Shown here piece by piece: positions 1 through 64,000 of a stretch of 64,000 nucleotides of DNA. Below the pieces are notes generated by a model, which saw only the letters and a list, made by a program, of their open reading frames with translations, ran no database searches and was not told the DNA's origin. A program made the position numbers and the translations under genes. Source of the stretch: Crocinitomicaceae bacterium (GTDB taxonomy: Bacteria > Bacteroidota > Bacteroidia > Flavobacteriales_D > Crocinitomicaceae); NCBI GenBank assembly GCA_023957475.1, contig JAMLHA010000004.1:124001-188000 (forward strand), in the 5' to 3' direction. Positions within the stretch are counted from its first letter, which is position 1; each line of letters begins with the position of its first letter.

Positions 1-878
1 TTTTTGTAGTTTCTATTGTGTAGCAAATCAATTTCTTTTATTGCTTCACCGTATTTTGTACCTAAGAACAAAGATGTTGCATAACGGTAACGTGCATGGT
101 CGCTATCGTTTAATTGCAAGTATTTTTGCCAGTTCGCAATTGATTGAGCTGTTTGACCAAATTTCATGTTCAATTCAGCACGTTCACGGTATGCAGGTGC
201 ATAATTTGGTTCCATATCTTGTGCTACTCGATACAAACTATCTGCCAATTTAGGGTTTTGCGCACGTTGATAGATTTTTGCTTTACGAACAAACACACGA
301 GCATTGCTATTGATATCCGCTGCTTTGTTGTAATACTTCATCGCTTCTGTACTGTTTCTTGGATTAATCTCCACTTGCGCATCACCCATCAACAAGTATC
401 CATTTTGGTTTTTAGGTTCCAATTTCATAGCCTCTTCCAACAAACTTGCAGCTTGTTTTAAGCTTTTTTGAGGTGATTCAATCATCACTGCTGCAATTTG
501 GCGAATTACCTCTGCATTTTTGCGTTTTGTAGATTTCAACAAACCTTGAAATAACGCACTTGCAGAAGTTGTGTCACCAGAAATCCACATAGCTTTTCCT
601 TTACCAACAACAGACAATGGATTTTCTGGAGCAATTTCAGCACCTTTGTTCCACATAATCTTTGCTGAATCACTATCATCAGCTTGGAAATAATTTTCTC
701 CGTAGAAGAAATAAACATCTCCTAAGTTACCTCCTTGATTCAATAATGTACGAAAATCTTTTCCGGCTTCTTCGTAGCGTTCATTGTCCGTTTTTTTGAT
801 TGCATCACCTAAAGTTTGTCCAAAAGAAACTCCTGTTGTGACACCTATCGAGAACATTATTATTGTAAATCGTTTCAT
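1..878 (-). CDS. Tetratricopeptide repeat protein, secreted (3' end outside window)
   Basis: Reading leftward from an ATG at 878, the frame stays open to the window edge for about 292 codons, so the C-terminus is missing. The start MKRFTIIIMFSIGVTTG is a signal peptide ending near FGQ. The rest is helical with TPR-like spacing: a Y-FYGENYF block, then AASLLEEAMKLEPKNQNGYL, an AMKYYNKAADIN block and LADSLYRVAQDMEPNYAPAY. It is probably a periplasmic protein-protein interaction scaffold. Bacteroidota often have such proteins near Pst/Ton-type genes, and the PstS-like gene lies just upstream on the same strand. The substrate or partner cannot be told from this part. Confidence 0.8.
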   Translation of the reverse strand, partial: MKRFTIIMFSIGVTTGVSFGQTLGDAIKKTDNERYEEAGKDFRTLLNQGGNLGDVYFFYGENYFQADDSDSAKIMWNKGAEIAPENPLSVVGKGKAMWISGDTTSASALFQGLLKSTKRKNAEVIRQIAAVMIESPQKSLKQAASLLEEAMKLEPKNQNGYLLMGDAQVEINPRNSTEAMKYYNKAADINSNARVFVRKAKIYQRAQNPKLADSLYRVAQDMEPNYAPAYRERAELNMKFGQTAQSIANWQKYLQLNDSDHARYRYATSLFLGTKYGEAIKEIDLLHNRNYK

Positions 879-1006
879 TTTATTTAATTTTCTAGTTTCT
901 GATATTTATTCTAAATCAAAATCCTTGCCAAAAACAAAAACTTTGGTTAAAAGAAGTCGCTAATATACTATTTTTTTTACTTCTGACCGAGTAAAAATTA
1001 GTTTAA

Positions 1007-1151
1007 TGAGATTTCTCACTTTGTTCAAAATGACAATCAATTAGTTAGGTTCTTTGGGTGGGTTAGGTTGGTGGTTTTGCCACCAACCTAACCCACCCAA
1101 ATCAAAATCACGACAAAAACACTGTCATTCAGAGCAAAGTGAAGAATCTCA
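1007..1151. repeat. Nested intergenic palindrome (MITE/REP-like)
   Basis: This 145-bp inverted repeat fills the 305-bp gap between two minus-strand genes. The outer 29-nt arms (1007-1035 and 1123-1151) are imperfect; the right arm read in reverse complement starts TGAGATTCTTCACTTTG. Inside is a perfect 22-bp stem (1053-1074 with 1080-1101) around a TTTTG loop. Without a U-tract it is not a typical terminator. The outer arm resembles motifs I associate with dispersed intergenic repeats in many Bacteroidota genomes (from memory, not checked). It may act as an mRNA-stabilising or mobile miniature element. Confidence 0.7.
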
Positions 1152-1183
1152 TCTATTTAGTCGGTTAGTACTGTGTTTTTTAT

Positions 1184-2104
1184 TTATTCAGTTCGAATAT
1201 TTAACATTCTAGCTTGCATATTTGCTGGGAGTAAAGAAGATTTCAAGATAATCAATTGACCTTTTTCGCCAGTCATAAAATTAACAAATCCAGCATCCAA
1301 AGTTGTTCTACCTGCTTTTGTAATCATCCAAACTTCTCTCACCAAAGGATAGGATTTATTATCGTGATACCCTTCGTAAATATATGCTTGGTAGGGTTTG
1401 AAATAGTCCTCTCCCTCGTTTTTCGCAACAGAAACAATGGTTAATCCATCTCTAAAATCCAATGTTGCCGGATCGTCTTCATCACTAATCCAATTCACAC
1501 CGATAATGCCCAATGCGTTTCTGTTTTCTTTCACGTAATTGATAACTTCTTCATTTGAGTTAACAGCAAATACATTATCAGGCATTTTATCTACATCTGC
1601 CAATTTTCTGATCGCATTGAAATTTGCCGAATTTTTATTGTCAAATACCACGTTGATTCTCTTGTTGGTACTTGTCCACAAAGAATCTTTCCCTTGAATA
1701 ATGTTTTTCAAACGCTCAACAGTCATCAACGTATCCGTATTTTCTGGATTGACAATTAAAGCTACGGCATCAATTGCCAACTGAGTGCTTCTTACTTCGA
1801 TGTTGTATTTGCTCAACAAGGATTTTTTCTCTTCATCGGTAAAATCTCTGGTAATACAAATTGTAGAAGTTTTACCGCTAAAAAATGCTTCAATAGCATC
1901 GTTTTCGGTAACATAATGTGCATTAACTGTAGCCAAAGGATATTGGCCTTCAAAGGTATAAATACTGGTTTCAAACAACGGCTTAAACGATTCTTCTAAG
2001 TAGATGTTTATATCACCAGAGCTATTGGTGTTTTTACCTTGCATACTATTGTTGCAAGACAAAAGTACCAGCATTAAAAAGGGAAAAAATGCAACTTTTT
2101 TCAT
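1184..2104 (-). CDS. PstS-like phosphate-binding lipoprotein
   Basis: This 306-residue protein starts with a lipoprotein signal (MKKVAFFPFLMLVLLSCNN, lipid Cys at 17), so it should be anchored in the envelope. The body has the PstS-like periplasmic binding fold of the SBP_bac-type families: INIYLEESFKPLFE at the first strand, a region with AIEAFFSGKTSTICITRDFT that corresponds to the ligand-binding loop, IAVDA-type strand ALIVNPENTD, and NALGIIGVNWISD. Such proteins bind phosphate or a related oxyanion for an ABC transporter, or take part in TonB-linked sensing. No permease genes are adjacent, so the ligand is not certain. The small membrane protein gene lies 10 bp upstream on the same strand and is probably co-transcribed. 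Confidence 0.75.
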   Translation of the reverse strand: MKKVAFFPFLMLVLLSCNNSMQGKNTNSSGDINIYLEESFKPLFETSIYTFEGQYPLATVNAHYVTENDAIEAFFSGKTSTICITRDFTDEEKKSLLSKYNIEVRSTQLAIDAVALIVNPENTDTLMTVERLKNIIQGKDSLWTSTNKRINVVFDNKNSANFNAIRKLADVDKMPDNVFAVNSNEEVINYVKENRNALGIIGVNWISDEDDPATLDFRDGLTIVSVAKNEGEDYFKPYQAYIYEGYHDNKSYPLVREVWMITKAGRTTLDAGFVNFMTGEKGQLIILKSSLLPANMQARMLNIRTE

Positions 2105-2114
2105 AGGTATTTAT

Positions 2115-2336
2115 TTAATTTTCAGATTCTTTAGATTTTTTATCTTCTTGGTACATACGGTATATTCGATAGGAACGAAACAACGCATACAATAGAAGCA
2201 ACACAATGAACGATTGCCTTTGTAAATTGGATAGATTCATCAAAAATTCTTTAGAAGTCATGAGAAAAAATATCCATACAATGCAAATAACGATAACAAA
2301 AGCAGAAATGAAATAATTGATAAATCTTGCGTTCAC
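2115..2336 (-). CDS. Small two-helix membrane protein
   Basis: The product has 73 residues, with a GTG start as the best available. It has two predicted transmembrane helices, about residues 8-27 (FISAFVIVICIVWIFFL) and 40-56 (QRQSFIVLLLLYALFRSY), followed by a charged tail rich in Lys and Glu. It sits 10 bp upstream of the PstS-like lipoprotein gene on the same strand, which suggests one transcript. From memory, small proteins of this kind precede PstS-like genes in other Flavobacteriales. I know no assigned function, and a structural role beside the lipoprotein is only a guess. Confidence 0.65.
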   Translation of the reverse strand: MNARFINYFISAFVIVICIVWIFFLMTSKEFLMNLSNLQRQSFIVLLLLYALFRSYRIYRMYQEDKKSKESEN

Positions 2337-2410
2337 TGGTTCAATGTTTTTTTCAAAAATAAGGAATATCCTGCAATTTGACTATAAGTCGTTTCGATTT
2401 TTTGGTTGTC

Positions 2411-2475
2411 TTTATGACTTTATGACTGGTTGATGTTATGACTAGTTAATGTTATGACTGGTTGATGTTGTGATA
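2411..2475. repeat. Tandem repeat, ~16-bp unit
   Basis: The unit TTATGACTGGTTGATG occurs about three and a half times with few changes in the spacer between the small membrane protein gene and rnpB. No coding frame crosses it. It shares the TGACT/AGTCA word with the CAAT repeat at 2535-2571, so the two tracts together could fold back on each other. Confidence 0.7.
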
Positions 2476-2534
2476 AGATGATTGGGTGACAAATTGAAGA
2501 AATGACCGTTTGTTCTATCACAGATGATAAGTCA

Positions 2535-2571
2535 GCCAATCAATCAATCAATCAATCAGTCAATCAGTCAT
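2535..2571. repeat. CAAT tetranucleotide microsatellite
   Basis: About seven CAAT/CAGT units in a row occur just downstream of the 3' end of RNase P RNA. It is noncoding. A tract like this is prone to slippage, but here it would affect only the rnpB 3' flank. Confidence 0.75.
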
Positions 2572-2582
2572 AACAAAAAAAA

Positions 2583-2963
2583 GGCAAATCTATAAGCCGG
2601 GTTCTGTTTTCCAAAAAGGAACGTTTATCATTTATCTAGTTCTGCAATCACTCGCAGAATCCATCAACCTACCCTCTGAGTTGGGCGAGTAACCCTATCA
2701 TTTAACATTGCTGCCAAACATCCCCAGTTTACATGGTCTTTCAACGCGTAAGGTTTACCTAGCTACAAAACATCACTGCTTGCACGGTGAGCTCTTACCT
2801 CACCTTTTCACTATGACCCCGAAGGGCTACCTATTTTCTGCTGCACTTTCTGTTGCCTTCAGCACAAGGCTGAAAACACCTTCCCGTTAGGAAGTACGCT
2901 ACTCTATGTTGCCCGGACTTTCCTCTCTCCGCCAATTGACGAACAGCGATAAACCGATTTGCC
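2583..2963 (-). ncRNA. rnpB: RNase P RNA, bacterial type A
   Basis: On the minus strand the 381-nt segment carries the RNase P RNA signatures: near the 5' end GGCGGAGAGAGGAAAGTCCGG (CR-I region), then GGTAGCCC, a GTGCAAGCAGTGATG block, AACTGGGG and, near the 3' end, GCAGAACTAGATAAATGATAA followed by GAACCCGGCTTATAGA. The ends pair exactly as helix P1: GGCAAATC at the 5' end (2963-2956) with GATTTGCC at the 3' end (2590-2583). This is the catalytic RNA that trims tRNA 5' leaders together with RnpA. The ends are set by helix P1. Confidence 0.97.
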
Positions 2964-3096
2964 AATGCAAAGATAATTATAAAATCTATAAAATAAATTT
3001 CAACTGTAGAGTGAAATAAATTATAACTGAAGAGGTTATTAACTTGGTGAAGTTATGTGTTTCTGTTTCAATACCTAAAAGTATCAAAAAGTTCTC

Positions 3097-4182
3097 CTAC
3101 TCTTTCACCAATGAATTTGTTACAGCTTCTCCGTTGCATTCCACAGTTACAAAATACATTCCTGGTGTTAGATCGGTTGTAGAGATGGAAAGTGTCGTTT
3201 CGTCAAATGATAATTGTTTCACGATTGTTCCGTCGATGTGGTAAATGGTCAATTGTTTGTTTCCTGCTTTCCATGAAACGGTTAATTCATCGTTTACAGG
3301 ATTGGGATACATTTCCAATTTTTCAACGCCTAATTTTTCTGTTCCCAAGAAATTATAATCCTTATACTCTATTGAAATAACAGTTTCATTGCCCATCAAT
3401 TCAGAAGTGGTGATTTTTAAAATAGGGGTTAATTCATTTTTAGCCAACCATTCGTATTCGTAAACAACCGGAATTTCTAGACCAAAAACATTTCCTTCGT
3501 AGCCAATGGTATCTGTTTCTTCTACTCTGTGTTGAACGCGCAATACATCAAACGTTCCGTAAGGTGTAGTTATTTCTCCCCAACCATCAACAACAGTATG
3601 TCTTTTTCTTTTTTGAACCCATTGTGCATCAATAAATTGACTTAAATCAAAATTGGTGTATCCTGTCGATACAAATTCTGTCCCATAGGTTAAAGGAAAT
3701 ACATATTTTGTTTCAATTGAGTCTGATTTCATCGGAATGCCCTGACCGCTAATTCCCAAAGAATAACCAACCAAAGTCAATTTGGTAGCTTGTTTTTTCG
3801 TGTATTGATTAATATCGCCTAAATCAAATTGTAGTGGTAAAATGTCACTAATTTGAGATAAAGGCAAATCCATATACGGCATGTAATACGTAGAACGGTA
3901 TTTTGTAACAGCAAATGGGCCATAGGCCACATTAATCAAAATTGGCACACCAGTCATTGGCTTATAAACTCGAGTAATCTGACTTAAAAAAGATAAATTG
4001 GAAAAATCCCATTGGTAATCTGGCCCTGTAGAAGCATAATCAATGGAAAAATTGACCGCCTGACTAGAGGTTAACGAATCTTTTGCTTTTGGCAAATCTG
4101 TATCCACGATTGTAATTTGTCCAAATAGCAATGTATAACTAAAAGCCAATAAAAGAGTTAACAATGTTAGTTTCATATACAA
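3097..4182 (-). CDS. Secreted protein with type IX secretion sorting domain
   Basis: The product is 361 residues, or 359 if the second Met (MKLTLLTLLLAFSYTLLFGQ) is the start, which gives a normal signal peptide. The body is unassigned and beta-rich, with many short aromatic strands. The last ~75 residues (from LGVEKLEMYPNPVNDEL to the end) are a clear T9SS type A C-terminal domain: the YPNPV motif, TIYHIDGT, and the closing LTPGMYFVTVECNGEAVTNSLVKE-type strand. It should be exported by Sec, moved across the outer membrane by the gliding/T9SS machine and then be attached or released. What the cargo region does is not recognisable. The IS982 element lies 57 bp upstream of its start and may have altered its promoter. 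Confidence 0.85.
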   Translation of the reverse strand: MYMKLTLLTLLLAFSYTLLFGQITIVDTDLPKAKDSLTSSQAVNFSIDYASTGPDYQWDFSNLSFLSQITRVYKPMTGVPILINVAYGPFAVTKYRSTYYMPYMDLPLSQISDILPLQFDLGDINQYTKKQATKLTLVGYSLGISGQGIPMKSDSIETKYVFPLTYGTEFVSTGYTNFDLSQFIDAQWVQKRKRHTVVDGWGEITTPYGTFDVLRVQHRVEETDTIGYEGNVFGLEIPVVYEYEWLAKNELTPILKITTSELMGNETVISIEYKDYNFLGTEKLGVEKLEMYPNPVNDELTVSWKAGNKQLTIYHIDGTIVKQLSFDETTLSISTTDLTPGMYFVTVECNGEAVTNSLVKE

Positions 4183-4239
4183 GAATAAAGTACGAAGTTA
4201 ATAAAATTGAAATTAAGAATTCAAAAAAACTTTAAAATA

Positions 4240-5262
4240 ACCCGTTTAGTGGATTAAATTGTTGATAACTAAAAAGTAAAAAAGCCATGCATTAAACTGA
4301 AATTCAGTAATTTAAAACATTCTTAACTTTTTAAATTATGCATGACTTAAAGACAAATTTCGACAAAATTTATGAAATAAGCAACTCCGTCCTGTCAAGT
4401 TGTTTATTTGATGGTAACATTAAGGTTTACCGTCATAAACCAAAAATGACTGATATTGAAATAATTACTCTTTCGATTTGTCAAGAAGCTTTAGGGATTG
4501 ACAGTGAAAATTTCTTTTGGTCAAAGTTAAAAACTGATTATTCACAAGAGTTTCCAAACTTGATTCATATAACGCGTTATAATTATAGGAGAAAATACCT
4601 AAATGGATATATTCAAAAAGTTAACACTGCATTATCTTCGATTCTAAATGAAGGTGAAAATGCCTATATAGTTGATTCAATGCCTATTCCTATTTGTAAG
4701 AATAGTCGTGAAAATAGATTGAAGATTTGTCAGGAAAACTTTGAAACAGCACCAGACAAGGGATATTCTGCGGTTAATAAACAATACTTTATTGGATATA
4801 AACTTCATTTAGTTATTTCAGTTCGAGGTGTTTACTCTTCTATGAATTTATCTAAAGCCAGTGTTCATGATTTAAAATACTTAACAGATGTAAAATATTC
4901 CGGATTAAATAATTGTCTTCTTTTAGGAGATAGAGGGTATTTAAGTTCTTCTCAACAAATTGATTTGTTCAACTATGCCAAAATTGATTTACAAACTCCA
5001 AAAAGAAGTAACCAAAAAGATTTTGAAGAGTATGCACCTATTTTTAAATACAATAGAAAAAGAATTGAGACAACATTTTCGCAACTCACAGACCATTTAT
5101 TAATGAAAAGAAATTACGCTAAATCATTTACAGGGCTGACAACGAGAATAATATCTAAAATGACAGCGGTAACAGTTTTGCAATATATTAATCATAAAAA
5201 TCAAAAACCATTAAATCACATTAAGCATGCTTTGGCTGGGTAATTTAATCCACTAAACGGGT
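4240..5262 (+). mobile_element. Intact IS982-family insertion sequence
   Basis: The 1023-bp element has perfect 21-bp terminal inverted repeats: ACCCGTTTAGTGGATTAAAT at 4240 and its complement ending at 5262. The 7-bp direct repeat TAAAATA on both sides (4233-4239 and 5263-5269) is the target-site duplication, so the copy is complete and probably recent. It holds one transposase gene and lies between the T9SS cargo gene and the exonuclease gene. Confidence 0.93.
4338..5243 (+). CDS. IS982 family transposase
   Basis: The 301-residue protein has the usual IS982 transposase length. It has an N-terminal helical region, and a DDE domain whose first catalytic Asp is in YIVDSMPIPIC (near 115-120). 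The second Asp is in the LLLGDRGYLS block near 200, and the Glu is in RKRIETTFSQLTDHL near 240, with the typical KRxRIET-type context. The frame is intact from ATG to stop with both inverted repeats present, so it is probably active. Its codon use is as AT-rich as that of its neighbours. Confidence 0.93.
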   Translation: MHDLKTNFDKIYEISNSVLSSCLFDGNIKVYRHKPKMTDIEIITLSICQEALGIDSENFFWSKLKTDYSQEFPNLIHITRYNYRRKYLNGYIQKVNTALSSILNEGENAYIVDSMPIPICKNSRENRLKICQENFETAPDKGYSAVNKQYFIGYKLHLVISVRGVYSSMNLSKASVHDLKYLTDVKYSGLNNCLLLGDRGYLSSSQQIDLFNYAKIDLQTPKRSNQKDFEEYAPIFKYNRKRIETTFSQLTDHLLMKRNYAKSFTGLTTRIISKMTAVTVLQYINHKNQKPLNHIKHALAG

Positions 5263-5322
5263 TAAAATATATTTTTTCCGTTTCTTCTTTTCAATGTATT
5301 CCAGATATATTCTAACATTACC

Positions 5323-6048
5323 TCAACTAGTATGCATAATCTCACCTTCATCAATCATGGGCTCGCCCTGCATTCTTAAAAACAATTGTATCAATGCAAT
5401 AACATCTTTTTCACAGTAAACCTTGATGCGTTCCAAATTTTTTTCTTCGTAATACACTCTTGCTACATCCGCGCCTGAGATATCATCTTTGGGAGTCGGA
5501 ATTCCAAATACGTGACACAGCAATGCCAATGAAGTATAAGCTTTGTAATCGCCAAATTTCCACAGTTCCATCGTGTCCAAATGTGCCACTTCCCAAGGTT
5601 TTTTCCCAGCTAAATTTAAAATAGGTGGAATTTCTATCCCATTTATCAACATTCTTCGGCAGATGTATGGGAAATCAAACTCTTTTGCGTTGTGTCCACA
5701 CAACAAATGATAGGGTGTGTTAAAATGTTCTTCCAACAATTTTTTAAACTGCTTCAACAAGGTTTCTTCATCGTCGTGGTAAAACGATTTTAAGCGCATT
5801 TGTCGCCCAGTACTCGTTTCTGTAACAAAACCTACCGAAATACAGATAATCTTACCAAATTCAGCTAAAATACTCGCTCTTCTGGCGTAAGCTTCTTCAA
5901 AATCACCGATATCATCTGGAGAAACATTAACCTTACTACCAAATAGCTTGCGTGTTTCATCATCTAAATATTGCGCCAAATACGTTTGTGGTGCCGTTTC
6001 AATGTCAAGAAATAAGACTTTTTCTAAATTTAGGTTTTTAATCAACAT
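5323..6048 (-). CDS. PolB-type 3'-5' exonuclease (DEDD superfamily)
   Basis: The 241-residue protein has the three exonuclease motifs of the predicted PolB-related exonuclease family: Exo I VLFLDIETAP (D15, E17), Exo II CGHNAKEFDFPYICRR near 118-133 and Exo III YCEKDVIALIQLFLRM near 212-227, including the Y-x3-D pattern. It should remove nucleotides from DNA 3' ends with two metal ions. It is a stand-alone nuclease with no polymerase domain. The gene is separate from its neighbours; a hairpin at 6078-6120 lies upstream of it and ends the subtilase transcript. Its exact role in repair is unknown. Confidence 0.85.
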   Translation of the reverse strand: MLIKNLNLEKVLFLDIETAPQTYLAQYLDDETRKLFGSKVNVSPDDIGDFEEAYARRASILAEFGKIICISVGFVTETSTGRQMRLKSFYHDDEETLLKQFKKLLEEHFNTPYHLLCGHNAKEFDFPYICRRMLINGIEIPPILNLAGKKPWEVAHLDTMELWKFGDYKAYTSLALLCHVFGIPTPKDDISGADVARVYYEEKNLERIKVYCEKDVIALIQLFLRMQGEPMIDEGEIMHTS

Positions 6049-6077
6049 AGTATTTCATTTATTACTCCATTAAAGAT

Positions 6078-6120
6078 AATAAAAAAACCTTCCCAAACTA
6101 TATGAGAAGGTTTTTTTATT
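6078..6120 (-). terminator. Intrinsic terminator of the subtilase gene
   Basis: A perfect 15-bp stem (6078-6092 with 6106-6120) has an A-run on one side and a T-run on the other: AATAAAAAAACCTTC pairs with GAAGGTTTTTTTATT. It is 12 bp past the subtilase stop in the direction of transcription. The symmetry would let it work in both directions. Confidence 0.85.
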
Positions 6121-6131
6121 GTCTTAAAAAG

Positions 6132-9100
6132 TTATTTTTGTTTTACCACCTTGTGCAATGAATCACTTGAAGAGCCTTTTAAGCGAATCAAATAAACTCC
6201 TGAAGCTAAATCTTCAATTGGAACTACAACCAATTGCTGATAACCGTCAACTTGCTTAGACGATACTAATTGCCCTAATTCGTTGTACAATTGAATCACT
6301 GAATTTTCTTCCAATCCATTTGTTGCAAAAATGTGAATTTCCGATTGTGTTTCATTCACAGTAACAATGAAATCATTTGTCAGATCTTCTAAACCTGCAC
6401 AATAAATATCAATTGTAATAGGGAACGAACTATTAGCGCTTCCACAATCATTTGTTGTCGTCAAAAGAACTGTTACCGAACCAGCTGTTCCAAATGTAGC
6501 TGTTGGATTCGCATTTGTTGAAGTGTTTGGTGTTCCACCAGGGAAGGTCCAAGCATAAGTTGAAGCACCAGTAGATGATGCACTACTGAATGTTACAGAA
6601 GTTGGACAACCAACAGTACTATCAGCCATGTTTATTACAGCTGTTGGTATATTATTAACTGTAACCACTACCTGAGCTGTATTTGAACAAGCACCATTGG
6701 TACCTGTTACGACATAAGTAGTTGTTGCAGTTGGGAACACTGTTTGTGCCGCACCATTAAAGCCATTGTCCCAAGAATAACTAGATGCTCCAGATGCTGA
6801 AATCGTAGCGTTTTGACCATTACAAATAGCCACATTCGGACTAACTGTAACAGTTGGTAAAGGTGTAACATTTACCATTACAGAAGCGGTATTGGAGCAA
6901 TTTCCATCATTTCCTGTTACTGTATAAGAAGTTGAAGTTGTTGGTGACACTAAATGACTTGCACCAGCTCCCAAACCATTGTTCCACGTATAAGTGGTAG
7001 CCCCTGTTCCTGCAATTGTAGTACTTTGCCCTGCACAAATTGTAACATCTGAACCAGCTGAAACAATCGGTAATGGATTTACCGTAACCGTCACTTGGCT
7101 AGTAGCAGAACACGTTCCGTTGTAACCAGTCACTTGATACATTGTTGTTGTAGTTGGTGAAACGCTATGAGAAGCACCACTTCCTAAACCATTATTCCAA
7201 GTATAAGTAGAAGCTCCAATTGCTGTAAGCGTTGTGCTTTGTCCAACACAAATTGCAACATTTGATCCTGCACTTACCACTGGTATTGGGTCAACAGTTA
7301 CAGTTACTTGTGCTGTTGCGTTACATCCATTCGCTGTACCAGTCACTTGATAGGTTGTTGTACTAGTTGGATTTACTGTATGCGAAGCACCAGCACCCAA
7401 TCCATTGTCCCATGTATAAGAAGAAGCACCAGTACCTGTTAGTGTTGTATTTCCACCAGAACAAATCGTTACATTTGATCCTGCTGAAACTGTAGGTGGA
7501 GTATTTACCGTAACAGTTACTTGAGCCGAAGAACTACATCCACCAGATGTACCAGTTACTTGATAAGTCGTGGTTGTCGTTGGTGAAACACTATGAGAAG
7601 CGCCATTTCCTAAGCCCTGATCCCATGTGTAATTAGATGCTCCAGAAGCTGTCAATGTAGTGCTTTGACCTGAACATATTGTTACATTAGAACCAGCACT
7701 TACATTCAATGAAGTATTGACAAATACCATAATGGTATCTTTATTTTGACAACCATTTGCATCAGTTCCAGTCACAATATACTCTGTATCCGATGTAGGA
7801 TTGACTGTTTTAGAATTTCCAGTACCCAACCCTTGATTCCATGAGTAACTTGTTCCTCCTGTTGGGGTTAAAGTAGCCGAGTTACCTGAACAAATGGTAA
7901 TATCACCACCTAAACTGATTGTTGGCAACGGGTTTACAACCACTTCGTATTGCGCGATATTTTCGCATCCATTAGCAGCTGTTCCTGTTACAATATAGGT
8001 TGTAGTTGTATCAGGGGTAACAGTTTTATTAGAACCAATTCCTAAACCATTATTCCAAATATACGTATTTGCTCCAGATGCAGTCAAACTTGTAGAACTT
8101 CCTTTACAGATAGAAGCATTACCAGCAATCGTAACTGTTGGATTTGGTTTCACGGTAATTGTTACAAAAGTTGAATCAAACAACGAACATCCACCACCAA
8201 CTACGTACAAAATAGCTTCATACGTACCTGGAGAGTTAAATGCAACCGTTGCAGTTGGTGCACTTGGTACAATTTGTGGTGTTCCGCCAGGGAAATACCA
8301 AAGCAACGTATCTTCATACGTACTACCTGCTGCATTGAAGTCAATTGATTCACCCTCACAAACGGATAACGAACTCGCAGAAAGTACTGCTTGAGTTGGT
8401 GTAGTTGTTAAAAAAGGGTGCATGATCAAAGAAGAGTTTAGCGCAAACGAACCCGCTGTGCCGTATTGATACCATACATTATCCGATTGTTTTTCCCAAA
8501 TATCAGATGGTGTTGTTTGTCCATTCGTATTGCTTAAAATACTTAAACTATCTCCACTCCATGTTAAATTGGATACATCAACAGAGACAAAGAATTTCTT
8601 TGAGGCAGGCAATGTTACTACATTATTAACAAAACTCACTTCGGTATAACTACCATTTAAAACATCATTTTTAATTTCTCCAATAGTTAAATTGGTTGTT
8701 CCTAAAATTGTTCCAGGAGTTCCTGTTGTTCCATCATAAATTTTGATTGGAACAATTTTATTCAAATTGGAAGAATTGGCTTTTGCAAATGCCACATATA
8801 CAGCATTTAACATTGTATTTGAAGTAGCGGAAGCATCAAAATACATCGCCTTTTCTTTATCTCCATAGATATTACTTCCATTTACATACCCATTTCCAGC
8901 TCCAGCAGTATAGTTAGCAAACGTCCAACCAGAAGGTATCGGATAATTCAACTGATCACACGTTGATGGTGGATTTACAGTAATATAATTTGTTTTGGTT
9001 TCGGCATCAGAACCATTCCCGTTTGTTACAGTCAATGTTACCGTATAAGTTCCAGGGGTACTATACACAATTGCGGGAGGTATTTTTCCATTAAAAGAAG

Positions 9101-10544
9101 AAGGCATGCCACCAGTAAATGTCCAGTTCCATGTAGTTGGATTATACGTAGATTGATCAGTAAATAGAACCGATGCACCTGCATTAATAGTTGTGAAATT
9201 TGCCGTAAAATCTGCCACAGGTGGTAAACTTAAACTAGCAGCTACGCATGCCATTGCAGCATTCGCATCAATTCGTCCAGCACCTAATAAACCTGAATAA
9301 GATGGATTAAGGCTATTGATATTTTGAGCTGTTGAATACAAACAGTTAATTATATCTGCATTTGGTAATGTTGGGTTTAACGATTTCATTAAACCAACCA
9401 ACCCCGCAACCATTGGTGAAGCCATTGATGTACCAGATTTATAACCATAAGAATTATCTACTGTAGTACTTAAAATATTATCTCCAGGAGCAGAAATTTT
9501 AATCCAAGATCCGTAATTTGAAAAACTAGCCTTTTTATCTGAGCTATTTGTAGCAGCAACAGAAACTACACCTGAATAAGCGGCTGGGTAGAATTGTGTT
9601 TGAACATTGTCATTTCCAGACGCAGCAACTACAATTGCACCTTTACTGATGGCGTAGTTAATTACATTTTGACCTGTTGTTCCTCCTCCAGGTCCACCCC
9701 AGCTGGCATTGATAACATTAGCACCATTTGCAGCGGCATACGTTATCCCTTGATAACCATGAGAAACAACTGTAGGGGAGTCGGTAGCCTTTACACACAT
9801 TAATTTACAACTATATCCGATTGATGAAACGCCAATTCCGTTATTTGATGCTGCAGAAACAATACCTGCAACATGGGTGCCATGTCCGTATTGAGTACTT
9901 GGTGGGTTGGGATTGTTATCCCCACTACCAACATCATAACCATTTACATCATCTATATATCCATTGCCATCATCATCGATGCCATTTCCAGGGATTTCAC
10001 CAGGATTTACCCATAAGTTAGGAGCTAAATCTGGGTGATCTCTTTTCACAGCATCATCCACTATTGCTACTACAACAGTACTTCCTGTAGAGAAATAATT
10101 CCACGCTCCTTGCGCATTGATTTTAGTTAACCCCCATTGAGAACTATAATATGGATCATTTGTTGTCAGGAAATGCTTATAAAGAGGTACTTTTTCAGCA
10201 TATTCGACATTTTTCAAACTAGATAATTCTCTAATAAACTGATCAATATTTGAATAATCCGTAAACTCAACCATAAATGTTAGTTGAAGTTCTTTCGATT
10301 CTTTAGCAATATGAAATGGTTTTGACAAATTCGTTGCACCATATTTTTTTGCCACAGCATCTAATCCAGGGATTGTATTTAAAGGTAGTTTATCTGGATT
10401 TGAGTTTAACTCCAACGAAAAACGGGTTTCATTGGTCATTTTGAACCAAATTTTACCATCTTGATAGTTAGAACTAAACGTTTGTCCAAAGGACAAGACG
10501 GGCAGTATCAATAAGAAATACAGGGAAAATAGTGTTTTTTTCAT
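6132..10544 (-). CDS. Secreted subtilisin-like protease with Ig-like repeats and T9SS tail
   Basis: The 1470-residue protein starts with a signal peptide (MKKTLFSLYFLLILPVLSFG). A propeptide-like region (about 25-140) precedes an S8 peptidase domain with catalytic D163 (IVDDAV), H221 (YGHGTHVAG), oxyanion N311 (ASGND) and S373 (GTSMASPMVAG). An inserted DDDGNGYIDD acidic loop is a likely calcium site. Then come a PKD-like domain (about 440-525), a beta domain, another PKD-like domain, seven near-identical ~71-residue Ig-like repeats (ICSGQSTTLTASGA...YTWNNGLG...TTYQVTG), a further PKD-like unit and a T9SS type A tail ending GVYLIRLKGSSSDSLHKVVK. It should be an extracellular or cell-surface protease. 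All catalytic residues are present. A terminator follows at 6078-6120. Confidence 0.95.
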   Translation of the reverse strand: MKKTLFSLYFLLILPVLSFGQTFSSNYQDGKIWFKMTNETRFSLELNSNPDKLPLNTIPGLDAVAKKYGATNLSKPFHIAKESKELQLTFMVEFTDYSNIDQFIRELSSLKNVEYAEKVPLYKHFLTTNDPYYSSQWGLTKINAQGAWNYFSTGSTVVVAIVDDAVKRDHPDLAPNLWVNPGEIPGNGIDDDGNGYIDDVNGYDVGSGDNNPNPPSTQYGHGTHVAGIVSAASNNGIGVSSIGYSCKLMCVKATDSPTVVSHGYQGITYAAANGANVINASWGGPGGGTTGQNVINYAISKGAIVVAASGNDNVQTQFYPAAYSGVVSVAATNSSDKKASFSNYGSWIKISAPGDNILSTTVDNSYGYKSGTSMASPMVAGLVGLMKSLNPTLPNADIINCLYSTAQNINSLNPSYSGLLGAGRIDANAAMACVAASLSLPPVADFTANFTTINAGASVLFTDQSTYNPTTWNWTFTGGMPSSFNGKIPPAIVYSTPGTYTVTLTVTNGNGSDAETKTNYITVNPPSTCDQLNYPIPSGWTFANYTAGAGNGYVNGSNIYGDKEKAMYFDASATSNTMLNAVYVAFAKANSSNLNKIVPIKIYDGTTGTPGTILGTTNLTIGEIKNDVLNGSYTEVSFVNNVVTLPASKKFFVSVDVSNLTWSGDSLSILSNTNGQTTPSDIWEKQSDNVWYQYGTAGSFALNSSLIMHPFLTTTPTQAVLSASSLSVCEGESIDFNAAGSTYEDTLLWYFPGGTPQIVPSAPTATVAFNSPGTYEAILYVVGGGCSLFDSTFVTITVKPNPTVTIAGNASICKGSSTSLTASGANTYIWNNGLGIGSNKTVTPDTTTTYIVTGTAANGCENIAQYEVVVNPLPTISLGGDITICSGNSATLTPTGGTSYSWNQGLGTGNSKTVNPTSDTEYIVTGTDANGCQNKDTIMVFVNTSLNVSAGSNVTICSGQSTTLTASGASNYTWDQGLGNGASHSVSPTTTTTYQVTGTSGGCSSSAQVTVTVNTPPTVSAGSNVTICSGGNTTLTGTGASSYTWDNGLGAGASHTVNPTSTTTYQVTGTANGCNATAQVTVTVDPIPVVSAGSNVAICVGQSTTLTAIGASTYTWNNGLGSGASHSVSPTTTTMYQVTGYNGTCSATSQVTVTVNPLPIVSAGSDVTICAGQSTTIAGTGATTYTWNNGLGAGASHLVSPTTSTSYTVTGNDGNCSNTASVMVNVTPLPTVTVSPNVAICNGQNATISASGASSYSWDNGFNGAAQTVFPTATTTYVVTGTNGACSNTAQVVVTVNNIPTAVINMADSTVGCPTSVTFSSASSTGASTYAWTFPGGTPNTSTNANPTATFGTAGSVTVLLTTTNDCGSANSSFPITIDIYCAGLEDLTNDFIVTVNETQSEIHIFATNGLEENSVIQLYNELGQLVSSKQVDGYQQLVVVPIEDLASGVYLIRLKGSSSDSLHKVVKQK

Positions 10545-10676
10545 AACAATTTATTATTTAGTGAAGGGCTAATTTAATTTTTTTATTAATAAAATCAAAT
10601 TTTTTTTCATTTTATACTTTGTTATTTACACCAATCATTGGGTTTTATTTTTAATTTTGTTAAGCAATTTTTATAA

Positions 10677-11696
10677 ATGAAAAAGATACTTGTTACTGGA
10701 GGAGCAGGATACATCGGTTCTCACACCGTAGTTCAATTGATACAAAATGGATACAACCCTATTGTGGTGGATGATTTTAGAAACTCACAACCAGCTGTTA
10801 TTCAAAATCTTGAAAAAATTACCAACCAATCAATTCCATTTTACGCCATTGATATTTGTGATAAAACAGCATTAAACAATGTACTAAAAAATACCGAAAT
10901 TGAAGGAATTATTCATTTTGCAGCCTATAAAGCAGTAGGTGAATCTGTCGAAAAACCACTCATGTATTACCACAACAATGTTGAGGGCTTGATCAATGTG
11001 CTGGATTGGGCGTTGAACAACAATGTAAAACACTTCATTTTTTCTTCTTCATGTACAGTATATGGTGAACCACAAGGCATCAAAGAAGTATCTGAAGAAA
11101 CAGCTTCTGGTATTGCCAATTCGCCTTATGGGCAAACAAAAGTTATTGGTGAACAAATTTTAAACGACGTGAAGCACAGTGGCGTTGATTTAAACATTCT
11201 TGCTTTACGGTACTTTAATCCAATAGGTGCACATGCTTCTGGGTTAATTGGTGAACTCCCTGTTGGAAAGCCCAATAATTTATTGCCTTTCATCACTCAG
11301 ACAGCCGCAGGTTTACATAAAGAATTGACTGTTTTTGGCAACGATTACCCTACTTCTGACGGAACTTGTGTAAGAGATTACATTCATGTAGTTGATTTAG
11401 CAGAAGCACACGTTAAAGGAATCGATTTTCTAGCACAAAACCAACCTAAAAGTGTTGAATTCATCAATGTAGGTACAGGAAAAGGAACTTCTGTATTAGA
11501 AATGATACAAACATTTGAAGAAACAACTGGTAAAAAACTCAATTGGAAATTTGGTCCACGAAGAGAGGGTGATGTTGTGGAAATATACGCAAATGCAGAT
11601 AAATCAAGGGAAAAACTAGGGTGGATTGCCCAATATTCTATCAAAGATGCCATCAACGATGCATGGAATTGGGAAAAGAACATCCGAAATATCTAA
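10677..11696 (+). CDS. galE: UDP-glucose 4-epimerase
   Basis: The 339-residue protein is of standard length. It has the NAD-binding motif VTGGAGYIGSHT at residues 6-17, the SSSCTVYG block, and the catalytic Y-x3-K in SPYGQTK (near 150). The RYFNPIGAHASG and DYIHVVDLAEAH blocks are typical of GalE rather than of other short-chain epimerases. It interconverts UDP-glucose and UDP-galactose in the cytoplasm for polysaccharide synthesis. It is transcribed away from the subtilase gene. The -7 box TAATTTTG at 10652-10659 is in the right place for its promoter, but no clear -33 box was found. Confidence 0.96.
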   Translation: MKKILVTGGAGYIGSHTVVQLIQNGYNPIVVDDFRNSQPAVIQNLEKITNQSIPFYAIDICDKTALNNVLKNTEIEGIIHFAAYKAVGESVEKPLMYYHNNVEGLINVLDWALNNNVKHFIFSSSCTVYGEPQGIKEVSEETASGIANSPYGQTKVIGEQILNDVKHSGVDLNILALRYFNPIGAHASGLIGELPVGKPNNLLPFITQTAAGLHKELTVFGNDYPTSDGTCVRDYIHVVDLAEAHVKGIDFLAQNQPKSVEFINVGTGKGTSVLEMIQTFEETTGKKLNWKFGPRREGDVVEIYANADKSREKLGWIAQYSIKDAINDAWNWEKNIRNI

Positions 11697-11733
11697 AGAT
11701 TCACTATTTTTGTTGTCTTATCGAATAGATTTA

Positions 11734-12471
11734 ATGTTTAAACAAACATACATAGTACTTATTTTTTGTTGTTTTTCAGCCATTGCTATCAGTCAGGATA
11801 AAACTCCTGCTCAAAACAAAACTCGTTATCGTCCAGGCGTGATGTGGTTTTTTACCGGTTGGCAAAACGGGAAAGCACCAAAATACGACCGCTTAATGTT
11901 TGATATCACTTACAATGATTGGGTTGGTGAGCGCAAAACGTTTAACATGAAAGGCCCTTCTATGGGAATGAATGTTAGTTGGTTATTTGATATTCCGATT
12001 GTTAAAAATGGTATTGTTTCTTTTGCTATTGGTCCGAGTTATGGGTTGCAAAATCTTCACCATAATTTACCTGTTTATTATGACGGTGAAAACAAAATCA
12101 CTACTTATGGAACTAGTGAGGATGCTGGTAATTTTGGAAAAATTAAATTAATTAGCCACCAATTGTCTGTTCCAATTGAATTTCGATTCAGAACAGGTGG
12201 AATACAGCATTTTAAATTCCACATTGGTGGTAAAATAGGCTATCAACTAGCTTTATTCAACAAGGAGCGCTACACATACAATGATGAGGAAATAAAATTT
12301 AAAAACAAAGATTCAAAAGACATCAATCGCCTTATTTACTCCGTTCATGCACGAATGGGTATTCGCAATTTTGCACTCTATGCTTCTTATAATTTCAACC
12401 CATTTTACAGTGGAACAACTAGCACGAAATTGCATTTATTGCAACTAGGTTTAACCGTTTCTTTATTTTAA
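11734..12471 (+). CDS. Outer-membrane beta-barrel protein (PorT-like)
   Basis: The frame opens earlier, but the ATG at 11734 gives a proper signal peptide (MFKQTYIVLIFCCFSAIAISQ) and a 245-residue protein. An upstream start would overlap the end of galE. Alternating strands with aromatic girdles (GIVSFAIGPSYGLQNL, FKFHIGGKIGYQLALF, ALYASYNFNPFYSG) and a final strand ending in LGLTVSLF with terminal Phe fit an 8-10-strand outer-membrane barrel of the OMP_b-brl type. The TatD gene starts 3 bp after its stop, so they are probably one transcript. The ligand or function is unknown. PorT-like is only a fold-level comparison. Confidence 0.75.
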   Translation: MFKQTYIVLIFCCFSAIAISQDKTPAQNKTRYRPGVMWFFTGWQNGKAPKYDRLMFDITYNDWVGERKTFNMKGPSMGMNVSWLFDIPIVKNGIVSFAIGPSYGLQNLHHNLPVYYDGENKITTYGTSEDAGNFGKIKLISHQLSVPIEFRFRTGGIQHFKFHIGGKIGYQLALFNKERYTYNDEEIKFKNKDSKDINRLIYSVHARMGIRNFALYASYNFNPFYSGTTSTKLHLLQLGLTVSLF

Positions 12472-12473
12472 TT

Positions 12474-13250
12474 ATGCTCATCGATACGCATACCCATTTA
12501 TTTTCAGAAGAATTTAATACAGATCGAACAGAAGTTGTTGAACGTGCCATTAAAAGTGGCGTTGAAAAATTACTACTTCCCAATATTGACTCCTCCTCTT
12601 TGGATGCGATGTTTGAGTTGTGCAACCAATTTCCTGACAATTGCTACCCAATGGTGGGCTTACACCCTGGTTCGGTGGATGCAAATTTTGAACAGCAACT
12701 AAATAGTGTTAAAAAAGCATTGTTTGAGAACACAAGCAAATGTGTTGCTGTTGGTGAAATTGGTATGGATTTATATTGGGATAAATCGCATGTAGAGCAA
12801 CAACGAATTGTGTTTTCAGAACAAGTAAAATGGGCAAAAGAACTGCGATTACCAATTGTCATTCATGCCCGAGAAGCGTTTGACGAAATTTTTGCTATAC
12901 TTGATGAATTAAATGATGAGAATTTATCTGGTGTATTTCATTGTTTTACTGGAAATATCGAGCAAGCAAACAAAGCACTATCTTACGGCAATTTCAAATT
13001 GGGTATTGGTGGCGTTTTAACTTATAAAAAATCAGATTTACCAGAAGTTTTGACAGAAATTGACTTGAAACATCTTGTTTTAGAAACCGACTCACCTTAT
13101 TTGCCACCTGTTCCATTTAGAGGTAAAAGAAATGAGAGTTCGTACATTTTGCACGTTGCCGAAAAATTAACGAGTGTTTACAACGTTTCCATAAAAACCA
13201 TTGAGGAAATCACAACCGCCAATGCTAAAGAATTGTTTAATTTGCGCTGA
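12474..13250 (+). CDS. tatD: TatD family metal-dependent deoxyribonuclease
   Basis: The 258-residue protein has TatD metal-binding motifs: IDTHTHLF at residues 3-10 (HxH), VGEIGMDLYWD near 92-102 (Glu), PIVIHAREAF near 125 (His), VFHCFTGN near 150 (His) and LVLETDSPYLPP near 203-214 (Asp). These proteins are cytoplasmic 3'-5' nucleases involved in DNA or RNA turnover and repair. It follows the barrel gene by 2 bp. Its last 14 bp overlap the 3' end of the convergent glycosyltransferase gene. Confidence 0.93.
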   Translation: MLIDTHTHLFSEEFNTDRTEVVERAIKSGVEKLLLPNIDSSSLDAMFELCNQFPDNCYPMVGLHPGSVDANFEQQLNSVKKALFENTSKCVAVGEIGMDLYWDKSHVEQQRIVFSEQVKWAKELRLPIVIHAREAFDEIFAILDELNDENLSGVFHCFTGNIEQANKALSYGNFKLGIGGVLTYKKSDLPEVLTEIDLKHLVLETDSPYLPPVPFRGKRNESSYILHVAEKLTSVYNVSIKTIEEITTANAKELFNLR

Positions 13251-14268
13251 ATAACCGCTGATTGAGTTTTGAAAATTCTTTTACGCCTTTAAAATAATAA
13301 GCCCACAAAATACTGGCTTTGTACATTCCTACAGTATTGGATTTAGTAGTTAGGCTTTTGATTTCCGAACGTTTTTTCAACAATTTAGAAAGATTGCCAT
13401 ACATCGAAAAATGTGCTTTGATAACAGCTGTAACATTTTGAAATTCTCCTTTGAAAAAAAACCGCACACCAGCAATACCATCCAAGCACATTCGATAAAA
13501 CAACTTTGGAAACAACAAGCCTTCGTAGTTTTTAACTAGCATGTACAAATTGTTTCTAAAATTCAAATATGTTTTTCGAGGAGAAACATAGGATAAAGTA
13601 CCACCACCAACGTGATACACCACCGATTGAGGTTGAACGTAAAATGAATAACCTAATTTCTTAGCTCGCCAACACAAATCAATCTCTTCCATGTGTGCAA
13701 AAAACGATTCATCAAATCCACCCAATTGATGAAAAACCTCAGAACGTATGAATAAAGCTGCACCAGAAGTCCAAAAAATTTCTGTTGTGCCATCGTATTG
13801 ACCATTATCCGTTTCAACATTGTCAAAAAGACGACCTCGACAAAACGGGAAAAAGTTGTGATCCATATATCCGCCACAAGCACCAGCGTGTTCAAACTTA
13901 GATTTATCGTGATAACTCAATATTTTTGGTTGGCATCCGGCAATTGACTCGTTACTTTCCACTAGTTCAACCAGTGGATTCAACCAATTGGGCGCAACTT
14001 CAATATCGGAATTCAGCAACAAATAATACTTTGATTTTACCTGTTTTAGAGCATCGTTATATCCTTTGGCAAAACCACCGTTTTCTTGGTTGACAATAAT
14101 TTTAACAGAAGGATAGTTTTGTTTCAAGAAAGCAACTGAATCATCTGTTGAAGCATTATCAGCTACAACAATTTGAGCATCTCCAGAATTTGCTACAACC
14201 GAAGGCAAAAACTTTTCCAAGTAGTTTCGTCCATTCCAATTTAAGATAACAACACTAACGTCCTTCAC
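13237..14268 (-). CDS. Family 2 glycosyltransferase
   Basis: The 343-residue protein begins at a GTG 11 bp after the GWxTD stop. It has the GT-A features VVILNWNGRNYLEKFLPS (5-22), VVADNASTDDS (35-45), YYLLLNSDIEVAPNW near 84 (DxD position), and the acceptor-side block GGFDESFFAHMEEIDLCWRAKKLGY (about 185-210), typical of rhamnosyl-type GT2 enzymes. It likely adds a sugar to an envelope polysaccharide on the cytoplasmic side. C-terminal helices near 245-320 could touch the membrane. The donor sugar cannot be told. It shares the transcript with the GWxTD gene. Confidence 0.9.
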   Translation of the reverse strand: MKDVSVVILNWNGRNYLEKFLPSVVANSGDAQIVVADNASTDDSVAFLKQNYPSVKIIVNQENGGFAKGYNDALKQVKSKYYLLLNSDIEVAPNWLNPLVELVESNESIAGCQPKILSYHDKSKFEHAGACGGYMDHNFFPFCRGRLFDNVETDNGQYDGTTEIFWTSGAALFIRSEVFHQLGGFDESFFAHMEEIDLCWRAKKLGYSFYVQPQSVVYHVGGGTLSYVSPRKTYLNFRNNLYMLVKNYEGLLFPKLFYRMCLDGIAGVRFFFKGEFQNVTAVIKAHFSMYGNLSKLLKKRSEIKSLTTKSNTVGMYKASILWAYYFKGVKEFSKLNQRLFSAN

Positions 14269-14279
14269 AAATTGAAAAT

Positions 14280-15746
14280 TTATTCACCAAACAATTGCTT
14301 TGAATTGTTACCCCACGAATCTGGAATATACTCGTTTGGATTATCCACATTTCCGTGTTTGGTATCTCTACGATTCAATTCATATCGCCAATTTGGGTTG
14401 TTTAGTTCACCAATCATATCTGAGTGCAACAAACGGTAATTGTTGTTCACTAAATCTGGATTGTAGAAAATAAATTTTTTGTTACTATACTTACCAACTT
14501 TGTTGTATTCCCATATTTCATAAGGTAACTCAGATGCAGAAACTTCCCGTTCAATTGTTCTATTGGGCGCACCATATTGTAAATAAACACGACCTCTATC
14601 CGTTTCAAAGCCAGGTTGGAAATTGTTTTTAAAGTTATTTTCTACAAAACGAACCTGAGTTTTATACTTCATCCAAGCTTCAAATGTATTAACAGGGTCA
14701 ATTTGTTTCCAAATAGCTTGAATCAATTTACGTTGCATCTCTTTATCCGTGTTCTTTTTCCTTACTTCTCTAAGAATTGTTCTCGCTTGCCCTTGATTGG
14801 AAATTGGCACTAAACTTGCCAAATAATACCTAACACTATCATCCGTAATTGACTGTTGAAATGCAGGATCCAATACCATATCTGCAAAATTCACTTCTGT
14901 TTCTAAATCATTTGCTCGTTCAAACTCGTAATCTTGAGCCGATAACTTATTCGATTTTTTATCAAAAATTGTCATGCTTAATTTGTACTTTCCAGTTGGT
15001 AAATCAGCAATGTTTATGGATTTAAACACAGGAACAACTGGAGCTTGATCATATTTGTAAAACGATGTGTATTGAGGCACCATTGCCGAAGATTCTGTAT
15101 TGATCAACTGTTGTCGAATAGTAAAAACAGGATCTTCCAATAAGTTGGAATTATACACTTCAAAGTAAATTGGCAGATTGGTCAACTCTCTTGGATAAAA
15201 CGTTGCTATTCGAGGTAAAATATCATATCCTGATTTTGTGAAAACCGTTTGTGTATCCGATTTATTGGCAGATTCGGCAACAAGAATGTCAGAAATAGAC
15301 AAAGCGTCAGAAAAATCATCAATTCCAATTTGAAAATTGGTTTTTATGGAAGCATTTTTAGAATTTAAGTCCATCAATTCTACATTGCATTGGTAATTTC
15401 CGGGAGTCAACGCAAAACGCTTGATATCGTAAAAATCATCTACAATACCGTCAATCATCAAAGGTGTATTTAACCGATAAGCATCACTAGCTACTTCTTT
15501 ACCATCTTGAGTTACTTTAATAATAACGGCCAATTCACCCATCAAATCGTTTCCTTTTCGCAAATACGAAATGGTATAACCGACATATTGAAAATGTAAT
15601 TCTACATAATTTCCAATTTCTGGCGCATAAAATTGCTTCAACTGTAAATAAGCTGTTAACTGTTTGTTTTTTGTAGATTGAGCTACCGAAAAACCTGATG
15701 TAAGCGAAAAAACAAACAACATAAAAAGTAAGCCAATTTTCTTCAT
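14280..15746 (-). CDS. GWxTD domain-containing secreted protein
   Basis: The start is taken as the ATG at 15746 (488 residues: MKKIGLLFMLFVFSLTSGFSVAQ, a signal peptide) instead of a TTG two codons earlier. Two beta-rich regions follow. The C-terminal ~130 residues match the GWxTD family: a helical run AWMKYKTQVRFVENNFK, then PGFETDRGRVYLQYGAPNRT, PYEIWEYNK, KKFIFYNPD and the closing SDMIGELNNPNWRYEL block. The family is common in Bacteroidota, and some members lie in gliding/T9SS-related loci. The biochemical role is unknown. The GT2 gene follows directly. Confidence 0.85.
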   Translation of the reverse strand: MKKIGLLFMLFVFSLTSGFSVAQSTKNKQLTAYLQLKQFYAPEIGNYVELHFQYVGYTISYLRKGNDLMGELAVIIKVTQDGKEVASDAYRLNTPLMIDGIVDDFYDIKRFALTPGNYQCNVELMDLNSKNASIKTNFQIGIDDFSDALSISDILVAESANKSDTQTVFTKSGYDILPRIATFYPRELTNLPIYFEVYNSNLLEDPVFTIRQQLINTESSAMVPQYTSFYKYDQAPVVPVFKSINIADLPTGKYKLSMTIFDKKSNKLSAQDYEFERANDLETEVNFADMVLDPAFQQSITDDSVRYYLASLVPISNQGQARTILREVRKKNTDKEMQRKLIQAIWKQIDPVNTFEAWMKYKTQVRFVENNFKNNFQPGFETDRGRVYLQYGAPNRTIEREVSASELPYEIWEYNKVGKYSNKKFIFYNPDLVNNNYRLLHSDMIGELNNPNWRYELNRRDTKHGNVDNPNEYIPDSWGNNSKQLFGE

Positions 15747-15861
15747 GATCAAAGTATTTACATTAAATTACATAGTAAAGATACTAAAAAAGCACAAAAA
15801 TTGTGCCTCTTTTCGACCTTATTTAGTTAAAAACCCTTTTTTGAGTTTTATCGGTAGTAAA

Positions 15862-16179
15862 TTAAGCTTCTGTTGTTGGTGTGCCAAAATTCATTCGAGC
15901 AACCCCTTGATGTGGTTCAATTTCTTGAATGGTTCCAAATGCTTGTTCGTATTTTTGTACATTTTCCATCAAAGCACCTAAAAATCGTTTTGCATTTTGA
16001 GGCGTCATTATCACACGTGACTTAACTTTCCCTTTTGGAAGCCCTGGCATCAATTGGATAAAATCACAAACAAACTCACCCGGAGAATGTGTAATAATTG
16101 CAAGGTTTGAATAAATACCAGATGCTACATCGTCATTTAGTTCAATATTTAATTGGTTTTCATTGTTATTTTCTTCCAT
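15862..16179 (-). CDS. DUF3467 protein
   Basis: This is a short 105-residue cytoplasmic protein with the family core GIYSNLAIITHSPGEFVCDFI (22-42), LPGKVKSRVIMTPQNAKRF-type middle and a helical end LMENVQKYEQAFG. An acidic, Asn-rich N-terminus and a loose tail surround it. The family is conserved in Bacteroidota and has no proven function. The gene stands alone between the GWxTD gene and the decayed IS4-type element. Confidence 0.85.
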   Translation of the reverse strand: MEENNNENQLNIELNDDVASGIYSNLAIITHSPGEFVCDFIQLMPGLPKGKVKSRVIMTPQNAKRFLGALMENVQKYEQAFGTIQEIEPHQGVARMNFGTPTTEA

Positions 16180-16232
16180 GATTTTATGTCTTTAGTTTCA
16201 TACAAAGATAATTTTTTATGACTATTTCATTC

Positions 16233-17399
16233 AATACTTCGCTAAAAAGTTCACGCTGCCACTTTCCCAAAATCTAAGAACCGCTTATTCTTGCGTTTAT
16301 TTTTGGGAAGTTCGGGGTTTATGCCGAACATTGAAATAAATCGTTCCAACAGTAATTGGTTGTAATACTGTGTCTTAATATCATTCATAGAAAAAACGAT
16401 TTCTTCTTTCGGGTTTTCATTCTTTTTTGGAATCCAATGAATAATTTTAGCCAAATTAATAGTTGTAAGTGACATATTCCAATGAAAATCTAACTTTTTC
16501 CTACTTCTTGCCTCACAATGATTTAGACCTGCATATTGTTTTGCATCACGATATAGGAATTCAATTTGGAAACGAAGACGGTACATTTCCAAAATCTCAT
16601 TCCATTCTTGTTCCAAATCTGTCGAAAAATAAATTTTATGCGACCATTTGCCTTTGCTATTTTTAGTATAAACAATCACAAGGTTTATAATAGTCTTTAA
16701 AGATTTTGAATATGCTTTCATTGAATAGATTTTTTCATTTTCTTCTTGAGAAACCAATCTTGCATAATCCATATTGAGTATTCCAAAAGCGATTCTTTTC
16801 GCACCAAAAGTTTACGAACGTAGAATTCTATCAAAGTTTCTTCGTCTCGTAAATCAATAGTTTGAAATCCAAACAAATGAAAAGCCGTTTTTCTAGTCAA
16901 ATCCAAAACAGCCAAACCACAAAACTCCAATCCCCATTTTGCTCTTCCTGCGACTCCTGACCAAAAATAGACAACTCCTGGTGTTTTCTTTCCTGCTTTT
17001 GAAATGTAACTTGGATCAAAAGCCAAAGCGGTTCTTCCATTCAAATGTACTTTCAACATGGCTTTGTTAAACGACAAAAAATCAAAACTTCGCTCGAAAA
17101 AATATCGAAATCTTGATTCACATTTACCTGAGAAACGTTCTAACTGTAAAAAGTTAATTCTTCCTTTGATGCTCAAAAACAAAATAATAATTAAAGCAAA
17201 ACTTCTTGGCACTCTAAAATCCAATTTTTCCTCCATTTGCTCAAATGAAGAAAATATAGTACTTTTGACTATGGATAACTCCGATTTCTGTATATGGTTT
17301 TTCACACATAAATACACTGATTATCAGTGAGTTATCCAAATTTTTTAACACTTATTATGCTGAAAATCAGATGGTTATAAGTGTTTTTAGCGAAGTATT
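16233..17399 (-). mobile_element. Decayed IS4-type insertion sequence
   Basis: The segment is bounded by 16-bp inverted repeats, AATACTTCGCTAAAAA at 16233-16248 and its complement at 17384-17399. No clear target duplication is visible. The transposase is split between two frames and looks shortened (see the pseudogene entry), so the element should not move by itself. Confidence 0.75.
16251..17317 (-). pseudogene. IS4-type transposase, frameshifted and probably internally deleted
   Basis: Two minus-strand frames share one transposase. The first (16718-17317) carries the N-terminal part, with RTALAFDPSYISKAGKK holding the first catalytic Asp. The second (16251-16772) carries the C-terminal part with the IS4 signature Y-x2-R-x3-E-x6-K in YRLRFQIEFLYRDAK. 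Reading the second frame upstream of its Met gives RIAFGILNMDYARL, so the shift lies near 16770-16810. Joined, the parts give only about 355 residues, and I see no clear second catalytic Asp region. I infer an internal deletion as well as a frameshift. Confidence 0.8.
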
Positions 17400-17621
17400 A
17401 ATATCATAAACATCGATAAAATAGATGAAACACATAAAAAACATACCGTTATAAATAGTATTACAATACCTGTTTCTTCTACTAAAATGGATGAATTGAA
17501 GCAATTATTGTAACCTCCACTTCCAAAAAAACAGCCCTATTTTGTAAATAGCGTTTCATTAGTTATAACTATTCAAATAAAATCTCTAATTTAGCGTTCA
17601 ATTACTGAAACGCTTATTAAG
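17400..17621. other. Noncoding gap before rfbB
   Basis: The ~220 bp between the right IS end and rfbB has no convincing gene. It is AT-rich and must hold the rfbB promoter. TAATTTAG near 17587 is a poor match to the TAnnTTTG box. I see no terminator hairpin. Confidence 0.5.
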
Positions 17622-18683
17622 TTGGAAAAGACATTTCAAAAAAATATTTTAATTACTGGTGGAGCTGGATTTATTGGTTCTCATGTTGTCAGATTGTTCG
17701 TCAATAAATACCCTCATTATCGCATTGTCAATTTTGACAATCTCACGTATGCTGGTAATCTTAGCAACCTAAAAGATATTGAAAACAAAGAAAACTATGT
17801 ATTTGTAAAAGGAGACATTGTTGCAAATGATGCTGTTACCAATGTGTTTTCTCAGTACAACATTACCGATGTTATTCATCTTGCAGCAGAATCTCATGTA
17901 GATAGATCCATTGAAGGTCCGATGGCTTTTGTTCAAACAAATGTGGTTGGAACTGTCAATCTATTGCAAACTGCAAAAAATCATTGGACTGACTTTACAA
18001 ACCATGTTTTTCACCATGTTTCTACAGACGAAGTGTATGGTTCTTTAGGTAATGATGGCTTATTTACAGAAACCACAGCTTACGATCCAAGAAGTCCGTA
18101 TTCTGCTTCCAAAGCAGCATCCGATCACTTCGTAAGTGCATTTTTTCATACCTATGGATTGCCAATAAAACTATCAAATTGTTCAAACAACTACGGAAGT
18201 CATCATTTTCCTGAAAAATTGATTCCATTAATGATTCATAATATCGTTAACAAAAAACCATTACCCGTTTATGGCAAAGGTGAAAACATCAGAGATTGGT
18301 TATGGGTAGAGGATCATGCACGAGCAATTGACACCATTTTTCACAATGGAAAATTGGGCGAATCATACAACATTGGTGGATTGAATGAATGGAAAAACAT
18401 TGATTTGGTTAAATACCTTTGTCGCTTACTCGATAAAAAACTAAATCGCTCGGAAGGCGAATCGGAACAATTAATAACATACGTAAAAGATCGTTCGGGA
18501 CACGATTTACGTTATGCCATTGATGCCTCAAAACTTGAAAAAGAATTGGGTTGGAAGCCATCTATCACTTTTGAAGAGGGACTTGAAAAAACCGTTGATT
18601 GGTATTTAAACAACCAAGATTGGATCAATGAAGTAACATCAGGTGATTATCAACACTATTACAAAAAAATGTATAACGAATAA
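17622..18683 (+). CDS. rfbB: dTDP-glucose 4,6-dehydratase
   Basis: The 353-residue protein starts at TTG, because the frame has a stop 30 bp upstream and no ATG before the NAD motif. Motifs: ITGGAGFIGSHV (10-21), STDEVYGSLG near 135 with the catalytic Asp-Glu pair, Y-x3-K in YSASKAASDH near 163, and RDWLWVEDHARAI. The enzyme turns dTDP-glucose into dTDP-4-keto-6-deoxyglucose, the first step to rhamnose and other deoxy sugars. The other rml genes are not adjacent. The PHP phosphatase gene follows after 1 bp, which suggests co-transcription. Confidence 0.95.
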   Translation: MEKTFQKNILITGGAGFIGSHVVRLFVNKYPHYRIVNFDNLTYAGNLSNLKDIENKENYVFVKGDIVANDAVTNVFSQYNITDVIHLAAESHVDRSIEGPMAFVQTNVVGTVNLLQTAKNHWTDFTNHVFHHVSTDEVYGSLGNDGLFTETTAYDPRSPYSASKAASDHFVSAFFHTYGLPIKLSNCSNNYGSHHFPEKLIPLMIHNIVNKKPLPVYGKGENIRDWLWVEDHARAIDTIFHNGKLGESYNIGGLNEWKNIDLVKYLCRLLDKKLNRSEGESEQLITYVKDRSGHDLRYAIDASKLEKELGWKPSITFEEGLEKTVDWYLNNQDWINEVTSGDYQHYYKKMYNE

Positions 18684-18684
18684 A

Positions 18685-19431
18685 ATGGGACTATTCAACA
18701 TCTTTAAATCGAAAAAGACGCTACCCAATATTGACTTCGGTCAACTCGTTGTTGACATGCACAGTCACCTCATTCCCGGCATTGATGATGGCGCTCAAAA
18801 CATGGACGAAACCATTGCTCTATTGGCAAAATTTGAATCCATGGGCTATAAAAAAATCATAACAACTCCTCATGTTTACAGCGATTGCTACAAAAACACT
18901 CCCGAAATTATTTTAGGAGGTTTAAAACAAGTAAAACAAACCGCCAAAGACCTTGGTTTATCAATAGAAATTGAAGCAGCAGCCGAATATTACTGCGATG
19001 AATACTTTTTAAAATTAATCAACCAAAAAGAACTTTTAACAATCAATAATAAATATGTGTTGATGGAGTTTTCATTCCATACCGAAATGGAAAACTGGAA
19101 AGAATTTGTATTTGGAGTACAAGCAGCTGGATACACACCCATTATAGCACATTTTGAGCGCTACGTCTATTGGCACGGCTCAACAAAAGTTGCCGAAGAA
19201 ATGATAGCACTTGGAGCTAAATTGCAATTAAACATCAACTCGTTGACAGGGCATTATGGTCCACACATCAAAAAACAAAGTGAGTTATTGATTGACAAAG
19301 AATTGTTTTCCTTTTTGGCTACTGATTGTCACCGTATTCAACATTTGTTATTGATGGAAAACAGTGCAGGATTACCTTATTTACACAAGGTGTTAAATAG
19401 TGGAAAGCTTTTGAATCAGGATTTGGCTTAA
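18685..19431 (+). CDS. PHP-type protein tyrosine phosphatase (YwqE/CpsB-like)
   Basis: I use the ATG at 18685, 1 bp after the rfbB stop, which gives 248 residues (MGLFNIFKSKK). The frame also opens earlier inside rfbB, but that part is a shadow. Metal-ligand motifs of the CpsB/YwqE family are visible: VDMHSHLIPGIDDGA (28-42), ITTPHVYSD near 67, the Glu in EAAAEYYCDE, APIIAHFERY near 155 and LATDCHR near 215. Members remove phosphate from tyrosine on capsule-chain regulators (Wzc/EpsB type). The linkage to rfbB fits a role in surface polysaccharide control. The partner kinase is not in the window. Confidence 0.88.
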   Translation: MGLFNIFKSKKTLPNIDFGQLVVDMHSHLIPGIDDGAQNMDETIALLAKFESMGYKKIITTPHVYSDCYKNTPEIILGGLKQVKQTAKDLGLSIEIEAAAEYYCDEYFLKLINQKELLTINNKYVLMEFSFHTEMENWKEFVFGVQAAGYTPIIAHFERYVYWHGSTKVAEEMIALGAKLQLNINSLTGHYGPHIKKQSELLIDKELFSFLATDCHRIQHLLLMENSAGLPYLHKVLNSGKLLNQDLA

Positions 19432-19456
19432 TTTTCTCTGCTCGGACGCGATTAAT

Positions 19457-19500
19457 TTTTTTCTGTACGGACGCGATTAATCGCGTCCGTACAGAAAAAA
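19457..19500. terminator. Perfect 44-nt palindrome, bidirectional terminator
   Basis: A 22-bp stem with no loop beyond the turn: T6-CTGTACGGACGCGATT and its exact complement, centred between 19478 and 19479. It separates the convergent YwqE-like and phnA-like genes and directly touches the latter's stop codon. A partial copy of the GGACGCGATTAAT core lies at 19444-19456. Confidence 0.85.
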
Positions 19501-20076
19501 TCAAACTTTCTTCACGTATTGTGTAAGGATAACAATTTGTTGCCCTTCTACTCTACCTTCGATGTAATTTGGGTTATCTCTATCCAATGTTATTCTTCTA
19601 ACAGCTGTCCCACGTTTTGCTACCAAACTTGAACCTTTCACAGGTAAATCTTTGATTAAAACAACAGTATCACCAGCTTCCAAATCAACACCGTTTGAAT
19701 CTTTGTGAACAATTGCTTCTTCTGATTCATTTGCTGTGCTTTCAGATTTTGCCCATTGCAAATCAGCTTCTTCAATGTACATCATTTCCAATAAATCGTT
19801 AGGCCAACCTTCATTTCTAAGACGGTTTAACATACGCCAAACAACAACTTTAACAGCAGCATTTTCATTCCACATACTGTCGTTTAAACAACGCCAATGA
19901 TTGGCATTCATTTTACTTTCATCATTGATTTGCTCAAAACAAGTATCGCAAACTAAAATAGAATTCTCAACACTTTCTTCTGTTTTTGGAGATACAGTAT
20001 AAACTTGTAAATTTTGTGAAGATGCGCACAATTCGCATTGATTATTTGCACGTTCTTTTAACTGATTTAATGCCAT
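19501..20076 (-). CDS. phnA: PhnA-type zinc-ribbon protein
   Basis: The 191-residue protein has an N-terminal zinc ribbon with C-x2-C pairs (CELCASS near 14-17 and VCDTCFEQ near 43-46). Its C-terminal PhnA domain begins KDSNGVDLEAGDTVVLIKDLPVKG (near 125-150) and goes through the RGTAVRRITL and VEGQQIVILTQYVKKV strands. The family was named from the E. coli phn region but is not required for phosphonate use, and its function is unsettled. The gene stands alone, with the perfect palindrome as its terminator. Confidence 0.9.
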   Translation of the reverse strand: MALNQLKERANNQCELCASSQNLQVYTVSPKTEESVENSILVCDTCFEQINDESKMNANHWRCLNDSMWNENAAVKVVVWRMLNRLRNEGWPNDLLEMMYIEEADLQWAKSESTANESEEAIVHKDSNGVDLEAGDTVVLIKDLPVKGSSLVAKRGTAVRRITLDRDNPNYIEGRVEGQQIVILTQYVKKV

Positions 20077-20222
20077 TTTATTTATTTTTTTGCTAAAGAT
20101 AGTGTTTTAATTTTAATTGAATTTTGCTCTGGATTTCCCACAATAAACCATTTAGAAGCATAAATATCACCTTCAACACACGATTTTAAGTTATTTTTTA
20201 TTATAATTCAATTCCATATACT

Positions 20223-20230
20223 TATCTTTG
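20223..20230 (+). promoter_or_regulatory. Candidate -7 box for thrS operon
   Basis: TATCTTTG fits the Bacteroidota TAnnTTTG element and lies 38 bp upstream of the thrS ATG. No good TTG -33 box is found at 19-22 bp, so this is tentative. Confidence 0.35.
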
Positions 20231-20267
20231 CAAACTTAATTTATAATAGTTTATAGTATTTTACACA

Positions 20268-22211
20268 ATGATTAACATCACACTTCCAGACGGATCAGTC
20301 AGACAGTATGACAGCGGGGTTACTCCAATGGATGTTGCTATGAGCATATCTGAGGGGTTGGCAAGAAACGTACTTGCAGCAAAATTAAACGACAAAGTAG
20401 TAGATGCAAACACACCTATTACGAACGATGTTGCTTTGCAATTACTGACGTGGAATGATACTGATGGTAAATCAACAATGTGGCACTCTTCTGCGCATTT
20501 AATGGCTGAAGCGTTGGAATTCTATTATCCAGGTATAAAATTAGCAATTGGTCCTCCTGTAACAAACGGTTTTTACTACGATGTTGATTTCATGGATTAC
20601 ACCATTCAAGAAAAAGACTTAGAAAAAATCGAGCAAAAAATGAAGGAATTGGCAAAATTGAAAAGTCCTTATGTTCGCAAGGAAGTTTCAAAAGCCGATG
20701 CTATTGCTTATTTTACAGAAAAACAAGACCCTTATAAATTAGAGCTAATTGATGGTTTGGAAGATGGCAATATTACTTTCTACACACAAGGTAATTTCAC
20801 CGACTTATGTCGTGGACCACACATTCCAAATACAGGTTTTATTAAAGCGATAAAATTAACAGCCATTGCAGGTGCTTACTGGCGTGGTGATGAAAAAAAC
20901 AAGCAATTAACACGTATTTACGGGATCACTTTTCCTAAGGCTCAAGAATTGGAAGAGTACTTAGAAAGAGTTGAAGAAGCAAAACGTCGTGACCACCGAA
21001 AATTGGGAAAAGAGTTGGAATTATTTACCTTCTCTCAAACAGTTGGTCAAGGTTTACCACTTTGGTTACCTAAAGGAGCTGCATTGCGTGAGCGTTTGGA
21101 AAATTTCTTGAAAAGAGCACAGAAAAAATCAGGTTACTTGCAAGTAATCACACCGCATATTGGTAACAAAGATTTGTATGTAACTTCTGGTCACTATGCT
21201 AAATACGGGGCAGATTCATTTCAACCAATTAGAACTCCAGATGTGAACGAGGAATTTTTGTTAAAACCAATGAATTGTCCTCACCACTGTGAGATTTTTA
21301 AATCACGTCCTCGTTCATACAAAGAACTACCAACGCGATTTGCAGAATTTGGAACAGTTTACCGTTACGAACAATCTGGTGAGTTGCATGGTTTAACGCG
21401 TGTGCGTGGATTTACACAAGACGATGCGCATATTTTTTGTACACAAGATCAAGTAAAAGATGAGTTTAAGAAAGTAATCGACTTAGTGTTGTATATTTTC
21501 AAAACATTGTCTTTCAATAATTACAAGGCACAAATTTCATTGCGTGACCCTGAAAATCCTTCAAAATATATTGGAAGTGATGAAAACTGGGAAAAAGCTG
21601 AAAGTGCCATTATTGAAGCGGCAGAAGAAAAGGGATTACCTACTGTAGTAGAATACGGAGAAGCAGCATTTTATGGGCCAAAATTGGATTTCATGGTGCA
21701 AGATGCTTTGGGTAGAGAATGGCAATTGGGAACAATCCAAGTGGATTACAACTTACCAGAGCGTTTTGAGTTGGAATACATTGGTGCAGACAACCAAAAA
21801 CATCGCCCAGTAATGCTTCACAGAGCGCCTTTTGGATCTATGGAACGATTTGTAGCGGTATTGTTGGAACACTGTGCTGGCGACTTTCCATTGTGGTTGA
21901 CAGGAAGTCAATTTGTCGTGCTACCAATTTCTGAAAAATACAACGAGTATGCAGAAAAAGTTTCACAGTATCTAAATAATTACGATATTCGCGGTTCCGT
22001 TGACGACCGAAATGAGAAAATCGGGAAGAAAATACGTGAGGCTGAGCTCAATAAAATACCGTTCATGCTTATCGTTGGAGAGCAAGAAGAGCAAAACAAT
22101 CAAGTTGCTGTTCGCCAACGTCATGAAGGAGATTTGGGGGCAATGAGTATGGATGAATTTAAAATTTTAATAGAAAAATTAGTAGAAAAAGAACTTGTAT
22201 TTAACGTATAG
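20268..22211 (+). CDS. thrS: Threonine-tRNA ligase
   Basis: The 647-residue protein is full length: a TGS domain (1-62), a second additional domain with HSSAH at 73-77 for editing, then the class II core with motif 2 around [30 protein letters not shown], the zinc Cys in [10 protein letters not shown], motif 3 [12 protein letters not shown], and the C-terminal anticodon-binding domain (from about 545). It charges tRNA-Thr. infC begins 9 bp after its stop, so thrS, infC, rpmI and rplT form the usual translation operon. Confidence 0.98.
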
Positions 22212-22220
22212 TTTAACTGA

Positions 22221-22769
22221 ATGAGTAAAATAAGAGGAGGAAAACCAGTTCGTAAGGAACAACAAGACGAACACAGAATTAACGAAAGAATTACGGCTCC
22301 ACAAATCCGTTTAGTAATGGAAGGAGAAGAGCCTAAAGTACTGACAGTAAGAGAAGCATTGGTATTAGCAGAAGAAGCTGAATTGGATTTAGTGGAAATC
22401 TCCCCAAATGCTGTTCCTCCGGTTTGTAAACTCATGGATTACCGTAAATTCTTGTACACTCAGAAGAAAAAACAAAAAGAGTTAAAAGCAAAGCAATCGA
22501 AAGTAACTATTAAAGAAATTCGTTTTGGTCCGAATACAGATGACCACGACTTTAATTTTAAATTAGGACACGCTAAGAAATTCTTAGAAGAAGGAAGTAA
22601 GGTAAAAGCTTATGTATTCTTTAGAGGACGTACAATTGTGTTTAAAGATAGAGGTGAAATATTGTTATTGAAATTCGCTCAAGAATTGGCAGAAATTGGT
22701 GCTTTAGAGCAAATGCCAAAATTAGAAGGCAAGCGAATGACGATCATGATTAACCCGAAAAAGAAGTAA
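22221..22769 (+). CDS. infC: Translation initiation factor IF-3
   Basis: The 182-residue protein has the usual two IF-3 domains joined by a lysine-rich linker: N-terminal [32 protein letters not shown] and C-terminal [28 protein letters not shown] and [18 protein letters not shown]. It binds the 30S subunit and checks start codons. Unlike the enterobacterial gene it has a plain ATG start here. It lies between thrS and rpmI. Confidence 0.98.
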
Positions 22770-22834
22770 TTATTTATCAATTGATAATTGGTAATAGAAG
22801 AAGCTATATAGAGGTAACTAAAAATTGAAGAGAG

Positions 22835-23032
22835 ATGCCAAAAATGAAGACTAAATCTAGTGCAAAGAAAAGATTTTCTATCACTGGAAGCGGTAAAATT
22901 AAAAGAAAACACGCATTCAAAAGTCACATCTTAACAAAGAAATCGACTAAAAGAAAGCGTAACTTGACACACGCAGGATTAGTACATACTGCTGATGAGT
23001 CAAACATTAAATTACAATTGGGATTAAAATAA
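22835..23032 (+). CDS. rpmI: 50S ribosomal protein L35
   Basis: The 65-residue basic protein has the L35 pattern [33 protein letters not shown] and [11 protein letters not shown]. It is part of the large subunit. It lies 65 bp after infC and 93 bp before rplT in the common order. Confidence 0.98.
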
Positions 23033-23125
23033 TAGAATCCCAGGTTTATTAATTGTTTAACCCGGTAACGAGTACAAAGTTGATTGAAACAAAATCACAC
23101 TCTTTATCAAAAAAATTAAAAGAAT

Positions 23126-23473
23126 ATGCCAAGATCAGTAAATCATGTAGCTTCAAGAGCACGTCGTAAGAATGTGTTGAAGCTTGCCAAAGGATACTTT
23201 GGACGTAGAAAAAACGTTTGGACAGTAGCAAAGAATGCCGTTGAAAAAGGGTTGACTTATGCTTACGAAGGACGTAAACAAAAGAAAAGAAACTTCCGTT
23301 CATTATGGATTGCTCGTATTAATGCGGGTGCTCGTATGAATGGAATGAGCTATTCTCAATTCATGGGTGCAGTTCACAAAAGTGGAATCGAGTTAAATCG
23401 TAAAGTTCTTGCTGATTTAGCAATGAACAACCCTGAAGCTTTCAAAGCTGTTGTGGACGCAGTTAAAAAATAA
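23126..23473 (+). CDS. rplT: 50S ribosomal protein L20
   Basis: The 115-residue protein is a typical L20: [42 protein letters not shown] and [21 protein letters not shown]20 is needed for early assembly of the 50S subunit. It is the last gene of the thrS operon and the last core gene before the palindrome-rich region. A terminator follows. Confidence 0.98.
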
Positions 23474-23495
23474 TTAATTAATTTCTCTATATAGT

Positions 23496-23530
23496 AAATA
23501 GGCTGTCCGTATCGGATGGCCTATTTTTTT
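23496..23530 (+). terminator. Intrinsic terminator of the thrS-rplT operon
   Basis: The stem AAATAGGC/GCCTATTT (23496-23503 with 23519-23526), with an inner TCCG/CGGA, is followed by a run of T. It starts 22 bp after the rplT stop. Confidence 0.88.
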
Positions 23531-23597
23531 ATACTGGTTTTTTGAATAATGTTTTTGAATCTACTGCTTAATCGTGCCAAAGCCTATTAACTCATAT

Positions 23598-23730
23598 ACT
23601 AACGGTTCTCAGCTATACGCAGGCAGGGATTTTAACCACTGAACTTCCTACGAAGAACTGAACCTTAAATTTACTACTTTCCTTTCCTACGAAGCACGAA
23701 ACCCCTGCTTGCGTATAGGTGATGTTATCG
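23598..23730. repeat. A element A0 (attC-like palindrome)
   Basis: 133 bp. The left end ACTAACGGTTCTCAG is followed by arm CTATACGCAGGCAGGG. On the right, CCCCTGCTTGCGTATAG precedes GTGATGTTATCG. Arms pair over about 16 bp, with a left spacer longer than the right. First element after the core region. Nearly the same as A2. Confidence 0.85.
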
Positions 23731-23786
23731 CTTCGGTGTTCTTTTTCGTCCGTTGGTTTGTCGGTCGTTTTGGTCGTGCGGTTGGA

Positions 23787-23853
23787 CAGACACACTCTTT
23801 GCCAAGTTTTGGTTTTAGCGTTGGCTGGTGCGACTTGGCAATGTGTGTGGCTG
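23787..23853. repeat. B element B0
   Basis: 67 bp. Outer arm CAGACACAC, spacer TCTTT, inner arm GCCAAG, a loop with GCGTTGGC, inner arm CTTGGC, spacer AATGT, outer arm GTGTGGCTG. It lies between A0 and the stop of the HEPN-like gene. Confidence 0.8.
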
Positions 23854-23874
23854 TAGAGCGTTGGCATATTTGAT

Positions 23875-24807
23875 TTATTTATATTCTTCATCAATTTCCT
23901 TTAGCATAATCTCTAATTCGTCAAATTCCTTGTCAAATGCTATCATAAAAATTTCAGCATTCTTGTTGTCCAAAAGTTCATTGTTATCATACCAATTTTG
24001 CATCCTTTCTAAAATGTAATTAATGTTTTTCAATGTGTATTCCATGCTTTCAGGTATTGAGCTTTTAAATCTATTTTTAAGTTCTTCTTCAACTTCTTTC
24101 ATTTTTGAAGCGACTATTTTAATACTTCCTTCTGCTTGAAAAGCTCTTTGCGTATCTGAATAGCCCCTTTTAATCAACTGAATTGAATAGTTTAAATTAG
24201 ATACGATTGAGTGAAGACTTTCACTTTTATGTTTTTCTTTATGTTGGTTCATCTTTTCGTTAATCATTTTAATTACTTTATTTAATACGTTTGTTGCTAA
24301 GTTATTCTGTTCGTCAATAATTTTCTTTAAGTCCACTTTTTTGACCACAAATTCAGGAGAATAGCCTGCATAAGTGAATTTATATTTTGAGTTTGGACCT
24401 TTATCAATAAAGTAAAATTCAGGCTTACGATTTACAATTCTTGTTGATGGATGACCAACTATATCATTTCTTATTTCTCTGTTTTTAGAATCAAACTCAA
24501 AAAGGGTAAAGAAATCTGTAATGCTTTTAAATTTCTCTCGTGAAATATTTTGAAACAAACCAAATAAACCATCTTGTTGGCAAAAAGTAGCTTGTAAAAC
24601 ACCATATATATTTAAAACAGAACGCCTAGGCACTTTTGATTCGGGAATTGCAATAAATTCATCAATTGCATCTTGACAATCTTCAATCAAGTCCAAAGAA
24701 GTAAAACACTTTTCATAATCTCCAAAATCTTCATTGAAGTGATTTGGTTGAAACATTCTGTTATGAATGTCATTATTTATTTTTCTACTTAATTCCTGAA
24801 CTGTCAT
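23875..24807 (-). CDS. HEPN-like protein, partner of the type ISP enzyme
   Basis: The 310-residue all-alpha protein overlaps the upstream methylase gene by 4 bp (ATGA), so the two are translationally coupled. Near residue 112 is RNDIVGHPSTR, which fits the HEPN RNase pattern R-polar-x4-H. The rest is helical with Lys- and Glu-rich coiled segments (about 170-300). HEPN proteins in defence loci often cut RNA or act as toxins. I infer a backup or regulatory role for the restriction enzyme. The HEPN call rests on one short motif and context. It could instead be an unrelated accessory helix bundle. Confidence 0.55.
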   Translation of the reverse strand: MTVQELSRKINNDIHNRMFQPNHFNEDFGDYEKCFTSLDLIEDCQDAIDEFIAIPESKVPRRSVLNIYGVLQATFCQQDGLFGLFQNISREKFKSITDFFTLFEFDSKNREIRNDIVGHPSTRIVNRKPEFYFIDKGPNSKYKFTYAGYSPEFVVKKVDLKKIIDEQNNLATNVLNKVIKMINEKMNQHKEKHKSESLHSIVSNLNYSIQLIKRGYSDTQRAFQAEGSIKIVASKMKEVEEELKNRFKSSIPESMEYTLKNINYILERMQNWYDNNELLDNKNAEIFMIAFDKEFDELEIMLKEIDEEYK

Positions 24808-27800
24808 AAGAAATCAATTTTATCAATCTCCTTCATTAATCTATCCGTTTCCGAAAGTGCCACAATGATTTTCTGATAATGCAAAATGTCGTCAAACTCC
24901 AATTTGCGGTCTTTTCGGTCATTCAGCCATTTTTGAGCTGGTTGATAGCCACCAATGTAAAACTCCCAAGCGTTTAGAGGAACATTGTCAAAATACTGTA
25001 TATCATTGATGAAAACTTTACCGTCTTTGAATTTGGGTTTGCCAACTACATTATCTCCGTCTATTGGGTATTGAGTTATGTATTGTTCAACTGTTGGGCT
25101 TTCCAATAAATGGATTTGGCGTATTTCTCCGCCTAATTTGACCAATTGCCAAAACGTTTCTTTTTCTTTTGGGTATGGCACTCTCGGAAAATCTATTTTT
25201 AAAAACTCTTTATATTTCTCTCGGTAAGTTGGCGAATGCAAAACTGCATAGATGTAATCTAAAATATCAATTGGGGCAAAGGTGTTTTCGGTGGTTTCTT
25301 TCTCGTTGGTGAAAGTTAAACCTAATTTCTCTGCTATTTGATTTACAATTTCAGGGTTTAGATTTGGTGTTCTTTCATTTGATTGTTCAATGGTTTGTTG
25401 TCCGTTGGTTTCTGGGTAGAGATAGAGAGGAAAAATAGAAGTCAAAAACCGATCACTTAATCTTGCATCAGCCAATGAAGTAGTGATAAAAAGGCTACTG
25501 TAATTTTTCTCTTTGTTTATTCTAATTGATGCCAATCCTAAATTATCACCGTTTAAAAAATGCCGCATACTCTTTTCTCTACTTCTCTCAATTAGTGAAG
25601 TGTCCCAATAAATATTTCTGTTATCGAATGGTCTATACGCAATTGTTTTTATTAATTCTGGCATAATTTCAATATCATAATTACTTAAAATATTATCTTT
25701 TAAACCTTCTCTTGTTTCGCTTATCAATATTTTGTCTTTCGCGGTTACAATTCCTGCGGTATTTGATAAAAACAATTCTGTTAATTGAAATCCTTTGTCA
25801 TATTCAGATTGCTCATCAAAGTTTTTATATGTGAAATAATAATTTGGTGCTACATTCGGGAGTAGTTGATAGGGAACGGTTTTAAGAGTATTATCCGATA
25901 GAAAATCGTACTTTAAATCTCTTTTACCATAAAGATCAAAATGAAAAAGTTTACCTAATTCATTTGCTTTTTTATTTCCTGTTTTTACAAAAATATTTAT
26001 TGAGACGCCTTGTTCAATGTCAAATACATTTATATCTACACTTCCATCTGGGGCAGTTTCTTTTTTCTTTGAATTTCCGTGCAAATCAATTGTATAAATC
26101 TTATCGTACGTTTTTAGCAGATTCCATCGCATTCCTCTAAAAGTAGGGTTATCTAAGAATCCGTGTGGATTGATAAAAGCCAAAACACCACTTCCATTTT
26201 TCTCAATAAAATGTTGTCCGTATCTCAAAAACTTTACATAATCATCATTTATCCATTTTGGGTTTCGTTCTTTTAGTTTTTCTTTTCCGCCTGGTTCTTT
26301 TTTGTAATCATCCATTAGGCTCATAATCCATTCACCTTTATTGGCACTTTCTCCGCTATACGGTGGATTTCCAATTACACACATTACTGGCGTATCTCTT
26401 TTGATGTGATTGGCTTCGTTTGCTTCGGTGCTTAACCAATTGGCAAATAAAGTTCCTGTGTCTTGGTGATGTTCTTCCAAGCTGTTGGTAAGGTAAACTC
26501 TAAATCGTTGGTTTGTTGTTGGTTTGTAGCCTGTTTCGGTTAAAAGCAAATCCAATTTCAAATGAGCCATTGCATAACTCGCCATTAGCAACTCAAAACC
26601 GTTCAAACGTGGCAATAAATGCGTTTCTACATAATTGCTCCAAATACCTTGTTGTCCTTGAAATTTTTTATGAATGTGTTTAACCACTTCTGCAAGAAAA
26701 GTTCCTGTTCCTGTGGCTGGGTCAAGAATTTGGACTTTGTGAACTTCTTGCTCCACTTTTTTGCCTTGCACATCAACTTTGATTTTTGTTTTGCTTGTAT
26801 CGGCTAAACCTTGAGGCAAATCAAATTCGGTTTTTAGAATGTCGTCAACAGCACGAACAATGAAATTAACAACAGGTTGCGGTGTGTACCATACGCCACG
26901 AGATTTACGCAATTTCGGGTCGTATTCGCTTAGAAAAGTTTCGTAAAAATGGATAATCGGGTCTTCCATTTTTGTTGATTTCCCGTAGTTCTTTAAAATT
27001 TCTTCTACGTTACAAGCCAAGAAAATATCTGTCAAACTATCTACAATCCATTTTATACGGTCGTCAATGTCAGGTCCTGCTATGTAGCCAAACAACTTTC
27101 TCAAAAACGGATTTGATTTTGGAATCAATTCAGCCGCTTCTTGTCTGCTGAAAGTTCCCAAAGTTGGGTCGTGCAAACGAGCCGCAAACATTCCGTAAGC
27201 AATGGTTTGAGCGTAAACGTCTGCAAAACCTTGCGGTGTAATGTCGTGAATCAAAATTTGTTTGAAAGCCAACATTTGGTCTTTCAATGTACTGTCTTCG
27301 TGATTTATTTCATCACTTGTCAGAGCTTTACCAATAATATCAGAAAGAAGGCGGGCTTTGCCCGCCATCATTTCTGCTAATTTTTTACTGCTTTTTATTG
27401 TCTGTCCTACGTGTGAGCAAAAGTCTTTGATTAGATTTTCAAAACTTGCAAAATTTTCAGTAAAGGGTTTGATGCCTTTTTCTGTTATTTCTCCGATTGA
27501 AATTTTAGTAATAAATTCTCCGTCTCGGTAAAGATGAAAACTTAGATAGTCCGTGAAAATTAAGTTGTTTAATGAAGCCTTGTAACGGTCGAACTGTTCT
27601 TTGTTTCCTGTTTTCTTTGTTCCGTCAAGGTCTTTATCGCCAATGTCTTTAGCTTCAATAAATCCAACTGGAATATCTTTTTTAGTCAAAATGTAGTCAG
27701 GTGCTCCGCAACTTTGTCTTTTCGGCTCGTTGGTCGCTCTGATTGTCGGCACTAAACTTTCTAAAAGTTGTTGCAAGTCTCCACGAAAAGTATGTTCGGT

Positions 27801-27857
27801 TGCGTTTCCGAGTCTGTACCTTTTGTCTATGTTGTCAATATATTGTTCTAAAGTCAT
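24804..27857 (-). CDS. Type ISP/IIG restriction-modification enzyme
   Basis: The single 1017-residue chain holds nuclease, methylase and specificity parts. The N-terminus has a PD-(D/E)xK nuclease: PD at 53-54 and E68-x-K70 in GFIEAKD. A helical region follows, with GVWYTPQPVVNFIVRAVDD near 321-340. The N6-adenine methylase has motif I DPATGTGTFL (379-388) and motif IV NPPY (497-500). The last ~450 residues should recognise DNA (target recognition domain). It probably methylates adenine at its own sites and cuts unmodified DNA, in the manner of LlaGI/LlaBIII-type enzymes, although I see no clear helicase motifs; Eco57I-like type IIG is the alternative. It lies between B0 and B1. Confidence 0.85.
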   Translation of the reverse strand: MTLEQYIDNIDKRYRLGNATEHTFRGDLQQLLESLVPTIRATNEPKRQSCGAPDYILTKKDIPVGFIEAKDIGDKDLDGTKKTGNKEQFDRYKASLNNLIFTDYLSFHLYRDGEFITKISIGEITEKGIKPFTENFASFENLIKDFCSHVGQTIKSSKKLAEMMAGKARLLSDIIGKALTSDEINHEDSTLKDQMLAFKQILIHDITPQGFADVYAQTIAYGMFAARLHDPTLGTFSRQEAAELIPKSNPFLRKLFGYIAGPDIDDRIKWIVDSLTDIFLACNVEEILKNYGKSTKMEDPIIHFYETFLSEYDPKLRKSRGVWYTPQPVVNFIVRAVDDILKTEFDLPQGLADTSKTKIKVDVQGKKVEQEVHKVQILDPATGTGTFLAEVVKHIHKKFQGQQGIWSNYVETHLLPRLNGFELLMASYAMAHLKLDLLLTETGYKPTTNQRFRVYLTNSLEEHHQDTGTLFANWLSTEANEANHIKRDTPVMCVIGNPPYSGESANKGEWIMSLMDDYKKEPGGKEKLKERNPKWINDDYVKFLRYGQHFIEKNGSGVLAFINPHGFLDNPTFRGMRWNLLKTYDKIYTIDLHGNSKKKETAPDGSVDINVFDIEQGVSINIFVKTGNKKANELGKLFHFDLYGKRDLKYDFLSDNTLKTVPYQLLPNVAPNYYFTYKNFDEQSEYDKGFQLTELFLSNTAGIVTAKDKILISETREGLKDNILSNYDIEIMPELIKTIAYRPFDNRNIYWDTSLIERSREKSMRHFLNGDNLGLASIRINKEKNYSSLFITTSLADARLSDRFLTSIFPLYLYPETNGQQTIEQSNERTPNLNPEIVNQIAEKLGLTFTNEKETTENTFAPIDILDYIYAVLHSPTYREKYKEFLKIDFPRVPYPKEKETFWQLVKLGGEIRQIHLLESPTVEQYITQYPIDGDNVVGKPKFKDGKVFINDIQYFDNVPLNAWEFYIGGYQPAQKWLNDRKDRKLEFDDILHYQKIIVALSETDRLMKEIDKIDFL

Positions 27858-27916
27858 TTATTCTGTTCTCAAATTTTCATTTCAAAGTTAGTTTTTCTGT
27901 CCGTGCGTTGGCAAAA

Positions 27917-27979
27917 AAACAGCTCTTTTGGTTTTTTCAGCGTTGGCTTTCGTGTCGGCAAAAACCAAATGTGCTGTTT
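27917..27979. repeat. B element B1
   Basis: 63 bp. AAACAGC, TCTTTT, GGTTTTT, then a loop with GCGTTGGC, AAAAACC, AAATGT, GCTGTTT. It lies 59 bp upstream of the type ISP gene start. Confidence 0.8.
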
Positions 27980-28005
27980 GTGCGGTGGGCTTTTTTTGTA
28001 TGCCG

Positions 28006-28140
28006 CACAACGGTTTTGCGGCTTGACGCAGGCAGGGCATTTTAGCACTACTGTTGATGCGAGAACCGAACTTCAAATATAGCAAAAAAGTTCAAACGGT
28101 GCAATTCACCCCTGCTTGTGTTCAAACCGCTTGTTACAGG
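28006..28140. repeat. A element A1
   Basis: 135 bp. Left CACAACGGTTTT then arm GCGGCTTGACGCAGG. Right CCTGCTTGTGTTCAAACCGC then TTGTTACAGG. The right spacer is 2 nt, the left 6 nt. Flanked by B1 and B2. Confidence 0.85.
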
Positions 28141-28193
28141 CTGGCGTTCTTTCGGTAAAGTTGTTTTTGTTTTATTTTTATGTGTGGAATGGA

Positions 28194-28258
28194 AGACATA
28201 CTCTTTGGTAAGCCTTGCTTTGAGCGGTGCCTTGTGTGGCTTGACAATGTGTATGTCT
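28194..28258. repeat. B element B2
   Basis: 65 bp. AGACATAC, TCTTT, GGTAAGCC, a loop, then GGCTTGAC, AATGT, GTATGTCT. Lies 13 bp before the end of the TonB-receptor pseudogene. The inner arms are only partly paired. Confidence 0.72.
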
Positions 28259-28271
28259 GTTATATTATTCC

Positions 28272-30695
28272 TTAAAACTCAAATATAAATCCAATAGAAG
28301 GTACGATGGTTGCCGACCGCTGATTTAAAATTAATGGAATGGCATTACTTCCATCTGCTTTGATGGGTTGTCCGTCTGTTGTTTTAAATCCAGTATTATC
28401 ATCATTCCTTTCAAAGGTGAATTTGGGTAAATAAGGCGTTTTGTAAAACAGAATATTTTGAAAATCAACAAACACATCTAAACTTACTTTCTTGAAATTG
28501 AACTTTTTATCTACTCTAAATCAATTGGTTGAGAATAGGCAGTCGACTTGCTTTGTTGAGTTGTGAATAGTCGTAAATACCATTCTGGGTTATTAAAAAT
28601 GCGAAAATAAACTGTTGGAGAGCGTTCATATCAAAGGATACGGTTGTCCTCCGACAAATTCGATGTTTCTGACGATCATCTGCAATTCTTTTTGGATTTG
28701 TAACCAAGTAAATGAAACAATAAACCCATAATCCCAAGTGGAAGGTCTGAATTGATTATCGGTTCCCGAAAATTCCGATTTATAAAGCATGTATGGCTAC
28801 ATAAAAAGGTTTTTAATCAATTTTTTGTTGAATGTATACTTCAATTCCATACACCTCGTCCTCGTCTGATGCGTATTTGTCGCTACCAACTGCCGAATAA
28901 TCCACGTGCGATATTGGCAAAGTCGTTGGTTGGAAGTTGGATAATTCCTGTAATCTTTGTGATATTAAAGTAACCTCAATCGTTTTTCAGTACAAACTCC
29001 GTTCCGATGGTATAAGTCAGCCTGTAGAGGTCTGGTATATTTCAACTCTTTATTGGCAAGTATGCCAATTATTGTCTTTACCGGCAAGCATGGTGTAAAC
29101 AGGCAGTTTGTAATAACTTCCAACGGATGCGAAATATTCCATGTGAGTTGTTGAGAAGCATAAGAAAATGAAACCCTTGGAGAAAGCGTTTTCAATGATT
29201 TAATCCGTTTTTTGTATGAGTAATTAATGTCTTTCATGACCTCCGACGCTTACTAAAATTTACATCGTCAAAAATCGTTTACGCTTGACCACACTTAGTT
29301 GAAAAGTTAAATTTACCATATTGCCAGAAAACTAACGGCAGGACTAATGACGTTTCCGTTATTATCCTTTACTTCTTCTTTTATCGTATTGAAAATATCG
29401 GCATCGTATTTTACATATTGTGCATCTACACCATAACTGTATTTCCAACCGTTTTAATTTATTCATATCAAAACGAAGTTTTACTTTCCGTTTCATGACT
29501 TCCCAAACTAAACAATTTATTTCCCACTTTTTGAAGCATTGTTTTCATAACGGTGTACCATTTAAACATGTTTGCCGCCAATACGAATAGTAAACCATTG
29601 TTTGCTAGTCGTTTCAAGGTTGCTCCAACGGTATAATTTAGCATTGATTGATTAGGGATTTGCCCGATTGATGTATTCCGTAATTGGCATCTACTTTCGG
29701 AACAGCTAATTTAAAATTGTCAATCGCTCAATTCTATATAAAAATTAGTCGTTTTATTAATTGATTTTGTGATTGATTTTGTATTGAAAATCTGTAGTAG
29801 TCGGGGCAGATGGAGTAGAATCAATAATTTGAATAAAAATTGCAGATATGAACGCCTTGCCGAAGCCATAAATGTGGTTTTCTTTCCCAGTGGACGACTA
29901 CAGCGTGTTGCTTAACGGAATTCTGTTCCCGACAAACGAAAGTTTCCACTCAATTTGTCAGGGTTGTAGGTACCTCGTTTGTTCATCAGCAATCGGCGTA
30001 GAAGCCAAACATTATCATCTTTTTTGCGTTAAAAGCCGATGAAGTGAGTTGTACATCTTGAATAAAAACATTCAAAATTCCGGTAGCTCGCCACTTGCGC
30101 CATTGTGTTTAATGGTTTAAAACGGGGGATTTTCGATACCGTCAAATAATAGACAATTCTCACTCGAGAACGCCACCACGCACAATAATATCGTTACGGT
30201 TAGGTGTTGTTCCTCGCAACTCCGGGCAATACTTGAACCAACTTTTGAAACGTCGGGAGATTCCACCGGTTGGATTTTATTTCTTCGGCTGTTAATTTTT
30301 GAGTAGCCAAAGGTGTAATCATATCCCGAAGCCCTAACCGGTTACCAGCATTGATGACCACTCCCTGTAATTCCTGACTTTTCTCGTCAATTCTATCTGT
30401 GGGAATTTAGGCATTTCAAAAGTCAAATTAATGTTGTAAAGCGTGAAGAAGGTGTATTGTAAACAAACCAATACCGAAGTTATAAATTATAATTTGCTCA
30501 GTAAGTTGAATTAAAAGGTTAGTTATCATCGGATAATGTATTTATAGTGTCTTTTCCGGCAAATTTAAGCACAACTCCAATTAAAACTTCTTGTGTGTTT
30601 TTGTCTTTTACGACACCGTTGATAGTACCTATTGTTTGGGCAAAAATATTATTTACAATCAAGAGAAAAACCAATCCTAAAAGTATTTTCTTCAT
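28272..30695 (-). pseudogene. TonB-dependent outer-membrane receptor, decayed
   Basis: An opening MKKILLGLVFLLIVNNIFAQ signal peptide and the start of a carboxypeptidase-like regulatory domain (GTINGVVKDKNTQEVLIGVV) end at a stop after about 60 codons (30519-30695). Further down, in other frames, are plug-like pieces (NDIIVRGG read from 30205-30190) and barrel strands (SFSYASQQLTWNISHPLEVIT near 29120). The final piece (28272-28475) ends VPSIGFIFEF with the terminal Phe of barrel proteins. Frameshifts and small deletions occur throughout about 2.4 kb. It probably once took up iron or a nutrient. It is divergent from the marR-crt operon. Confidence 0.85.
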
Positions 30696-30753
30696 ACTAC
30701 AAACCAATTGACTGGTACAAAAGTAAACTAATTTCTCAAAAAATAGTCCATTT

Positions 30754-30786
30754 TTGTACTTTAATTAAAAGTAAATAGTATATTTG
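30754..30786 (+). promoter_or_regulatory. marR-crt operon promoter with operator-like palindrome
   Basis: TTG at 30754-30756, 22 bp, then TATATTTG at 30779-30786 matches the Bacteroidota TTG-N-TAnnTTTG promoter. Between the boxes, TACTTTAATTAAAAGTA (30757-30773) is nearly palindromic and could bind the MarR protein encoded 20 bp downstream, giving autoregulation of the pigment operon. Confidence 0.6.
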
Positions 30787-30805
30787 TATTCTAAAATCAG
30801 TTAAA

Positions 30806-31462
30806 ATGAATTATCGTTTGGTAAAAGATGTAATAGATTTAGTTCAGGAATTTGAGAGTCAAAATGAGGGGAGCACATCATATGACACATCTGTTGAAGG
30901 GTTTAAAAATTGGATTTCGACAAACAATAACACTATCGTTAATGAACCGAATTGGGAAGGGAAAGAAAACGGAAGAAGTGCCGAAAGCGTTATTAACACC
31001 TTGATTGTGCATTTGAATAGGTATGCAAAAAGCTATTCCAAGTCAGCAATTTTTGGGTCGGATTTTTCTACGCAGGAAGATTTTATTTATCTAATAAATC
31101 TCAAAGCATTTGGCGAAATGTCAAAAATGGATTTGATAAAAAAAAACGTACACGAAAAACCGGTTGGAATGCAGATTATCAATCGTTTAATCAATCAAGG
31201 TTGGATTGAACAGCGGAATTCTAAAACGGATAAACGAAGCAAAGTGATTTCAATTTCTGAAACGGGTCTTCAAGCCTTGGGGAACCAAATGGATAAAATA
31301 CGACAAGCGACCTCAATCGTTACAGGAAATTTATCACAAAAGGAGAAAATGGAATTAATCCGCTTACTCAATAAGCTCGATGATTTTCATCAACCTATTT
31401 ATGATAAAAATATTGATACGGAGGATTTACTAAGAGAAGCACTTAAAAATATCAAAAAATGA
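30806..31462 (+). CDS. MarR family regulator of the carotenoid operon
   Basis: The 218-residue protein has a ~85-residue N-terminal extension and then a MarR winged helix: MSKMDLIKKNVHEKPVGMQIINRLINQGWIEQRNSKTDKRSKVISISETG (about 109-160), with the wing in SKTDKRSK. MarR proteins bind palindromes as dimers and usually repress until a ligand binds. As first gene it overlaps crtI by 4 bp (ATGA) and is preceded by a palindrome inside its promoter. I infer control of its own operon. The signal is not known. Confidence 0.88.
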   Translation: MNYRLVKDVIDLVQEFESQNEGSTSYDTSVEGFKNWISTNNNTIVNEPNWEGKENGRSAESVINTLIVHLNRYAKSYSKSAIFGSDFSTQEDFIYLINLKAFGEMSKMDLIKKNVHEKPVGMQIINRLINQGWIEQRNSKTDKRSKVISISETGLQALGNQMDKIRQATSIVTGNLSQKEKMELIRLLNKLDDFHQPIYDKNIDTEDLLREALKNIKK

Positions 31463-32931
31463 AAAACAAGGTAGCTATAATAGGTTCAGGATTTTCTGGA
31501 TTGTCGGCTGCTGCTTATGCGGCAAAAGCGGGTCATGAAGTTCATGTTTTTGAAAAACACGATCAGCCGGGTGGTAGAGCCAGACAATTTACCACAGCGC
31601 AAGGTTTTGTTTTTGACATGGGACCAAGCTGGTATTGGATGCCTGATATTATGGATAATTTTTTTGCTGATTTCGGCTATAAAACTTCTGATTTTTTTGA
31701 TTTAATTTCCTTAAATCCTCAGTTTGAAATGATTTTTTCTGATGAGAAAATGAATATTCCTGAAAATTTCGAAGACTTAAAAAAACTGTTTGAAACGATA
31801 GAAAAAGGTGCAGGCGTTCAATTAGAAAAATTTATGCAGTCGGCAAAGTACAAATACGAGGTAGGTATGAAAGACTTCGTTACAAAACCTAGCCACAGTT
31901 GGTTAGAATTTGTATCTCCCAAAATTGCGAAAAGTGCATTGAAATTAAATTTGCTCACCAATTTCAGAAGCTATGTTGGCAGCTACTTTAAAGATGAGAA
32001 GTTACGAATGCTGATGGAATTTCCTGTTATTTTTTTAGGGGCATCGCCCAAAAACATTCCAGCATTGTACAGTTTGATGAATTATGGCGGCTACGCTTTA
32101 GGCACGCATTATCCGATAGGCGGATTTTACCAATTGGTATTGGCAATGCAGCAGGTTGCAGAAAAACAAGGAGCAATTTTTCATTTTAATAAAACGGTTG
32201 AGAAAATCAATACGAGCCATAATAAAATCATTTCTTTGCAAATAAATGGAGAAAATATAACATTTGACACCGTAATCGCTTCTTCAGATTATCATCACAC
32301 CGAAACACTTTTAGAGGAACGATTAAGGAATTACACCGAAGAATATTGGCAAAGTAGAACTTTTGCACCGTCAAGTTTGATATTTTATTTAGGTATAAAT
32401 CAAACTATTTCGAACCTCAAACACCACACACTATTTTTTGAAAACGATTTAGACGAGCATATTGATTGTATTTATGGAGAAAAAAAATGGCCAGAAAACC
32501 CACTGTTCTATGCTTGTTGTCCTTCTAAAACAGATAAGAGTGTTGCCCCAAAAGGAAAAGAAAATCTGTTTTTGTTGATGCCTTTGGCGATTGGCATTCA
32601 AGACGATGAAACAAATAGGGAAAAATACTTGGCAGAAATGCTTTCCCGAATTGAAAAACATACGGGCATTGCAGACTTAGCTTCAAAAATTGAGTATCAA
32701 AGAAGTTATTGTGTAACCGACTTTGTGCAGGATTATAATGCCTACGGTGGGAATGCGTATGGCTTGGCAAACACCCTTAATCAAACTGCGGTTTTGAAGC
32801 CAAAAATAAAAAATAAAAAATTGAACAACCTTTTTTATACCGGTCAGTTGACCGTTCCTGGTCCTGGCGTTCCATCGTCCATTATATCGGGTAAAATAGT
32901 AGCTAACGAAATAACCAAATTCAAGAACTGA
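31459..32931 (+). CDS. crtI: Phytoene desaturase
   Basis: The 490-residue protein has the N-terminal FAD motif IIGSGFSGLSAAAYAAKAGHEVHVFEK (6-32), GGRARQF just after, and the C-terminal CrtI signature NLFYTGQLTVPGPGVPSSIISG (near 462-483). It inserts double bonds into phytoene to give lycopene, acting at the membrane with FAD. It follows marR with a 4-bp overlap and is followed by crtB after 5 bp. Confidence 0.95.
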   Translation: MKNKVAIIGSGFSGLSAAAYAAKAGHEVHVFEKHDQPGGRARQFTTAQGFVFDMGPSWYWMPDIMDNFFADFGYKTSDFFDLISLNPQFEMIFSDEKMNIPENFEDLKKLFETIEKGAGVQLEKFMQSAKYKYEVGMKDFVTKPSHSWLEFVSPKIAKSALKLNLLTNFRSYVGSYFKDEKLRMLMEFPVIFLGASPKNIPALYSLMNYGGYALGTHYPIGGFYQLVLAMQQVAEKQGAIFHFNKTVEKINTSHNKIISLQINGENITFDTVIASSDYHHTETLLEERLRNYTEEYWQSRTFAPSSLIFYLGINQTISNLKHHTLFFENDLDEHIDCIYGEKKWPENPLFYACCPSKTDKSVAPKGKENLFLLMPLAIGIQDDETNREKYLAEMLSRIEKHTGIADLASKIEYQRSYCVTDFVQDYNAYGGNAYGLANTLNQTAVLKPKIKNKKLNNLFYTGQLTVPGPGVPSSIISGKIVANEITKFKN

Positions 32932-32936
32932 TTAAT

Positions 32937-33773
32937 ATGAAACAGCTATTTGACGAACTTTCTTACTCGGTAAGTAAGATAACGACAGAAAAATACAGCA
33001 CGAGTTTTTCACTGGGAATTTTGGCTCTGAAACCATCTATTCGTTCGGCTATTTATGCGATTTATGGTTATGTGAGACTGGCGGATGAAATTGTAGATAG
33101 TTTTCACGAGTACGATAAAGAAAAACTGTTAAACAGATTAAAAATTGAAACTCAAAACGCCTTAGAAGAAAGGATTTCACTTAATCCCATTTTACAATCC
33201 TTTCAGGAAACCGTGCATAAATATCAGATTGACAAGGCTTTGATTGACCAATTTTTGCACAGCATGGAAATGGATTTGCAAAAGATAGAGTACAATTCTG
33301 ATTTGTATGATGAGTATATCCATGGTTCGGCGGAAGTGGTCGGATTGATGTGTTTGCAGGTCTTTACTGATGGCGACAAAGAGAAATACGAAGAGCTAAA
33401 ACCCTATGCAATGAAGTTAGGTTCGGCATTTCAAAAAATTAATTTTTTGCGTGATTTGAAAGACGATTATCAGGTTTTGGGCAGAACATATTTCCCTAAT
33501 ATTGACATGAATGTGTTTAATAATCAGGTGAAATTTGAAATCGAAAAAGAAATCGAACAGGAATTTAAAGAGGCACTAATCGGTATAAAAAAATTACCTG
33601 CTTCGTCTTTATTTGGAGTGTATTTGGCTTATAAATATTACATTTCTTTGTTTAAAAAAATAAGAAAGAAGTCGTCAAAAGATATTTTGAACAATAGAAT
33701 TCGGGTACCTGATTATCAAAAAGGATATGTTGCGTTGAGTAGTTATGTGCGTTTTAAAATGAATGTATTATGA
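32937..33773 (+). CDS. crtB: Phytoene synthase
   Basis: The 278-residue trans-isoprenyl synthase has DEIVDSF (first Asp-rich motif, near 47), the second Asp-rich motif in LRDLKDDYQVLGRTYFP (near 173) and the HGSAEVVGLMC block (near 128). It joins two geranylgeranyl diphosphates to phytoene. The stop overlaps the next gene by 4 bp. It is part of the tight crt operon. Confidence 0.95.
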   Translation: MKQLFDELSYSVSKITTEKYSTSFSLGILALKPSIRSAIYAIYGYVRLADEIVDSFHEYDKEKLLNRLKIETQNALEERISLNPILQSFQETVHKYQIDKALIDQFLHSMEMDLQKIEYNSDLYDEYIHGSAEVVGLMCLQVFTDGDKEKYEELKPYAMKLGSAFQKINFLRDLKDDYQVLGRTYFPNIDMNVFNNQVKFEIEKEIEQEFKEALIGIKKLPASSLFGVYLAYKYYISLFKKIRKKSSKDILNNRIRVPDYQKGYVALSSYVRFKMNVL

Positions 33774-34225
33774 AGAAAGTAATCGGTGTTTTGACGTTCT
33801 GTTTACTGGTGCAATTTAACGTATTTGCGATAGAATTGGATTATGTGAGAGCGAATTATGACAAGGCAGTTACGGATAAAAAATTGTGTAGCCAAATGAT
33901 TGAAGATTTGAAAGAAGCAGAACAAACACCACTTTTTTTGGCTTATTTGGGAGCATTGCAAACCATTTGGGCAAATCATATTTTTAGTCCGATAAGTAAA
34001 CTAAACACCTTTAATCAAGGAAAGAAAAACATTGAAAAGGCGGTTTCGGCTGATAAGGATAATGCAGAAATACGTTTTATCCGTTTGTCCGTTCAGAAAA
34101 ATGCACCCTCTTTTTTGGGTTACAATTCGATGATTAAAACGGATGAAGCATTCTTGAAAACACATCGCACAAAAATTACTTCTGAACTGGTGCAAAGCAA
34201 AATCGATATACTTTTAAAAGAATAA
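33770..34225 (+). CDS. Small exported helical protein in crt operon
   Basis: The 151-residue protein has a signal peptide (MKKVIGVLTFCLLVQFNVFA) and a helical body, FLAYLGALQTIWANHI and NIEKAVSADKDNAEIRFIRLSVQKN, that resembles a short TPR-like unit. It starts 4 bp before the crtB stop and ends 3 bp before the SRPBCC gene. From memory such proteins occur in flavobacterial carotenoid loci. Its role is unknown. Confidence 0.7.
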   Translation: MKKVIGVLTFCLLVQFNVFAIELDYVRANYDKAVTDKKLCSQMIEDLKEAEQTPLFLAYLGALQTIWANHIFSPISKLNTFNQGKKNIEKAVSADKDNAEIRFIRLSVQKNAPSFLGYNSMIKTDEAFLKTHRTKITSELVQSKIDILLKE

Positions 34226-34228
34226 AAC

Positions 34229-34687
34229 ATGAGACATCAATTATATAGAGAGCAACAACTGAATTGCGACATTGATACCGCTTGGCAATTCTTTTCATCG
34301 CCCTTTAATTTGGCAAAAATAACTCCAAAAGACATGGGTTTTGTGGTAACATCCGAATTAGTGGATGCATCCATTTACGAAGGAATGATTATTGAATATA
34401 AAGTATCGCCTTTGCTAAAAATTCCGATGAAATGGAAAACCAAAATAACACAAGTAGAACATAATAAGAGCTTTGCCGACTTTCAGCAAAAAGGACCGTA
34501 CAAATATTGGAACCATTTTCACGAATTTATTCCCAATGAAAAAGGCGTTTTGGTAAAAGATACTGTTGATTATGAATTGCCTTTGGGAATTTTGGGTACT
34601 GTCACTCACAGCTTATTTGTCAAAAACAAACTCAACCATATTTTTAACTACCGTTACGGCATTTTAGAAAAACTTTTTAACCAATGA
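34229..34687 (+). CDS. SRPBCC-fold protein
   Basis: The 152-residue protein has the start-domain pattern LNCDIDTAWQFFSSPFNLAKITP (10-32), YKVSPLLKIPMKWKTKIT and HEFIPNEKGVLVKDTVDYELPLG, and a long C-terminal helix. Such cup-shaped proteins bind hydrophobic ligands. Between crtB and crtZ it could carry an intermediate, which is inference. It overlaps crtZ by 4 bp. Confidence 0.85.
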   Translation: MRHQLYREQQLNCDIDTAWQFFSSPFNLAKITPKDMGFVVTSELVDASIYEGMIIEYKVSPLLKIPMKWKTKITQVEHNKSFADFQQKGPYKYWNHFHEFIPNEKGVLVKDTVDYELPLGILGTVTHSLFVKNKLNHIFNYRYGILEKLFNQ

Positions 34688-35145
34688 TAAATGTACTCAT
34701 CACAATAGCCGTATTCATCGCTATGGAAGGAGCTAATTGGCTTATTCACAAGTACATTATGCACGGTTTTTTATGGGTTTTACACCGAGATCACCACGAT
34801 CATAGCAATAAAGGCGAGTTAGAAAAAAACGACTGGTTTTTTGTGATTTTTGCAATCCCCACTATTGCGTTGATGTATTTCGGGTCATTAGAAAATTTCA
34901 ATTATTTGTTTTTTATCGGCTTGGGAATTATGCTCTACGGCATGGCTTATTTTTTTGTACATGATATTTTTATTCATCAACGGATAAAGTTTTTCACACA
35001 CACTAAAAACGCTTATTTTTTAGCACTTCGCAGAGCACACAAGCAGCATCACAAACATTTAGGAAAAGAAGAAGGCGAATGTTTCGGGTTTTTATATGTG
35101 CCCTTGAAGTATTTTAAAATGTATTTTAAATCGGTTAAATCCTGA
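34684..35145 (+). CDS. crtZ: Beta-carotene hydroxylase
   Basis: The 153-residue membrane protein of the fatty-acid hydroxylase type has histidine clusters HKYIMHG (23-29), HRDHHDH (near 35-41), HDIFIHQR (near 97-104) and HKQHHKH (near 118-124), which hold the diiron centre. It adds hydroxyl groups to the carotene rings, making zeaxanthin. It ends at the base where the cyclase gene begins. Confidence 0.93.
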   Translation: MINVLITIAVFIAMEGANWLIHKYIMHGFLWVLHRDHHDHSNKGELEKNDWFFVIFAIPTIALMYFGSLENFNYLFFIGLGIMLYGMAYFFVHDIFIHQRIKFFTHTKNAYFLALRRAHKQHHKHLGKEEGECFGFLYVPLKYFKMYFKSVKS

Positions 35146-35828
35146 TGGCTTATACTTACGCACTCATATTGTTTTTCACGATCATCATTTGCTTTATAGC
35201 ATCTTTTGACAAAAGAATTCAATTCAATCTTCAATTTGGTTCATTCCTAAAAGCTGCCATTTTAGTAGCTATTCCTTTTATCGCTTGGGATATATGGTTT
35301 ACGGCTCATGGAGTATGGTGGTTTAATACAGATTATACTCTTGGAATTTCGTTTTTTGGTTTGCCTTTGGAAGAAATTTTATTCTTTATTTGTATTCCGT
35401 TTTCGTGCATTTTTACCTATTACACCATTGATAAATACTACAAATGGGAAGCCTTAAGTGCTTTTAATAATTTATTGGTTTTTGTAAGCATTATAATTTT
35501 GTCGGTTGTCGGCTTATTGCATACAGACAAAATTTACACCCTCATTACAACAATAGTTACGATACTTACATTGATCTATTTACATTTTATTGCTAAAGTA
35601 GATTGGCTTACTAAAGCATCTTTGGTTTTTATGCTTCTTATGCTTGGTTTTTTTCCGGTTAATGGGGTATTAACTGGTAGTTTTATTGAAAATCCGATTG
35701 TTAATTATAATCCAAAAGATTTTTTGGGAATACGAATGTTTACCATTCCTATTGAAGATGCAGTTTATGGATACTCTCAATTTTTAATAGTGCTTTATTT
35801 TTTCAAAAAATTATCAAAAGCAAAATAA
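35145..35828 (+). CDS. Lycopene cyclase, membrane type (CrtYcd-like)
   Basis: The 227-residue protein has about six or seven transmembrane helices. It carries two family blocks, WDIWFTAHGVWWFN with GLPLEEILFFICIPFSC in the first half and GIRMFTIPIEDAVYGYSQF in the second, i.e. both halves (Yc and Yd) are fused in one chain, as is common in Bacteroidota. It closes the ends of lycopene into beta-carotene. It is the last gene of the overlapping crt block. Confidence 0.9.
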   Translation: MAYTYALILFFTIIICFIASFDKRIQFNLQFGSFLKAAILVAIPFIAWDIWFTAHGVWWFNTDYTLGISFFGLPLEEILFFICIPFSCIFTYYTIDKYYKWEALSAFNNLLVFVSIIILSVVGLLHTDKIYTLITTIVTILTLIYLHFIAKVDWLTKASLVFMLLMLGFFPVNGVLTGSFIENPIVNYNPKDFLGIRMFTIPIEDAVYGYSQFLIVLYFFKKLSKAK

Positions 35829-35893
35829 ACATAAATAATAAGTTGTTCTGTATTTCAAAATAATATAATCTGTTTAAAGATCAACAGTAAAAA

Positions 35894-36370
35894 ATGAACT
35901 TATTAATAAAAGATGAACAGCTTGAATTGAAGTATGAACCTGGAAAAGGTGCGTGGACATACCATGTTCAAATACCTAATACAAAGCACATTGTAGGAAA
36001 ATGGGGTTCGTTAAAAGCTTCTGGCACTATTGACAATTATCCTCTTGAAAAAGTCAATCTATTTACCATTTCAGGACAAGATAAGTTGATTTCCATAAAC
36101 GAAAAAATCAGAAAATCAATAAATAAAACCGGTGGCGACAAAGTAAAAATTACACTCTATTTGTTGACTTCAAATGAACAAATTACTGAGGATGAAATTT
36201 TAGAAACTTTTTCCCAGTCAGGTGTTTTAGAGGTTTTTGAAAGTTTGACTGAGGACGAAAGAAAAAGAATAATTGAAGAAATAAAATCTAAAAATTCAGA
36301 CGAAAAACAAATTAAAACCATGCTGAAATTTATCAATGAGTTTGATCAGAGCAAGACTAAAGAGCATTAA
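35894..36370 (+). CDS. DUF1905/YdeI-type protein
   Basis: The 158-residue cytoplasmic protein has an N-terminal DUF1905 barrel (YEPGKGAWTYHVQIPNTKHIVGKWGSLKASGTIDNYPLE) and a C-terminal helical tail, LTEDERKRIIEEIKSKN, of the YdeI/OmpD-associated kind. Relatives have been linked to bacteriocin or peptide resistance. No specific role is shown here. It follows the cyclase by 65 bp. Confidence 0.75.
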   Translation: MNLLIKDEQLELKYEPGKGAWTYHVQIPNTKHIVGKWGSLKASGTIDNYPLEKVNLFTISGQDKLISINEKIRKSINKTGGDKVKITLYLLTSNEQITEDEILETFSQSGVLEVFESLTEDERKRIIEEIKSKNSDEKQIKTMLKFINEFDQSKTKEH

Positions 36371-36406
36371 ACTATATAGATGAGATAACTTTTAAAATAA
36401 GATAAA

Positions 36407-36967
36407 ATGAAAACAAAAACAATCATAGGAACCGCTTTTATCGCTTGCGGGATTTTACTTTTAAATTCTTGTGCATCAATACCTAAGAATGCAAAACCAG
36501 TAGAAAATTTTGATGTCAATCGATATTTAGGTGCTTGGTACGAAATTGCACGATTTGATTTCCGATTTGAAAAGGATTTAGACAACACTTCAGCACAGTA
36601 TAAATTGGATAAAAAAGGAAATGTAATGGTCTTGAACAGCGGTTACAATTTCGTGAAAAAGAAATGGAGTAAAGCTGATGGATTGGCAAAATTTAGAGGA
36701 GATAAAAATATAGCCGCTTTAAAAGTGAGTTTCTTCGGACCATTTTATTCAGGCTACAATGTAGTGGCTTTAGACGAAAATTACCAATATGCTTTAATTG
36801 CCGGAAAGAATTTGGATTATCTATGGATTTTATCCCGCACAAAAACTATTCCCGAGGATATAAAAACAAAGTACTTGAAAATAGCGGAAGAAATCGGTTA
36901 TGACACTTCCAAATTGATTTGGGTAAAACACGACAAAACCGATAATCCCTATTTGAATGAAAACTAA
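36407..36967 (+). CDS. blc: Lipocalin lipoprotein (Blc-like)
   Basis: The 186-residue protein has a lipoprotein signal with Cys in LLLNSCASI (residue 22) and the lipocalin GxW motif in VNRYLGAWYEIARFD (near 40-54). It has YALIAGKNLDYLWILSRT near 130-147 and the closing helix. Blc-type lipocalins bind lipids at the outer membrane under stress. It overlaps the photolyase gene by 11 bp, so they are coupled. Confidence 0.92.
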   Translation: MKTKTIIGTAFIACGILLLNSCASIPKNAKPVENFDVNRYLGAWYEIARFDFRFEKDLDNTSAQYKLDKKGNVMVLNSGYNFVKKKWSKADGLAKFRGDKNIAALKVSFFGPFYSGYNVVALDENYQYALIAGKNLDYLWILSRTKTIPEDIKTKYLKIAEEIGYDTSKLIWVKHDKTDNPYLNEN

Positions 36968-38261
36968 ACTTTCCATCTTCTGGTTTCGTAGGGATTTGCG
37001 ATTGGAAGATAATGCAGGATTGTGTCAGGCTTTGGCTTCGGGATTTCCGGTGTTGCCGATTTTTATTTTTGATACAGTTATTTTAAATGCGTTAGAAAAT
37101 AAAAGCGATAGACGAGTAGATTATATTCATCAGGCACTTTCAACAATCAATTTAGCATTAAAAAATTATCATTCAAAACTGAGTTCTTTTTATGGAAAAC
37201 CTTTAGAAATATTTCAACAACTTTCCCAAGAATATGACATTCAAGCGGTGTTTTGCAACCGAGATTATGAACCACAAACCATTGAAAGAGATACCGAAAT
37301 TTACAACTTTTTCAAAACCCAAAACATTCCTTTTAAAGCATTTAAAGACCAGGTGATTTTTGATAAAAACGAGATTGTAAAAAATGACGGAACGCCTTAT
37401 ACGGTTTATACACCTTATGCTAAAAAATGGAAAGAAATTTTAACCGAGAAAGATTATCACATTCAGAAAGCAGATTTTAATCACTTTTTGAAACAAGATT
37501 TCACTGAAATTCATTCTTTAAATGAAATTGGTTTTAAGAAAACAGAATTTCATTTTGAAACGCCAAAATTAGAAGCAAAAATCATTGATGAATATGATAA
37601 ATACAGAGATTTTCCAGCACTTCAAAAAACAACTCAATTAGGGATTGCGTTAAGATTTGGAACCATCAGTATTCGTAAATGTGTGAATTTTGCTTTGCAA
37701 CACAATCAAACTTGGTTAGGCGAATTGATTTGGCGGGAGTTTTTTATGCAGATTTTGTATCATTTTCCAAAGGTGGTCAGTCATTCTTTTAAGACGAAAT
37801 ACGATTTTATACAATGGCGGAATGACGAGCAGGAATTTGAGTTGTGGTGTACTGGAAATACAGGCTATCCGATTGTAGATGCTGGAATGCGACAGCTCAA
37901 CGAAACAGGTTATATGCACAATCGGGTTCGGATGATTGTTGCCAGTTTTTTGTGTAAACATTTGCTGATAGATTGGCGTTGGGGCGAAGCGTATTTCGCT
38001 GAAAAGTTGAATGATTACGATTTGTCTGCCAACAATGGAAACTGGCAATGGGCAGCAGGTTGTGGTTGCGATGCTGCACCTTATTTCAGGGTGTTTAATC
38101 CTGCATTGCAAACCGAAAAATTCGACAAAAATTTTGACTACATCAAAAGATGGTTACCCGAATTTGGAACTGAAAAATATCCAAAACCGATAGTAGAACA
38201 TAGTTTTGCAAAAGATAGAGCTTTAAAAATTTATGGTGAAGCAGTAAAAGAAAGACAATGA
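36957..38261 (+). CDS. phrB: Deoxyribodipyrimidine photolyase
   Basis: The 434-residue protein is a class I photolyase/cryptochrome: N-terminal IFWFRRDLRLEDNAGL for the antenna domain, and a C-terminal FAD domain with WLGELIWREFFMQILYHFP, GNTGYPIVDAGMRQLNETGYMHNRVRM and the NDYDLSANNGNWQWAAG block. It uses blue light to split pyrimidine dimers. With the carotenoid genes it makes a light-protection module. It overlaps the next gene by 4 bp. Confidence 0.95.
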   Translation: MKTKLSIFWFRRDLRLEDNAGLCQALASGFPVLPIFIFDTVILNALENKSDRRVDYIHQALSTINLALKNYHSKLSSFYGKPLEIFQQLSQEYDIQAVFCNRDYEPQTIERDTEIYNFFKTQNIPFKAFKDQVIFDKNEIVKNDGTPYTVYTPYAKKWKEILTEKDYHIQKADFNHFLKQDFTEIHSLNEIGFKKTEFHFETPKLEAKIIDEYDKYRDFPALQKTTQLGIALRFGTISIRKCVNFALQHNQTWLGELIWREFFMQILYHFPKVVSHSFKTKYDFIQWRNDEQEFELWCTGNTGYPIVDAGMRQLNETGYMHNRVRMIVASFLCKHLLIDWRWGEAYFAEKLNDYDLSANNGNWQWAAGCGCDAAPYFRVFNPALQTEKFDKNFDYIKRWLPEFGTEKYPKPIVEHSFAKDRALKIYGEAVKERQ

Positions 38262-39160
38262 AGAAAATATTAATAGCAGGAGGAACTGGTTTTGTTGGAA
38301 AACAGCTCATTCCTTTTTTAGTAGAAAAAGGATATTCAATTCATGTTTTAACCCGAAAACCAAGTGCTAATTCATCAAAAAATATTCGCTTTTTTCGATG
38401 GGAAATCGAAAGACAATACATCGACAAAAAAGCATTTGAAGGAGTAGAAATTCTCATTAATCTTACCGGTGCAAACATTGGCGAAAAACGATGGACAAAA
38501 CAACGAAAGAAGGAAATTATTGACAGTCGCACAAATTCCATTGATGTATTGTATCAATATATTTCGGAAAATAAATTCAACATCAACACCTTTATTTCAT
38601 CCTCTGCTGTTGGGTTTTATGGTGCGGTAACAACGGATAAAACATTTGTAGAAACTTCTGAAAGCGGAAACGATTTTTTAGCTTCTGTTTGTCAGCAATG
38701 GGAAAATGCTGCTTTTGAATTTAAGGATTTAGGTGTTCGTACTGTTATTTTACGCAAAGGAGTTATTCTTGGAAAAGAGGGTGGAATGGTTAAAAAACTA
38801 AGCCCATTAGCCAAACTCGGAATAAATGTTTCTTTAGGTTCAGGCAAGCAATATTTGCCGTGGATAGACATTCGGGATTTGGTCAAATTGTACAATTTTA
38901 TTCTTTCTAACGCTCAACTCAACGGAATTTATAATGCCGTTGCAACGGAACAAATGACCATGAATGATTTCTCAAAAGCCTTATTAAAATCTTTCGGGAA
39001 GAAAAGCTTCTTGCCCAATGCACCTGCTTTTGTTATTCGTTTGCTCTTTGGCGAAATGGCGGTGATGCTTTTAGAAGGTTCAAAAGTCAGCAACGAAAAA
39101 TTAAAAAATACCGGATTTTATTTTGAATTTGATACGATAGAAAGGTCTTTGTGTCTGTGA
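38258..39160 (+). CDS. TIGR01777-type NAD(P)-dependent oxidoreductase
   Basis: The 300-residue short-chain dehydrogenase has IAGGTGFVGKQLIPFLVEKG at residues 5-24, NLTGANIGEKRW near 69-80, SSAVGFYG and the C-terminal DUF1731 helix block. Such proteins stand beside photolyase in many Bacteroidota. The substrate is unknown. It is the last plus-strand gene. The next three features are palindromes. Confidence 0.9.
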   Translation: MKKILIAGGTGFVGKQLIPFLVEKGYSIHVLTRKPSANSSKNIRFFRWEIERQYIDKKAFEGVEILINLTGANIGEKRWTKQRKKEIIDSRTNSIDVLYQYISENKFNINTFISSSAVGFYGAVTTDKTFVETSESGNDFLASVCQQWENAAFEFKDLGVRTVILRKGVILGKEGGMVKKLSPLAKLGINVSLGSGKQYLPWIDIRDLVKLYNFILSNAQLNGIYNAVATEQMTMNDFSKALLKSFGKKSFLPNAPAFVIRLLFGEMAVMLLEGSKVSNEKLKNTGFYFEFDTIERSLCL

Positions 39161-39178
39161 GTTTGTAGCAAAGGGAAA

Positions 39179-39240
39179 ATTTAGCTCTTTTGGTTTTTTG
39201 TGAGTGGTTTGTGCGTTGACAAAAACCAAATGTGCTAAAT
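39179..39240. repeat. B element B3
   Basis: 62 bp. ATTTAGC, TCTTTT, GGTTTTT, a loop with GCGTTGAC, AAAAACC, AAATGT, GCTAAAT. It begins 18 bp after the oxidoreductase stop and forms the right border of the pigment module, with B2 as the left one. Confidence 0.8.
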
Positions 39241-39318
39241 GAGCGTTGGCAAAAAATAAAACAAAAACTTGGATTAATTTCAGAATTTATTTTGGTGGTT
39301 CGGTTCTTCTACGCTTGC

Positions 39319-39452
39319 CTGTAACGGTTTTCAGCTATACGCAGGCAGGGAATTTTACCACTGAACTTCCTACGAAGAACTGAACTTTGAATTTACCACT
39401 TATCTGTCCTACAAAGCACAAAACCCCTGCTTGCGTATAGGTGATGTTGTGC
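39319..39452. repeat. A element A2
   Basis: 134 bp. Left CTGTAACGGTTTTCAG, arm CTATACGCAGGCAGGG. Right CCCCTGCTTGCGTATAG, then GTGATGTTGTGCG. Almost identical to A0. The right end has GTTG in place of GTTA. Confidence 0.85.
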
Positions 39453-39508
39453 GTTCGGTGTTCTTTTTCGTCCGTCGGTTTTTCGGTCGGTTTGGTCGTG
39501 CAGTAGGG

Positions 39509-39575
39509 CAGACACACTCTTTGCCAAGTTTTGGCTTGCGGGTCGGCTGGTGCGACTTGGCAATGTGTGTGGCTG
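39509..39575. repeat. B element B4
   Basis: 67 bp, nearly the same as B0: CAGACACAC, TCTTT, GCCAAG, loop, CTTGGC, AATGT, GTGTGGCTG. It lies between A2 and the stop of the nuclease gene. Confidence 0.8.
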
Positions 39576-39602
39576 TGAAGCGTTGGTTTTATTTCTATTT
39601 TG

Positions 39603-40583
39603 TTATAAAGCATTGAATAGTCCTTTTCTTTCTTTTAGTTTATTTAATTCTATTGCCTTGATACTTGTCAAGTCAGATTTATATTTCACTTCCGAAACAT
39701 TGTTTGGAATATGAACTTTCTCTATTTTGTCTATGTCCTGATGTCTGTAAAAACGTAAAGACTGTTGAGCAATGTCATAATCGAATTTTACGCCAATGGA
39801 ATGTTCCAAAGAACTTCCAAGCGTTCTAAAAACAATTGTGTTTAGCTTTTCAACTGTATCAAAGTCGTAATCAATCTTCTCAGAAATTCTGTCAATTAAA
39901 TACTGAATGCTATTCCCTGAATTGTGTTGTTTTAAAAAAACCGAAGCAATTAAAACTTGTGTGTCAGACGGAGGGTTTAACTGTTCCGCTGAGAAAATAT
40001 GTTTTCTCTCAAAGTTCGAACTGCTCTTAACTTCAATTCTTTCTGTTCCTGCGTTAAAATCAAATTTCTCCTCTGGTATGTTATGCCAATAATTTAAGAG
40101 TTCTTTTGGATTGGTTGAATTTTCAATTAAAAATAACTCAGCCCAAAGACCGTTTACTGTATTTGTTGGAGAATCTGTCAAGGTTTTAAATACTTCAACA
40201 AACTTTTTGAGCGAATCAATTACTTGTTGTTGAGTTGGATTTTGTCCAACTGTTTTTACGAGAGATTCAGATATTCTAAGAAAGTATTCTTGCAAGTTTC
40301 TGTCGCTGCAACGGAATGTAATAACAGTAAATGTTTGAAATTTGAAGGAATCATTCTCATAAATTTTACATTCAAGGTTTTGTTCAAGTTGCAAATATTT
40401 GAGGCGAAAATTCTTCAGGCTTAAATCCTTAATTCTCTTAGATACAGAAAGCAATAAAACTGCATTCCCTTCAAAGTCAATTGCCACTCGAAAATTTGGG
40501 TATTCGGGGATTGGAATTGCATTGAAAACCTTGCTGTCATTTTCAGGCAAGCTCAGAGAATCGTATAGGTCAATTAAATTCAT
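39603..40583 (-). CDS. PD-(D/E)XK nuclease of the MORC-Z1 system (DUF4420-like)
   Basis: The 326-residue protein is the last gene of the operon. Near residues 170-185 it has KFDFNAGTERIEVKSSSNFERKHIFSAEQL, in which D, E and K fit the PD-(D/E)XK active site. The family is known next to Z1 helicase and MORC ATPases. It would make the DNA cut of the system. Its first 4 bases overlap the Z1 gene, so the two are coupled. Confidence 0.85.
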   Translation of the reverse strand: MNLIDLYDSLSLPENDSKVFNAIPIPEYPNFRVAIDFEGNAVLLLSVSKRIKDLSLKNFRLKYLQLEQNLECKIYENDSFKFQTFTVITFRCSDRNLQEYFLRISESLVKTVGQNPTQQQVIDSLKKFVEVFKTLTDSPTNTVNGLWAELFLIENSTNPKELLNYWHNIPEEKFDFNAGTERIEVKSSSNFERKHIFSAEQLNPPSDTQVLIASVFLKQHNSGNSIQYLIDRISEKIDYDFDTVEKLNTIVFRTLGSSLEHSIGVKFDYDIAQQSLRFYRHQDIDKIEKVHIPNNVSEVKYKSDLTSIKAIELNKLKERKGLFNAL

Positions 40584-42817
40584 ACTTGCCTTATTAAATC
40601 AGCTCCCATATGTTCAGGAATCCAAATTGCTAGGGTTGGAACGTTTTGAAAATCGGTATCTCTCAAATTCAAAAGGTGAATTTGAATTGTCAAAAGATTT
40701 TCATCCTTAATTTCTGAATCACCTGGGTAAATTACTTCTCCTGTTCTCGGGTTACGACCTTGAAATAGCTGTTGTATTTCATCATTTCGATTTAATCTAC
40801 GAGTTCTTGGTGTCCAATTATCATAGGAATTTGTACTCATCAAGTAAACCAAACATTCTTCGTCTGAATGTTCCTCAATATATCCTTTTAAAATTCCTCT
40901 GAGGCTTGAGTATGTTGCCGAATCGCTTTCTCTTGTATAACGAAGATTGTTAAGCAAATGCTCCAAACATTCTTGAATCGTAATTCTTGCAACTAAATGT
41001 TTTTGTTCTTCGGTTCTATTTGGATGTCCCTCATCTTGGTTAAACAAACTTGCTCTTGATTGTAGGAAAGTTAAAAGGGCATTTCTATTGGCTTCAATCA
41101 ATTCATCTGTGTCGTGTGGTGCGTTAATTCTAAACCAATCATTACCAAAAGTATCTCTATCTAAATCGTCATAGATGATGTTTCGTCTAGTTAGGTTTAA
41201 CATTTGATTAAGCACTGCCACTCTGTCTAAATCGTTTAGGTGTCTATCATTCAAATGAAACTCTAAAAGTCTATTTCTTACATCTTCTTCGTGTTCTACG
41301 ATAAAATTGTATGCATCAATAGTTACTTGGTCTAAGAATACTCTACAATAGCCTAAGTAACCTCTTTTATATCCAAAAAATCTTGCTCTCTGTTGAATTG
41401 TATCAACGTTTCCTGTACCAATATTTCTCGGCATATAAGTTACAGTCAACCCTTCAACTGTGAATCCTCTATCCATTGATTGTCCGCCCACTAAAATCCA
41501 AGAGTAGAAATCATTCCAAGGAATTTGCGGTGTTACTCCATTTCTAGAATTGACTTCAACAATTTGGGTGTATCGCAGAGCGTGAATCAAATCGTTTCCT
41601 GTTAGCGTTTCAAAACTAGGCAAATCAGAAACGGTCATTTGTAATTGATTATAAGAACTTCTAAACTCTTCAATAAGTTCTCTTCTGTCTTCGTCATCAC
41701 TGCCTGAAAGAAGCCTTTGCCAACTATTACAAGTATTTCTTATCCAATTTGTAAATTCGTTATGGTCTCCTTGCAGTCTTGAAGGATGGACAAGCATTGT
41801 CCTGTTCCTGTGATTATTTTGCATTTCTCCTGCAACTACACCCAAAAAGAAAATGCGTAAAGCACTTTTCAAACTCTCTGGAATTTCAAATAGCGGATTT
41901 GTTGGAGTAGGAATTTCATTTGGTGGTATCTCCAAGATAAGGTTTGGATTATTTCTGAAAAAATCAATTCCACCCGTGTAATCTGGTCCGGGAGTTAACA
42001 GTTTTATGAAATTGGGAGAAAGTCTATCCATTATATTTATGAATAGATTTGCCTGTGGCGTAGCGGTGTATTGTAAAAATGTGTGATGTGGGAAAACATT
42101 GCGAAGTGCATTTATTCTTCGGTAAATAGTTGAAACTTGATTTTCGGTTAAACTTTCTATATCAATGTTTTGTCGTGCAGCCCATCTTGCTCTAGTGTTT
42201 AGACTTGCTTGGTCTCCTTCATCATCAATTATCAAGGTTGGAACACCTGTAAGGTTTTGTCCTGCAAGAATATTAACCAAGTTATTCAAGTGAGATGTGT
42301 TCTTCATCACTGTTATAAGCAATGTTCTACACCTTTCTATTGGGAAAGTTGGGTCAGCCCATTGGGCAAGTGTAGTTTCTATTGTTTCAGCTTCTTGGTT
42401 ACTGTTTGGATTTTGGAGTAATGTCCACTTTCTGTCAAAGCGAGTGTTTAATCTTAAATCGTCCGCTAATCGCTGTGTTGACTGATTTACAAGATTAGTT
42501 GAAACACCTGCAATGACGATTACAATCTGATAGTTGTTATCTCTAGCTAATGCAGTCAGAGTAGTGAAAGAAAGGGTTTTTCCACTTTGGACATAACCAA
42601 TTACAATTCCTGTTTCATTATTGGTTTGGTCATTAGGATTACCACACACCTGCATAATTCTGTATGTTTCATCCAATATTCTTTCGCCACTTTGATTTAA
42701 ACTTCTATCAGAATTAGTAAAACCTTTACTTCGCAAAAGTTCAGTAGTTTCATCACCTACAAATGGTTGCCAATCTCCATTTTGGTTTTGATTCTGTATT
42801 TCGATTAATTCTGTCAT
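40580..42817 (-). CDS. Z1-domain helicase-like ATPase
   Basis: The 745-residue protein has Walker A in VIGYVQSGKTLSFTTL near residue 75, Walker B in TLIIDDEGDQASLN near 195, TYTATPQANL-type motif III (QYTATPQANL), and the Z1 domain block SWILVGGQSMDRGFTVEGLTVTYMPRN (near 450-478), which replaces the second helicase half. Z1 proteins are found with C5 methyltransferase, MORC ATPase and PD-(D/E)XK nuclease (Iyer, Abhiman and Aravind defined such systems). It should move along DNA to direct cutting. It lies 4 bp after the MORC stop. Confidence 0.92.
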   Translation of the reverse strand: MTELIEIQNQNQNGDWQPFVGDETTELLRSKGFTNSDRSLNQSGERILDETYRIMQVCGNPNDQTNNETGIVIGYVQSGKTLSFTTLTALARDNNYQIVIVIAGVSTNLVNQSTQRLADDLRLNTRFDRKWTLLQNPNSNQEAETIETTLAQWADPTFPIERCRTLLITVMKNTSHLNNLVNILAGQNLTGVPTLIIDDEGDQASLNTRARWAARQNIDIESLTENQVSTIYRRINALRNVFPHHTFLQYTATPQANLFINIMDRLSPNFIKLLTPGPDYTGGIDFFRNNPNLILEIPPNEIPTPTNPLFEIPESLKSALRIFFLGVVAGEMQNNHRNRTMLVHPSRLQGDHNEFTNWIRNTCNSWQRLLSGSDDEDRRELIEEFRSSYNQLQMTVSDLPSFETLTGNDLIHALRYTQIVEVNSRNGVTPQIPWNDFYSWILVGGQSMDRGFTVEGLTVTYMPRNIGTGNVDTIQQRARFFGYKRGYLGYCRVFLDQVTIDAYNFIVEHEEDVRNRLLEFHLNDRHLNDLDRVAVLNQMLNLTRRNIIYDDLDRDTFGNDWFRINAPHDTDELIEANRNALLTFLQSRASLFNQDEGHPNRTEEQKHLVARITIQECLEHLLNNLRYTRESDSATYSSLRGILKGYIEEHSDEECLVYLMSTNSYDNWTPRTRRLNRNDEIQQLFQGRNPRTGEVIYPGDSEIKDENLLTIQIHLLNLRDTDFQNVPTLAIWIPEHMGADLIRQV

Positions 42818-42821
42818 ATCT

Positions 42822-44360
42822 TTATTGTTTTGAGAGATTGGATATTAGCTCATTAAAATTTCTCCGAACTTCTCCTTGATTTTTGTAGCTGTCCTTTGCA
42901 ATGATTTCAGAAAGACCTAAAGCTGCCGCAATTCTGAGAACAGGCTCAATTTTGTTAGTGTCGGCTCCCGCAAATTCAACCATAAAAGGATGTGTTAAAG
43001 AAAGTCTTATCCCAATCTGACGAACAGATGAATTGCTAACTTTTTCTTTAATAAAACTATCGCCTACTTCAATTAACTCTGTTAGTGAAGGGTCATAAGA
43101 AAGTTCAATTGACACTTTCCAATCAACTTTATTAAACCGTATGTCAAACTCTCTATGAAGCGTTTTTTCGGTTTTGGTTAATTCTACCTTTTCTTCGGGT
43201 TCTGCTACGGAAATTGAATTTACTACTTCGGCAACTGCTTGCGGTGCTTTCTTCTGAAAGTCATTCACCGTTTCATCAAGTGCTTTTACAGCTGCTTTAT
43301 ATTCCTTTTCAGTCGCTCTTACTCGATATTGTTCTGCTTGTTGCAGTAATGGAAAGTCTTTAGAGCTAATATCATCTTTAAGTAGTCTGAGAAAAATCTC
43401 TAGGTTCTCATCCCATTGGATTCCTTTTTTAGTAAAGTTTACACTAAATCCATCTAAGTGAAGTTCTCCAAAAACTCTTTGATAGCGATAACTGTTTGGA
43501 GCTCCGAAAATAAAATCAGGTCTAAAGCCATTATCAAAACTGCCTTCAATAACTCTGCCTCTTCGAAATAATGCAAAACCTGCTTCTGATGTAGATGCCT
43601 TTTCTCTGATTGCAACAAAACCGTGAACACTTAAACCTTCTTCTAATTCAAAATCAATTTCCTTTCGCCACAGAATAGGGTCATCATCTGGTTTGTCATA
43701 TTGAGGAACATTAAGGATTTTTGGGTCTTCAAATTTTAATTCTTCATTGTTCAAGGTTAGCTTTAAAACGCCTTTACGGATAAATTCTCTGTAAATACTT
43801 CGTAAATGGTCTTTTACTTTTCCTACACCTTTTCTTCTAGGCATTCTATTTACATCAAACAATTCTACGATTGTGAAATGATGGTTTTTTTCGCAAGATT
43901 TAATTTCAACATCCAACTCCTCTAACTTGTCCTCAAAAATCTTTTTCATATCGAAGGAAACCTTCTTCACCTGTGTTTCTCCCAATGCTGTGGATGTAAC
44001 ACACCAATTGTCAGCAAACCAACAAGCTGCTGATTTCATACCCATTCCAAATTCAGAAAGACCTGAATTATCAGGTGGAACTTCCGCAGCTCGAAATGCT
44101 CTTGAATAATCAGCTTCTCCAATTCCTCCTGCATTATCTCTTATGGTGATTCTATTTTCAGGTTCGTTTATTTCAACTCTTACTTCAAGAGCAAAATCAT
44201 CTCCCTCAATTTCCTTTAATCGTTTTATATTTTTTAAGTAGCTATCAATTGCGTTATCAATGAATTCAGCCAACGCAAACCAAGTCTCATATTCTATGTG
44301 CTTGAGAACAGAGAGCATAGTAACTTGTGGACGAATACTAACTTTACTTTGCTGGCTCAT
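42822..44360 (-). CDS. MORC/HSP90-like GHKL ATPase
   Basis: I place the start at the ATG at 44360 (512 residues, MSQQSKVSIRPQ), which overlaps the methyltransferase by 17 bp. A longer frame would begin at 44408. GHKL ATP-binding motifs: N-box EFIDNAIDSYLKN (E, N), G1 DNAGGIGEADYSRAF and G2 GLSEFGMGMKSAACWFADN. After the S5-like second domain comes a helical segment (about 350-400) and a C-terminal beta region. In such systems the ATPase, related to eukaryotic MORC proteins, probably clamps DNA. It is the second gene of the operon. Confidence 0.92.
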   Translation of the reverse strand: MSQQSKVSIRPQVTMLSVLKHIEYETWFALAEFIDNAIDSYLKNIKRLKEIEGDDFALEVRVEINEPENRITIRDNAGGIGEADYSRAFRAAEVPPDNSGLSEFGMGMKSAACWFADNWCVTSTALGETQVKKVSFDMKKIFEDKLEELDVEIKSCEKNHHFTIVELFDVNRMPRRKGVGKVKDHLRSIYREFIRKGVLKLTLNNEELKFEDPKILNVPQYDKPDDDPILWRKEIDFELEEGLSVHGFVAIREKASTSEAGFALFRRGRVIEGSFDNGFRPDFIFGAPNSYRYQRVFGELHLDGFSVNFTKKGIQWDENLEIFLRLLKDDISSKDFPLLQQAEQYRVRATEKEYKAAVKALDETVNDFQKKAPQAVAEVVNSISVAEPEEKVELTKTEKTLHREFDIRFNKVDWKVSIELSYDPSLTELIEVGDSFIKEKVSNSSVRQIGIRLSLTHPFMVEFAGADTNKIEPVLRIAAALGLSEIIAKDSYKNQGEVRRNFNELISNLSKQ

Positions 44361-45699
44361 AGGATTTGGATAATGAATTAGACGATTGGAGTTGCGAAGC
44401 AACTCCATTTAGTTTCTTTTCTTCAACCAAAAACTGAGTAGCAATGAGCTTTACAATTTTGGCATTTACAGCATTTCCTAGAGCTTTGAAAGCTGCATTG
44501 TCGTTTTCAGGTAGTTTTAAGCCTGTTAAAGATTGAAGTTTTAATCCTTCTTTTTTTGTAATGTATCTGTTTTCCCAACCGATAATTGGAATTTGCGTGT
44601 TTGTACAAACTAGAGAAGGGAAAAAATCTGGTTTTTTAATTCTAATACCTGAGGCTCTGAATTGCAAGAGATAATTATTGATTTTTCGTTCGCTATCTCC
44701 AACATTCCATTCTAACTTTTGCCAACTTTGAGAAGGCAACTTTGAAATTTGTTTAACGGCTTCTTTTATGAACTTCTTGTTGTCTTTGTAAAATTGCCTA
44801 TTCTGCCTAATATATCTCTGTTTCCAATCGGGGAACTCATCTTCAACTCTTGCGTAACTTGGTAGATTTGCTAATTGTTCTTCCTTTGTCATTCCTTTTA
44901 ATGAAATTCCAAAGTTTCCTTTGAATTCGCCCAATTCTTTTGCAGAAAGTAAATGAGGATATTGTTCTTCAAATGGATAGTCTGCTCCGAATTCCATTCC
45001 CCAAATTGGAAAACCTGGGATTTTTACCTCTTTTGGTAAAGCATCAATTAAGTCTTGCCAAAGTCGTATGCAATCTTGATTTGATTTAGGTAGTTGCTTT
45101 GCACTAACTGGATTCTGTTCAATGAAATTTTCAAGTTCAACAACATTTTTTTTGTATTTATCTACTTTGTCAAAACTAAAATGGTCGAGTGCATTTGAAC
45201 CTAGCGAGCCAACAATAAATATTCTTTGTCTATGCTGTGGAATACCAAAGTCGTGAGGGGAATAGTCTTTATGGTCAACTTGATACCCAAGTCTCTCAAA
45301 CTCAACTTTCATTGCTTTCCAAGTTTCTTCGTTATTGTGCTTGGCAATGAATCGAACATTCTCTAAAATGAAATATTTGGGTTTTCGAGCTTCAAGAATT
45401 TTTACAATTTCGTCAAACAGTGTTCCTCTGTCGTCCTCTCGTCCAAGTTGTTTTCCTGCTTTTGAAAATGGCTGACAAGGGAAACCTGCACACAATATGT
45501 CGTGGTCAGGAATTAAGTCAATATTGTCTTTGACTATTTTCCTTATGTCTCCGTGAATGTTAATGTCTTTACCCCAATTCTTTTTGTAGGTATCTCTTAA
45601 TACAGGGTCGAGTTCACTTGCAAATACACACTCGTGTCCAAGTTCGTGTAATGCTTTATGAAAGCCTCCAAGTCCCGCGAATAAATCTATAAATCTCAT
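44344..45699 (-). CDS. DNA cytosine-5 methyltransferase of the MORC-Z1 system
   Basis: The 451-residue protein has motif I IDLFAGLGGFHKAL (4-17), motif IV AGFPCQPFSKAGKQLG with catalytic C75, motif VI ENVRFIAKHN near 119, motif VIII QHRQRIFIVG, a ~150-residue target-recognition region (about 190-350) and motifs IX/X near LKLPENDNAAFKALGNAVN. It marks the host's own sites so that the downstream ATPase, Z1 protein and nuclease act only on foreign DNA. It is first in the operon. B5 and A3 lie upstream. Confidence 0.95.
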   Translation of the reverse strand: MRFIDLFAGLGGFHKALHELGHECVFASELDPVLRDTYKKNWGKDINIHGDIRKIVKDNIDLIPDHDILCAGFPCQPFSKAGKQLGREDDRGTLFDEIVKILEARKPKYFILENVRFIAKHNNEETWKAMKVEFERLGYQVDHKDYSPHDFGIPQHRQRIFIVGSLGSNALDHFSFDKVDKYKKNVVELENFIEQNPVSAKQLPKSNQDCIRLWQDLIDALPKEVKIPGFPIWGMEFGADYPFEEQYPHLLSAKELGEFKGNFGISLKGMTKEEQLANLPSYARVEDEFPDWKQRYIRQNRQFYKDNKKFIKEAVKQISKLPSQSWQKLEWNVGDSERKINNYLLQFRASGIRIKKPDFFPSLVCTNTQIPIIGWENRYITKKEGLKLQSLTGLKLPENDNAAFKALGNAVNAKIVKLIATQFLVEEKKLNGVASQLQSSNSLSKSYEPAK

Positions 45700-45783
45700 T
45701 CTATATTTTCAGTCCTAAATATTGCTTTTCAAAATTCGCAATTTATGTTTTTAATCTTCTCTGTCTGTCCGTGCCTTGGCAAA

Positions 45784-45846
45784 AAATGGCTCTTTTGGTT
45801 TTTGGAGCGTTGGCTTGTGTGTCGGCAAAAACCAAATGTGCCATTT
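45784..45846. repeat. B element B5
   Basis: 63 bp. AAATGGC, TCTTTT, GGTTTTT, a loop with GCGTTGGC, AAAAACC, AAATGT, GCCATTT. Right border of the MORC-Z1 module. Confidence 0.8.
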
Positions 45847-45870
45847 GCGGGTCGGCTTTTTACACTGACG

Positions 45871-46002
45871 CACAACGTTTTAGGCGCTCGGAGCAGAAGC
45901 CCTTCTTGCGAAGATTTCAAACTCGAAGCACGAACTCAAAGTTATACAAAAATCTTAAACTCGAAACGGTTTTGGCTTTTGCTCTGAACGCCTTGTTAGC
46001 GG
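45871..46002. repeat. A element A3
   Basis: 132 bp. Left CACAACGTTTTA, arm GGCGCTCGGAGCAGAAGCC. Right GGCTTTTGCTCTGAACGCC, then TTGTTAGCGG. The next gene stop begins 5 bp further on. Confidence 0.85.
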
Positions 46003-46007
46003 TAGCC

Positions 46008-46598
46008 TTATTCCCAAAGCCATCTTCCAATGAGTTTCCATTTATTTTTCTTATAGAGTATTTTGTCATTGTATAATAGTTTCGTTTTATAGGTATTATA
46101 TGCGATTAGAGATAAAAAACTAAACAATAGGATTAAAAATGAAATTAAAAGCACGAAATACAAATTATTTCTTCTGTTATCTTCATAACTAATTAGTGTG
46201 TTTTTGTTTATTTTGATTTCGTAAGGATTATATAAAGTATCATTTTTTAATAATCTGTTTTTAAATAAAACCACTAACGTATCTCCAACTGAATATCTTT
46301 TTTGAATTATGGACCATTTGTTTGAAAACAACTCGTCACTCAATCGAATTATATGGGACGGTTCTTTCGTTTTTATGTCTAAACATTTATTTATAATATC
46401 TGGTTTAAAAAGCCTTTTTTCGACCCAAACCTGATCTTGAAAACTATCAATAATAAAGGTTGCTTTATTTAGGCTTTCCTTATGAATTAGGTAATCTTTG
46501 ATTAAACTATAATCGAAAAACAATAAAAACAACGTCACTATGGGCGCAATTATTAAAGTCGTCCTTATTTTAAAATGTTTTTGACTTAGCTTAATCAT
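46008..46598 (-). CDS. Two-helix membrane protein, one-gene cassette
   Basis: I use the ATG at 46598 (MIKLSQKHFKIRTTL, 196 residues); the frame runs on into A4 but that part is a palindrome, not protein. There is a transmembrane helix near residues 14-34 (TLIIAPIVTLFLLFFDYSLI), an extracytoplasmic domain of about 100 residues with VGDTLVVLFKNR, and a second helix near 155-180. I do not recognise the family; a SMODS-like or DUF3592-type sensor is possible. The stop is 5 bp from A3 and the start 24 bp from A4, as in a gene cassette with no room for much else. Confidence 0.65.
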   Translation of the reverse strand: MIKLSQKHFKIRTTLIIAPIVTLFLLFFDYSLIKDYLIHKESLNKATFIIDSFQDQVWVEKRLFKPDIINKCLDIKTKEPSHIIRLSDELFSNKWSIIQKRYSVGDTLVVLFKNRLLKNDTLYNPYEIKINKNTLISYEDNRRNNLYFVLLISFLILLFSFLSLIAYNTYKTKLLYNDKILYKKNKWKLIGRWLWE

Positions 46599-46622
46599 TG
46601 TTTTTATGTCTATTTGGGGATT

Positions 46623-46756
46623 ACCGCTAACGTCCGGCAGGTTGGCGAGGGCGAGGTTTTCCCCGAAAACCCAAATCCGAAGCCGAAACTGCAAATTTAA
46701 CGAAAATGTTTCAACGAAGCATTTTCGCCCCGCTCTTGCCAACCTGATGTTAGCGG
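46623..46756. repeat. A element A4
   Basis: 134 bp. Left ACCGCTAACGTCCGG, arm CAGGTTGGCGAGGGCG. Right CGCTCTTGCCAACCTG, then ATGTTAGCGG. The centre is AT-rich with CGAAGC words also found in other A elements. Confidence 0.88.
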
Positions 46757-46786
46757 TTCGGTTATTTTTTCTCGTCCATTTGTCAT

Positions 46787-47284
46787 TTAATATGCGGCAG
46801 CCATTGCCATTGCTTTATGATAATTTATGCTGTGAAGTATCGTAAACAAAAACAGTTCTTTATTTTCCAATTTATCAAATTCGTCAGTTGTTGCAATTGT
46901 ATAGTCAAAACGAAGTTTTTTCCATTGAAAGTCTGTGTCAACCGAAACTAACTCGTTTTTGTCCGTGTCAATTAAAATGTAATTTCGACTTAATAATGTT
47001 TTAAGTTTTAAAAGATAATTTTTCTCCTTATTGTCAAAATGTGTTTTTAAAACAATCCCTTTCCAACTGATTTTGAGTTCCAATAAAGTCTTGTTGTTTT
47101 GTTGCAGTTCAATTTTATAGTTCCAACGTCCTTTAGTAACAAATTTATATTCTGTCTTACCGTCAATGTTGATGTCGGCTTTGAATGAATACCATTTCGG
47201 ATAAACTAATTCGCCAATAAGTTTGTCGTTGAGTGTCAAACCGAAATTTTTTTGGTTTATTGAACTTACCTTGTATTGTCCCAT
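46787..47284 (-). CDS. Unknown protein, one-gene cassette (Tubby/LURP-like fold possible)
   Basis: The 165-residue protein has no signal peptide. It is beta-rich in its first 130 residues, with many aromatic strands (GELVYPKWYSFKADINI, YKFVTKGRWNYKIEL), which reminds me of a Tubby C-terminal-like or LURP-one barrel, and ends in a helix (FLFTILHSINYHKAMAM). Function is unknown. It lies between A4 (30 bp from the stop) and A5 (46 bp from the start), so it is a one-gene cassette. Confidence 0.65.
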   Translation of the reverse strand: MGQYKVSSINQKNFGLTLNDKLIGELVYPKWYSFKADINIDGKTEYKFVTKGRWNYKIELQQNNKTLLELKISWKGIVLKTHFDNKEKNYLLKLKTLLSRNYILIDTDKNELVSVDTDFQWKKLRFDYTIATTDEFDKLENKELFLFTILHSINYHKAMAMAAAY

Positions 47285-47330
47285 TTTCTTTTATGTTTTG
47301 GTTTCTATTATGGTCGTCATTTTAACTGAC

Positions 47331-47464
47331 CGCTAACGTCCCGCAGCTATGCCCAGTAGCCGTTTTGCGGGATTCGTCGCTGTCACCCGCTACAAGTTTT
47401 CTGCGGGGCACTGCTGTTTCAATTTGCTCTTTCATAGGCTATTGGGCATAGGTGCTGTTACCTG
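47331..47464. repeat. A element A5
   Basis: 134 bp. Left CGCTAACGTCCCGCAG, arm CTATGCCCAGTAGCC. Right GGCTATTGGGCATAG, then GTGCTGTTACCTG. The stop of the next gene is 3 bp beyond. Confidence 0.88.
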
Positions 47465-47467
47465 TAG

Positions 47468-48199
47468 TTATTCTTGGCGTTTGTAAATCATTTGTATCAT
47501 TACAGCTTCGTAAGTAATGTAAGTACCTTTAACCTTTCGTTCCTGAACCCAGTATGAATTAATAATTAGTCGCCCTTCTTTGTCAATGCCAATGAATGAG
47601 ATTGCTGCTGCAGCTTTAGATAATCCATAAAGCAATAAAAACCGTTTACTCTGGATGTCATAATTTTTACTGACTACACGCTTAAAACTTTCTCCAGCTT
47701 TATCTGCACCGTACAAGTTGAATTTGGTTTCGGTAATTGATAGAAATGCATCTGCGTCCGTTTCGTTGTGAACAAGTTTTGAGTTTCGGTATATTTTTTT
47801 GTCGGCATAAACAACAGAGTCGATGTAAGAAACTCGTCTATTACAAACGCTTCTCCAATCACCTATTACAGCTTTGGGGTCTGTTATCATTGTTATTGTG
47901 TCAAGTTGAACATGTGTTCTGGCGGAGGGCATACACCACCAGGTCTGAACTCCATTGTTGTTATATGAAAGCCCCATTTGTGTGCGCAGAATGTCTTGGG
48001 TTAAGTAGCGTTCATAATAATTGTAGTCATTGTCCCACTGCTCAAATGTTGGTGTCGGAAATAAGTTTGCATAGTCAAGTGGAAAGTCAATAGTTTCCTT
48101 TTTACCGCTTTCAATTTTCTGTATGAGTTCTTTAGGTACACCACAAGCTGTCAGTAAAACTGTCGTTGCGAAAAAATATGTCAGTAGTTTTCTATTCAT
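47468..48199 (-). CDS. Unknown lipoprotein, one-gene cassette
   Basis: The 243-residue protein has a lipoprotein signal (MNRKLLTYFFATTVLLTAC, lipid Cys at 19). The rest has no known domain for me. It shows mixed alpha and beta segments: a WWCMPSARTHVQLDTITMITDP strand block, several charged stretches and a C-terminal SYWVQERKVKGTYITYEAVMIQMIY. Probably it sits in the envelope. The stop is 3 bp from A5, and the start 33 bp from A6. Confidence 0.65.
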   Translation of the reverse strand: MNRKLLTYFFATTVLLTACGVPKELIQKIESGKKETIDFPLDYANLFPTPTFEQWDNDYNYYERYLTQDILRTQMGLSYNNNGVQTWWCMPSARTHVQLDTITMITDPKAVIGDWRSVCNRRVSYIDSVVYADKKIYRNSKLVHNETDADAFLSITETKFNLYGADKAGESFKRVVSKNYDIQSKRFLLLYGLSKAAAAISFIGIDKEGRLIINSYWVQERKVKGTYITYEAVMIQMIYKRQE

Positions 48200-48232
48200 A
48201 AAGTTGATATTTGAAGGTCATTCAATAATTAC

Positions 48233-48366
48233 AGGTAACGGTTTGGCGGCTTGACGCAGGGCGGATTTTACCGACAAATGTTAATACGAAGATAATACTT
48301 TTTTCTTTACGAAAATGTTCAATCGAAGCAATTAACCCGCCTTGCGTTCAAACCGCTTGTTATAGG
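48233..48366. repeat. A element A6
   Basis: 134 bp. Left GGTAACGGTTTG, arm GCGGCTTGACGCAGGGCGG. Right CCGCCTTGCGTTCAAACCGC, then TTGTTATAGG. Its arms resemble those of A1. Confidence 0.88.
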
Positions 48367-48407
48367 CATACCCCTTTGATATTCAGTTTATTAATTTGTT
48401 TTCTGTG

Positions 48408-48465
48408 GTAGCTCTTTTGCATTTTTATTTAGCTTTGTGCGTTTGGAAAAATGCAAATGTGCTAC
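48408..48465. repeat. B element B6
   Basis: 58 bp. GTAGC, TCTTTT, GCATTTTT, a loop with GTGCGTTTGG, AAAAATGC, AAATGT, GCTAC. Left border of the TIR restriction operon. Confidence 0.75.
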
Positions 48466-48482
48466 TAAATGTATTAGGTCTT

Positions 48483-49334
48483 TTACTCGCTTTTAACTCT
48501 TTCCGAAATCTGTTTTGCAATCTCTTCAATTGTAAAACTTGATGTGTTTAAAGCTAACATATCTGCAATAGTCGGACTGAATTTCAACACTTCATTTTTG
48601 CTTATCTTGTGCCAAATGGGCAATATTACTTTTTCTCCGTTTATTTCTCTTGCAAATAGTCCGTCCAATTCTCTTTGTGGCCATTCTTTGCTAAAAAATG
48701 CCTCTGATAAAACCACAATCCCATAACGTGAATTTCTTAAACCACTATCAATAGAACGCCTTAAACTATCTCCAATTTTGAGAGAGAACTCGTCATACCA
48801 AACATTGATCCCATATTCTTGCAAACAATTAACAAAAGGACGTACGAACTCGTCTTTATCCTCCGAAGCGTGTGAAACAAAGACATCGTAATTGCTAACA
48901 GTGATGCTTTGGGGTTTAATTATATCAATTGAATAAAGAGATAATCTTTTTTGTAGTTCCATTTCTCTTGTGATTTGTTGTTGTAACGACAACATTTCTT
49001 TTTGTTCTTTTTTTGCCTTATCTCTTTCTCTTTGTTCTTCTTTGGTTAACTTAGAAATCAAATCAAGTCTCTTTTTTTGTTTTTCTGACAGTGTTTTAGA
49101 TTTTGTGCTTTTGTCCTTTTCTAATTTGTTTATCTCTTCATTTTTTCTTGTTAAGTCCTTTTGATATGAAATTACTCTTTTCAAATCTTTTTCTTTTGAT
49201 ATTTTTTCGAGAATTCTATGTGCTTCTTTTTGTTTACGGCTGATATTTGTGTCAATAGTTTGAATATTCTTCTCAACGGTGTTTATGTTTCTATCAATAT
49301 TTGCTATATCTCTCGCAATGCTTTCTATTCTCAT
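48483..49334 (-). CDS. Coiled-coil TIR-domain protein in a restriction operon
   Basis: The 283-residue protein begins with about 140 residues of coiled coil (NIDRNINTVEKNIQTIDTNI..., Lys- and Glu-rich). A TIR domain (about 150-283) follows: YDVFVSHASEDKDEFVRPF, WYDEFSLKIGDSLRRSIDSGL and LSEAFFSKEWPQRELDGLF, in which the Glu of QREL is at the place of the catalytic NADase Glu. TIR proteins in phage defence often use up NAD. It is the fifth gene of the RM operon, 9 bp after the last methyltransferase, which suggests a backup suicide role. This is inferred. Confidence 0.88.
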   Translation of the reverse strand: MRIESIARDIANIDRNINTVEKNIQTIDTNISRKQKEAHRILEKISKEKDLKRVISYQKDLTRKNEEINKLEKDKSTKSKTLSEKQKKRLDLISKLTKEEQRERDKAKKEQKEMLSLQQQITREMELQKRLSLYSIDIIKPQSITVSNYDVFVSHASEDKDEFVRPFVNCLQEYGINVWYDEFSLKIGDSLRRSIDSGLRNSRYGIVVLSEAFFSKEWPQRELDGLFAREINGEKVILPIWHKISKNEVLKFSPTIADMLALNTSSFTIEEIAKQISERVKSE

Positions 49335-49343
49335 TTTGTACTT

Positions 49344-50381
49344 TTAAAGGATTTCTTGAAATTCATTTAGTATTGCTTGTTTTATTGTTTCTTCAAAACA
49401 ACTATTCACTAACGCATTTACAACATTCCACATTAAAACAGGTGGAACAGCATTACCAATTGCACGGTATTTTCTGTTATCTGAAACACTGTCTAATTTG
49501 AATGATAAAGGGAATGATTGAATACAAGCGGCTTCTCTTGGTGTAAATCGTCTATATCGCTCTCCAACCATTAAAACAGGGTCGGTTCCGTTAAGGCTTA
49601 CTTTTGCTAAATGTGAGGTTATTGTATTGCAAGGTTCGTTTAAATCCTGAACTCGACCCTTATTCATCTTTTCTCTGACCCGTAACATTCCATCAACAGC
49701 TCTTTGACTGAAAAACCATTTTTCGTCTTTATCTGCTTTTTTATCAACTACTTGTTTTAAAACAATCTTAGAACTGTCTAAGGTGTTAGGCAACGGGAAT
49801 TTGAAATTGAAATAATCGACAAAATCTCTAAAACCCATAATAAAAACACGCTCACGCTTTTGAGGGACACCAAATTCAGAAGCATTTAAAAGTTTATAAT
49901 GAATGTGATAACCTGCTTTTTCAAATTCTTTTATAATTAATGGGAATGCTTTTCTTTTATTTGCCGAGAGTAGTCCTTTAACATTTTCTGCAATAAAAAA
50001 CCTAGGCTGTTTTTCTTTTAAGACTCTTACCATTTCAAAAAATAGTTGCCCTCTTTCGTCTTTATAACCCAATCTTGGTGGATTTTGGGCACTTATTGAG
50101 AATGATTGACAGGGAAAACCTCCTAACAAAATATCGTGGTCAGGTACTTCATCTGCAACAATTTCCCGAACGTCTTTTGTTTCACATTTATGCGAAAAAT
50201 TATCATTATAAATTTTAGTTGCATATGCATCATTATCAACTGCATAAACAACTTCAAAAGGTAATTCTGCATAATGCTTGTTAAGAAAATTAAAACCTCC
50301 TTGAATGCCTAAATCCATCCCTCCGCAACCACAAAAAAGCGAAGCAACCTTTAATTTGCTATTTCCAAAAGTTTCTGCCAT
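49344..50381 (-). CDS. DNA cytosine-5 methyltransferase (second of the operon)
   Basis: The 345-residue protein has motif I ASLFCGCGGMDLGI (13-26), motif IV GGFPCQSFSISAQNPP with catalytic C91, motif VI ENVKGLLSANK near 137, motif VIII PQKRERVFIMG and the closing RAIGNAVPPVLMWNVV. It overlaps the nuclease gene by 31 bp. Two different C5 methylases in one operon suggest an asymmetric recognition site with each strand handled by one enzyme, or one may be orphan. Confidence 0.95.
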   Translation of the reverse strand: MAETFGNSKLKVASLFCGCGGMDLGIQGGFNFLNKHYAELPFEVVYAVDNDAYATKIYNDNFSHKCETKDVREIVADEVPDHDILLGGFPCQSFSISAQNPPRLGYKDERGQLFFEMVRVLKEKQPRFFIAENVKGLLSANKRKAFPLIIKEFEKAGYHIHYKLLNASEFGVPQKRERVFIMGFRDFVDYFNFKFPLPNTLDSSKIVLKQVVDKKADKDEKWFFSQRAVDGMLRVREKMNKGRVQDLNEPCNTITSHLAKVSLNGTDPVLMVGERYRRFTPREAACIQSFPLSFKLDSVSDNRKYRAIGNAVPPVLMWNVVNALVNSCFEETIKQAILNEFQEIL

Positions 50382-51790
50382 TGTCCTGATGTTTTAGAAA
50401 ATTCAACAACTAAATTTTTATCAATTTTTAAATTACCTAATTCAAATTGTTTGATTGGGTTTTGAATGACAAAAATATTTTTACCCTCGTCATTTATCAC
50501 TAAATAATATACGTAATAATTATCGCCCAATGTCTCGGCTGTATCCCATTCGTTTGGTGTGAGTTTAAAACGGTTATTATTGATTGCTTTTCTTGATTTA
50601 GTCGTCTTTACTTCGATATACCGTTTCTTTTTTTCTATTTCAATACTTTGTAAATCATATCCAACTCCAAGTGGTGTAGGGATTTTGTTGATTAAATGCT
50701 GACGGTTTGAACCGTCTTTTGTTCTCAAATATTCGTGTGCTAATATTAGTGTTTCACCATAGTCGCCTATTATTTTTGTGGGAACTTTTCTATCTTCTTT
50801 CATTCGTGAATAATACTCTTGAATGAGTGCAGATATATTTTCAACTTCCTGTTCTTCTAAATGTGGTGCGAACGCTTCGATGTTATCAAAACTATTTACA
50901 TAATCAAACCAGACCGCTTCTAATGCTCCGATTTCAGGATTTGTAATTTCGTCTATATTGTAGAATTTATCGTACTCATCAAACCAAACATCATTCTGTA
51001 AGTGAAAGTTAATAGCCTCTTTGTTTTCGTTATTAAGATAGTAATAATAACCTGTTCCTTTATGCTGTAATAGGTTGGCTAAAACCATATAGTCCAAAAT
51101 ATCTCCAGCATAACGATTTGTATCGCCTTTTGACGGAAACTTGCCTGTACGTTCGTTTCTTAGGGCTTCATAGTCATATTTATATTCTACTTTATCTTTT
51201 CTGTTTTGTAGAATGAGTTTAGCGACTTCTTTCGCTTGTCTTTCTCCCGTGGTAACACGTAGGTCAAAATAAGCACATTGTGTTAATTCTTCTGCTGTTA
51301 TGCTAAATGATTTTCCTGTTAATTTCTCTCCTTCAATAAGTAAATTAAGTATAAACTGACAAGGTTTAAATCTTACACCTGCCTCAATCTGTTTGATTAC
51401 ATTTTGAGATTTAATATGACCGCCAGGATATTGAAATGAAAATAAAAAGTAATTAAAAAACTCATCTAAATATTGATTGTTAGCAAGTCTTTTTGCCATT
51501 AGTCCGGGTTGAGAATAATTATTAGTTTCTTGTATAAATCCAAACAAGGCAGAAATCTCTGTACGCCAATTATCAATTGTTTTTTGTGTAGATGTTGCAT
51601 TCTTCTTAAACCCAAATAACACCTTGTTCAATTCATTTCTAAAATCGCTGTTTGGCAGAACTTCTATTTCTGAAATTGAGGTTGCTACATACAACAAAAC
51701 TTCCTCTACATCATTTTTAAAACGAGGTCTAACGTGATGTAATCGAAAAAAATACTCTTTAGGTATTCGGTATGTTTTTATTTCGCTCAT
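50351..51790 (-). CDS. Restriction endonuclease with DUF3883-type PD-(D/E)XK domain
   Basis: The 479-residue protein is helical and unassigned in its first 320 residues. The C-terminal part has GDYGETLILAHEYLR near 340, GVGYDLQSIEIEKKKRYIEVKTTKSR near 370-395 and NEWDTAETLGDNYYVYYLV near 405-425. D in GYD, E and K in IEVKTT fit a DUF3883/NOV-type nuclease core. Between two C5 methylases it is the obvious cutter of a type II system. It overlaps the first methylase by 4 bp (ATGA) and the second by 31 bp. Confidence 0.87.
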   Translation of the reverse strand: MSEIKTYRIPKEYFFRLHHVRPRFKNDVEEVLLYVATSISEIEVLPNSDFRNELNKVLFGFKKNATSTQKTIDNWRTEISALFGFIQETNNYSQPGLMAKRLANNQYLDEFFNYFLFSFQYPGGHIKSQNVIKQIEAGVRFKPCQFILNLLIEGEKLTGKSFSITAEELTQCAYFDLRVTTGERQAKEVAKLILQNRKDKVEYKYDYEALRNERTGKFPSKGDTNRYAGDILDYMVLANLLQHKGTGYYYYLNNENKEAINFHLQNDVWFDEYDKFYNIDEITNPEIGALEAVWFDYVNSFDNIEAFAPHLEEQEVENISALIQEYYSRMKEDRKVPTKIIGDYGETLILAHEYLRTKDGSNRQHLINKIPTPLGVGYDLQSIEIEKKKRYIEVKTTKSRKAINNNRFKLTPNEWDTAETLGDNYYVYYLVINDEGKNIFVIQNPIKQFELGNLKIDKNLVVEFSKTSGQWQKLLEIAN

Positions 51791-52830
51791 AAATATTTTT
51801 TTATTTCTGTAGCCAATACTTTTGCCAAAATTGGTGGAACTGCATTACCAACTTGTTTATATTGACTTGTTTTACTTCCTAAGAAAATAAACGAGTCAGG
51901 AAATGATTGTATTCTTGCACTTTCCCTTACAGTCGGAACACGATTGTATTTATAATGGAAATGATGTCTGTGTCCTGTATCAATCGTAAAGCTCGGCTTT
52001 TCACTATTTAATCGTGTCCAAGCAATATTTACATTTCTTGTTTTTTGTAATTCTTCGGGTAAATCTTTGTAATTTCCCCCATCAGGAACAAGTGAAATAA
52101 TATTTATTGTCTGTTCTTTATGATTGGTTATTTCGTGATTAAAAATTCCATTAGAATTTTCTCTAATTAGCTTTTGATAATCTGACTTCGGTTCTGTTTT
52201 GTATTTAGTTCCATCTTTCAAAGTTTTTTCAGGCAAATCCGAAATTGCATCTTTTGAACTTATTGGATTTGCTGTTGTTTGTTCAGGAAAAACAAACTCT
52301 TTGTTATTTTTTGCACCAACAAAAAATGCTCTTTTTCTGTTTTGTGGAACGCCAAAATCTGAAGCTAATAAAACTTTGTAAACTACGGTGTAACCAAGTT
52401 CTTCAAAATCTGCAATTATGCTGTCTTTTACAACGCCTTTTCCCATAGAAACAATGTTAGGCACATTTTCCATTAGAAAGACTTTTGGTTGATAATGTTT
52501 TACAAAACTTACAAATGATTTGTAAAGTTGATTACGCTCATCATCAATTATTCTTTTCCCTGCAATGGAAAAACCTTGACAAGGTGGCCCACCAATTATT
52601 ACATCAACATCTTTAATGTTTGTTTCTTTTTGAATTTCTTGAGGCGTTTTTGTAAATAAATCAGCAACAATTCCTTTTGCATTTTTGTGAGTATTTTCAA
52701 ATGTAACAATCGCATCTTTCCAATGGTCAATACCCAATAATACATCATAACCTGCTTCGATAAACCCATAAGAAAGTCCACCACAACCACAAAACAAGTC
52801 TATTACTGTTGGTTTATTTTTCATTTTCAA
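51787..52830 (-). CDS. DNA cytosine-5 methyltransferase (first of the operon)
   Basis: The 347-residue protein has motif I VIDLFCGCGGLSYGF (9-23), motif IV GGPPCQGFSIAGKR with catalytic C84, motif VI ENVPNIVSMGKG near 123, motif VIII PQNRKRAFFVG, and motif X YKQVGNAVPPILAKVLA near 326. It methylates the host's recognition sites. It overlaps the controller gene by 17 bp and the nuclease gene by 4 bp. Confidence 0.95.
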   Translation of the reverse strand: MKMKNKPTVIDLFCGCGGLSYGFIEAGYDVLLGIDHWKDAIVTFENTHKNAKGIVADLFTKTPQEIQKETNIKDVDVIIGGPPCQGFSIAGKRIIDDERNQLYKSFVSFVKHYQPKVFLMENVPNIVSMGKGVVKDSIIADFEELGYTVVYKVLLASDFGVPQNRKRAFFVGAKNNKEFVFPEQTTANPISSKDAISDLPEKTLKDGTKYKTEPKSDYQKLIRENSNGIFNHEITNHKEQTINIISLVPDGGNYKDLPEELQKTRNVNIAWTRLNSEKPSFTIDTGHRHHFHYKYNRVPTVRESARIQSFPDSFIFLGSKTSQYKQVGNAVPPILAKVLATEIKKYL

Positions 52831-53152
52831 ATTTTATTTTTCCTTGTTTTGTATTTATACTTTTTAGATAATTTATTTTTTCTTCCGCAACAATCAGCGT
52901 TTCAGGTGAACAGTTGTATTGATACATTTTCTTTGCGAATTGGTCTGCAAAATATTCTGTTTTCAACTGTTCAATGTCAAGATTAAAAGCAGTTGCCAAT
53001 TTCTCTAATCGTTTTTCGTCAAATTCACGTTTCCCATTTTCGATTTTGCTTAAATTTGCACTATCAAGGTCAAGCTGAAAAGCAAGTTGCGTTAAAGTTA
53101 AGCGATGGCTTTTCCTTAATTTTCTTATATACTCCCCAAATGTTGCTTTCAT
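52814..53152 (-). CDS. XRE-family controller (C) protein
   Basis: The 112-residue protein has a helix-turn-helix of the Xre type: FGEYIRKLRKSHRLTLTQLAFQLDLDSANLSKIENGKREFDEKRLEKLATAF (5-56). A short helical C-terminus follows. As first gene of a restriction operon, with a palindrome over its own -7 box (see 53171-53214), it fits a C protein that delays nuclease production when the operon enters a new cell. It overlaps the methylase gene by 17 bp. Confidence 0.9.
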   Translation of the reverse strand: MKATFGEYIRKLRKSHRLTLTQLAFQLDLDSANLSKIENGKREFDEKRLEKLATAFNLDIEQLKTEYFADQFAKKMYQYNCSPETLIVAEEKINYLKSINTKQGKIKFENEK

Positions 53153-53170
53153 ATACTTGCAAATTAAAAC

Positions 53171-53214
53171 TTGTCAATCTATGACAAAATTAAATAAATA
53201 ATTTGATTCTACAA
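53171..53214 (-). promoter_or_regulatory. Promoter and operator of the TIR restriction operon
   Basis: On the minus strand, TTG (53214-53212), 19 bp and TAATTTTG (53192-53185) match the Bacteroidota promoter. The perfect inverted repeat TTGTCA-ATCTA-TGACAA (53171-53187) touches the -7 box and lies 18-35 bp before the controller start. It looks like the operator of the C protein. Confidence 0.75.
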
Positions 53215-53246
53215 TTTTTTTTAATGGTTTTTTAAGCGTTGGAAAA

Positions 53247-53309
53247 ATTTAGCTCTTTTTGGTTTTTGTGTTTAGGCTTGTGCGGTGGGAAAACCAAAAT
53301 GTGCTAAAT
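53247..53309. repeat. B element B7
   Basis: 63 bp. ATTTAGC, TCTTTT, then arms TGGTTTT and AAAACCA, AAATGT, GCTAAAT. Same outer arms as B3. Right border of the TIR restriction module. Confidence 0.78.
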
Positions 53310-53330
53310 GTGCGGTGGGTCAGGGGTTGC

Positions 53331-53490
53331 CTTTAACGTTTTCGGGCTTTGCGTTCGGGCGGGTTTCAGAGCACAAAGCTTCAATTTATTACTAAAGTTT
53401 ATTAGAAGCACAAAGCTCCAAGTTTGCACAGCTTGTCCCGTGAGGAACGAAACGGGATCAGCCCGCCTGACGCAAAACCCGTGTTAGTGG
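53331..53490. repeat. A element A7 (long variant)
   Basis: 160 bp. Left CTTTAACGTTTTC, arm GGGCTTTGCGTTCGGGCGGG. Right CCCGCCTGACGCAAAACCC, then GTGTTAGTGG. The centre holds an extra ~25 bp with GCACAAAGCT twice and a small inner hairpin, CCCGT...ACGGG. Confidence 0.85.
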
Positions 53491-53508
53491 CTGGCGTTCT
53501 GTTTTCCG

Positions 53509-54816
53509 TCATTGTACAAATATTGGGAATGTGAATTTTTCTGTTCCAGTATGGTCTCTAATAATTTTACATTCTACATAATGATGTCCAAGATAAGCTG
53601 CCGCTGTCTCACATATTACTTTGTTATGGTTTGTTTTATTAAAGTCGTGTCGTGACATATTTTTACTTTCTGCTTCTTGTCCCGAATTATATGCATACCA
53701 TTCAATTCTCTCAAAGCTTTGTTTTACATATAGAGAGTTTCCACGTTTCAAGCGGAAAACTATTTTTTTTCCTTTGGGAATTGAACGAGAATTAGGAAAG
53801 TATCTTTCAGTGTTACTTCCGCTTTCATCTGAAATAAAACATTCAATATGTATTTGCTTTTCTTTCACTTCAATTGACTTGCCATCGCTACTTTTTCCCA
53901 TATAGGGAAGTGAAAGCAAGTAGTCCTGCCAATTAAAAACAAAGAATTTATAAGTAAACTGATTTGAGATGTAGTATACTTTTTCTTTACTGACTTCAGA
54001 TTCGTAAATGCTATAAAACTCAGGTTTTAAATCCAATTTTTCCTTTACATTTCCGCCAATTAAAATATTATTATCGTATGCTTTTGATTGAAGTTTAGCT
54101 GCCATATCAGTATGTAAGCTAGTTGTAGTTAACTCATTACATCCTGGAATACCATAATAAGACCATAGAACTTGGTCAGCATTACCAAAGTCAATGCCAA
54201 CTCTAATTTTTAAAGGACGCAATTCATATTGTTTCATAATGTCTGCAAGGTCTTTTGTTACGAACTGTGTCAAAATGGATGATGCATTAAGAGCATTAAT
54301 TATAGCGTCATTTTCATTTTTATCACGTCTAACAAATTGGAGAAAAATCCCGTCACCTTGAAGTCTATGAACGTGACCGCCAAATTGGTTCGCTACTTGA
54401 ATTGATAATGTCAGCAAAGAGTCCTTTATTAACCTTACTTCTAGTAAAGAATATTTTTCAATTAGTCTTGTCGAGCCTTTTATATCTACAAAAACTGAAA
54501 CGCAGTGATGGTTAATGTAGTTGGTGTCTGCTAATTCCTTAAAGTCTGGATGCGGACCAATTGTAATAAATGGAAAAGAGTGAGGGTTAATTCCAAATTT
54601 ATCTTCAAGAAACCTTTTATCGTAAGTAAATAAAACTTTTGGCCCTTCAATTACGGCTGGAACATTTTGAGTACTCTCATTAACTGCTTTCGCTTGTATG
54701 CTTTTTTGCAAGTCACCACTAAACATTCTCTGTTCTTGTAGTAGTTTGGGTGTAACGGCTACCTTTTTCGATAGCACGTCATTTAGTCCGTCAAGGTAAT
54801 TATCAAACAGTCTCAT
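53509..54816 (-). CDS. pycC: Pycsar pyrimidine cyclase (PycC) with AGS-C sensor
   Basis: I use the ATG at 54816, whose first base overlaps the effector stop (TGATG), giving 435 residues (MRLFDNYLDG). The class III cyclase domain has VFVDIKGSTRLIEKY near 92-106 and LQGDGIFLQFVRR near 138-150, with the two metal-binding Asp, and RVGIDFGNADQVLWSYYG near 202-219. The C-terminal ~130 residues (IECFISDESG...SIPKGKKIVFRLKRG...YNSGQEAE) resemble the AGS-C sensor domain seen on such defence cyclases. Members make cCMP or cUMP on phage infection; which one cannot be seen. A TM effector precedes it. Confidence 0.87.
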   Translation of the reverse strand: MRLFDNYLDGLNDVLSKKVAVTPKLLQEQRMFSGDLQKSIQAKAVNESTQNVPAVIEGPKVLFTYDKRFLEDKFGINPHSFPFITIGPHPDFKELADTNYINHHCVSVFVDIKGSTRLIEKYSLLEVRLIKDSLLTLSIQVANQFGGHVHRLQGDGIFLQFVRRDKNENDAIINALNASSILTQFVTKDLADIMKQYELRPLKIRVGIDFGNADQVLWSYYGIPGCNELTTTSLHTDMAAKLQSKAYDNNILIGGNVKEKLDLKPEFYSIYESEVSKEKVYYISNQFTYKFFVFNWQDYLLSLPYMGKSSDGKSIEVKEKQIHIECFISDESGSNTERYFPNSRSIPKGKKIVFRLKRGNSLYVKQSFERIEWYAYNSGQEAESKNMSRHDFNKTNHNKVICETAAAYLGHHYVECKIIRDHTGTEKFTFPIFVQ

Positions 54817-55334
54817 CAGTAGATTACTATTATTAAGATTATTGAAAAAATGCAGAAAAGCTCGAAATAGACAAATCGCATAGCCCACTTTAAATTATTG
54901 TATTTTGATTTTAAGCCGTTGGCTAATTGAAATGCTTGATGAGATAGGTCTCTTTCAAATTCATTGTCAGTAAGTTTGCTAAGAGAGTCGTGATAGGCTT
55001 TGTCACTCTCAAATTCTGATACAGAATTGAAGAAAATGTGAGAATGATAATTGTCTTTGCTTGAGTTTCCCGATATTAAATATGGGTAAACTGCATTTAT
55101 AACAAAAACAGTTGTCACAATACTGCTAATAATTAAACAGCATAAGGCTATGTTCAAAAGTGTTGCACCGCAGTTGTCTGTAATTAGTTCAATCATTTTT
55201 GAATAGTTAGCTATTACTCCACCAGTCAAAAAGGTATTGAATGCCAATAGAAAATTCCCTTTCACATTGGCACCCGATATGTAATTGTCATACCGCTGTA
55301 TGATGAATTTTGTGTTATCTGTCTGTTTGTCCAT
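54816..55334 (-). CDS. pycTM: Pycsar membrane effector (PycTM-like)
   Basis: The 172-residue protein has transmembrane segments near 25-45 (NFLLAFNTFLTGGVIANY), 55-78 (LLNIALCCLIISSIVTTVFVIN) and 152-172 (FVYFELFCIFSIILIIVIY). Between them is a soluble part with EFERDLSHQAFQLANGLKSKYNNLKWAM, which fits the DUF5706 effector family. Bound cyclic pyrimidine would trigger it to disturb the inner membrane and stop phage growth. It is translationally coupled to the cyclase gene. Confidence 0.83.
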   Translation of the reverse strand: MDKQTDNTKFIIQRYDNYISGANVKGNFLLAFNTFLTGGVIANYSKMIELITDNCGATLLNIALCCLIISSIVTTVFVINAVYPYLISGNSSKDNYHSHIFFNSVSEFESDKAYHDSLSKLTDNEFERDLSHQAFQLANGLKSKYNNLKWAMRFVYFELFCIFSIILIIVIY

Positions 55335-55476
55335 ATTTAATTTTATGTTGTCTATGTCGTGTTACGCTTGCCACTAACTCTTTTATATATTCAGTCAAAA
55401 CTTCCCTTTAGCTAAAAATTCCTTTCTAAAGAGATAAAATGTTTCGCCTATTCATTGTACAATAATAATAAAAAAA

Positions 55477-55584
55477 TTACAAATCATCAAACGGACTTTT
55501 GATATTTTCAATTTGTTTTTTGGATACATGTGTGTAAATTTCAGTTGTACGGCTACTGTTGAACACAGGAATTGCTACGCCCAT
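55477..55584 (-). pseudogene. C-terminal remnant of a tyrosine recombinase
   Basis: The 35-codon minus-strand frame ends SSRTTEIYTHVSKKQIENIK followed by SPFDDL and stop. This is the C-terminal tail of XerC/D- or IntI-like recombinases, with the nucleophile Tyr in TEIYTHV. The frame upstream is not recognisable (MGVAIPVFN), and no other catalytic part is found nearby. It is the only piece of site-specific recombinase in the window and lies inside the palindrome array, 154 bp before A8. The short length is the main limit, but the tail is very typical. Confidence 0.75.
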
Positions 55585-55737
55585 AAGGTTGAAAAATGAC
55601 GATAAGACAAGCGAAAAAATACAAAAAAGTCTTATTGGCTGTTTAAAACACAGAAAATAAAGGCTGAAAAGTAAAAACTACTATTAAAAACAAACTTCTT
55701 TCGAAGTGAAAACGACTAAAAATAACACTCCAAATTA

Positions 55738-55882
55738 TTGAAACGCCATAGAGAAACCGAATTGGCTCCCGAATGCTTCTGTCAACAAGGACTAAAGCCG
55801 AAGTTTACTCCACGTTGTTCCGTGAAATCGCTGCGCTAAGTTCGTTTCACTACACTGCGGTTTAGTCTCTATATGTTAGCGG
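55738..55882. repeat. A element A8 (degenerate)
   Basis: 145 bp. Left TTGAAACGCC, arm CATAGAGAAACCG. Right CGGTTTAGTCTCTATATG, then GTTAGCGG. The left core has AAAC instead of TAAC and the arms need a 3-nt bulge. An inner pair, GGACTAAAGCCGAAG and CTGCGGTTTAGTC, competes. Confidence 0.6.
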
Positions 55883-55950
55883 ATACCTTTATTGATAAAT
55901 GTATTTTTATCTGCTCGTCAGTTTGAAATACAACTACTTCCGTTTTGATA

Positions 55951-56433
55951 CTACGAATTGAATGCTATGTTTTTATCAGGTATGAAATCAGTAAACTTTA
56001 TTGTGACATAATCATCAGTTGGTATGTAAACTAAACTAAGTTTCCAATCAATTGGTTTAGTTAAACAATCAGGGATAAATATTTCTCGCAAAATAATATC
56101 AGAATCAAAGTCTACTTTCACTTTTTGACGATCGATCCATTGCGCAAGCTTCTCCTCAAGTAAAGGGATAATTATTTTACTTTTAAGATTATCAAACTCG
56201 CTCTTAAGAAACGTAAAGAAATCTTTTTGGGATTTGTTTGGAACACCTGTGCTACAATCCAAATCAATTTTGACTTCTACTTCATCAAAAAGAACTTTGC
56301 CCTTCAGATTCTTTGAGACTATCTTTTTGCCATAAATATCTGTTCTAATTTCATGCTTTAATTCACCGAAATAATCGTCTTTGATGTCTTTTAAATTGTT
56401 TCGGCTTCCAAATAATTTACTCCAAATTGTCAT
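55951..56433 (-). CDS. Unknown soluble protein, one-gene cassette
   Basis: The 160-residue protein has no signal or membrane segment. The pattern is DUF6985/DUF2004-like: KLFGSRNNLKDIKDDYFGELKHE at the start, then strands of 6-10 residues (KVLFDEVEVKIDLDCS), a helix (QKDFFTFLKSEFDNLKSKIIIPLLEEKLAQWI) and closing strands DDYVTIKFTDFIPD. I do not know its role. It lies between A8 (68 bp) and A9 (78 bp). Confidence 0.65.
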   Translation of the reverse strand: MTIWSKLFGSRNNLKDIKDDYFGELKHEIRTDIYGKKIVSKNLKGKVLFDEVEVKIDLDCSTGVPNKSQKDFFTFLKSEFDNLKSKIIIPLLEEKLAQWIDRQKVKVDFDSDIILREIFIPDCLTKPIDWKLSLVYIPTDDYVTIKFTDFIPDKNIAFNS

Positions 56434-56511
56434 ATAAATTCTTTTAACCCCTATGGTAATCCTAATTTAACATTCCTGTTTATTTATTTCAGGTTGGTTT
56501 TATTAGGGTTT

Positions 56512-56647
56512 CCGCTAACGTTTTGGCAGCTTGGCGAAGACGGCACTTTTTGTACAAATCTTTAATCGAAGCTTCGACCTCAAATTTAACGAAAAACTTT
56601 AAATCGAAGCTATTATTGCCGTTTTTGCCAAACTGCGGGTTAGCGAA
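56512..56647. repeat. A element A9
   Basis: 136 bp. Left CCGCTAACGTTTTG, arm GCAGCTTGGCGAAGACGGC. Right GCCGTTTTTGCCAAACTGC, then GGGTTAGCGA. The stop of the following fragment is 4 bp away. Confidence 0.87.
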
Positions 56648-56651
56648 CGTA

Positions 56652-56840
56652 TTATTTTAAATCGAGATCATCTTCACTTATTCCCCACCACTCCTGTAAG
56701 TCAACATTGAGTTTAATGAATTTTATTTTAGTATTGTTGTTTTCTCTAGCTTGTTTCTCCCATTCTTTAACTTTGGTTTTGTTGAGTTTGCCAGTAAATT
56801 TCGCCCATATAACTACGCAAATATAGTCAGTATCCTCTAT
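56652..56840 (-). pseudogene. 5'-truncated gene fragment (62 codons)
   Basis: The minus-strand frame IEDTDYICVVIWAKFTGKLN..., ending QEWWGISEDDLDLK and stop, is open for 62 codons with no start codon, after an in-frame stop. The charge pattern and the WWGISEDDL end look like a real protein C-terminus. The stop lies 4 bp from A9, as for intact cassettes, so I take it as a cassette that lost its 5' part. No family known to me. The gap from 56841 to 57051 holds no further gene. Confidence 0.55.
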
Positions 56841-57051
56841 TTAAAGTATATATTGGCTACTTAATTCATTACCATCAAAGTCATGAGATTTTGTAAGTAA
56901 TGAATTGAGAGTTCGCTAAATTACAACCGTGTGTAATAAAAAAGATTACAAATAAAGTGAATATGAGAATTTTTTAAAAAGATTCTGTTTTTACAGTTTT
57001 ATCTCTCATTATAAAATAGCTTATGGAAAAATAGAGAGCATTGTGTTTAAT

Positions 57052-57465
57052 TCACTTTCTTTTCAATGTGATAGAGTAATTATTATCTTTCCCTACAGAT
57101 TCCAAGACAATTTCATTGTTGGATTTTTTTACGATATTGAAATCCATCTCCTCTGATGACGTTTTTAATTTCACACTTTTGCTATCTTCCGAAGTTTTAT
57201 ATTCTCCTTTAGAGTTTTTTTCTCCGTTTACCACAAAACTACCATCCTCGTTAAATTCATATTCAGTGCCAATGGAATTGACATTTAGAAAAAGAGTAGC
57301 AATCAACTCCATTCCCTCTATATCTGATTCATTAGGGGTAATGCTATTTATCTCCCATTTACCTACGATAACGCTATTTGAGTTGGATTTTGTAGTACAA
57401 GCGAACAAGAAAATGAAACAAGTAACAATAATACTAAATGGTCTAAAAAAATATTTTATTTTCAT
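57052..57465 (-). CDS. Lipocalin-like lipoprotein
   Basis: The 137-residue protein has a lipoprotein signal (IIVTCFIFLFACTTKSN, Cys near 23) and a short beta barrel: SVIVGKWEINSITP, GTEYEFNEDGSFVVNGEKNSKGEYKTS and IVLESVGKDNNYSITLKRK. This is the pattern of the lipocalin_5-like/DUF4923 small lipoproteins common in Bacteroidota. It lies 17 bp after the Cys-rich gene and is probably on its transcript. Ligand not known. Confidence 0.75.
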   Translation of the reverse strand: MKIKYFFRPFSIIVTCFIFLFACTTKSNSNSVIVGKWEINSITPNESDIEGMELIATLFLNVNSIGTEYEFNEDGSFVVNGEKNSKGEYKTSEDSKSVKLKTSSEEMDFNIVKKSNNEIVLESVGKDNNYSITLKRK

Positions 57466-57482
57466 AACTATAGATACTTATA

Positions 57483-58319
57483 TTAAAATTGATACGAAAC
57501 TGCGGTGTAGGCAATTGTTTCAACACCTCCTCCAATAATTTTTCCTGTAGATAAAGTACAAGTTCCTGAACAATCTCCTTCGCAATATGCAAGACTTCCT
57601 ACTCCCAAAAGGCTTCGTGTTTTAATTTTACAAGTCCCACTAGTACAGCTACACGAAGCCTTAGAAACTCCTGCACCACCGATTGATAATTGCAGAGTAG
57701 GAGGAAGTGAGATAACGGGTACAGCAACCATTGCAACCCTTCCTAAAATACTTATGGGTGCCATAGCGTATCCTGTGGGGGCAGAAACAAAATTATCACC
57801 AACCCTAACAGCAGGGGCGGGAAGACCTCCACATACTCTTTCAAAAAAAGTTTCTAAAGATTTTATCACTTCGGGTAGCTCAAACATTTCTTCAAATACA
57901 GTCGGTAATGAAGAATTATGCTCTACAAATCTAACAGAATCAGAAAAATCTATAAATCCTCCACGAACAAAATCATATACTCGATCATTTAGTCTTGCCG
58001 ATTGTTTCATTGTGCAATTACTACAGTTTCCAGCACAACCTGATGTATTTCCTTGAGGACCACTACCTGTGAATGGTAAACAATCCCCACTAGTATTGCA
58101 GGTACAAGAAACAGAAGTAACTCCGCTTGAAATTTTGAGAACTTCTGGGCATCTTTCTCTTTCAGTTACCCCTATGTACTCCCATCCTGATGGAGCTTGA
58201 ATGGTTATACTTCTATCCCTGTTTACCTGAACAGTTGAGTTAAGAGGGAACCATCCCTTAGCTATTTTTTGACACCCACAATTGCAATCGTGATTTATAT
58301 TATTTTCATCTCTACACAT
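57483..58319 (-). CDS. Cysteine-rich protein of unknown family
   Basis: The 278-residue protein has about 22 cysteines in clusters: CNCGC near 13-17, CTCNTSGDC near 73-81, CAGNCSNC near 94-101, CSCTSGTC near 220-227 and CEGDCSGTC near 241-249. The second and fourth clusters and the third and fifth are pairwise alike (C-x-C-x3-G-x-C then C-x-G-x-C-S-x2-C), so the two ends seem to be copies of one unit around a Gly/Pro/Val-rich hydrophobic middle (VAMVAVPVISLPPTLQLSIGGAG). No signal peptide is seen. Metal binding or disulfide-rich export are options. I recognise no family. Confidence 0.7.
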   Translation of the reverse strand: MCRDENNINHDCNCGCQKIAKGWFPLNSTVQVNRDRSITIQAPSGWEYIGVTERERCPEVLKISSGVTSVSCTCNTSGDCLPFTGSGPQGNTSGCAGNCSNCTMKQSARLNDRVYDFVRGGFIDFSDSVRFVEHNSSLPTVFEEMFELPEVIKSLETFFERVCGGLPAPAVRVGDNFVSAPTGYAMAPISILGRVAMVAVPVISLPPTLQLSIGGAGVSKASCSCTSGTCKIKTRSLLGVGSLAYCEGDCSGTCTLSTGKIIGGGVETIAYTAVSYQF

Positions 58320-58755
58320 AATTGTTTTTTTTAATTAAAAAAAAAACTCTTTTCACAAATTTACAAATATTTTTTTTATAAACAAATATCATGATTAAAT
58401 TTTAAAAAATGAGAAAATAGAGTATTTGTCCCTAATCTAGGATTCAAATACACTCAACTTATATAATTTCGTTGGGTAATCTTGTGTGAAAAAAGAAAAC
58501 TATTTTAAAAATGTGGAGGAAAGAAAAGAAAAGAATAAATTGAGCATCGGTCAGTGCTGGCAAAATTGCAAATAAAATCTTTTCACATAAATTCTGAAAG
58601 AATGCAAAAGTTTTATTGCGATGTACTTGAACCGTGTGGCTATTTATACATAGTGTCTAAGTTATTGACACAAAGAGCCGTGTGGTAGCAATTTTGAATT
58701 AAAGTCATTTTCTTCTAATAATAAAACTTATATTAAATCGTACCCTTTCATATGT
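58320..58755. other. Noncoding gap between Cys-rich gene and A10
   Basis: In 436 bp I see no frame with protein-like composition. The first 60 bp are almost pure A and T and should hold the promoter of the Cys-rich gene. The words CCGTGTGG occur twice (58638 and 58678). No terminator or RNA found. Confidence 0.5.
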
Positions 58756-58890
58756 TCGCTAACGGTCGCGGCTATGAGCAGTGCGGGATTGCGTGGTTAC
58801 GACCCTATCACCCGATAAGAACCTTGCCAGCGGGAACTGAACTTGCAAATTGCATTGAAACCCGCATTGCTTATGAGCCGTTGTTAGCGT
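58756..58890. repeat. A element A10
   Basis: 135 bp. Left CGCTAACGGTC, arm GCGGCTATGAGCAGTGCGGG. Right CCCGCATTGCTTATGAGCCG, then TTGTTAGCGT. The coding end of the neighbouring membrane-protein gene reaches into the right arm. Confidence 0.87.
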
Positions 58891-59461
58891 TTCGTTGTTT
58901 TTTTTGTTCAAGTTTTCTAAATCCATAAAAAATTAGTCCGCTACATATTATTAATCCAAGTATTGCAGGAATAATAATTGACTTCCCCGATTCTCCAGCG
59001 TTTTGAATACTCCAAACTATCTTTCCTGTCGCCATTAAAACTACCACACCAAGTCCCATAATTAAACTACGTTTCCAGAAAGCAAGTCCTAATGCGAAAA
59101 ATGAAATTGGAACCGTAATAATTAGCATTATTTTTTTATAATTCCATTCACCATATAACCAGTCTTTTTCAAATTGTAGAAATGTCTTAACATTATCGCT
59201 TACGAATTCTGGTCTATTAAACCAAAACATACTTGTAAAAAGGCAGAATACTGTTATCGAAATTCCTGTCCAACTTCGCTTATATGCATAAAAACAAAAC
59301 GGCATCAAAAAAATTGGTCTTATATACCAACTCCATTGGTTGTGATGTCTATCAAAAACCCAGTCAAAGAAGGTTTGATTTGTCATTGATACAACCAAAA
59401 ATATAATTGTCAATGCAAAAAAAATCAATGCGATTATTTTATCCTGATTAATTAGTTTCAT
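58871..59461 (-). CDS. Multi-pass membrane protein of unknown function
   Basis: The 196-residue protein has about five hydrophobic helices: 9-28 (KIIALIFFALTIIFLVVSM), 46-62, 65-85, 107-128 (KKIMLIITVPISFFALGLAF) and 150-175 (IIIPAILGLIICSGLIFYGF). The last residues NANNGS and the stop are read from the right arm of A10, so the end of the protein has been set by the element. No family known. The start is 52 bp from A11. It forms a one-gene cassette. Confidence 0.7.
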   Translation of the reverse strand: MKLINQDKIIALIFFALTIIFLVVSMTNQTFFDWVFDRHHNQWSWYIRPIFLMPFCFYAYKRSWTGISITVFCLFTSMFWFNRPEFVSDNVKTFLQFEKDWLYGEWNYKKIMLIITVPISFFALGLAFWKRSLIMGLGVVVLMATGKIVWSIQNAGESGKSIIIPAILGLIICSGLIFYGFRKLEQKKQRNANNGS

Positions 59462-59513
59462 ATTCTTTCATTTAGTAATTATCTGTCTGGATGCGTGTTT
59501 TTTTTTACAATGA

Positions 59514-59646
59514 ACGCTAACGGTTACGTGTATGAAACGTTTGGCATTTCGAAGGGATTTCTTATCAAGTTACAACTACTTTTGATACGAGCTGAAATGC
59601 TTGATAAATCACTGACTGCCAAATGTTTTATACACGATGTTAGCGG
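59514..59646. repeat. A element A11
   Basis: 133 bp. Left CGCTAACGGTTA, arm CGTGTATGAAACGTTTGGCA. Right TGCCAAATGTTTTATACACG, then ATGTTAGCGG. One of the best-paired examples: 20-nt arms with two changes. Confidence 0.9.
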
Positions 59647-59671
59647 TTCGTGCTTTTTATATCATTGCATT

Positions 59672-60025
59672 TTAAGTCTTTATAGTGTTTAAAATCTTCT
59701 TTTTCCATTGTAAAATTATACTGTTCTGACACTCAGAATTTAATATTACAAAGAAAAAAGCAAGTTTGTTCATACGCCAGTCTATATAGGTTTTTCCACT
59801 TTCAATTTCTGTAACATAAATCCGTTTCAGATAATGAGTTGTATCCAAATTAGCCATACGCAATATATGGATTGTTTTTAGCAAGGCTTCATTAAGATCG
59901 GCTTCGGTTTCAAACCCTGCTTTATATAAATCAGATGTTCTGTATCTTAGCTCACAATCATTGACAGCTTCATGAAAACGATTGATTATTTCATTAATCG
60001 GTAAAGGATATTTTATGATATTCAT
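59672..60025 (-). CDS. Unknown small helical protein next to DnaJ
   Basis: The 117-residue protein is helical: PLPINEIINRFHEAVNDCELRYRTSDLYK, ADLNEALLKTIHILRMANLDTTHYLKRIYV, then a short DWRMNKLAFFFVILNSECQN. It is 25 bp after the dnaJ stop, on the same strand, and could be in its operon. It does not match the CbpM modulator that often follows CbpA. The stop is 25 bp from A11. Function unknown. Confidence 0.6.
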   Translation of the reverse strand: MNIIKYPLPINEIINRFHEAVNDCELRYRTSDLYKAGFETEADLNEALLKTIHILRMANLDTTHYLKRIYVTEIESGKTYIDWRMNKLAFFFVILNSECQNSIILQWKKKILNTIKT

Positions 60026-60050
60026 TTCTCAATTAATTTATATATTACAT

Positions 60051-60983
60051 TTAAAATAAAGTTTTAAGTTCTTCAAAGTGTTTTTTCTGCTTATCAGTAA
60101 GTCTTTCGGGTATTTGAACATCAATTTTTACGTACAAATCACCGAATTGATTTTTGCTCTCATAAACCGGCATGCCTTTATTTTTCAACCTAAAAGTCTT
60201 ACCGTTTTGCGTTCCGGGCTGAATAGGTAATTTCACCTTACCGTCAATAGTTCCTACTACTATTTCGCCTCCCAGCACAGCAGTAAACAGGTCTATTTTT
60301 TGCGTTGTGTGTAAATCGTATTCCTTGCGTTCAAATTTTGGGTGGTTCAATACTTTAATTTTAACATATAAATCGCCGTTATTTTGTCCATTTGAAGTTT
60401 TTTGCCCTTTTCCTTTAATTCGTAAATTTTGCCCATCGACAGTACCGGGCTTAATTTTTATTCTTATTTTTTCATTTTCCAATTGAATAATTCTCGAAGT
60501 GCCATGAAAGGCTTCTTCAAGCGTTATATCTATTGTTGTTTCATAATCAGCCGCTTGTTGAAAATTTCCCCACGAACCACCACCAAAATTTGTGGATTTT
60601 GCTCTTCTGCCTCCACCAAAAAACATATTAAAGAAATCGGAAAATTGATTGTTTCCATTCATAAAGTCATCCATATCCATTTCGACATACGTTCCTCCCT
60701 GTCCGAAATTAAAGTTTCCGAACGGGTTGCCACCCGAATATGCCTGACCGGATTGAAAGTTTTTCCAATTTGTACCAAGCTCGTCATATTTTTTGCGTTT
60801 TTCGGCATCGCCAAGCACTTCGTAAGCTTCGCCGATTTCTTTAAATTTCTCCTCTGCTTCTTTGTTTCCCTGATTTTTATCGGGATGATATTTAACGGCT
60901 AACTTACGATATGCCTTTTTTATCTCGTCTTGCGATGCCTTTTTATCAACGCCTAATATTTTATAATAATCTTTGTATTCCAT
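60051..60983 (-). CDS. cbpA: DnaJ-class chaperone, CbpA-like
   Basis: The ATG at 60983 gives 310 residues ([12 protein letters not shown]); the frame also has a TTG 12 bp upstream. The J domain (1-70) has the HPD motif in [10 protein letters not shown] Gly/Phe-rich linker (about 75-150) with FGGGRRAK follows. No zinc finger is present, so it is type II (CbpA). C-terminal substrate domains begin near [20 protein letters not shown]. It works with DnaK to handle unfolded proteins. It heads a heat-shock group with two Hsp20 genes upstream. Confidence 0.93.
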
Positions 60984-61093
60984 ATCCAAAAACAATTATT
61001 ATTCGTCACTTTGACAACTCAAAATAAAAAATATTCCGAATATTAACCAAAGCATCATAATGTTATAGATTTTAAGAGTTATACATCTTTATT

Positions 61094-61131
61094 AAAATCG
61101 GTGCTTATGTTTTTAATTAAGCACCGATTTT
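61094..61131 (-). terminator. Intrinsic terminator of the Hsp20/lipoprotein genes
   Basis: Stem AAAATCGGTGCTTA (61094-61107) with TAAGCACCGATTTT (61118-61131), 14 bp perfect. It follows the lipoprotein stop by 12 bp in the direction of transcription. Confidence 0.85.
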
Positions 61132-61143
61132 ACAAAAGTTCCA

Positions 61144-61626
61144 TTACTTATTCTTTTTTTGCTCGGGAAATTGCTCCATGAAAAACTTGTTTTTAATGGA
61201 ATCCATTTCCCAAAACATTTTGTCCATTCGTTGCATGTTCCGCATAAAACGGTCGTGAAAAAAATCTTTTTTGTAAAAATCGTAGTGCAACAAGCTGTCT
61301 TCGAAAAACAAATTATCGAAATATGGCTTTGTAGAAAATGGATAGCGATTTTCAAACATACTTCGGAAGTTATTAAAGATACTGTCGCCTGCGGCTTTGT
61401 TTCCGTCAACATTTGAATAATAGTACGTATATGTAGAGTCGTAACGGATTAAATTTCCGTCCTTATCGTACTCTTTGTTTACTTTAATATCTTCTTTGGG
61501 CTGATTCCCAGATATTAAGGCAGAATCAGCACTATTTTTATTTTTCTCCTTTTTTATCTCTTGTGCATTGCAACCTGAAAAGATTAATGAAATTGCAATG
61601 AACATAGTTATCCATTTTATTTTCAT
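61144..61626 (-). CDS. Small lipoprotein of the heat-shock cluster
   Basis: The 160-residue protein has a lipoprotein signal (MFIAISLIFSGCNAQ, Cys near 19), a charged linker (IKKEKNKNSADSALISG) and a helical, Phe-rich, Met-rich C-terminus (FFHDRFMRNMQRMDKMFWEMDSIKNKFFMEQFPEQ). It lies 19 bp after hsp20 and is followed by a terminator. A role in envelope stress is likely only from the context. Confidence 0.7.
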   Translation of the reverse strand: MKIKWITMFIAISLIFSGCNAQEIKKEKNKNSADSALISGNQPKEDIKVNKEYDKDGNLIRYDSTYTYYYSNVDGNKAAGDSIFNNFRSMFENRYPFSTKPYFDNLFFEDSLLHYDFYKKDFFHDRFMRNMQRMDKMFWEMDSIKNKFFMEQFPEQKKNK

Positions 61627-61645
61627 AATCTTACAATTTTAAAGG

Positions 61646-62086
61646 TTACTGAATAGCAATTTGTTTCTTATTTTCAATGTAGCCTTTTTTCTTTGCCACT
61701 TTAATCGAAAGAACTCCGTTTTTCATTTCAGCCTGTACTTTATCCTGGTCGGCACTTTCGGGCAATTGAAACATTCGTTGGAACGAAGCATAGCCGTATT
61801 CTCTGCGCATCCAGTTTCTGTTTTTCTCTTCTTTTTCGTATTTTTTTTCAGACGAAACAATCAAACAATCGTTTTGTATTTCGATTTTTACATCTTTCTT
61901 ATCAAGTCCGGGCAAAGCTACACTTACCTCAAATGCCTTGTTTTCGTCTGCAATATTCACCGATGGAACTGTTGCAACTTCTTCGTTATGAGAAGTATAA
62001 TCGGTTATTTTTTTACCGAAAAATTTTTCCACAAAATTCGGAAATTTCGGTTTCATATCTGATATATTCCATTTGAACAGTTTCAT
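61646..62086 (-). CDS. Hsp20 small heat-shock protein (second copy)
   Basis: The 146-residue protein has an N-terminal arm (MKLFKWNISDMKPKFPNFVEKFF) and an alpha-crystallin domain (about 45-135: AFEVSVALPGLDKKDVKIEIQNDCLIVSSEKK, RREYGYASFQRMFQLPESAD, VQAEMKNGVLSIKVAKKKG). It also has an IAIQ end with an I-x-I type motif. It holds unfolding proteins until DnaK/DnaJ act. It is 89 bp after the first hsp20, with a hairpin between them. Confidence 0.95.
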   Translation of the reverse strand: MKLFKWNISDMKPKFPNFVEKFFGKKITDYTSHNEEVATVPSVNIADENKAFEVSVALPGLDKKDVKIEIQNDCLIVSSEKKYEKEEKNRNWMRREYGYASFQRMFQLPESADQDKVQAEMKNGVLSIKVAKKKGYIENKKQIAIQ

Positions 62087-62133
62087 AACTCAAATTATTT
62101 ATGGTTAACCATTTGTTGTAAAATTTTAAGAAG

Positions 62134-62163
62134 ACATCTGTGGGAAAAGATTCCCACAGATGT
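62134..62163 (-). terminator. Hairpin between the two hsp20 genes
   Basis: Perfect 12-bp stem ACATCTGTGGGA (62134-62145) with TCCCACAGATGT (62152-62163) and a 6-nt loop. Few T follow it, so it may be an attenuator or mRNA-stability site instead of a full terminator. Confidence 0.65.
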
Positions 62164-62175
62164 AACTTAAATCAA

Positions 62176-62622
62176 TTACGAAATTGAAATTTGTTTTACG
62201 GGTTTTGGTTTTGCTTCTTCTTTTTTAGGAATTGCTAAACTCAAAACACCGTTTTCGTATTTTGCAGAAATTTCTTCTGCATCGACAGTTTTAGGCAAAG
62301 TAAACGAACGGCTAAACGATTGATAACTATACTCACGGCGAGTATAGGTTTCGCCCTCTTTACTTTCGTTTTCATTTTTCTTTTCAGACGAAATTGTCAG
62401 CAAATCGTTGTTGAGTTCGATTTTAAAATCGTCTTTTACCATTCCGGGTGCAGCCATCTCAACTACAAAAGTATCGGTGTTTTCTTTGATGTTTACTGCC
62501 GGTAAAGTTGTGTTTGTGTCTGAATAATGACGGTTTGACCAATCAGACAAATCGTTGTTAAAAAACTCGTTTACGAAGTTTGCCCAAGTAGGCAAATAAT
62601 CGCTTCTTCTTAAAAGTGCCAT
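62176..62622 (-). CDS. Hsp20 small heat-shock protein (first copy)
   Basis: The 148-residue protein has MALLRRSDYLPTWANFVNEFFNND at the start, and an alpha-crystallin domain (about 45-135) with VVEMAAPGMVKDDFKIELNNDLLTISSEK, RREYSYQSFSRSFTLPKTVDAEEI and YENGVLSLAIPKKEE; the end KPVKQISIS has an I-x-I motif. A clear Shine-Dalgarno AAGGAGT lies 6 bp upstream of the ATG, which is unusual in Bacteroidota. It is the first gene of the heat-shock group. Confidence 0.96.
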   Translation of the reverse strand: MALLRRSDYLPTWANFVNEFFNNDLSDWSNRHYSDTNTTLPAVNIKENTDTFVVEMAAPGMVKDDFKIELNNDLLTISSEKKNENESKEGETYTRREYSYQSFSRSFTLPKTVDAEEISAKYENGVLSLAIPKKEEAKPKPVKQISIS

Positions 62623-62962
62623 AATTTACTCCTTTTTTATTGGTTAAACATTTAATATTTAATTTTCGAATATTGATTCTCAATTTTAATGCCAATAAAT
62701 TTGTAAAAAACATGGTTTTTATGAAACACCCTGATAAACAACGCATTATATTCTTTTCTGTAATTTCTCAGGGTGGCAGAAAAAGACAATGCGTAATGCC
62801 ATTATGGCGGTTATGTTTTTATATCCAAGATAACCAGCATTTTATTGCATGTCAATATGACACCACTCAATAATTGTCTTTATATATTACTTGTTTTTGC
62901 ATGAAAAAAAACATAACCTATCTTTTCCAATTAAAATTGTTTCTGTCGGTTGTTTTGCATGA
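62623..62962. other. Control region upstream of the hsp20 genes
   Basis: 340 bp with no gene. On the minus strand, TTGACA (62855-62850), 17 bp and TATCTT (62832-62827) look like an E. coli-type promoter. A palindrome TGTCAATATGACA (62850-62862) overlaps the -35. A CCCTGA...TCAGGG repeat (62729-62773) lies in the leader. These could control heat induction, but no test is possible here. Confidence 0.45.
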
Positions 62963-63096
62963 CCGCTAACGGTCAGTGGCTCAGAGAAGTGGCAATTTTA
63001 AGGTGAAACCCAAGCACGAAGCGTAAATTTCTTTCTTACAGTAATCTTCAAAACGAAGCATTTTGCTTGCCATTTCTCTGAACCACGGGTTATGAG
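62963..63096. repeat. A element A12
   Basis: 134 bp. Left CCGCTAACGGTCA, arm GTGGCTCAGAGAAGTGGCAA. Right TTGCCATTTCTCTGAACCAC, then GGGTTATGAG. The following stop codon is 4 bp away. Confidence 0.89.
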
Positions 63097-63100
63097 TAGA

Positions 63101-63448
63101 CTAAAAATGTATTCCTTTTTGAATAGTTTCGTTAGTGCTTAATTCATGTGATTTTCCCTGTTTATTGACAATGACTAAATTTGCAAAATCACCAAACTTT
63201 TCGTATATTTCAGAATTATTTAGATGAGTATAGTTCAACTTGTTTTGTTTAGCTTGTTCTAAAATAAATAAATCTGTAGTATCAAATAAAACACTAAATT
63301 CATCAATAAATTCATTTTTATTAATTGTTGTAAAATTTCTAACAATACATCCACCACAATATTCAGGGTAAATTATTAAATAGTTTTTTTCTTTTTTCTG
63401 ACAAGAAAAAAATGATATTAAACATAAAAATACTAAGTTAAATTTCAT
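63101..63448 (-). CDS. Small lipoprotein with CGGC motif
   Basis: The ATG at 63448 gives 115 residues (MKFNLVFLCLISFFSCQKK), a lipoprotein with lipid Cys at 16. After it comes YLIIYPEYCGGCIVRNF, which looks like the first strand and C-x2-C of a thioredoxin-like fold. A helix and a YEKFGDFANLVIVNKQGKSHEL segment follow, like the closing strands of that fold. It may be a thiol-disulfide sensor. It overlaps the upstream gene by 11 bp and its stop is 4 bp from A12. Confidence 0.65.
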   Translation of the reverse strand: MKFNLVFLCLISFFSCQKKEKNYLIIYPEYCGGCIVRNFTTINKNEFIDEFSVLFDTTDLFILEQAKQNKLNYTHLNNSEIYEKFGDFANLVIVNKQGKSHELSTNETIQKGIHF

Positions 63449-64000
63449 ACACATAATATTTGTTTTTTTTGAAATTAAATAGATACATTTTTTTCTCTTT
63501 CATAAATGCATAATAATAAACATTATCCTTGATGTAATAAGAACTGATTTTCTTTAGATTTTTATCAAACTTAATTAGTTCAAGATTGTGATTGTAAATT
63601 TGGATATTATTTTCAACATGAATATCTATTGGAAATTCTTTCAACAAATACACGTAATCAGTTGTAATAAAAACCTCTTTATTGTAATCTGTACTAAATC
63701 TATACTTTTTTAATTTTGAAATTTGATATTGGTCAATGTGCTTTAATGATAAATAGTTATTTTTCAAATTATCTATTATAGAATGATTTTGTGTTTTTAA
63801 TTCATTAGATTTTGAAATACAATTAAGAACTCTTGGAGCATGATAAAGAAAAAATCCGTCGCTTGCAATAACAGGATATCTAAAATATTGAAATGAAGTT
63901 TCCAATTCTTCACAAACTTTATTTGAAAAAAAAGATGTGTCTTGATTGAAGTAATAGAATAAGTACTTGGTATTTCGATACCATTCATTTTTATCAACAA
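63438..64000 (-). CDS. Unknown protein, 5' end outside window
   Basis: The frame is open from the window edge to the stop at 63438, about 186 codons (starting VDKNEWYRNTKYLFYYFN). The visible part has repeated short beta strands (SDGFFLYHAPRVLN, VFITTDYVYLLKEFPIDIHV, IQIYNHNLELIKFDKNLKKISSYYIKDNVYYYAF), as in six-bladed beta-propeller proteins of Bacteroidota. It overlaps the small CGGC lipoprotein gene by 11 bp and is coupled with it. The missing part prevents any firm call. Confidence 0.6.
   Translation of the reverse strand, partial: VDKNEWYRNTKYLFYYFNQDTSFFSNKVCEELETSFQYFRYPVIASDGFFLYHAPRVLNCISKSNELKTQNHSIIDNLKNNYLSLKHIDQYQISKLKKYRFSTDYNKEVFITTDYVYLLKEFPIDIHVENNIQIYNHNLELIKFDKNLKKISSYYIKDNVYYYAFMKEKKMYLFNFKKNKYYVYEI

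Follow-up and report, generated by a model that had tools for sequence, protein, structure and literature searches.

A four-gene methylase-MORC-Z1-nuclease operon occupies a single integron cassette in a flavobacterial chromosomal array

Introduction

Restriction-modification (R-M) systems that include a MORC ATPase were described by Iyer, Abhiman and Aravind (2008; PMC2292703), who worked from gene neighbourhoods only and recognised, as a third type of MORC operon, a MORC-Z1-RE arrangement. A mechanistic counterpart is provided by the CglI/NgoAVII systems, in which a Z1-containing SF2 ATPase drives the cleavage performed by a separate nuclease, with an ATP use consistent with translocation (PMC4267653). 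The MZA system (mzaABCDE) has its MORC, Z1 and DUF4420/PD-(D/E)XK components in common with the locus that we describe here.

An integron cassette is commonly pictured as one small gene. The sedentary chromosomal integrons of Vibrio are regarded as banks of defence genes, and the review that covers them (PMC12409362) describes the defence cassettes of integrons as small and larger systems, those with more than two genes, as missing from integrons. According to the IntegronFinder 2.0 survey (PMC9024848), Bacteroidetes possess almost no complete integrons. A search method that defines the integrase IntI by its IntI-specific domain is described in PMC9668308, and the IntI insertion is incompletely conserved in integron-like recombinases (PMC8138268).

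Here we analyse a 64,000-nt stretch (hereafter the window) of the genome of a Crocinitomicaceae bacterium, in which a preliminary description had noted a compact methylase-MORC-Z1-nuclease operon. This four-gene system is real, intact and under selection. The preliminary description had overlooked its setting: the operon constitutes one attC-bordered integron cassette within a chromosomal array whose attI lies in the same window. We consider this setting the more surprising part of the finding, as it defines both the operon's boundaries and its mode of transfer.

Results

All four genes are encoded on the minus strand. They specify a C5-cytosine DNA methyltransferase (44344-45699; 451 aa), a MORC-type GHKL-S5 ATPase (42822-44360; 512 aa), a Z1-domain SF2 ATPase/translocase (40580-42817; 745 aa) and a DUF4420 PD-(D/E)XK nuclease (39603-40583; 326 aa). 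Pfam searches (PF00145, 2.3e-66; PF13589, 5.3e-17; PF10593, 2e-41; PF14390, 1.7e-56, respectively) support the assignment to C5 methylase, GHKL ATPase, Z1 and PD-(D/E)XK nuclease families made previously from motifs. The first ATG of the GHKL ATPase frame is found at 44408, which would extend the gene to 42822-44408 (528 aa); conservation places the start at ATG 44360 (MSQQSK), which results in a 17-bp overlap with the methylase gene. The MORC and Z1 genes are separated by 4 bp and the Z1 and nuclease genes overlap by 4 bp, and the single-operon layout proposed before could be reproduced from the ORF coordinates.

Among 80 loci fetched via the Z1 protein, nearly all share the order methylase-MORC-Z1-DUF4420, which argues against a chance arrangement. 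Carriers of this order belong to Bacteroidota, Alphaproteobacteria, Clostridia, Treponema, Planctomycetes and Chloroflexi; relatives of the MORC protein were absent from phage records. In a comparison with four relatives, every gene was under purifying selection in every computable comparison (dN/dS 0.02-0.20), and internal stops were absent from all four genes. Residue conservation was counted over the 63 loci in which all four genes are complete, and the catalytic residues of all four proteins proved near-invariant in this alignment, none of them missing from the present copy, in line with the intact motifs reported initially. Activity of the system, as predicted from sequence, is consistent with its intact motifs and with purifying selection.

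In the methylase, the near-invariant motifs across the 63 loci comprise PCQ (residues 74-76), ENV (113-115), QxRxR (155-159) and GN (408-409). Its best match among solved structures is M.HhaI (9.9e-45), restricted to residues 1-223, i.e. the catalytic half. The target domains of R-M systems usually change rapidly. The target-recognition region of this methylase (~180-375) is nearly as conserved as the catalytic part, with many residues invariant across phyla. Moreover, an Algoriphagus locus (L022) combines a methylase of only 53% identity with a Z1 protein and a nuclease that are 96% and 93% identical. Taken together, the conserved target region and this diverged methylase beside near-identical Z1 and nuclease partners suggest that the family may have one fixed recognition sequence. 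At another locus (L059), two other methylases are present and the N-terminus of the nuclease is only 31% identical, as compared to 38-57% in loci of comparable Z1 identity, a methylase swap that may give a hint as to which subunit reads the DNA.

The MORC protein displays near-invariant residues N52, D91xxxG95 and G121MG123xK125 (63 loci), as well as the S5-domain motif of Iyer et al. (GhXhhpXXRhl) in the form GFALFRRGRVI, with G277, R282 and R285 invariant. A PDB sequence search with the MORC and nuclease profiles returned no usable match. When an AlphaFold model of the MORC protein (pLDDT 81.8) was compared with known structures by VIA-align, the top 11 entries were SMCHD1 and MORC2/3/4 (Z 25.8-23.1), with SMCHD1 at 25.8, MORC3 at 24.7 and MORC2 at 24.4; TRAP1/Hsp90 came next, at 22.2. 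The predicted GHKL-S5 ATPase fold is thus nearer to MORC/SMCHD1 than to Hsp90, MutL or topoisomerase, by a small margin, and the ranking of SMCHD1, MORC3, MORC2 and MORC4 over Hsp90 upholds the MORC identity assigned earlier.

The Z1 protein carries the near-invariant motifs GxxQSGKT (74-81; Walker A, GYVQSGKT) and IIDDEGDQ (196-203; Walker B, IIDDEGD), along with TATPQ and DTIQQRARFFG. The latter differs at one position (Q for h) from the pattern DThhQXuRhFG of Iyer et al.; D472, Q476, R477, A478, R479 and G482 are near-invariant over the 63 loci. The protein also matches the PADLOC model Helicase_II (3.7e-50). In the nuclease, the catalytic set reads E149-D175-E184xK186, of which E149, D175 and K186 are invariant and E184 is conserved in at least 90%. 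Residues ~140-320 of its AlphaFold model (pLDDT 89.3) form the PD-(D/E)XK domain, with Hjc, DpnI, SwaI, EcoRV, SfiI and HincII as the best VIA-align hits, a structural match that is moderate (Z 6.9-4.2). A Foldseek search with the nuclease model gave no match with E below 0.1, and the restriction-enzyme folds stem from VIA-align only.

The link that the preliminary description drew to R-M systems of this kind is supported, and the operon fits the class with a MORC component defined by Iyer et al. 2008 (PMC2292703): it unites a MORC protein bearing GhXhhpXXRhl, a Z1-type SF2 helicase, a separate E-D-ExK RE-fold nuclease and a cytosine methylase. What goes beyond that third operon type are the defined cassette boundaries and a methylase target domain conserved throughout the family. 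With CglI/NgoAVII it has in common a C5 methylase, a Z1-containing SF2 ATPase and a separate endonuclease, which is a mechanistic likeness rather than membership; the CglI/NgoAVII nuclease is of the PLD+B3 kind, whereas here a DUF4420 PD-(D/E)XK nuclease is accompanied by an extra MORC ATPase. An assignment to the CglI/NgoAVII type was therefore rejected, as the nuclease fold differs.

The sequences bordering the four-gene module also flank a module at 23.6-28.0 kb of the window. These border repeats fold as imperfect hairpins of ~138 bp whose ends are AAC and GTT, an architecture typical of integron attC sites. A covariance model (R1) built from eight sites, which is tuned to this family and could miss borders in other phyla, and whose E-values are rough, located 12 attC sites in the window; all lie on the minus strand, and four were outside the training set. 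Covariation between the attC arms amounted to 0.513 versus 0.216 +/- 0.040 for shuffled arms, and fell to 0.217 or less when the alignment was slid by one column. An Rfam search of the window yielded RNase P only, and a pattern search found only three exact matches to the recurring hairpin element in the genome.

Integron cassettes are excised as circles. The R'' box of a cassette is therefore expected to complement the R' with which that same cassette begins at its 5' end rather than the R' of the same site. The cassette with all four genes (39325-45875, minus strand; 6,551 bp) is delimited by attC crossover points at both ends: its first base is the T that follows the crossover G in the upstream attC (45875), its last base is the crossover G in its own attC (39325), and its R'' (CGCACAAC) mates 8/8 with its 5' R' (GTTGTGCG). 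Its attC (39316-39455, minus strand; R'' at 39446-39453, crossover G 39325) folds as a hairpin and scored 100.2 bits (1.4e-23) with the covariance model, of whose eight training sites it was one. The attC of the upstream neighbour cassette (45867-46004, minus strand; 103.0 bits) supplies the R' that forms the 5' end of the four-gene cassette, and the R'' of this attC (CCGCTAAC) is an 8/8 mate of the 5' end of the neighbour itself (GTTAGCGG). The latter 8-mer had been predicted, on the basis of one site, to open the neighbour cassette; the window contains 8 copies of it versus 0.46 expected.

In the window, the array runs in the order attI, Pycsar, R-M with TIR, three single-gene cassettes and the MORC system. 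Further attC sites of this array, likewise on the minus strand, belong to the Pycsar cassette (53328-53492; 36.5 bits, outside the training set), to the R-M and TIR cassette (48230-48368; 126.5 bits) and to two single-gene cassettes that both mate 8/8 (47328-47466, 18.7 bits, E 0.0086, outside the training set; 46622-46758, 119.6 bits). Another minus-strand cassette, at 23594-28142 (attC 23594-23733 and 28002-28142), holds an ORF of 310 aa and the gene of a type IIG R-M protein (24804-27857); its own end boxes match at only 4/8 positions.

Genome-wide, we counted 47 attC sites, clustered in co-oriented arrays on five contigs (C28, C30, C2, C5 and C29). R''/R' mating was 8/8 in 32 of 42 cassettes of this genome, with a mean of 7.38; same-site pairs gave 5.56 and random pairing 5.35 +/- 0.16. 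Of the remaining cassettes, at least two start at an attI, with which they match 8/8. Mean mating in three further genomes of the family was 6.8 versus 5.06 +/- 0.17. The borders hence show the hallmarks of an integron, namely imperfect-hairpin attC sites with R''/R' boxes, one per cassette and co-oriented, and an R'' complementary to the cassette's own 5' R' with a G^TT crossover. The candidate interpretation of the borders as IS ends or as those of a site-specific island was dropped after the cassette-end mating result.

The array in the window is headed by an attI block (55370-55460, minus strand; crossover G 55378). Its R' (GTTAGTGG) and the R'' of the first downstream attC (CCACTAAC) are 8/8 mates. 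Adjacent to the attI block lies the 3' remnant of an integrase gene (55477-55551, minus strand; C-terminal residues RTTEIYTHVSKKQIENIKSPFDDL followed by the stop), the ending motif of which is shared with an integrase on contig C2. On that contig, a full-length tyrosine recombinase gene is directly followed by a block whose 30-bp core is identical to that of the window's attI; as its GTTATGCA mates 8/8 with the first attC of the C2 array, we identify this block as attI. An attI thus adjoins the integrase gene, and the first cassette begins there.

The recombinase itself is devoid of ~42 aa relative to IntI4, at the site of the IntI-specific domain. The GLR-to-HxLRH spacing is 89-91 aa in the recombinases of the family versus 132 aa, as counted from the alignment, in IntI4; two other Xer-type recombinases of the genome have a spacing of 90-96 aa. 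With TIGR02249, the recombinase scores 195 bits, below the integron integrase cut-off of 265. It is present in 40 of 120 genomes of the family, and attC in 71 of the 120, including 32 of the 40 integrase-bearing genomes versus 39 of the 80 others (Fisher p 0.0015); in about a dozen genomes, attC lies downstream of the recombinase on the same strand. Since the insertion considered essential in IntI is missing, a catalytic role of the protein rests on position and co-occurrence, and on these grounds this recombinase would be the enzyme that catalyses cassette exchange.

Close relatives of the cassette occur in other genera. Homology to Kordia zhangzhouensis (97% at the DNA level) stops sharply at 39322 and 45876, and that to Flavobacterium cyanobacteriorum (96%) ends at 39322 too and at, or a few bases from, 45876. 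The Kordia copy (L010) shows 97% identity over the whole stretch between R' and the attC end and has the identical R''/R' pair at its own ends (mate at L010:3941). Two further loci (L012 and L019) carry the four-gene system with different R boxes that still mate with their own 5' ends. In another genus of the same family (genome G179), a 7,924-bp cassette with 8/8 mating encodes a MORC protein of 54% identity and sits in an array headed by that genome's own integrase. With the family-tuned covariance model, attC sites of this type went undetected in many carriers, particularly outside Bacteroidota, which argues that the four-gene system is independent of integrons.

Other large cassettes of the genome likewise contain full-size defence systems. 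A five-gene cassette of 9.46 kb on contig C29, mating only 6/8, contains a second MORC-Z1 system plus methylase, DUF4420 and AIPR genes, and we classify this system as a diverged MZA relative (MZA B-E plus methylase). A 12.9-kb cassette (8/8 mates) combines a type I R-M system with SIR2/pAgo. Additional cassettes encode a type IIG R-M system, AbiD plus HsdR, a type IV enzyme, or a DRT-like reverse transcriptase with a methylase.

Discussion

We regard it as highly probable that the locus represents a conserved ATP-dependent 5mC R-M system which moves between Bacteroidota as one integron cassette. The methylase would mark a single, presumably fixed target sequence in the host DNA. On unmodified incoming DNA, the DUF4420 nuclease and Z1 may form an R-N unit as in CglI/NgoAVII, with Z1 hydrolysing ATP, moving along the duplex and licensing cutting. 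By analogy with eukaryotic MORC proteins, the MORC ATPase could act as a dimeric clamp whose ATP-dependent closure keeps hold of the DNA or compacts it, and which gates the nuclease. This restriction mechanism is one that we infer, as is the choice of the subunit that reads the site. The cassette as a whole would be exchanged between its two attC crossovers (G^TT) by an integron-type tyrosine recombinase acting on folded attC, which would insert cassettes at the attI just 3' of its own gene.

Matches of three of the four proteins to the MzaB, MzaC and MzaD models, and the presence in the same genome of an evident relative of MZA B-E that includes an additional methylase, could be taken to mean that the operon is a diverged member of MZA (mzaABCDE) in which the methylase is incidental. 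We deem this quite improbable: the scores lie far under the NCBIfam equivalog cut-offs (26.7/850, 129.5/1500 and 25.6/420 for MzaB, MzaC and MzaD), neither MzaE (AIPR) nor an MzaA-like gene is part of the cassette, there is no fifth gene between nuclease and attC, and the methylase, which sets the system apart from MZA, is kept in nearly all loci, with strong purifying selection acting on its gene. Both the cut-offs and the gene content led us to reject an MZA assignment; the system is related to MZA but distinct from it. Instead of classical restriction, the same proteins might serve abortive infection or the compaction of DNA, with MORC entrapping incoming DNA and the nuclease acting as a licensing or kill factor. 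Topological entrapment and condensation of DNA, reported for eukaryotic MORC-1 (PMC8277788), speak for such a role, as do the abortive-type systems, e.g. Pycsar and TIR, found in the same arrays. The invariant methylase target domain and the intact E-D-ExK nuclease point instead to self/non-self discrimination by methylation, and we think the abortive or compacting role unlikely.

As to the borders, intergenic palindromic repeats are common, a canonical IntI was not found, and the closest recombinase is without the IntI-specific insertion, so that the attC-like repeats might be inert palindromes, or sites of some other tandem-insertion element, with the operon merely between them. This is hardly credible given that 8/8 mating in 32 of 42 cassettes, against 5.35 +/- 0.16 for random pairs, is a direct trace of circles opened at G^TT, which repeats by themselves would fail to leave, that attI mates with the first cassette, and that the boundaries of transfer coincide with the crossover points.

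Beyond the single cassette, we lean, with appreciable reservation, towards the view that flavobacteria harbour a widespread unrecognised class of integrons. Its members would combine an Xer/XerA-like recombinase without the IntI-specific domain with folded attC sites and cassettes of 6.5-12.9 kb, so that entire defence systems of several genes, two MORC-Z1 systems among them, would each move about as one cassette. The novelty of this class is provisional. Like the sedentary integrons of Vibrio, these arrays consist of co-oriented attC-bounded cassettes with defence cargo and an attI beside a tyrosine recombinase. Unlike them, they reside in a flavobacterial host, their recombinase lacks the IntI-specific insertion and has attI at its 3' side in the same orientation, and they hold multi-gene defence cassettes of 6.5-12.9 kb. 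The survey is likely to have missed integrons in Bacteroidetes because its search requires a domain that is absent here. If our reading is right, the statements of both PMC12409362 and PMC9024848 would reflect the manner in which integrons were sought, as the recombinase is without the domain on which that search depends.

The cassette ends give exact limits for cloning the minimal functional unit, and the arrays raise the mechanistic question of how folded single-stranded sites can be processed when the recombinase has no IntI-specific domain. If the integron reading holds, the systems from which eukaryotic MORC ATPases have been proposed to derive would travel between bacteria through integron recombination.

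Variation within the methylase-MORC-Z1-DUF4420 operon

When compared with three other loci (L010 from Kordia zhangzhouensis, L011 and L015), synonymous divergence of the window was strongly uneven across the four-gene operon, with dS relative to L010 being 0.27 for the methylase and 0.02 for the DUF4420 nuclease. These strong differences in sequence divergence make the operon look like a recombination mosaic.

In Pedobacter yonginense (L059, 5478-12633), MORC, Z1 and nuclease genes are present without the usual methylase, two unrelated C5 methylases lie downstream, and the N-terminus of the nuclease has diverged to an unusual degree. This combination hints that the nuclease N-terminus may read the target. 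The cassette version from another genus of the family (G179) holds a fifth gene (L127, 11262-12257), whose 332-aa product had no match in NCBIfam.

A second such system, methylase-MORC-Z1-DUF4420-AIPR, is encoded between two attC sites on contig C29 of the source genome (L090:4236-13833), within a 9.46-kb cassette whose end boxes mate at only 6/8 positions. This five-gene system is a diverged relative of MZA B-E with a methylase added.

Other cassettes and possible integron heads

Further defence genes occupy cassettes of their own. A single attC-bounded cassette (window 48230-53328) encodes an HTH protein and two C5 methylases, together with a BpuJI-like nuclease that contains a NOV_C domain, and also a TIR protein (PDC-S66). 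The first cassette past the array's attI (53509-55334) carries a Pycsar system, PycC and PycTM. On contig C5, a 12.9-kb cassette (56769-69784; L110) with 8/8 end boxes has the order HsdM-HsdS-454aa-HsdR-655aa-SIR2/pAgo-like (1040 aa).

The 11.3-kb interval 28002-39325 is flanked by two attC sites, its ends mate 8/8, and it includes plus-strand genes, i.e. against array orientation, one resembling a DNA photolyase; it is possibly a cassette broken up by ordinary chromosomal genes. A hairpin element of ~55-95 bp (GCACATTTGGTTTTTG...CAAAAACCAAAAGAGC) recurs at 27914-27994, 39162-39250, 45767-45861, 53230-53324 and 48.4 kb of the window, mostly just inside cassette starts, and is perhaps a promoter or regulatory element.

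Finally, two additional attI blocks lie upstream of the window's array on the same contig (C28, 193.88k and 199.49k; L114), suggesting several integron heads in tandem.

Follow-up and report, generated by a model that had tools for sequence, protein, structure and literature searches.

Integrons (IntI/attI/attC), including the sedentary chromosomal ones, are built of head-to-tail gene cassettes, each with a hairpin site at its 3' end, a crossover at G^TT and matching cassette ends; the attI site adjoins a tyrosine recombinase gene, and the genes run in a common direction. The locus described here shares all of these features. Integrons are reportedly very rare in Bacteroidetes, for which a large survey gives only In0 and then one complete case in Salinibacter (PMC9024848). 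The IntI insertion has been held necessary for integron activity, and integron finders require it (PMC9668308, PMC8138268). A search of the open literature, which left out preprints and most subscription journals, gave no description of a Bacteroidota integron whose integrase is without the IntI domain. The window, that is the whole stretch of 64,000 nucleotides analyzed here, comes from a Crocinitomicaceae draft genome, and we consider it very likely that its interval 46003-48366 lies within a large array of cassettes, in an integron-type system run by a Xer-like integrase, the catalysis by this enzyme being inferred.

The interval is divided by the hairpin elements A3 to A6. The intervals A3-A4, A4-A5 and A5-A6 measure 754, 708 and 902 bp, and each contains a single CDS:

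46008..46598, minus strand: cassette gene 1, 196 aa from the ATG at 46598
46787..47284, minus strand: cassette gene 2, 165 aa
47468..48199, minus strand: cassette gene 3, 243 aa, lipoprotein-like N-terminus

The distance from stop to element is 5, 30 and 3 bp, and that from the start to the next element is 24, 45 and 32 bp, so that the interval sizes, the one-gene content and the stop and start distances of an earlier sequence-only reading held. For cassette gene 1, a longer ORF of 244 aa would start at a TTG within A4. None of the three proteins has a match in Pfam. Cassette gene 2 is present in 8 and cassette gene 3 in 4 of the 395 genomes of the class, the own genome counted in both cases. 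A 61% homolog of cassette gene 3 in a different family is also the sole gene between two same-strand elements; flanking elements were not clearly seen around the best homolog of cassette gene 2 (L182).

Read in gene direction, an A element consists of an R'' box (N5-6 TAAC), 1-3 nt, a stem of ~19 bp, a loop of 60-75 nt, the second stem arm, 5-7 nt and an R' box GTTRNNNN(Y). GTTR is found in 40/40 core sites. A covariance model, R1, was built from eight alike elements with the structure set by hand, because MAFFT misaligned the stems in a mixed set of elements. A search of the array stretches with R1 returned 53 hits (E up to 0.02), including one duplicate from overlapping loci, and the elements match the model at E 2e-3 to 6e-29; the divergent or longer A5, A7, A10 and A11 score low yet pass, and A8 is missed. 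The window contains 13 elements recognized by the model or by eye, together with the divergent A8, spanning 23.6 to 63.1 kb; one of them, at 39317-39454, is an additional attC-like site that was absent from the numbering of the earlier reading:

23595..23732, minus strand: A1, attC-like site, R1 96.2 bits; last element of the array, adjoins ribosomal-protein-like genes
28003..28141, minus strand: A2, attC-like site, R1 112.2 bits; matches the 39317 element
39317..39454, minus strand: additional attC-like site, R1 98.1 bits; matches A3 and closes a 6.4-kb cassette
45868..46003, minus strand: A3, attC-like site, R1 105 bits; R' GTTGTGCGT matches R'' of the 39317 element
46623..46757, minus strand: A4, attC-like site, R1 123.9 bits; R' GTTAGCGGT matches R'' of A3
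47329..47465, minus strand: A5, attC-like site, R1 24.1 bits; R' GTTAGCGGT matches R'' of A4
48231..48367, minus strand: A6, attC-like site, R1 124.5 bits; R' GTTACCTGT matches R'' of A5
53329..53491, minus strand: A7, attC-like site; R'' GCCACTAAC matches the window attI end GTTAGTGGC
55740..55883, minus strand: A8, divergent element, read by eye and not by R1; R'' TCCGCTAAC matches R' of A9
56511..56647, minus strand: A9, attC-like site, R1 123.1 bits
58755..58891, minus strand: A10, attC-like site, R1 26.2 bits; matches A9
59513..59647, minus strand: A11, attC-like site, R1 30.9 bits
62962..63097, minus strand: A12, attC-like site, R1 117 bits

The stem sequence varies among the copies while the form is kept, as is likewise the case for attC sites. 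On the R1 alignment, 92.4% of the pair cells are standard pairs, compensatory changes occur in 17/17 stem pairs, and changes on both sides were counted in 285 cells, as compared to 82.5 in shuffles. As this alignment had been fitted to the structure, it is biased in favor of that structure. The A elements are thus covarying hairpins that resemble attC sites; an Rfam search of the window returned RNase P only.

The whole genome contains about 48 element matches, which form same-strand arrays on contigs C28 (the contig of the window), C2, C30, C5 and C29, besides a few single copies. The C2 array begins directly behind the gene of a 360-aa tyrosine recombinase (C2:16047-17126) and has the same direction. 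The window contains a copy of this junction:

55368..55481, minus strand: attI copy, which up to GAGTTA has the same sequence as the DNA following the intact C2 integrase
55482..55571, minus strand: 3' tail of an integrase gene, SSRTTEIYTHVSKKQIENIKSPFDDL-stop, the sole integrase remnant in the window

The DNA behind the C2 integrase stop equals the window attI copy over ~115 bp, and immediately beyond GAGTTA the two no longer agree; exactly the same point of divergence is seen in a third copy, located at C28:193.8 kb. The linkage is not confined to this genome. In named contigs, mostly of Bacteroidota, that were found via the integrase, 38 of the 41 element matches lie downstream of an integrase homolog on the same strand; Flavobacterium enshiense DK69 has ten consecutive elements and a Sphingobacteriales MAG has six. 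Of six platforms, five show agreement over nine bases between the attI end GTTRNNNNN and the first R'' box, the sixth being different. The orientation is not uniform across the wider family, because in G020:C21, G001:C49, G025:C38 and G017:C76 the nearest elements lie 5' of the integrase-like gene and are divergent from it, which is the arrangement of canonical integrons; possibly this represents a second layout within the family. Two further loci were noted. At L009 (G000:C21:1-4765) the contig end cuts a different integrase-like gene (C-terminus ISPLDHLDISE), behind which lies a short array of cassettes; this is a second platform truncated by the assembly. L194, on the 57-kb Chryseobacterium oryzae plasmid NZ_CP094530, has a 55% identical integrase with a VOC-family gene right behind it, and the platform may therefore be mobile.

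Whether the elements are boundaries of mobile cassettes or merely palindromes can be decided from their ends. If the elements were independent palindromes, the bases beyond AAC and GTT should match within one element; if they are cassette junctions produced by cuts at G^TT, a cassette is expected to begin with bases that match the R'' box of its own far end, located in the next element. At the variable positions 5-9 a perfect match was found in 30/40 neighboring pairs versus 3/43 within elements, and 20000 permutations of the cassette-end match gave a mean of 2.0 and a maximum of 9. The same test in other Bacteroidota genomes resulted in 14/18 cassette-end versus 0/24 within-element matches, with a permutation maximum of 7. 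Cassette-end matching amounts to 97-100% over positions 1-9, fails at positions 10-11, the cassette-start side invariably having A at position 11, and partially returns at positions 12-14. Among the ten failing pairs, two have an intervening attI copy whose flanks match correctly (GTTAGTGGC to A7, and GTTATGCGG to the element at C28:192433). As the ends match per cassette and not per element, they carry the signature of a G^TT crossover and of circular cassettes. A further trace of movement is a one-gene cassette of 724 bp that is present in both the C2 and the C30 arrays with 99.3% identity and different neighbors, the identity being bounded by GTTA sites. The circular intermediates and the recombination activity as such are inferred, and no recombination has been observed.

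Two rival explanations can be judged on this basis. According to the first one, the elements are MITE-, REP- or terminator-like palindromes that are dispersed among resident genes without any cassette movement. They are indeed conserved short intergenic hairpins with a few single copies outside arrays, but the cassette-end test gave the opposite result to that expected from palindromes in this genome as well as in the others, and the elements are clustered in one direction, with exact cassette copies between arrays. This explanation is all but excluded. The same holds for the second one, an ordinary operon-like cluster in which the elements are transcription signals only. The unidirectional genes, the little spacing and a TAnnTTTG box in some elements speak for it, but it predicts neither matching cassette ends nor the copies of cassettes and attI, and the cassette genes are patchy in their distribution. 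The reading as integron cassettes that had been proposed earlier is supported by the cassette-end test and by the exact breaks of the cassette copy and the attI copies.

It is still possible that the elements affect transcription. The motif TAnnTTTG, a Bacteroidota-type -7 box, occurs at most 70 nt from the integrase stop, between stop and attI, at 20 of 57 loci, compared to 3.2 in shuffles and 3 on the opposite strand; a TTG frequently lies 18-22 nt upstream of it. Within the elements the box occurs in 16/53 cases on the cassette strand versus 3 on the other. That these boxes are promoters is inferred from the knowledge of Bacteroidota promoters. The earlier claim that almost no room is left for promoters is therefore only partly upheld, as ~30% of the elements carry such a box on the cassette strand.

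The C2 integrase has XerA/XerC-like recombinases and IntI4 as its best solved relatives, and an AlphaFold model was obtained with a mean pLDDT of 82.8 and a pTM of 0.52. In the region of the IntI-specific insertion it has 25 residues, compared to 67 in IntI4, and its profile scores remain below the cutoffs (195 bits for TIGR02249 with a cutoff of 265; 213.6 for NF040815 with a cutoff of 220). When the family was aligned with IntI1 and three further IntI, the insertion was present in 0/21 Bacteroidota members and in 4/4 IntI. In the tree, 19 of the 21 Bacteroidota members form a group (90/96) that is separate from the IntI and Xer groups; the outlier XER_ownC33 is a mis-extracted sequence and was excluded from all claims. 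Features of the array-linked family are an additional ~80 aa at the N-terminus and a conserved C-terminal SPxDxL. The relatives of the integrase point to Bacteroidota as the taxon of the genome.

A third rival explanation would be a canonical IntI integron, or a CALIN remnant, whose IntI was lost or not assembled, with the C2-type recombinase as a bystander. The integron-like site logic and crossover are in favor of it, and several arrays of the draft genome have no integrase on their contig. Against it, no protein of the own genome or of 59 relatives passes the TIGR02249 cutoff, in many genera the Xer-like integrase directly precedes the array and its stop is followed by attI, and GTTRRRY is found in only 2/40 sites. 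We regard this explanation as very unlikely. The earlier reading as integron cassettes has to be corrected in that the linked recombinase is not a canonical IntI and lacks its insertion.

The cargo is oriented with the array: in 35 of the 39 intervals bounded by elements, every ORF of 60 aa or more has the array direction, and two of the exceptions, one on C28 and one on C5, are large cassettes that are related to each other. The element spacing ranges from 0.7 to 12.9 kb with a median of 2.2 kb, and many cassettes are multi-gene, so that the integron anatomy cited in the earlier reading, one gene in 0.5-1 kb, is true for the three cassettes at 46003-48366, such cassettes being a minority overall. 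Other cargo of the window comprises:

24804..27857, minus strand: type IIG restriction-modification protein, in the A2-A1 cassette
39603-40583, 40580-42817 (helicase-like), 42822-44408 (HATPase) and 44344-45699 (C5 methyltransferase): the 6.4-kb cassette between the 39317 element and A3
48483..53152, minus strand: A7-A6 multi-gene cargo with a TIR protein (48483-49334), a C5 methyltransferase (49344-50381) and further ORFs
53509..55334, minus strand: first cassette behind the window attI copy, PycC (53509-54888) and PycTM (54816-55334), a complete Pycsar defense pair
58871..59461, minus strand: one-gene cassette, 196 aa, between A10 and A11
59672..62622, minus strand: A12-A11 multi-gene cassette, ends matching over 9 nt; DnaJ/Hsp20-like ORFs, recognized by eye only

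Three other places had been named earlier as alike to the one-gene cassettes. The gene at 58871-59461 is one, although its stop falls inside A10; the fragment at 56652 shares its interval with the ORFs 57052-57465 and 57483-58319; and the gene at 63101 belongs to a multi-gene cassette that extends beyond the window end, the next element being at C28:189442 (window coordinate 65442).

Some further observations concern the large cassettes. The first cassette behind the intact integrase (L010:6235-7104, G000:C2) encodes, as judged by eye, a reverse transcriptase-like protein beside a DNA methyltransferase-like gene, and may possibly be defense cargo. In the 11-kb cassette-like interval 28141-39317, the genes at 30806-39160 run against the array and the region at 28.2-30.7 kb appears degraded; these genes are common with C5:74769-81144 in two pieces (94% and 87%), there also between elements. 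A second hairpin type, the B elements, has CTCTTT...AATGTG internal motifs within covarying stems. All of its 20 genome copies lie in array regions in a single direction relative to the array, and they bracket large multi-gene cassettes as direct pairs (e.g. 45790 and 39517) whose start-side and end-side stems differ; the three one-gene cassettes have none. In the window they are found at:

23783-23857, 27911-27985, 28189-28263, 39173-39246, 39505-39579, 45778-45852, 48400-48473 and 53241-53315: B elements

In the integron-type system that we favor, one strand of an A element would fold into a hairpin that is recognized by shape and not by sequence, this folding in vivo being inferred. The Xer/XerA-like tyrosine recombinase (360 aa, intact at G000:C2:16047-17126) would cut at G^TT, insert circular cassettes at attI just behind its own stop codon and also move cassettes between attC sites. 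Cassettes would accumulate head to tail, oriented like the integrase gene, and would be expressed partly from the putative promoter boxes before attI or within elements. The structure of the elements, the matching of cassette ends, the exact junctions of copied cassettes and attI, and the linkage to the integrase in a common direction are shown; that the C2-type integrase catalyzes cassette recombination is likely and unproven. Points against such a system are that recombination has not been observed, that the IntI insertion is absent, that only an integrase tail lies in the window, that several arrays lack an integrase on their contig, and that the nearest elements diverge from the integrase-like gene in G020, G001, G025 and G017. 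A bolder reading, to which we lean only slightly, is a separate Bacteroidota-wide class of integrons, whose hairpin sites are recombined by a Xer-like integrase that has no IntI domain. Such integrons would capture whole defense and stress operons (up to 12.9 kb, many B-bracketed) besides single genes, and would be missed by current finders because these require the IntI domain.

If the system is active, integron-style gene capture is independent of the IntI domain or of separate origin, Flavobacterium, Algoriphagus and relatives have a common gene-capture platform with phage-defense cargo, and the origin of integron integrases from Xer-like ancestors becomes directly testable. The findings suggest an overlooked Bacteroidota-wide way to capture and shuffle genes, phage-defense systems included.

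Among recombinases, Xer and archaeal XerA are closest to the integrase by sequence and among the closest by fold, but the array-linked family differs from them in its extra N-terminal region, its SPxDxL and its linked cassette array, and 19 of its 21 members form a group distinct from the sampled chromosomal Xer sequences. The pdif modules of XerC/XerD have 28-bp dif-like flanking sites, in contrast to the ~135-bp hairpins of the A elements, although no scan for dif was made. Treponema chromosomal integrons are alike in that intI is transcribed towards attI in cassette direction (PMC3607928), but they carry a gene classed as intI, whereas the Bacteroidota family lacks the IntI insertion. Compared to integrons in general, the system works in the same way, since it passed the tests on the form of the sites, the crossover, the polarity of the cassettes and attI. 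It falls outside the definition of an IntI integron, because its integrase lacks the defining domain and because its core site is GTTRNNNN(Y), matched over at least nine bases, and not GTTRRRY; the integrase also has the additional ~80 residues at its N-terminus; furthermore, attI lies behind the integrase stop, the integrase gene runs in array direction and many cassettes hold several genes.

Follow-up and report, generated by a model that had tools for sequence, protein, structure and literature searches.

The window, the whole 64,000-nucleotide stretch of DNA analysed here, spans positions 124001-188000 of contig C28 in a Crocinitomicaceae genome of 3.14 Mb and 33 contigs. On its minus strand, a 35-codon frame at 55477-55584 translates to MGVAIPVFNSSRTTEIYTHVSKKQIENIKSPFDDL and a stop codon, exactly as the preliminary description had read it when claiming a tyrosine recombinase tail. 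That assignment stands for about 28 of the 35 codons (about 55561-55477), but not for the first codons, MGVAIPVF, which are unrelated upstream sequence; comparison with the integrase of a close relative (L119, 81% over 86 nt) places the junction at about 55561/55562, where ...GTGTT meets CAACAGTAGCC. A search of the host's own genome recovered one full-length relative of the tail (74% identity, E 5e-8), a gene of 346 amino acids at C2:16089-17126 with an identical attI behind it. Comparison of the 3' flanks showed 105 bp (stop codon to TTA, both counted) that are 100% identical behind stump and full-length gene, and a second, identical tail lies 14.4 kb further on in C28, within a 1,100-bp perfect direct duplicate. 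Because of this full-length relative, the identical second copy and the identical flank, we exclude a chance frame. Additionally, the enzyme has not been lost from the genome, as the C2 gene is intact. The features of the window that bear on the tail are as follows.

23595-23732, 28003-28141 and 39317-39454 (range 23595-39454), minus strand: three spaced-out attC sites (covariance model)
45868-46003, 46623-46757 and 47329-47465 (range 45868-47465), minus strand: three further attC sites (covariance model)
48231-48367, minus strand: attC closing an interval with restriction-modification genes (hairpin scan, covariance model)
53329-53491, minus strand: attC (hairpin scan, covariance model)
53337-55377, minus strand: cassette behind the window attI, with PycTM and PycC of the Pycsar anti-phage system (PADLOC and Pfam matches)
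55378-55476, minus strand: attI-like site that follows the stump, with its crossover directly after G55378 (AAAAGAG^TTA); the full-length integrase has a 100% identical site behind it
55378-56518, minus strand: attI-ended unit of ORF160 cassette, remnant, stump and attI, with two copies in the C28 array that share 1,100 identical bases (55424-56523) and have different neighbours at G^TT on both sides
55477-55561, minus strand: stump from the 3' end of an integrase gene (about 28 codons plus stop), 74% identical in protein to the full-length C2 integrase, with an identical second copy at C28:193899-193979
55562-55785, minus strand: 224-bp segment left between the stump and the attC of ORF160, beginning TTGACAG, probably what remains of a cut cassette (read from the sequence)
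55786-55885, minus strand: weak, less certain attC of the ORF160 cassette, under the thresholds of hairpin scan and covariance model, whose left arm matches the cassette start (GTTAGCGGA; read from the sequence)
55951-56433, minus strand: ORF160, cargo of the unit, without a family match
56511-56647, minus strand: attC upstream of the attI-ended unit (113 bits with the attC model, the site being in its training set; hairpin scan; own-start test)
58755-58891, minus strand: attC (hairpin scan, own-start test, covariance model)
59513-59647, minus strand: attC (hairpin scan, own-start test, covariance model)
62962-63097, minus strand: attC (hairpin scan, own-start test, covariance model)

Known RNA families had no match in window positions 50,000-64,000. 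The key feature at the tail site is the attI behind the tail, which was absent from the first reading. This attI-like site is 102 bp long, ends AAAAGAG^TTA and occurs six times in the genome at 89-100% identity: behind the full gene on C2, in the window (C28:179375), and at C28:193794, C28:199406, C5:54070 and C30:43156. Five of the six copies adjoin an integrase stump without the rest of the gene, and stump lengths vary. The stump at C28:199406 starts directly after the stop codon of a gene whose end we take to be that of mnmA, and the C5 stump directly after a gene that is presumably uvrA. The arrays on C5, C28 and C30 contain no complete integrase gene, although attI and the gene's 3' end are retained there.

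The palindromes are attC sites, and the earlier placement of the tail inside a palindrome array was correct, as hairpin scan and covariance model both find attC hairpins around it. In four arrays, an inner-stem scan detected hairpins that hardly vary in length, against almost none in shuffled sequence. The covariance model, built from 20 hairpins, identified 52 attC sites in the genome (on C28, C2, C5, C29, C30, C21 and C19) and further sites in 14 of 18 other genomes tested; G080, which encodes a strong canonical IntI, had no attC of this model. Contig C29 holds four attC over 23 kb (95236-118641), with no attI or integrase detected on that contig. Compensatory changes occur at 17 of 18 stem pairs, and the bottom strand folds more stably at 22 of 26 sites (DNA parameters). 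An A.C mismatch is kept in 19 of 20 hairpins and spacers measure 1-2 versus about 5-6 nt, with no bulge defined and the MAFFT columns imperfect at the spacers. Covariation and predicted energies suggest that the integrase may use the folded bottom strand.

Since an integron cassette originates as a circle, its attC is completed by the first bases of that same cassette. At 28 sites in the host genome, the attC left arm matched its own cassette start at 6.2 of 7 variable positions, against 3.5 for the next cassette and 3.3 after shuffling, and none of 10,000 shuffles scored as high. Values for 64 sites at 20 loci in other species were closely similar (own start 6.0, next 3.2, shuffled 3.0; 0 of 5,000 shuffles as high). 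This own-start match is the mark of circular cassettes. Additionally, arrays C2 and C30 have a 699-bp cassette in common (698/699 identical), with identity stopping exactly at G^TT on both sides, and C30 has only an integrase stump.

Several cassettes carry whole anti-phage systems. The Pycsar cassette directly behind the window attI begins GTTAGTGGCA, to be compared with its attC arm GTTAGTGGCT, and the interval after it encodes two C5 methyltransferases, a BpuJI-like restriction enzyme and a TIR-type protein. In array C2, the first cassette codes for a type VI retron-like reverse transcriptase together with a methyltransferase. The cassette region of plasmid NZ_CP041688.1 from Chryseobacterium sp. 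SNU WT5, whose homologue of the integrase is WP_143853951.1, includes a gene for a group II intron reverse transcriptase (15762-17078).

The tail had been interpreted as the remains of the array's own enzyme, cut by rearrangement near the palindrome labelled A8. This is too simple, as the head of the array is another attI with its stump at C28:199406, and the window stump belongs to an attI-ended unit present twice inside the array. The unit is 1.14 kb long; it starts at G^TTAGCGG (56519/56518) and ends with the attI crossover (55378/55377). Its two copies part from their respective neighbours at G^TT, in attI on one side and in the upstream attC on the other. Because the two units share 1,100 identical bases that include the stump, truncation of the gene must have preceded duplication of the unit. 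The unit behaves like a cassette ending in attI that was copied to a second place after gene truncation, and the simplest reading is that recombination took place at attI without its own integrase, with an enzyme from elsewhere, most likely that of C2. Mobility with IntI1 has been demonstrated for delta-attI-type cassettes of class 1 integrons, in which attI takes the position of attC (PMC12901181); the boundaries and two copies of our unit likewise have attI replacing attC at the 3' end. The attI ends of the two units differ over about 47 bp (window 55378-55423 versus C28:193797-193842), the window copy being of the C2 type and the other of the C28:199406 type. Exchange at G^TT alone does not explain this difference; its appearance suggests gene conversion or another type of exchange close to the attI hairpin.

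It could be argued that the stump-bearing attI copies are dead debris of integrase-less integrons, outside recombination and duplicated by ordinary homologous recombination. Stump lengths that vary between loci are what decay would leave, and the exchange of attI ends resembles gene conversion. However, truncation of the gene came before duplication, and the neighbours nevertheless switch at the two G^TT sites, while attI is well conserved at all six loci and the stump-only array C30 holds the nearly identical C2 cassette. The same pattern is seen in a different genus (G015), where stumps with near-identical attI occur twice, followed by different cassettes. We therefore consider the dead-debris explanation unlikely, and favour attI copies that still take part in recombination.

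The full-length C2 integrase is outside canonical IntI, as argued by the additional domain, the model cut-off and its clade. It scores 195.5 bits against the integron-integrase model TIGR02249 (cut-off 265) and 213.6 bits against the XerA model (cut-off 220), below the cut-off in both cases. Alignment with VchIntIA (PDB 2A3V) gives two aligned blocks, between which 25 residues are left opposite 67. In an alignment of 59 proteins, the spacing from KDR.VP to HxLRH is 61 residues in 24 of 24 family members, 102 in 20 of 20 canonical IntI and 64-68 in Xer, so that the additional domain (I2, about 41 residues, between patches II and III), which is reported to be required for folded attC, is missing in all 24 members checked. 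A predicted structure of the whole integrase (pTM 0.52, used for this point only) has no helix at the I2 position. Family, IntI and Xer form separate single clades in our tree (support 100/98 and 100/100; IntI sampled from Bacteroidota only), and the catalytic Arg, Lys, HxxR, His and Tyr of the Xer/IntI-type core are invariant in the alignments. Thus, the earlier view of the tail as the relic of an IntI-like recombinase stands, but canonical IntI membership does not, the additional domain being missing.

Aligned members also have an extra N-terminal domain of about 70 residues (L119:8001-8216, integrase residues 1-72), with invariant Trp37 and Trp44. Comparisons with HARP were not significant either by sequence (Pfam HARP E about 0.08, in one member) or by Foldseek, whose first match was the SMARCAL1 HARP domain (4o66, E 0.37); VIA-align gave a best Z of 4.2, to other folds, and HARP was not among the matches listed. 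The resemblance to a HARP-type structure-recognition domain is suggestive only, and the domain could be a reader of DNA structure.

Relatives of this integrase are widespread. At least 559 candidates were confirmed, and the 80 kept include Flavobacterium (F. psychrophilum too), Pedobacter, Algoriphagus, Cyclobacterium and many metagenome-assembled genomes (MAGs). Around the family's integrases, attC-like hairpins number 66 in 294 kb downstream versus 2 in 542 kb upstream, with none in shuffled sequence; 45 of the 80 loci had no hairpin at threshold, many of them with little sequence behind the gene. The full-length homologues directly upstream of such palindromes bear out the proposal that the tail was the best lead to the enzyme acting on them, and because the hairpins sit downstream of the family's integrases, these homologues are not phage or ICE integrases never found near palindromes. 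The layout of integrase, attI and attC also occurs in Flavobacterium, Pedobacter, a Chryseobacterium plasmid and many MAGs; full-length members are present on two Chryseobacterium plasmids, one with four attC behind the gene. In other species, a G^TT junction matching the attC arm of the first cassette was found at 24 of 28 loci, mostly 95-108 nt behind the integrase stop and typically preceded by TATAnACAAG or similar.

At the loci of three relatives (L024, L026 and L028), the contig breaks off within about 75-220 bp of the integrase 3' end, and in L028 the break falls right on the attI junction (..AAGTTA); repeated attI in those genomes as well would lead one to expect this. In another genus, two nearly identical integrase stumps (G008:C16:258204 and G008:C20:24389; L063 and L069) have an upstream segment in common and are followed by different sequence. 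A Salmonella enterica IncC plasmid (L191, CP082616.1) carries, at about 6019-6640, the C-terminal 155 aa of a family integrase. This partial gene has an end resembling attI (GCGCATATAAGTAAG^TTAGCTGC) and adjoins mph(G)/mef(C) and an ISVsa3 element. This is a stump and attI of Bacteroidota type on a proteobacterial plasmid, far from home.

Taken together, the tail is very probably the stump of an integron integrase, joined to attI in a cassette array and served in trans by the I2-less enzyme of the C2 type. We read the system as an integron class built on an I2-less integrase. An integrase lies beside attI and a directional array at C2 and at 24 of 28 loci in other genomes, cassettes are closed by attC hairpins with R arms of their own origin and a conserved stem, and exact cassette units (the 699-bp C2/C30 cassette and the duplicated unit) occur in different places. 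In this layout, attI lies about 100 bp behind the integrase stop, and the cassettes after it share the orientation of the gene, each terminated by a hairpin attC of about 136 bp. The intact 346-aa C2 integrase or a close relative probably acts in trans on six attI and about 52 attC, and would join them at G^TTA, as IntI does. The anatomy, the duplications, the covariation, the cassette signature and the missing domain are firmly established, whereas recombination by this enzyme, its action in trans and its use of the folded bottom strand are inferences.

Other tyrosine recombinases of the host (XerC/D-type, a gene end on C21 and others) could also act on these sites. The C21 gene end (4553-4765, minus strand, ..ISPLDHLDISE and stop) belongs to a different recombinase and is truncated where the contig stops. 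One attC follows it at a distance of about 2 kb (2240-2375, minus strand), and the gene is perhaps a second integron integrase of the genome. One may therefore ask whether these are true integrons whose cassettes are moved by another recombinase (canonical IntI in trans, XerC/D or the C21 enzyme), with the I2-less family as bystander. Such a view draws on the further recombinases in the genome and on reports that I2 is necessary for IntI activity (PMC7790495, PMC8138268), including Messier and Roy (2001), as cited in PMC7790495. However, no canonical IntI was found in the genome, and its only integron-integrase model match at E 1e-30 or better is the C2 protein. Canonical IntI is common in other classes of the phylum but rare in the host's class, in which one sampled genome has a copy over the cut-off, and the position of integrase, attI and attC is kept across many species. 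We thus regard a bystander role as quite improbable, and retain the I2-less integrase as the likely enzyme. A third view, in which an ordinary phage, ICE or Xer-type integrase left the tail by chance among unrelated palindromes, is as good as refuted: tyrosine-recombinase C-termini are alike and relatives of up to about 36% identity exist in Bacteroidota phages, but those matches are distant, the same attI lies behind stump and full gene, attC arrays lie downstream and not upstream of the family's integrases, the G^TT junction recurs behind the integrase in other species, and the tree sets Xer proteins apart as a separate clade.

The surprising part is the enzyme class, an integron integrase without I2. 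The acquisition of I2 has been credited with the shift from double-stranded to folded sites, for which intermediates are noted as missing (PMC7790495). A widespread natural I2-less integrase heading attI/attC arrays makes this step directly testable. Tentatively, and at less than even odds, we suggest that this Bacteroidota family arrived at integron-type exchange either on a path separate from the gain of I2 or ahead of it, with a Xer-like enzyme reading folded attC otherwise (by the mismatch pattern and perhaps the N-terminal domain) and one trans-acting enzyme serving dispersed attI that spread as attI-ended units. Our data suggest that integrons are common in Bacteroidia. A survey reported few in Bacteroidetes/Bacteroidia, where it lists a single complete integron, from Salinibacter ruber, besides elements with an integrase only (PMC9024848). 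The low number may reflect search methods that depend on the additional domain and on canonical attC. Our literature search (preprints outside its scope, few subscription papers within it) found no paper on integrons of the I2-less type in Bacteroidota, which is weak evidence. Family members on Chryseobacterium plasmids and cassettes with whole anti-phage systems are among the reasons why the finding matters.

Sedentary chromosomal integrons share with this system an intI, an attI, a directional array, hairpin attC, the G^TT crossover, cassettes closing on their own first bases and movement between arrays. In contrast, the integrase here is without the additional domain, the conserved site is GTTA/GTTG with variable bases and not always GTTRRRY, attI lies behind the 3' end of the gene with cassettes in the same direction, and one intact integrase is accompanied by six attI in one genome. 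Canonical IntI (TIGR02249; VchIntIA) resembles the family in its Xer-like fold, SP(L/F)D tail and two well-aligned blocks, whereas the family has the shorter motif spacing (61, not 102 residues), a separate clade, scores below the cut-off and the extra N-terminal domain. XerA/XerC/XerD (NF040815, 4a8e, 5hxy) are closest by score and in the PDB and likewise have no additional domain, but the family is a clade apart from XerC/D, heads attC arrays and carries the N-terminal extension. The arrays on C5, C28 and C30 resemble CALIN, attC clusters without an integrase, in having no complete integrase gene, but differ in retaining attI and the gene's 3' end. Finally, the window unit is like the delta-attI-type cassettes of class 1 and 2 integrons (PMC12901181) in having attI as its 3' recombination site, its own mobility being suggested by its two copies only; unlike them, it includes the stump of an integrase as well as the entire cassette before it, and sits in a chromosomal array of another integron class.
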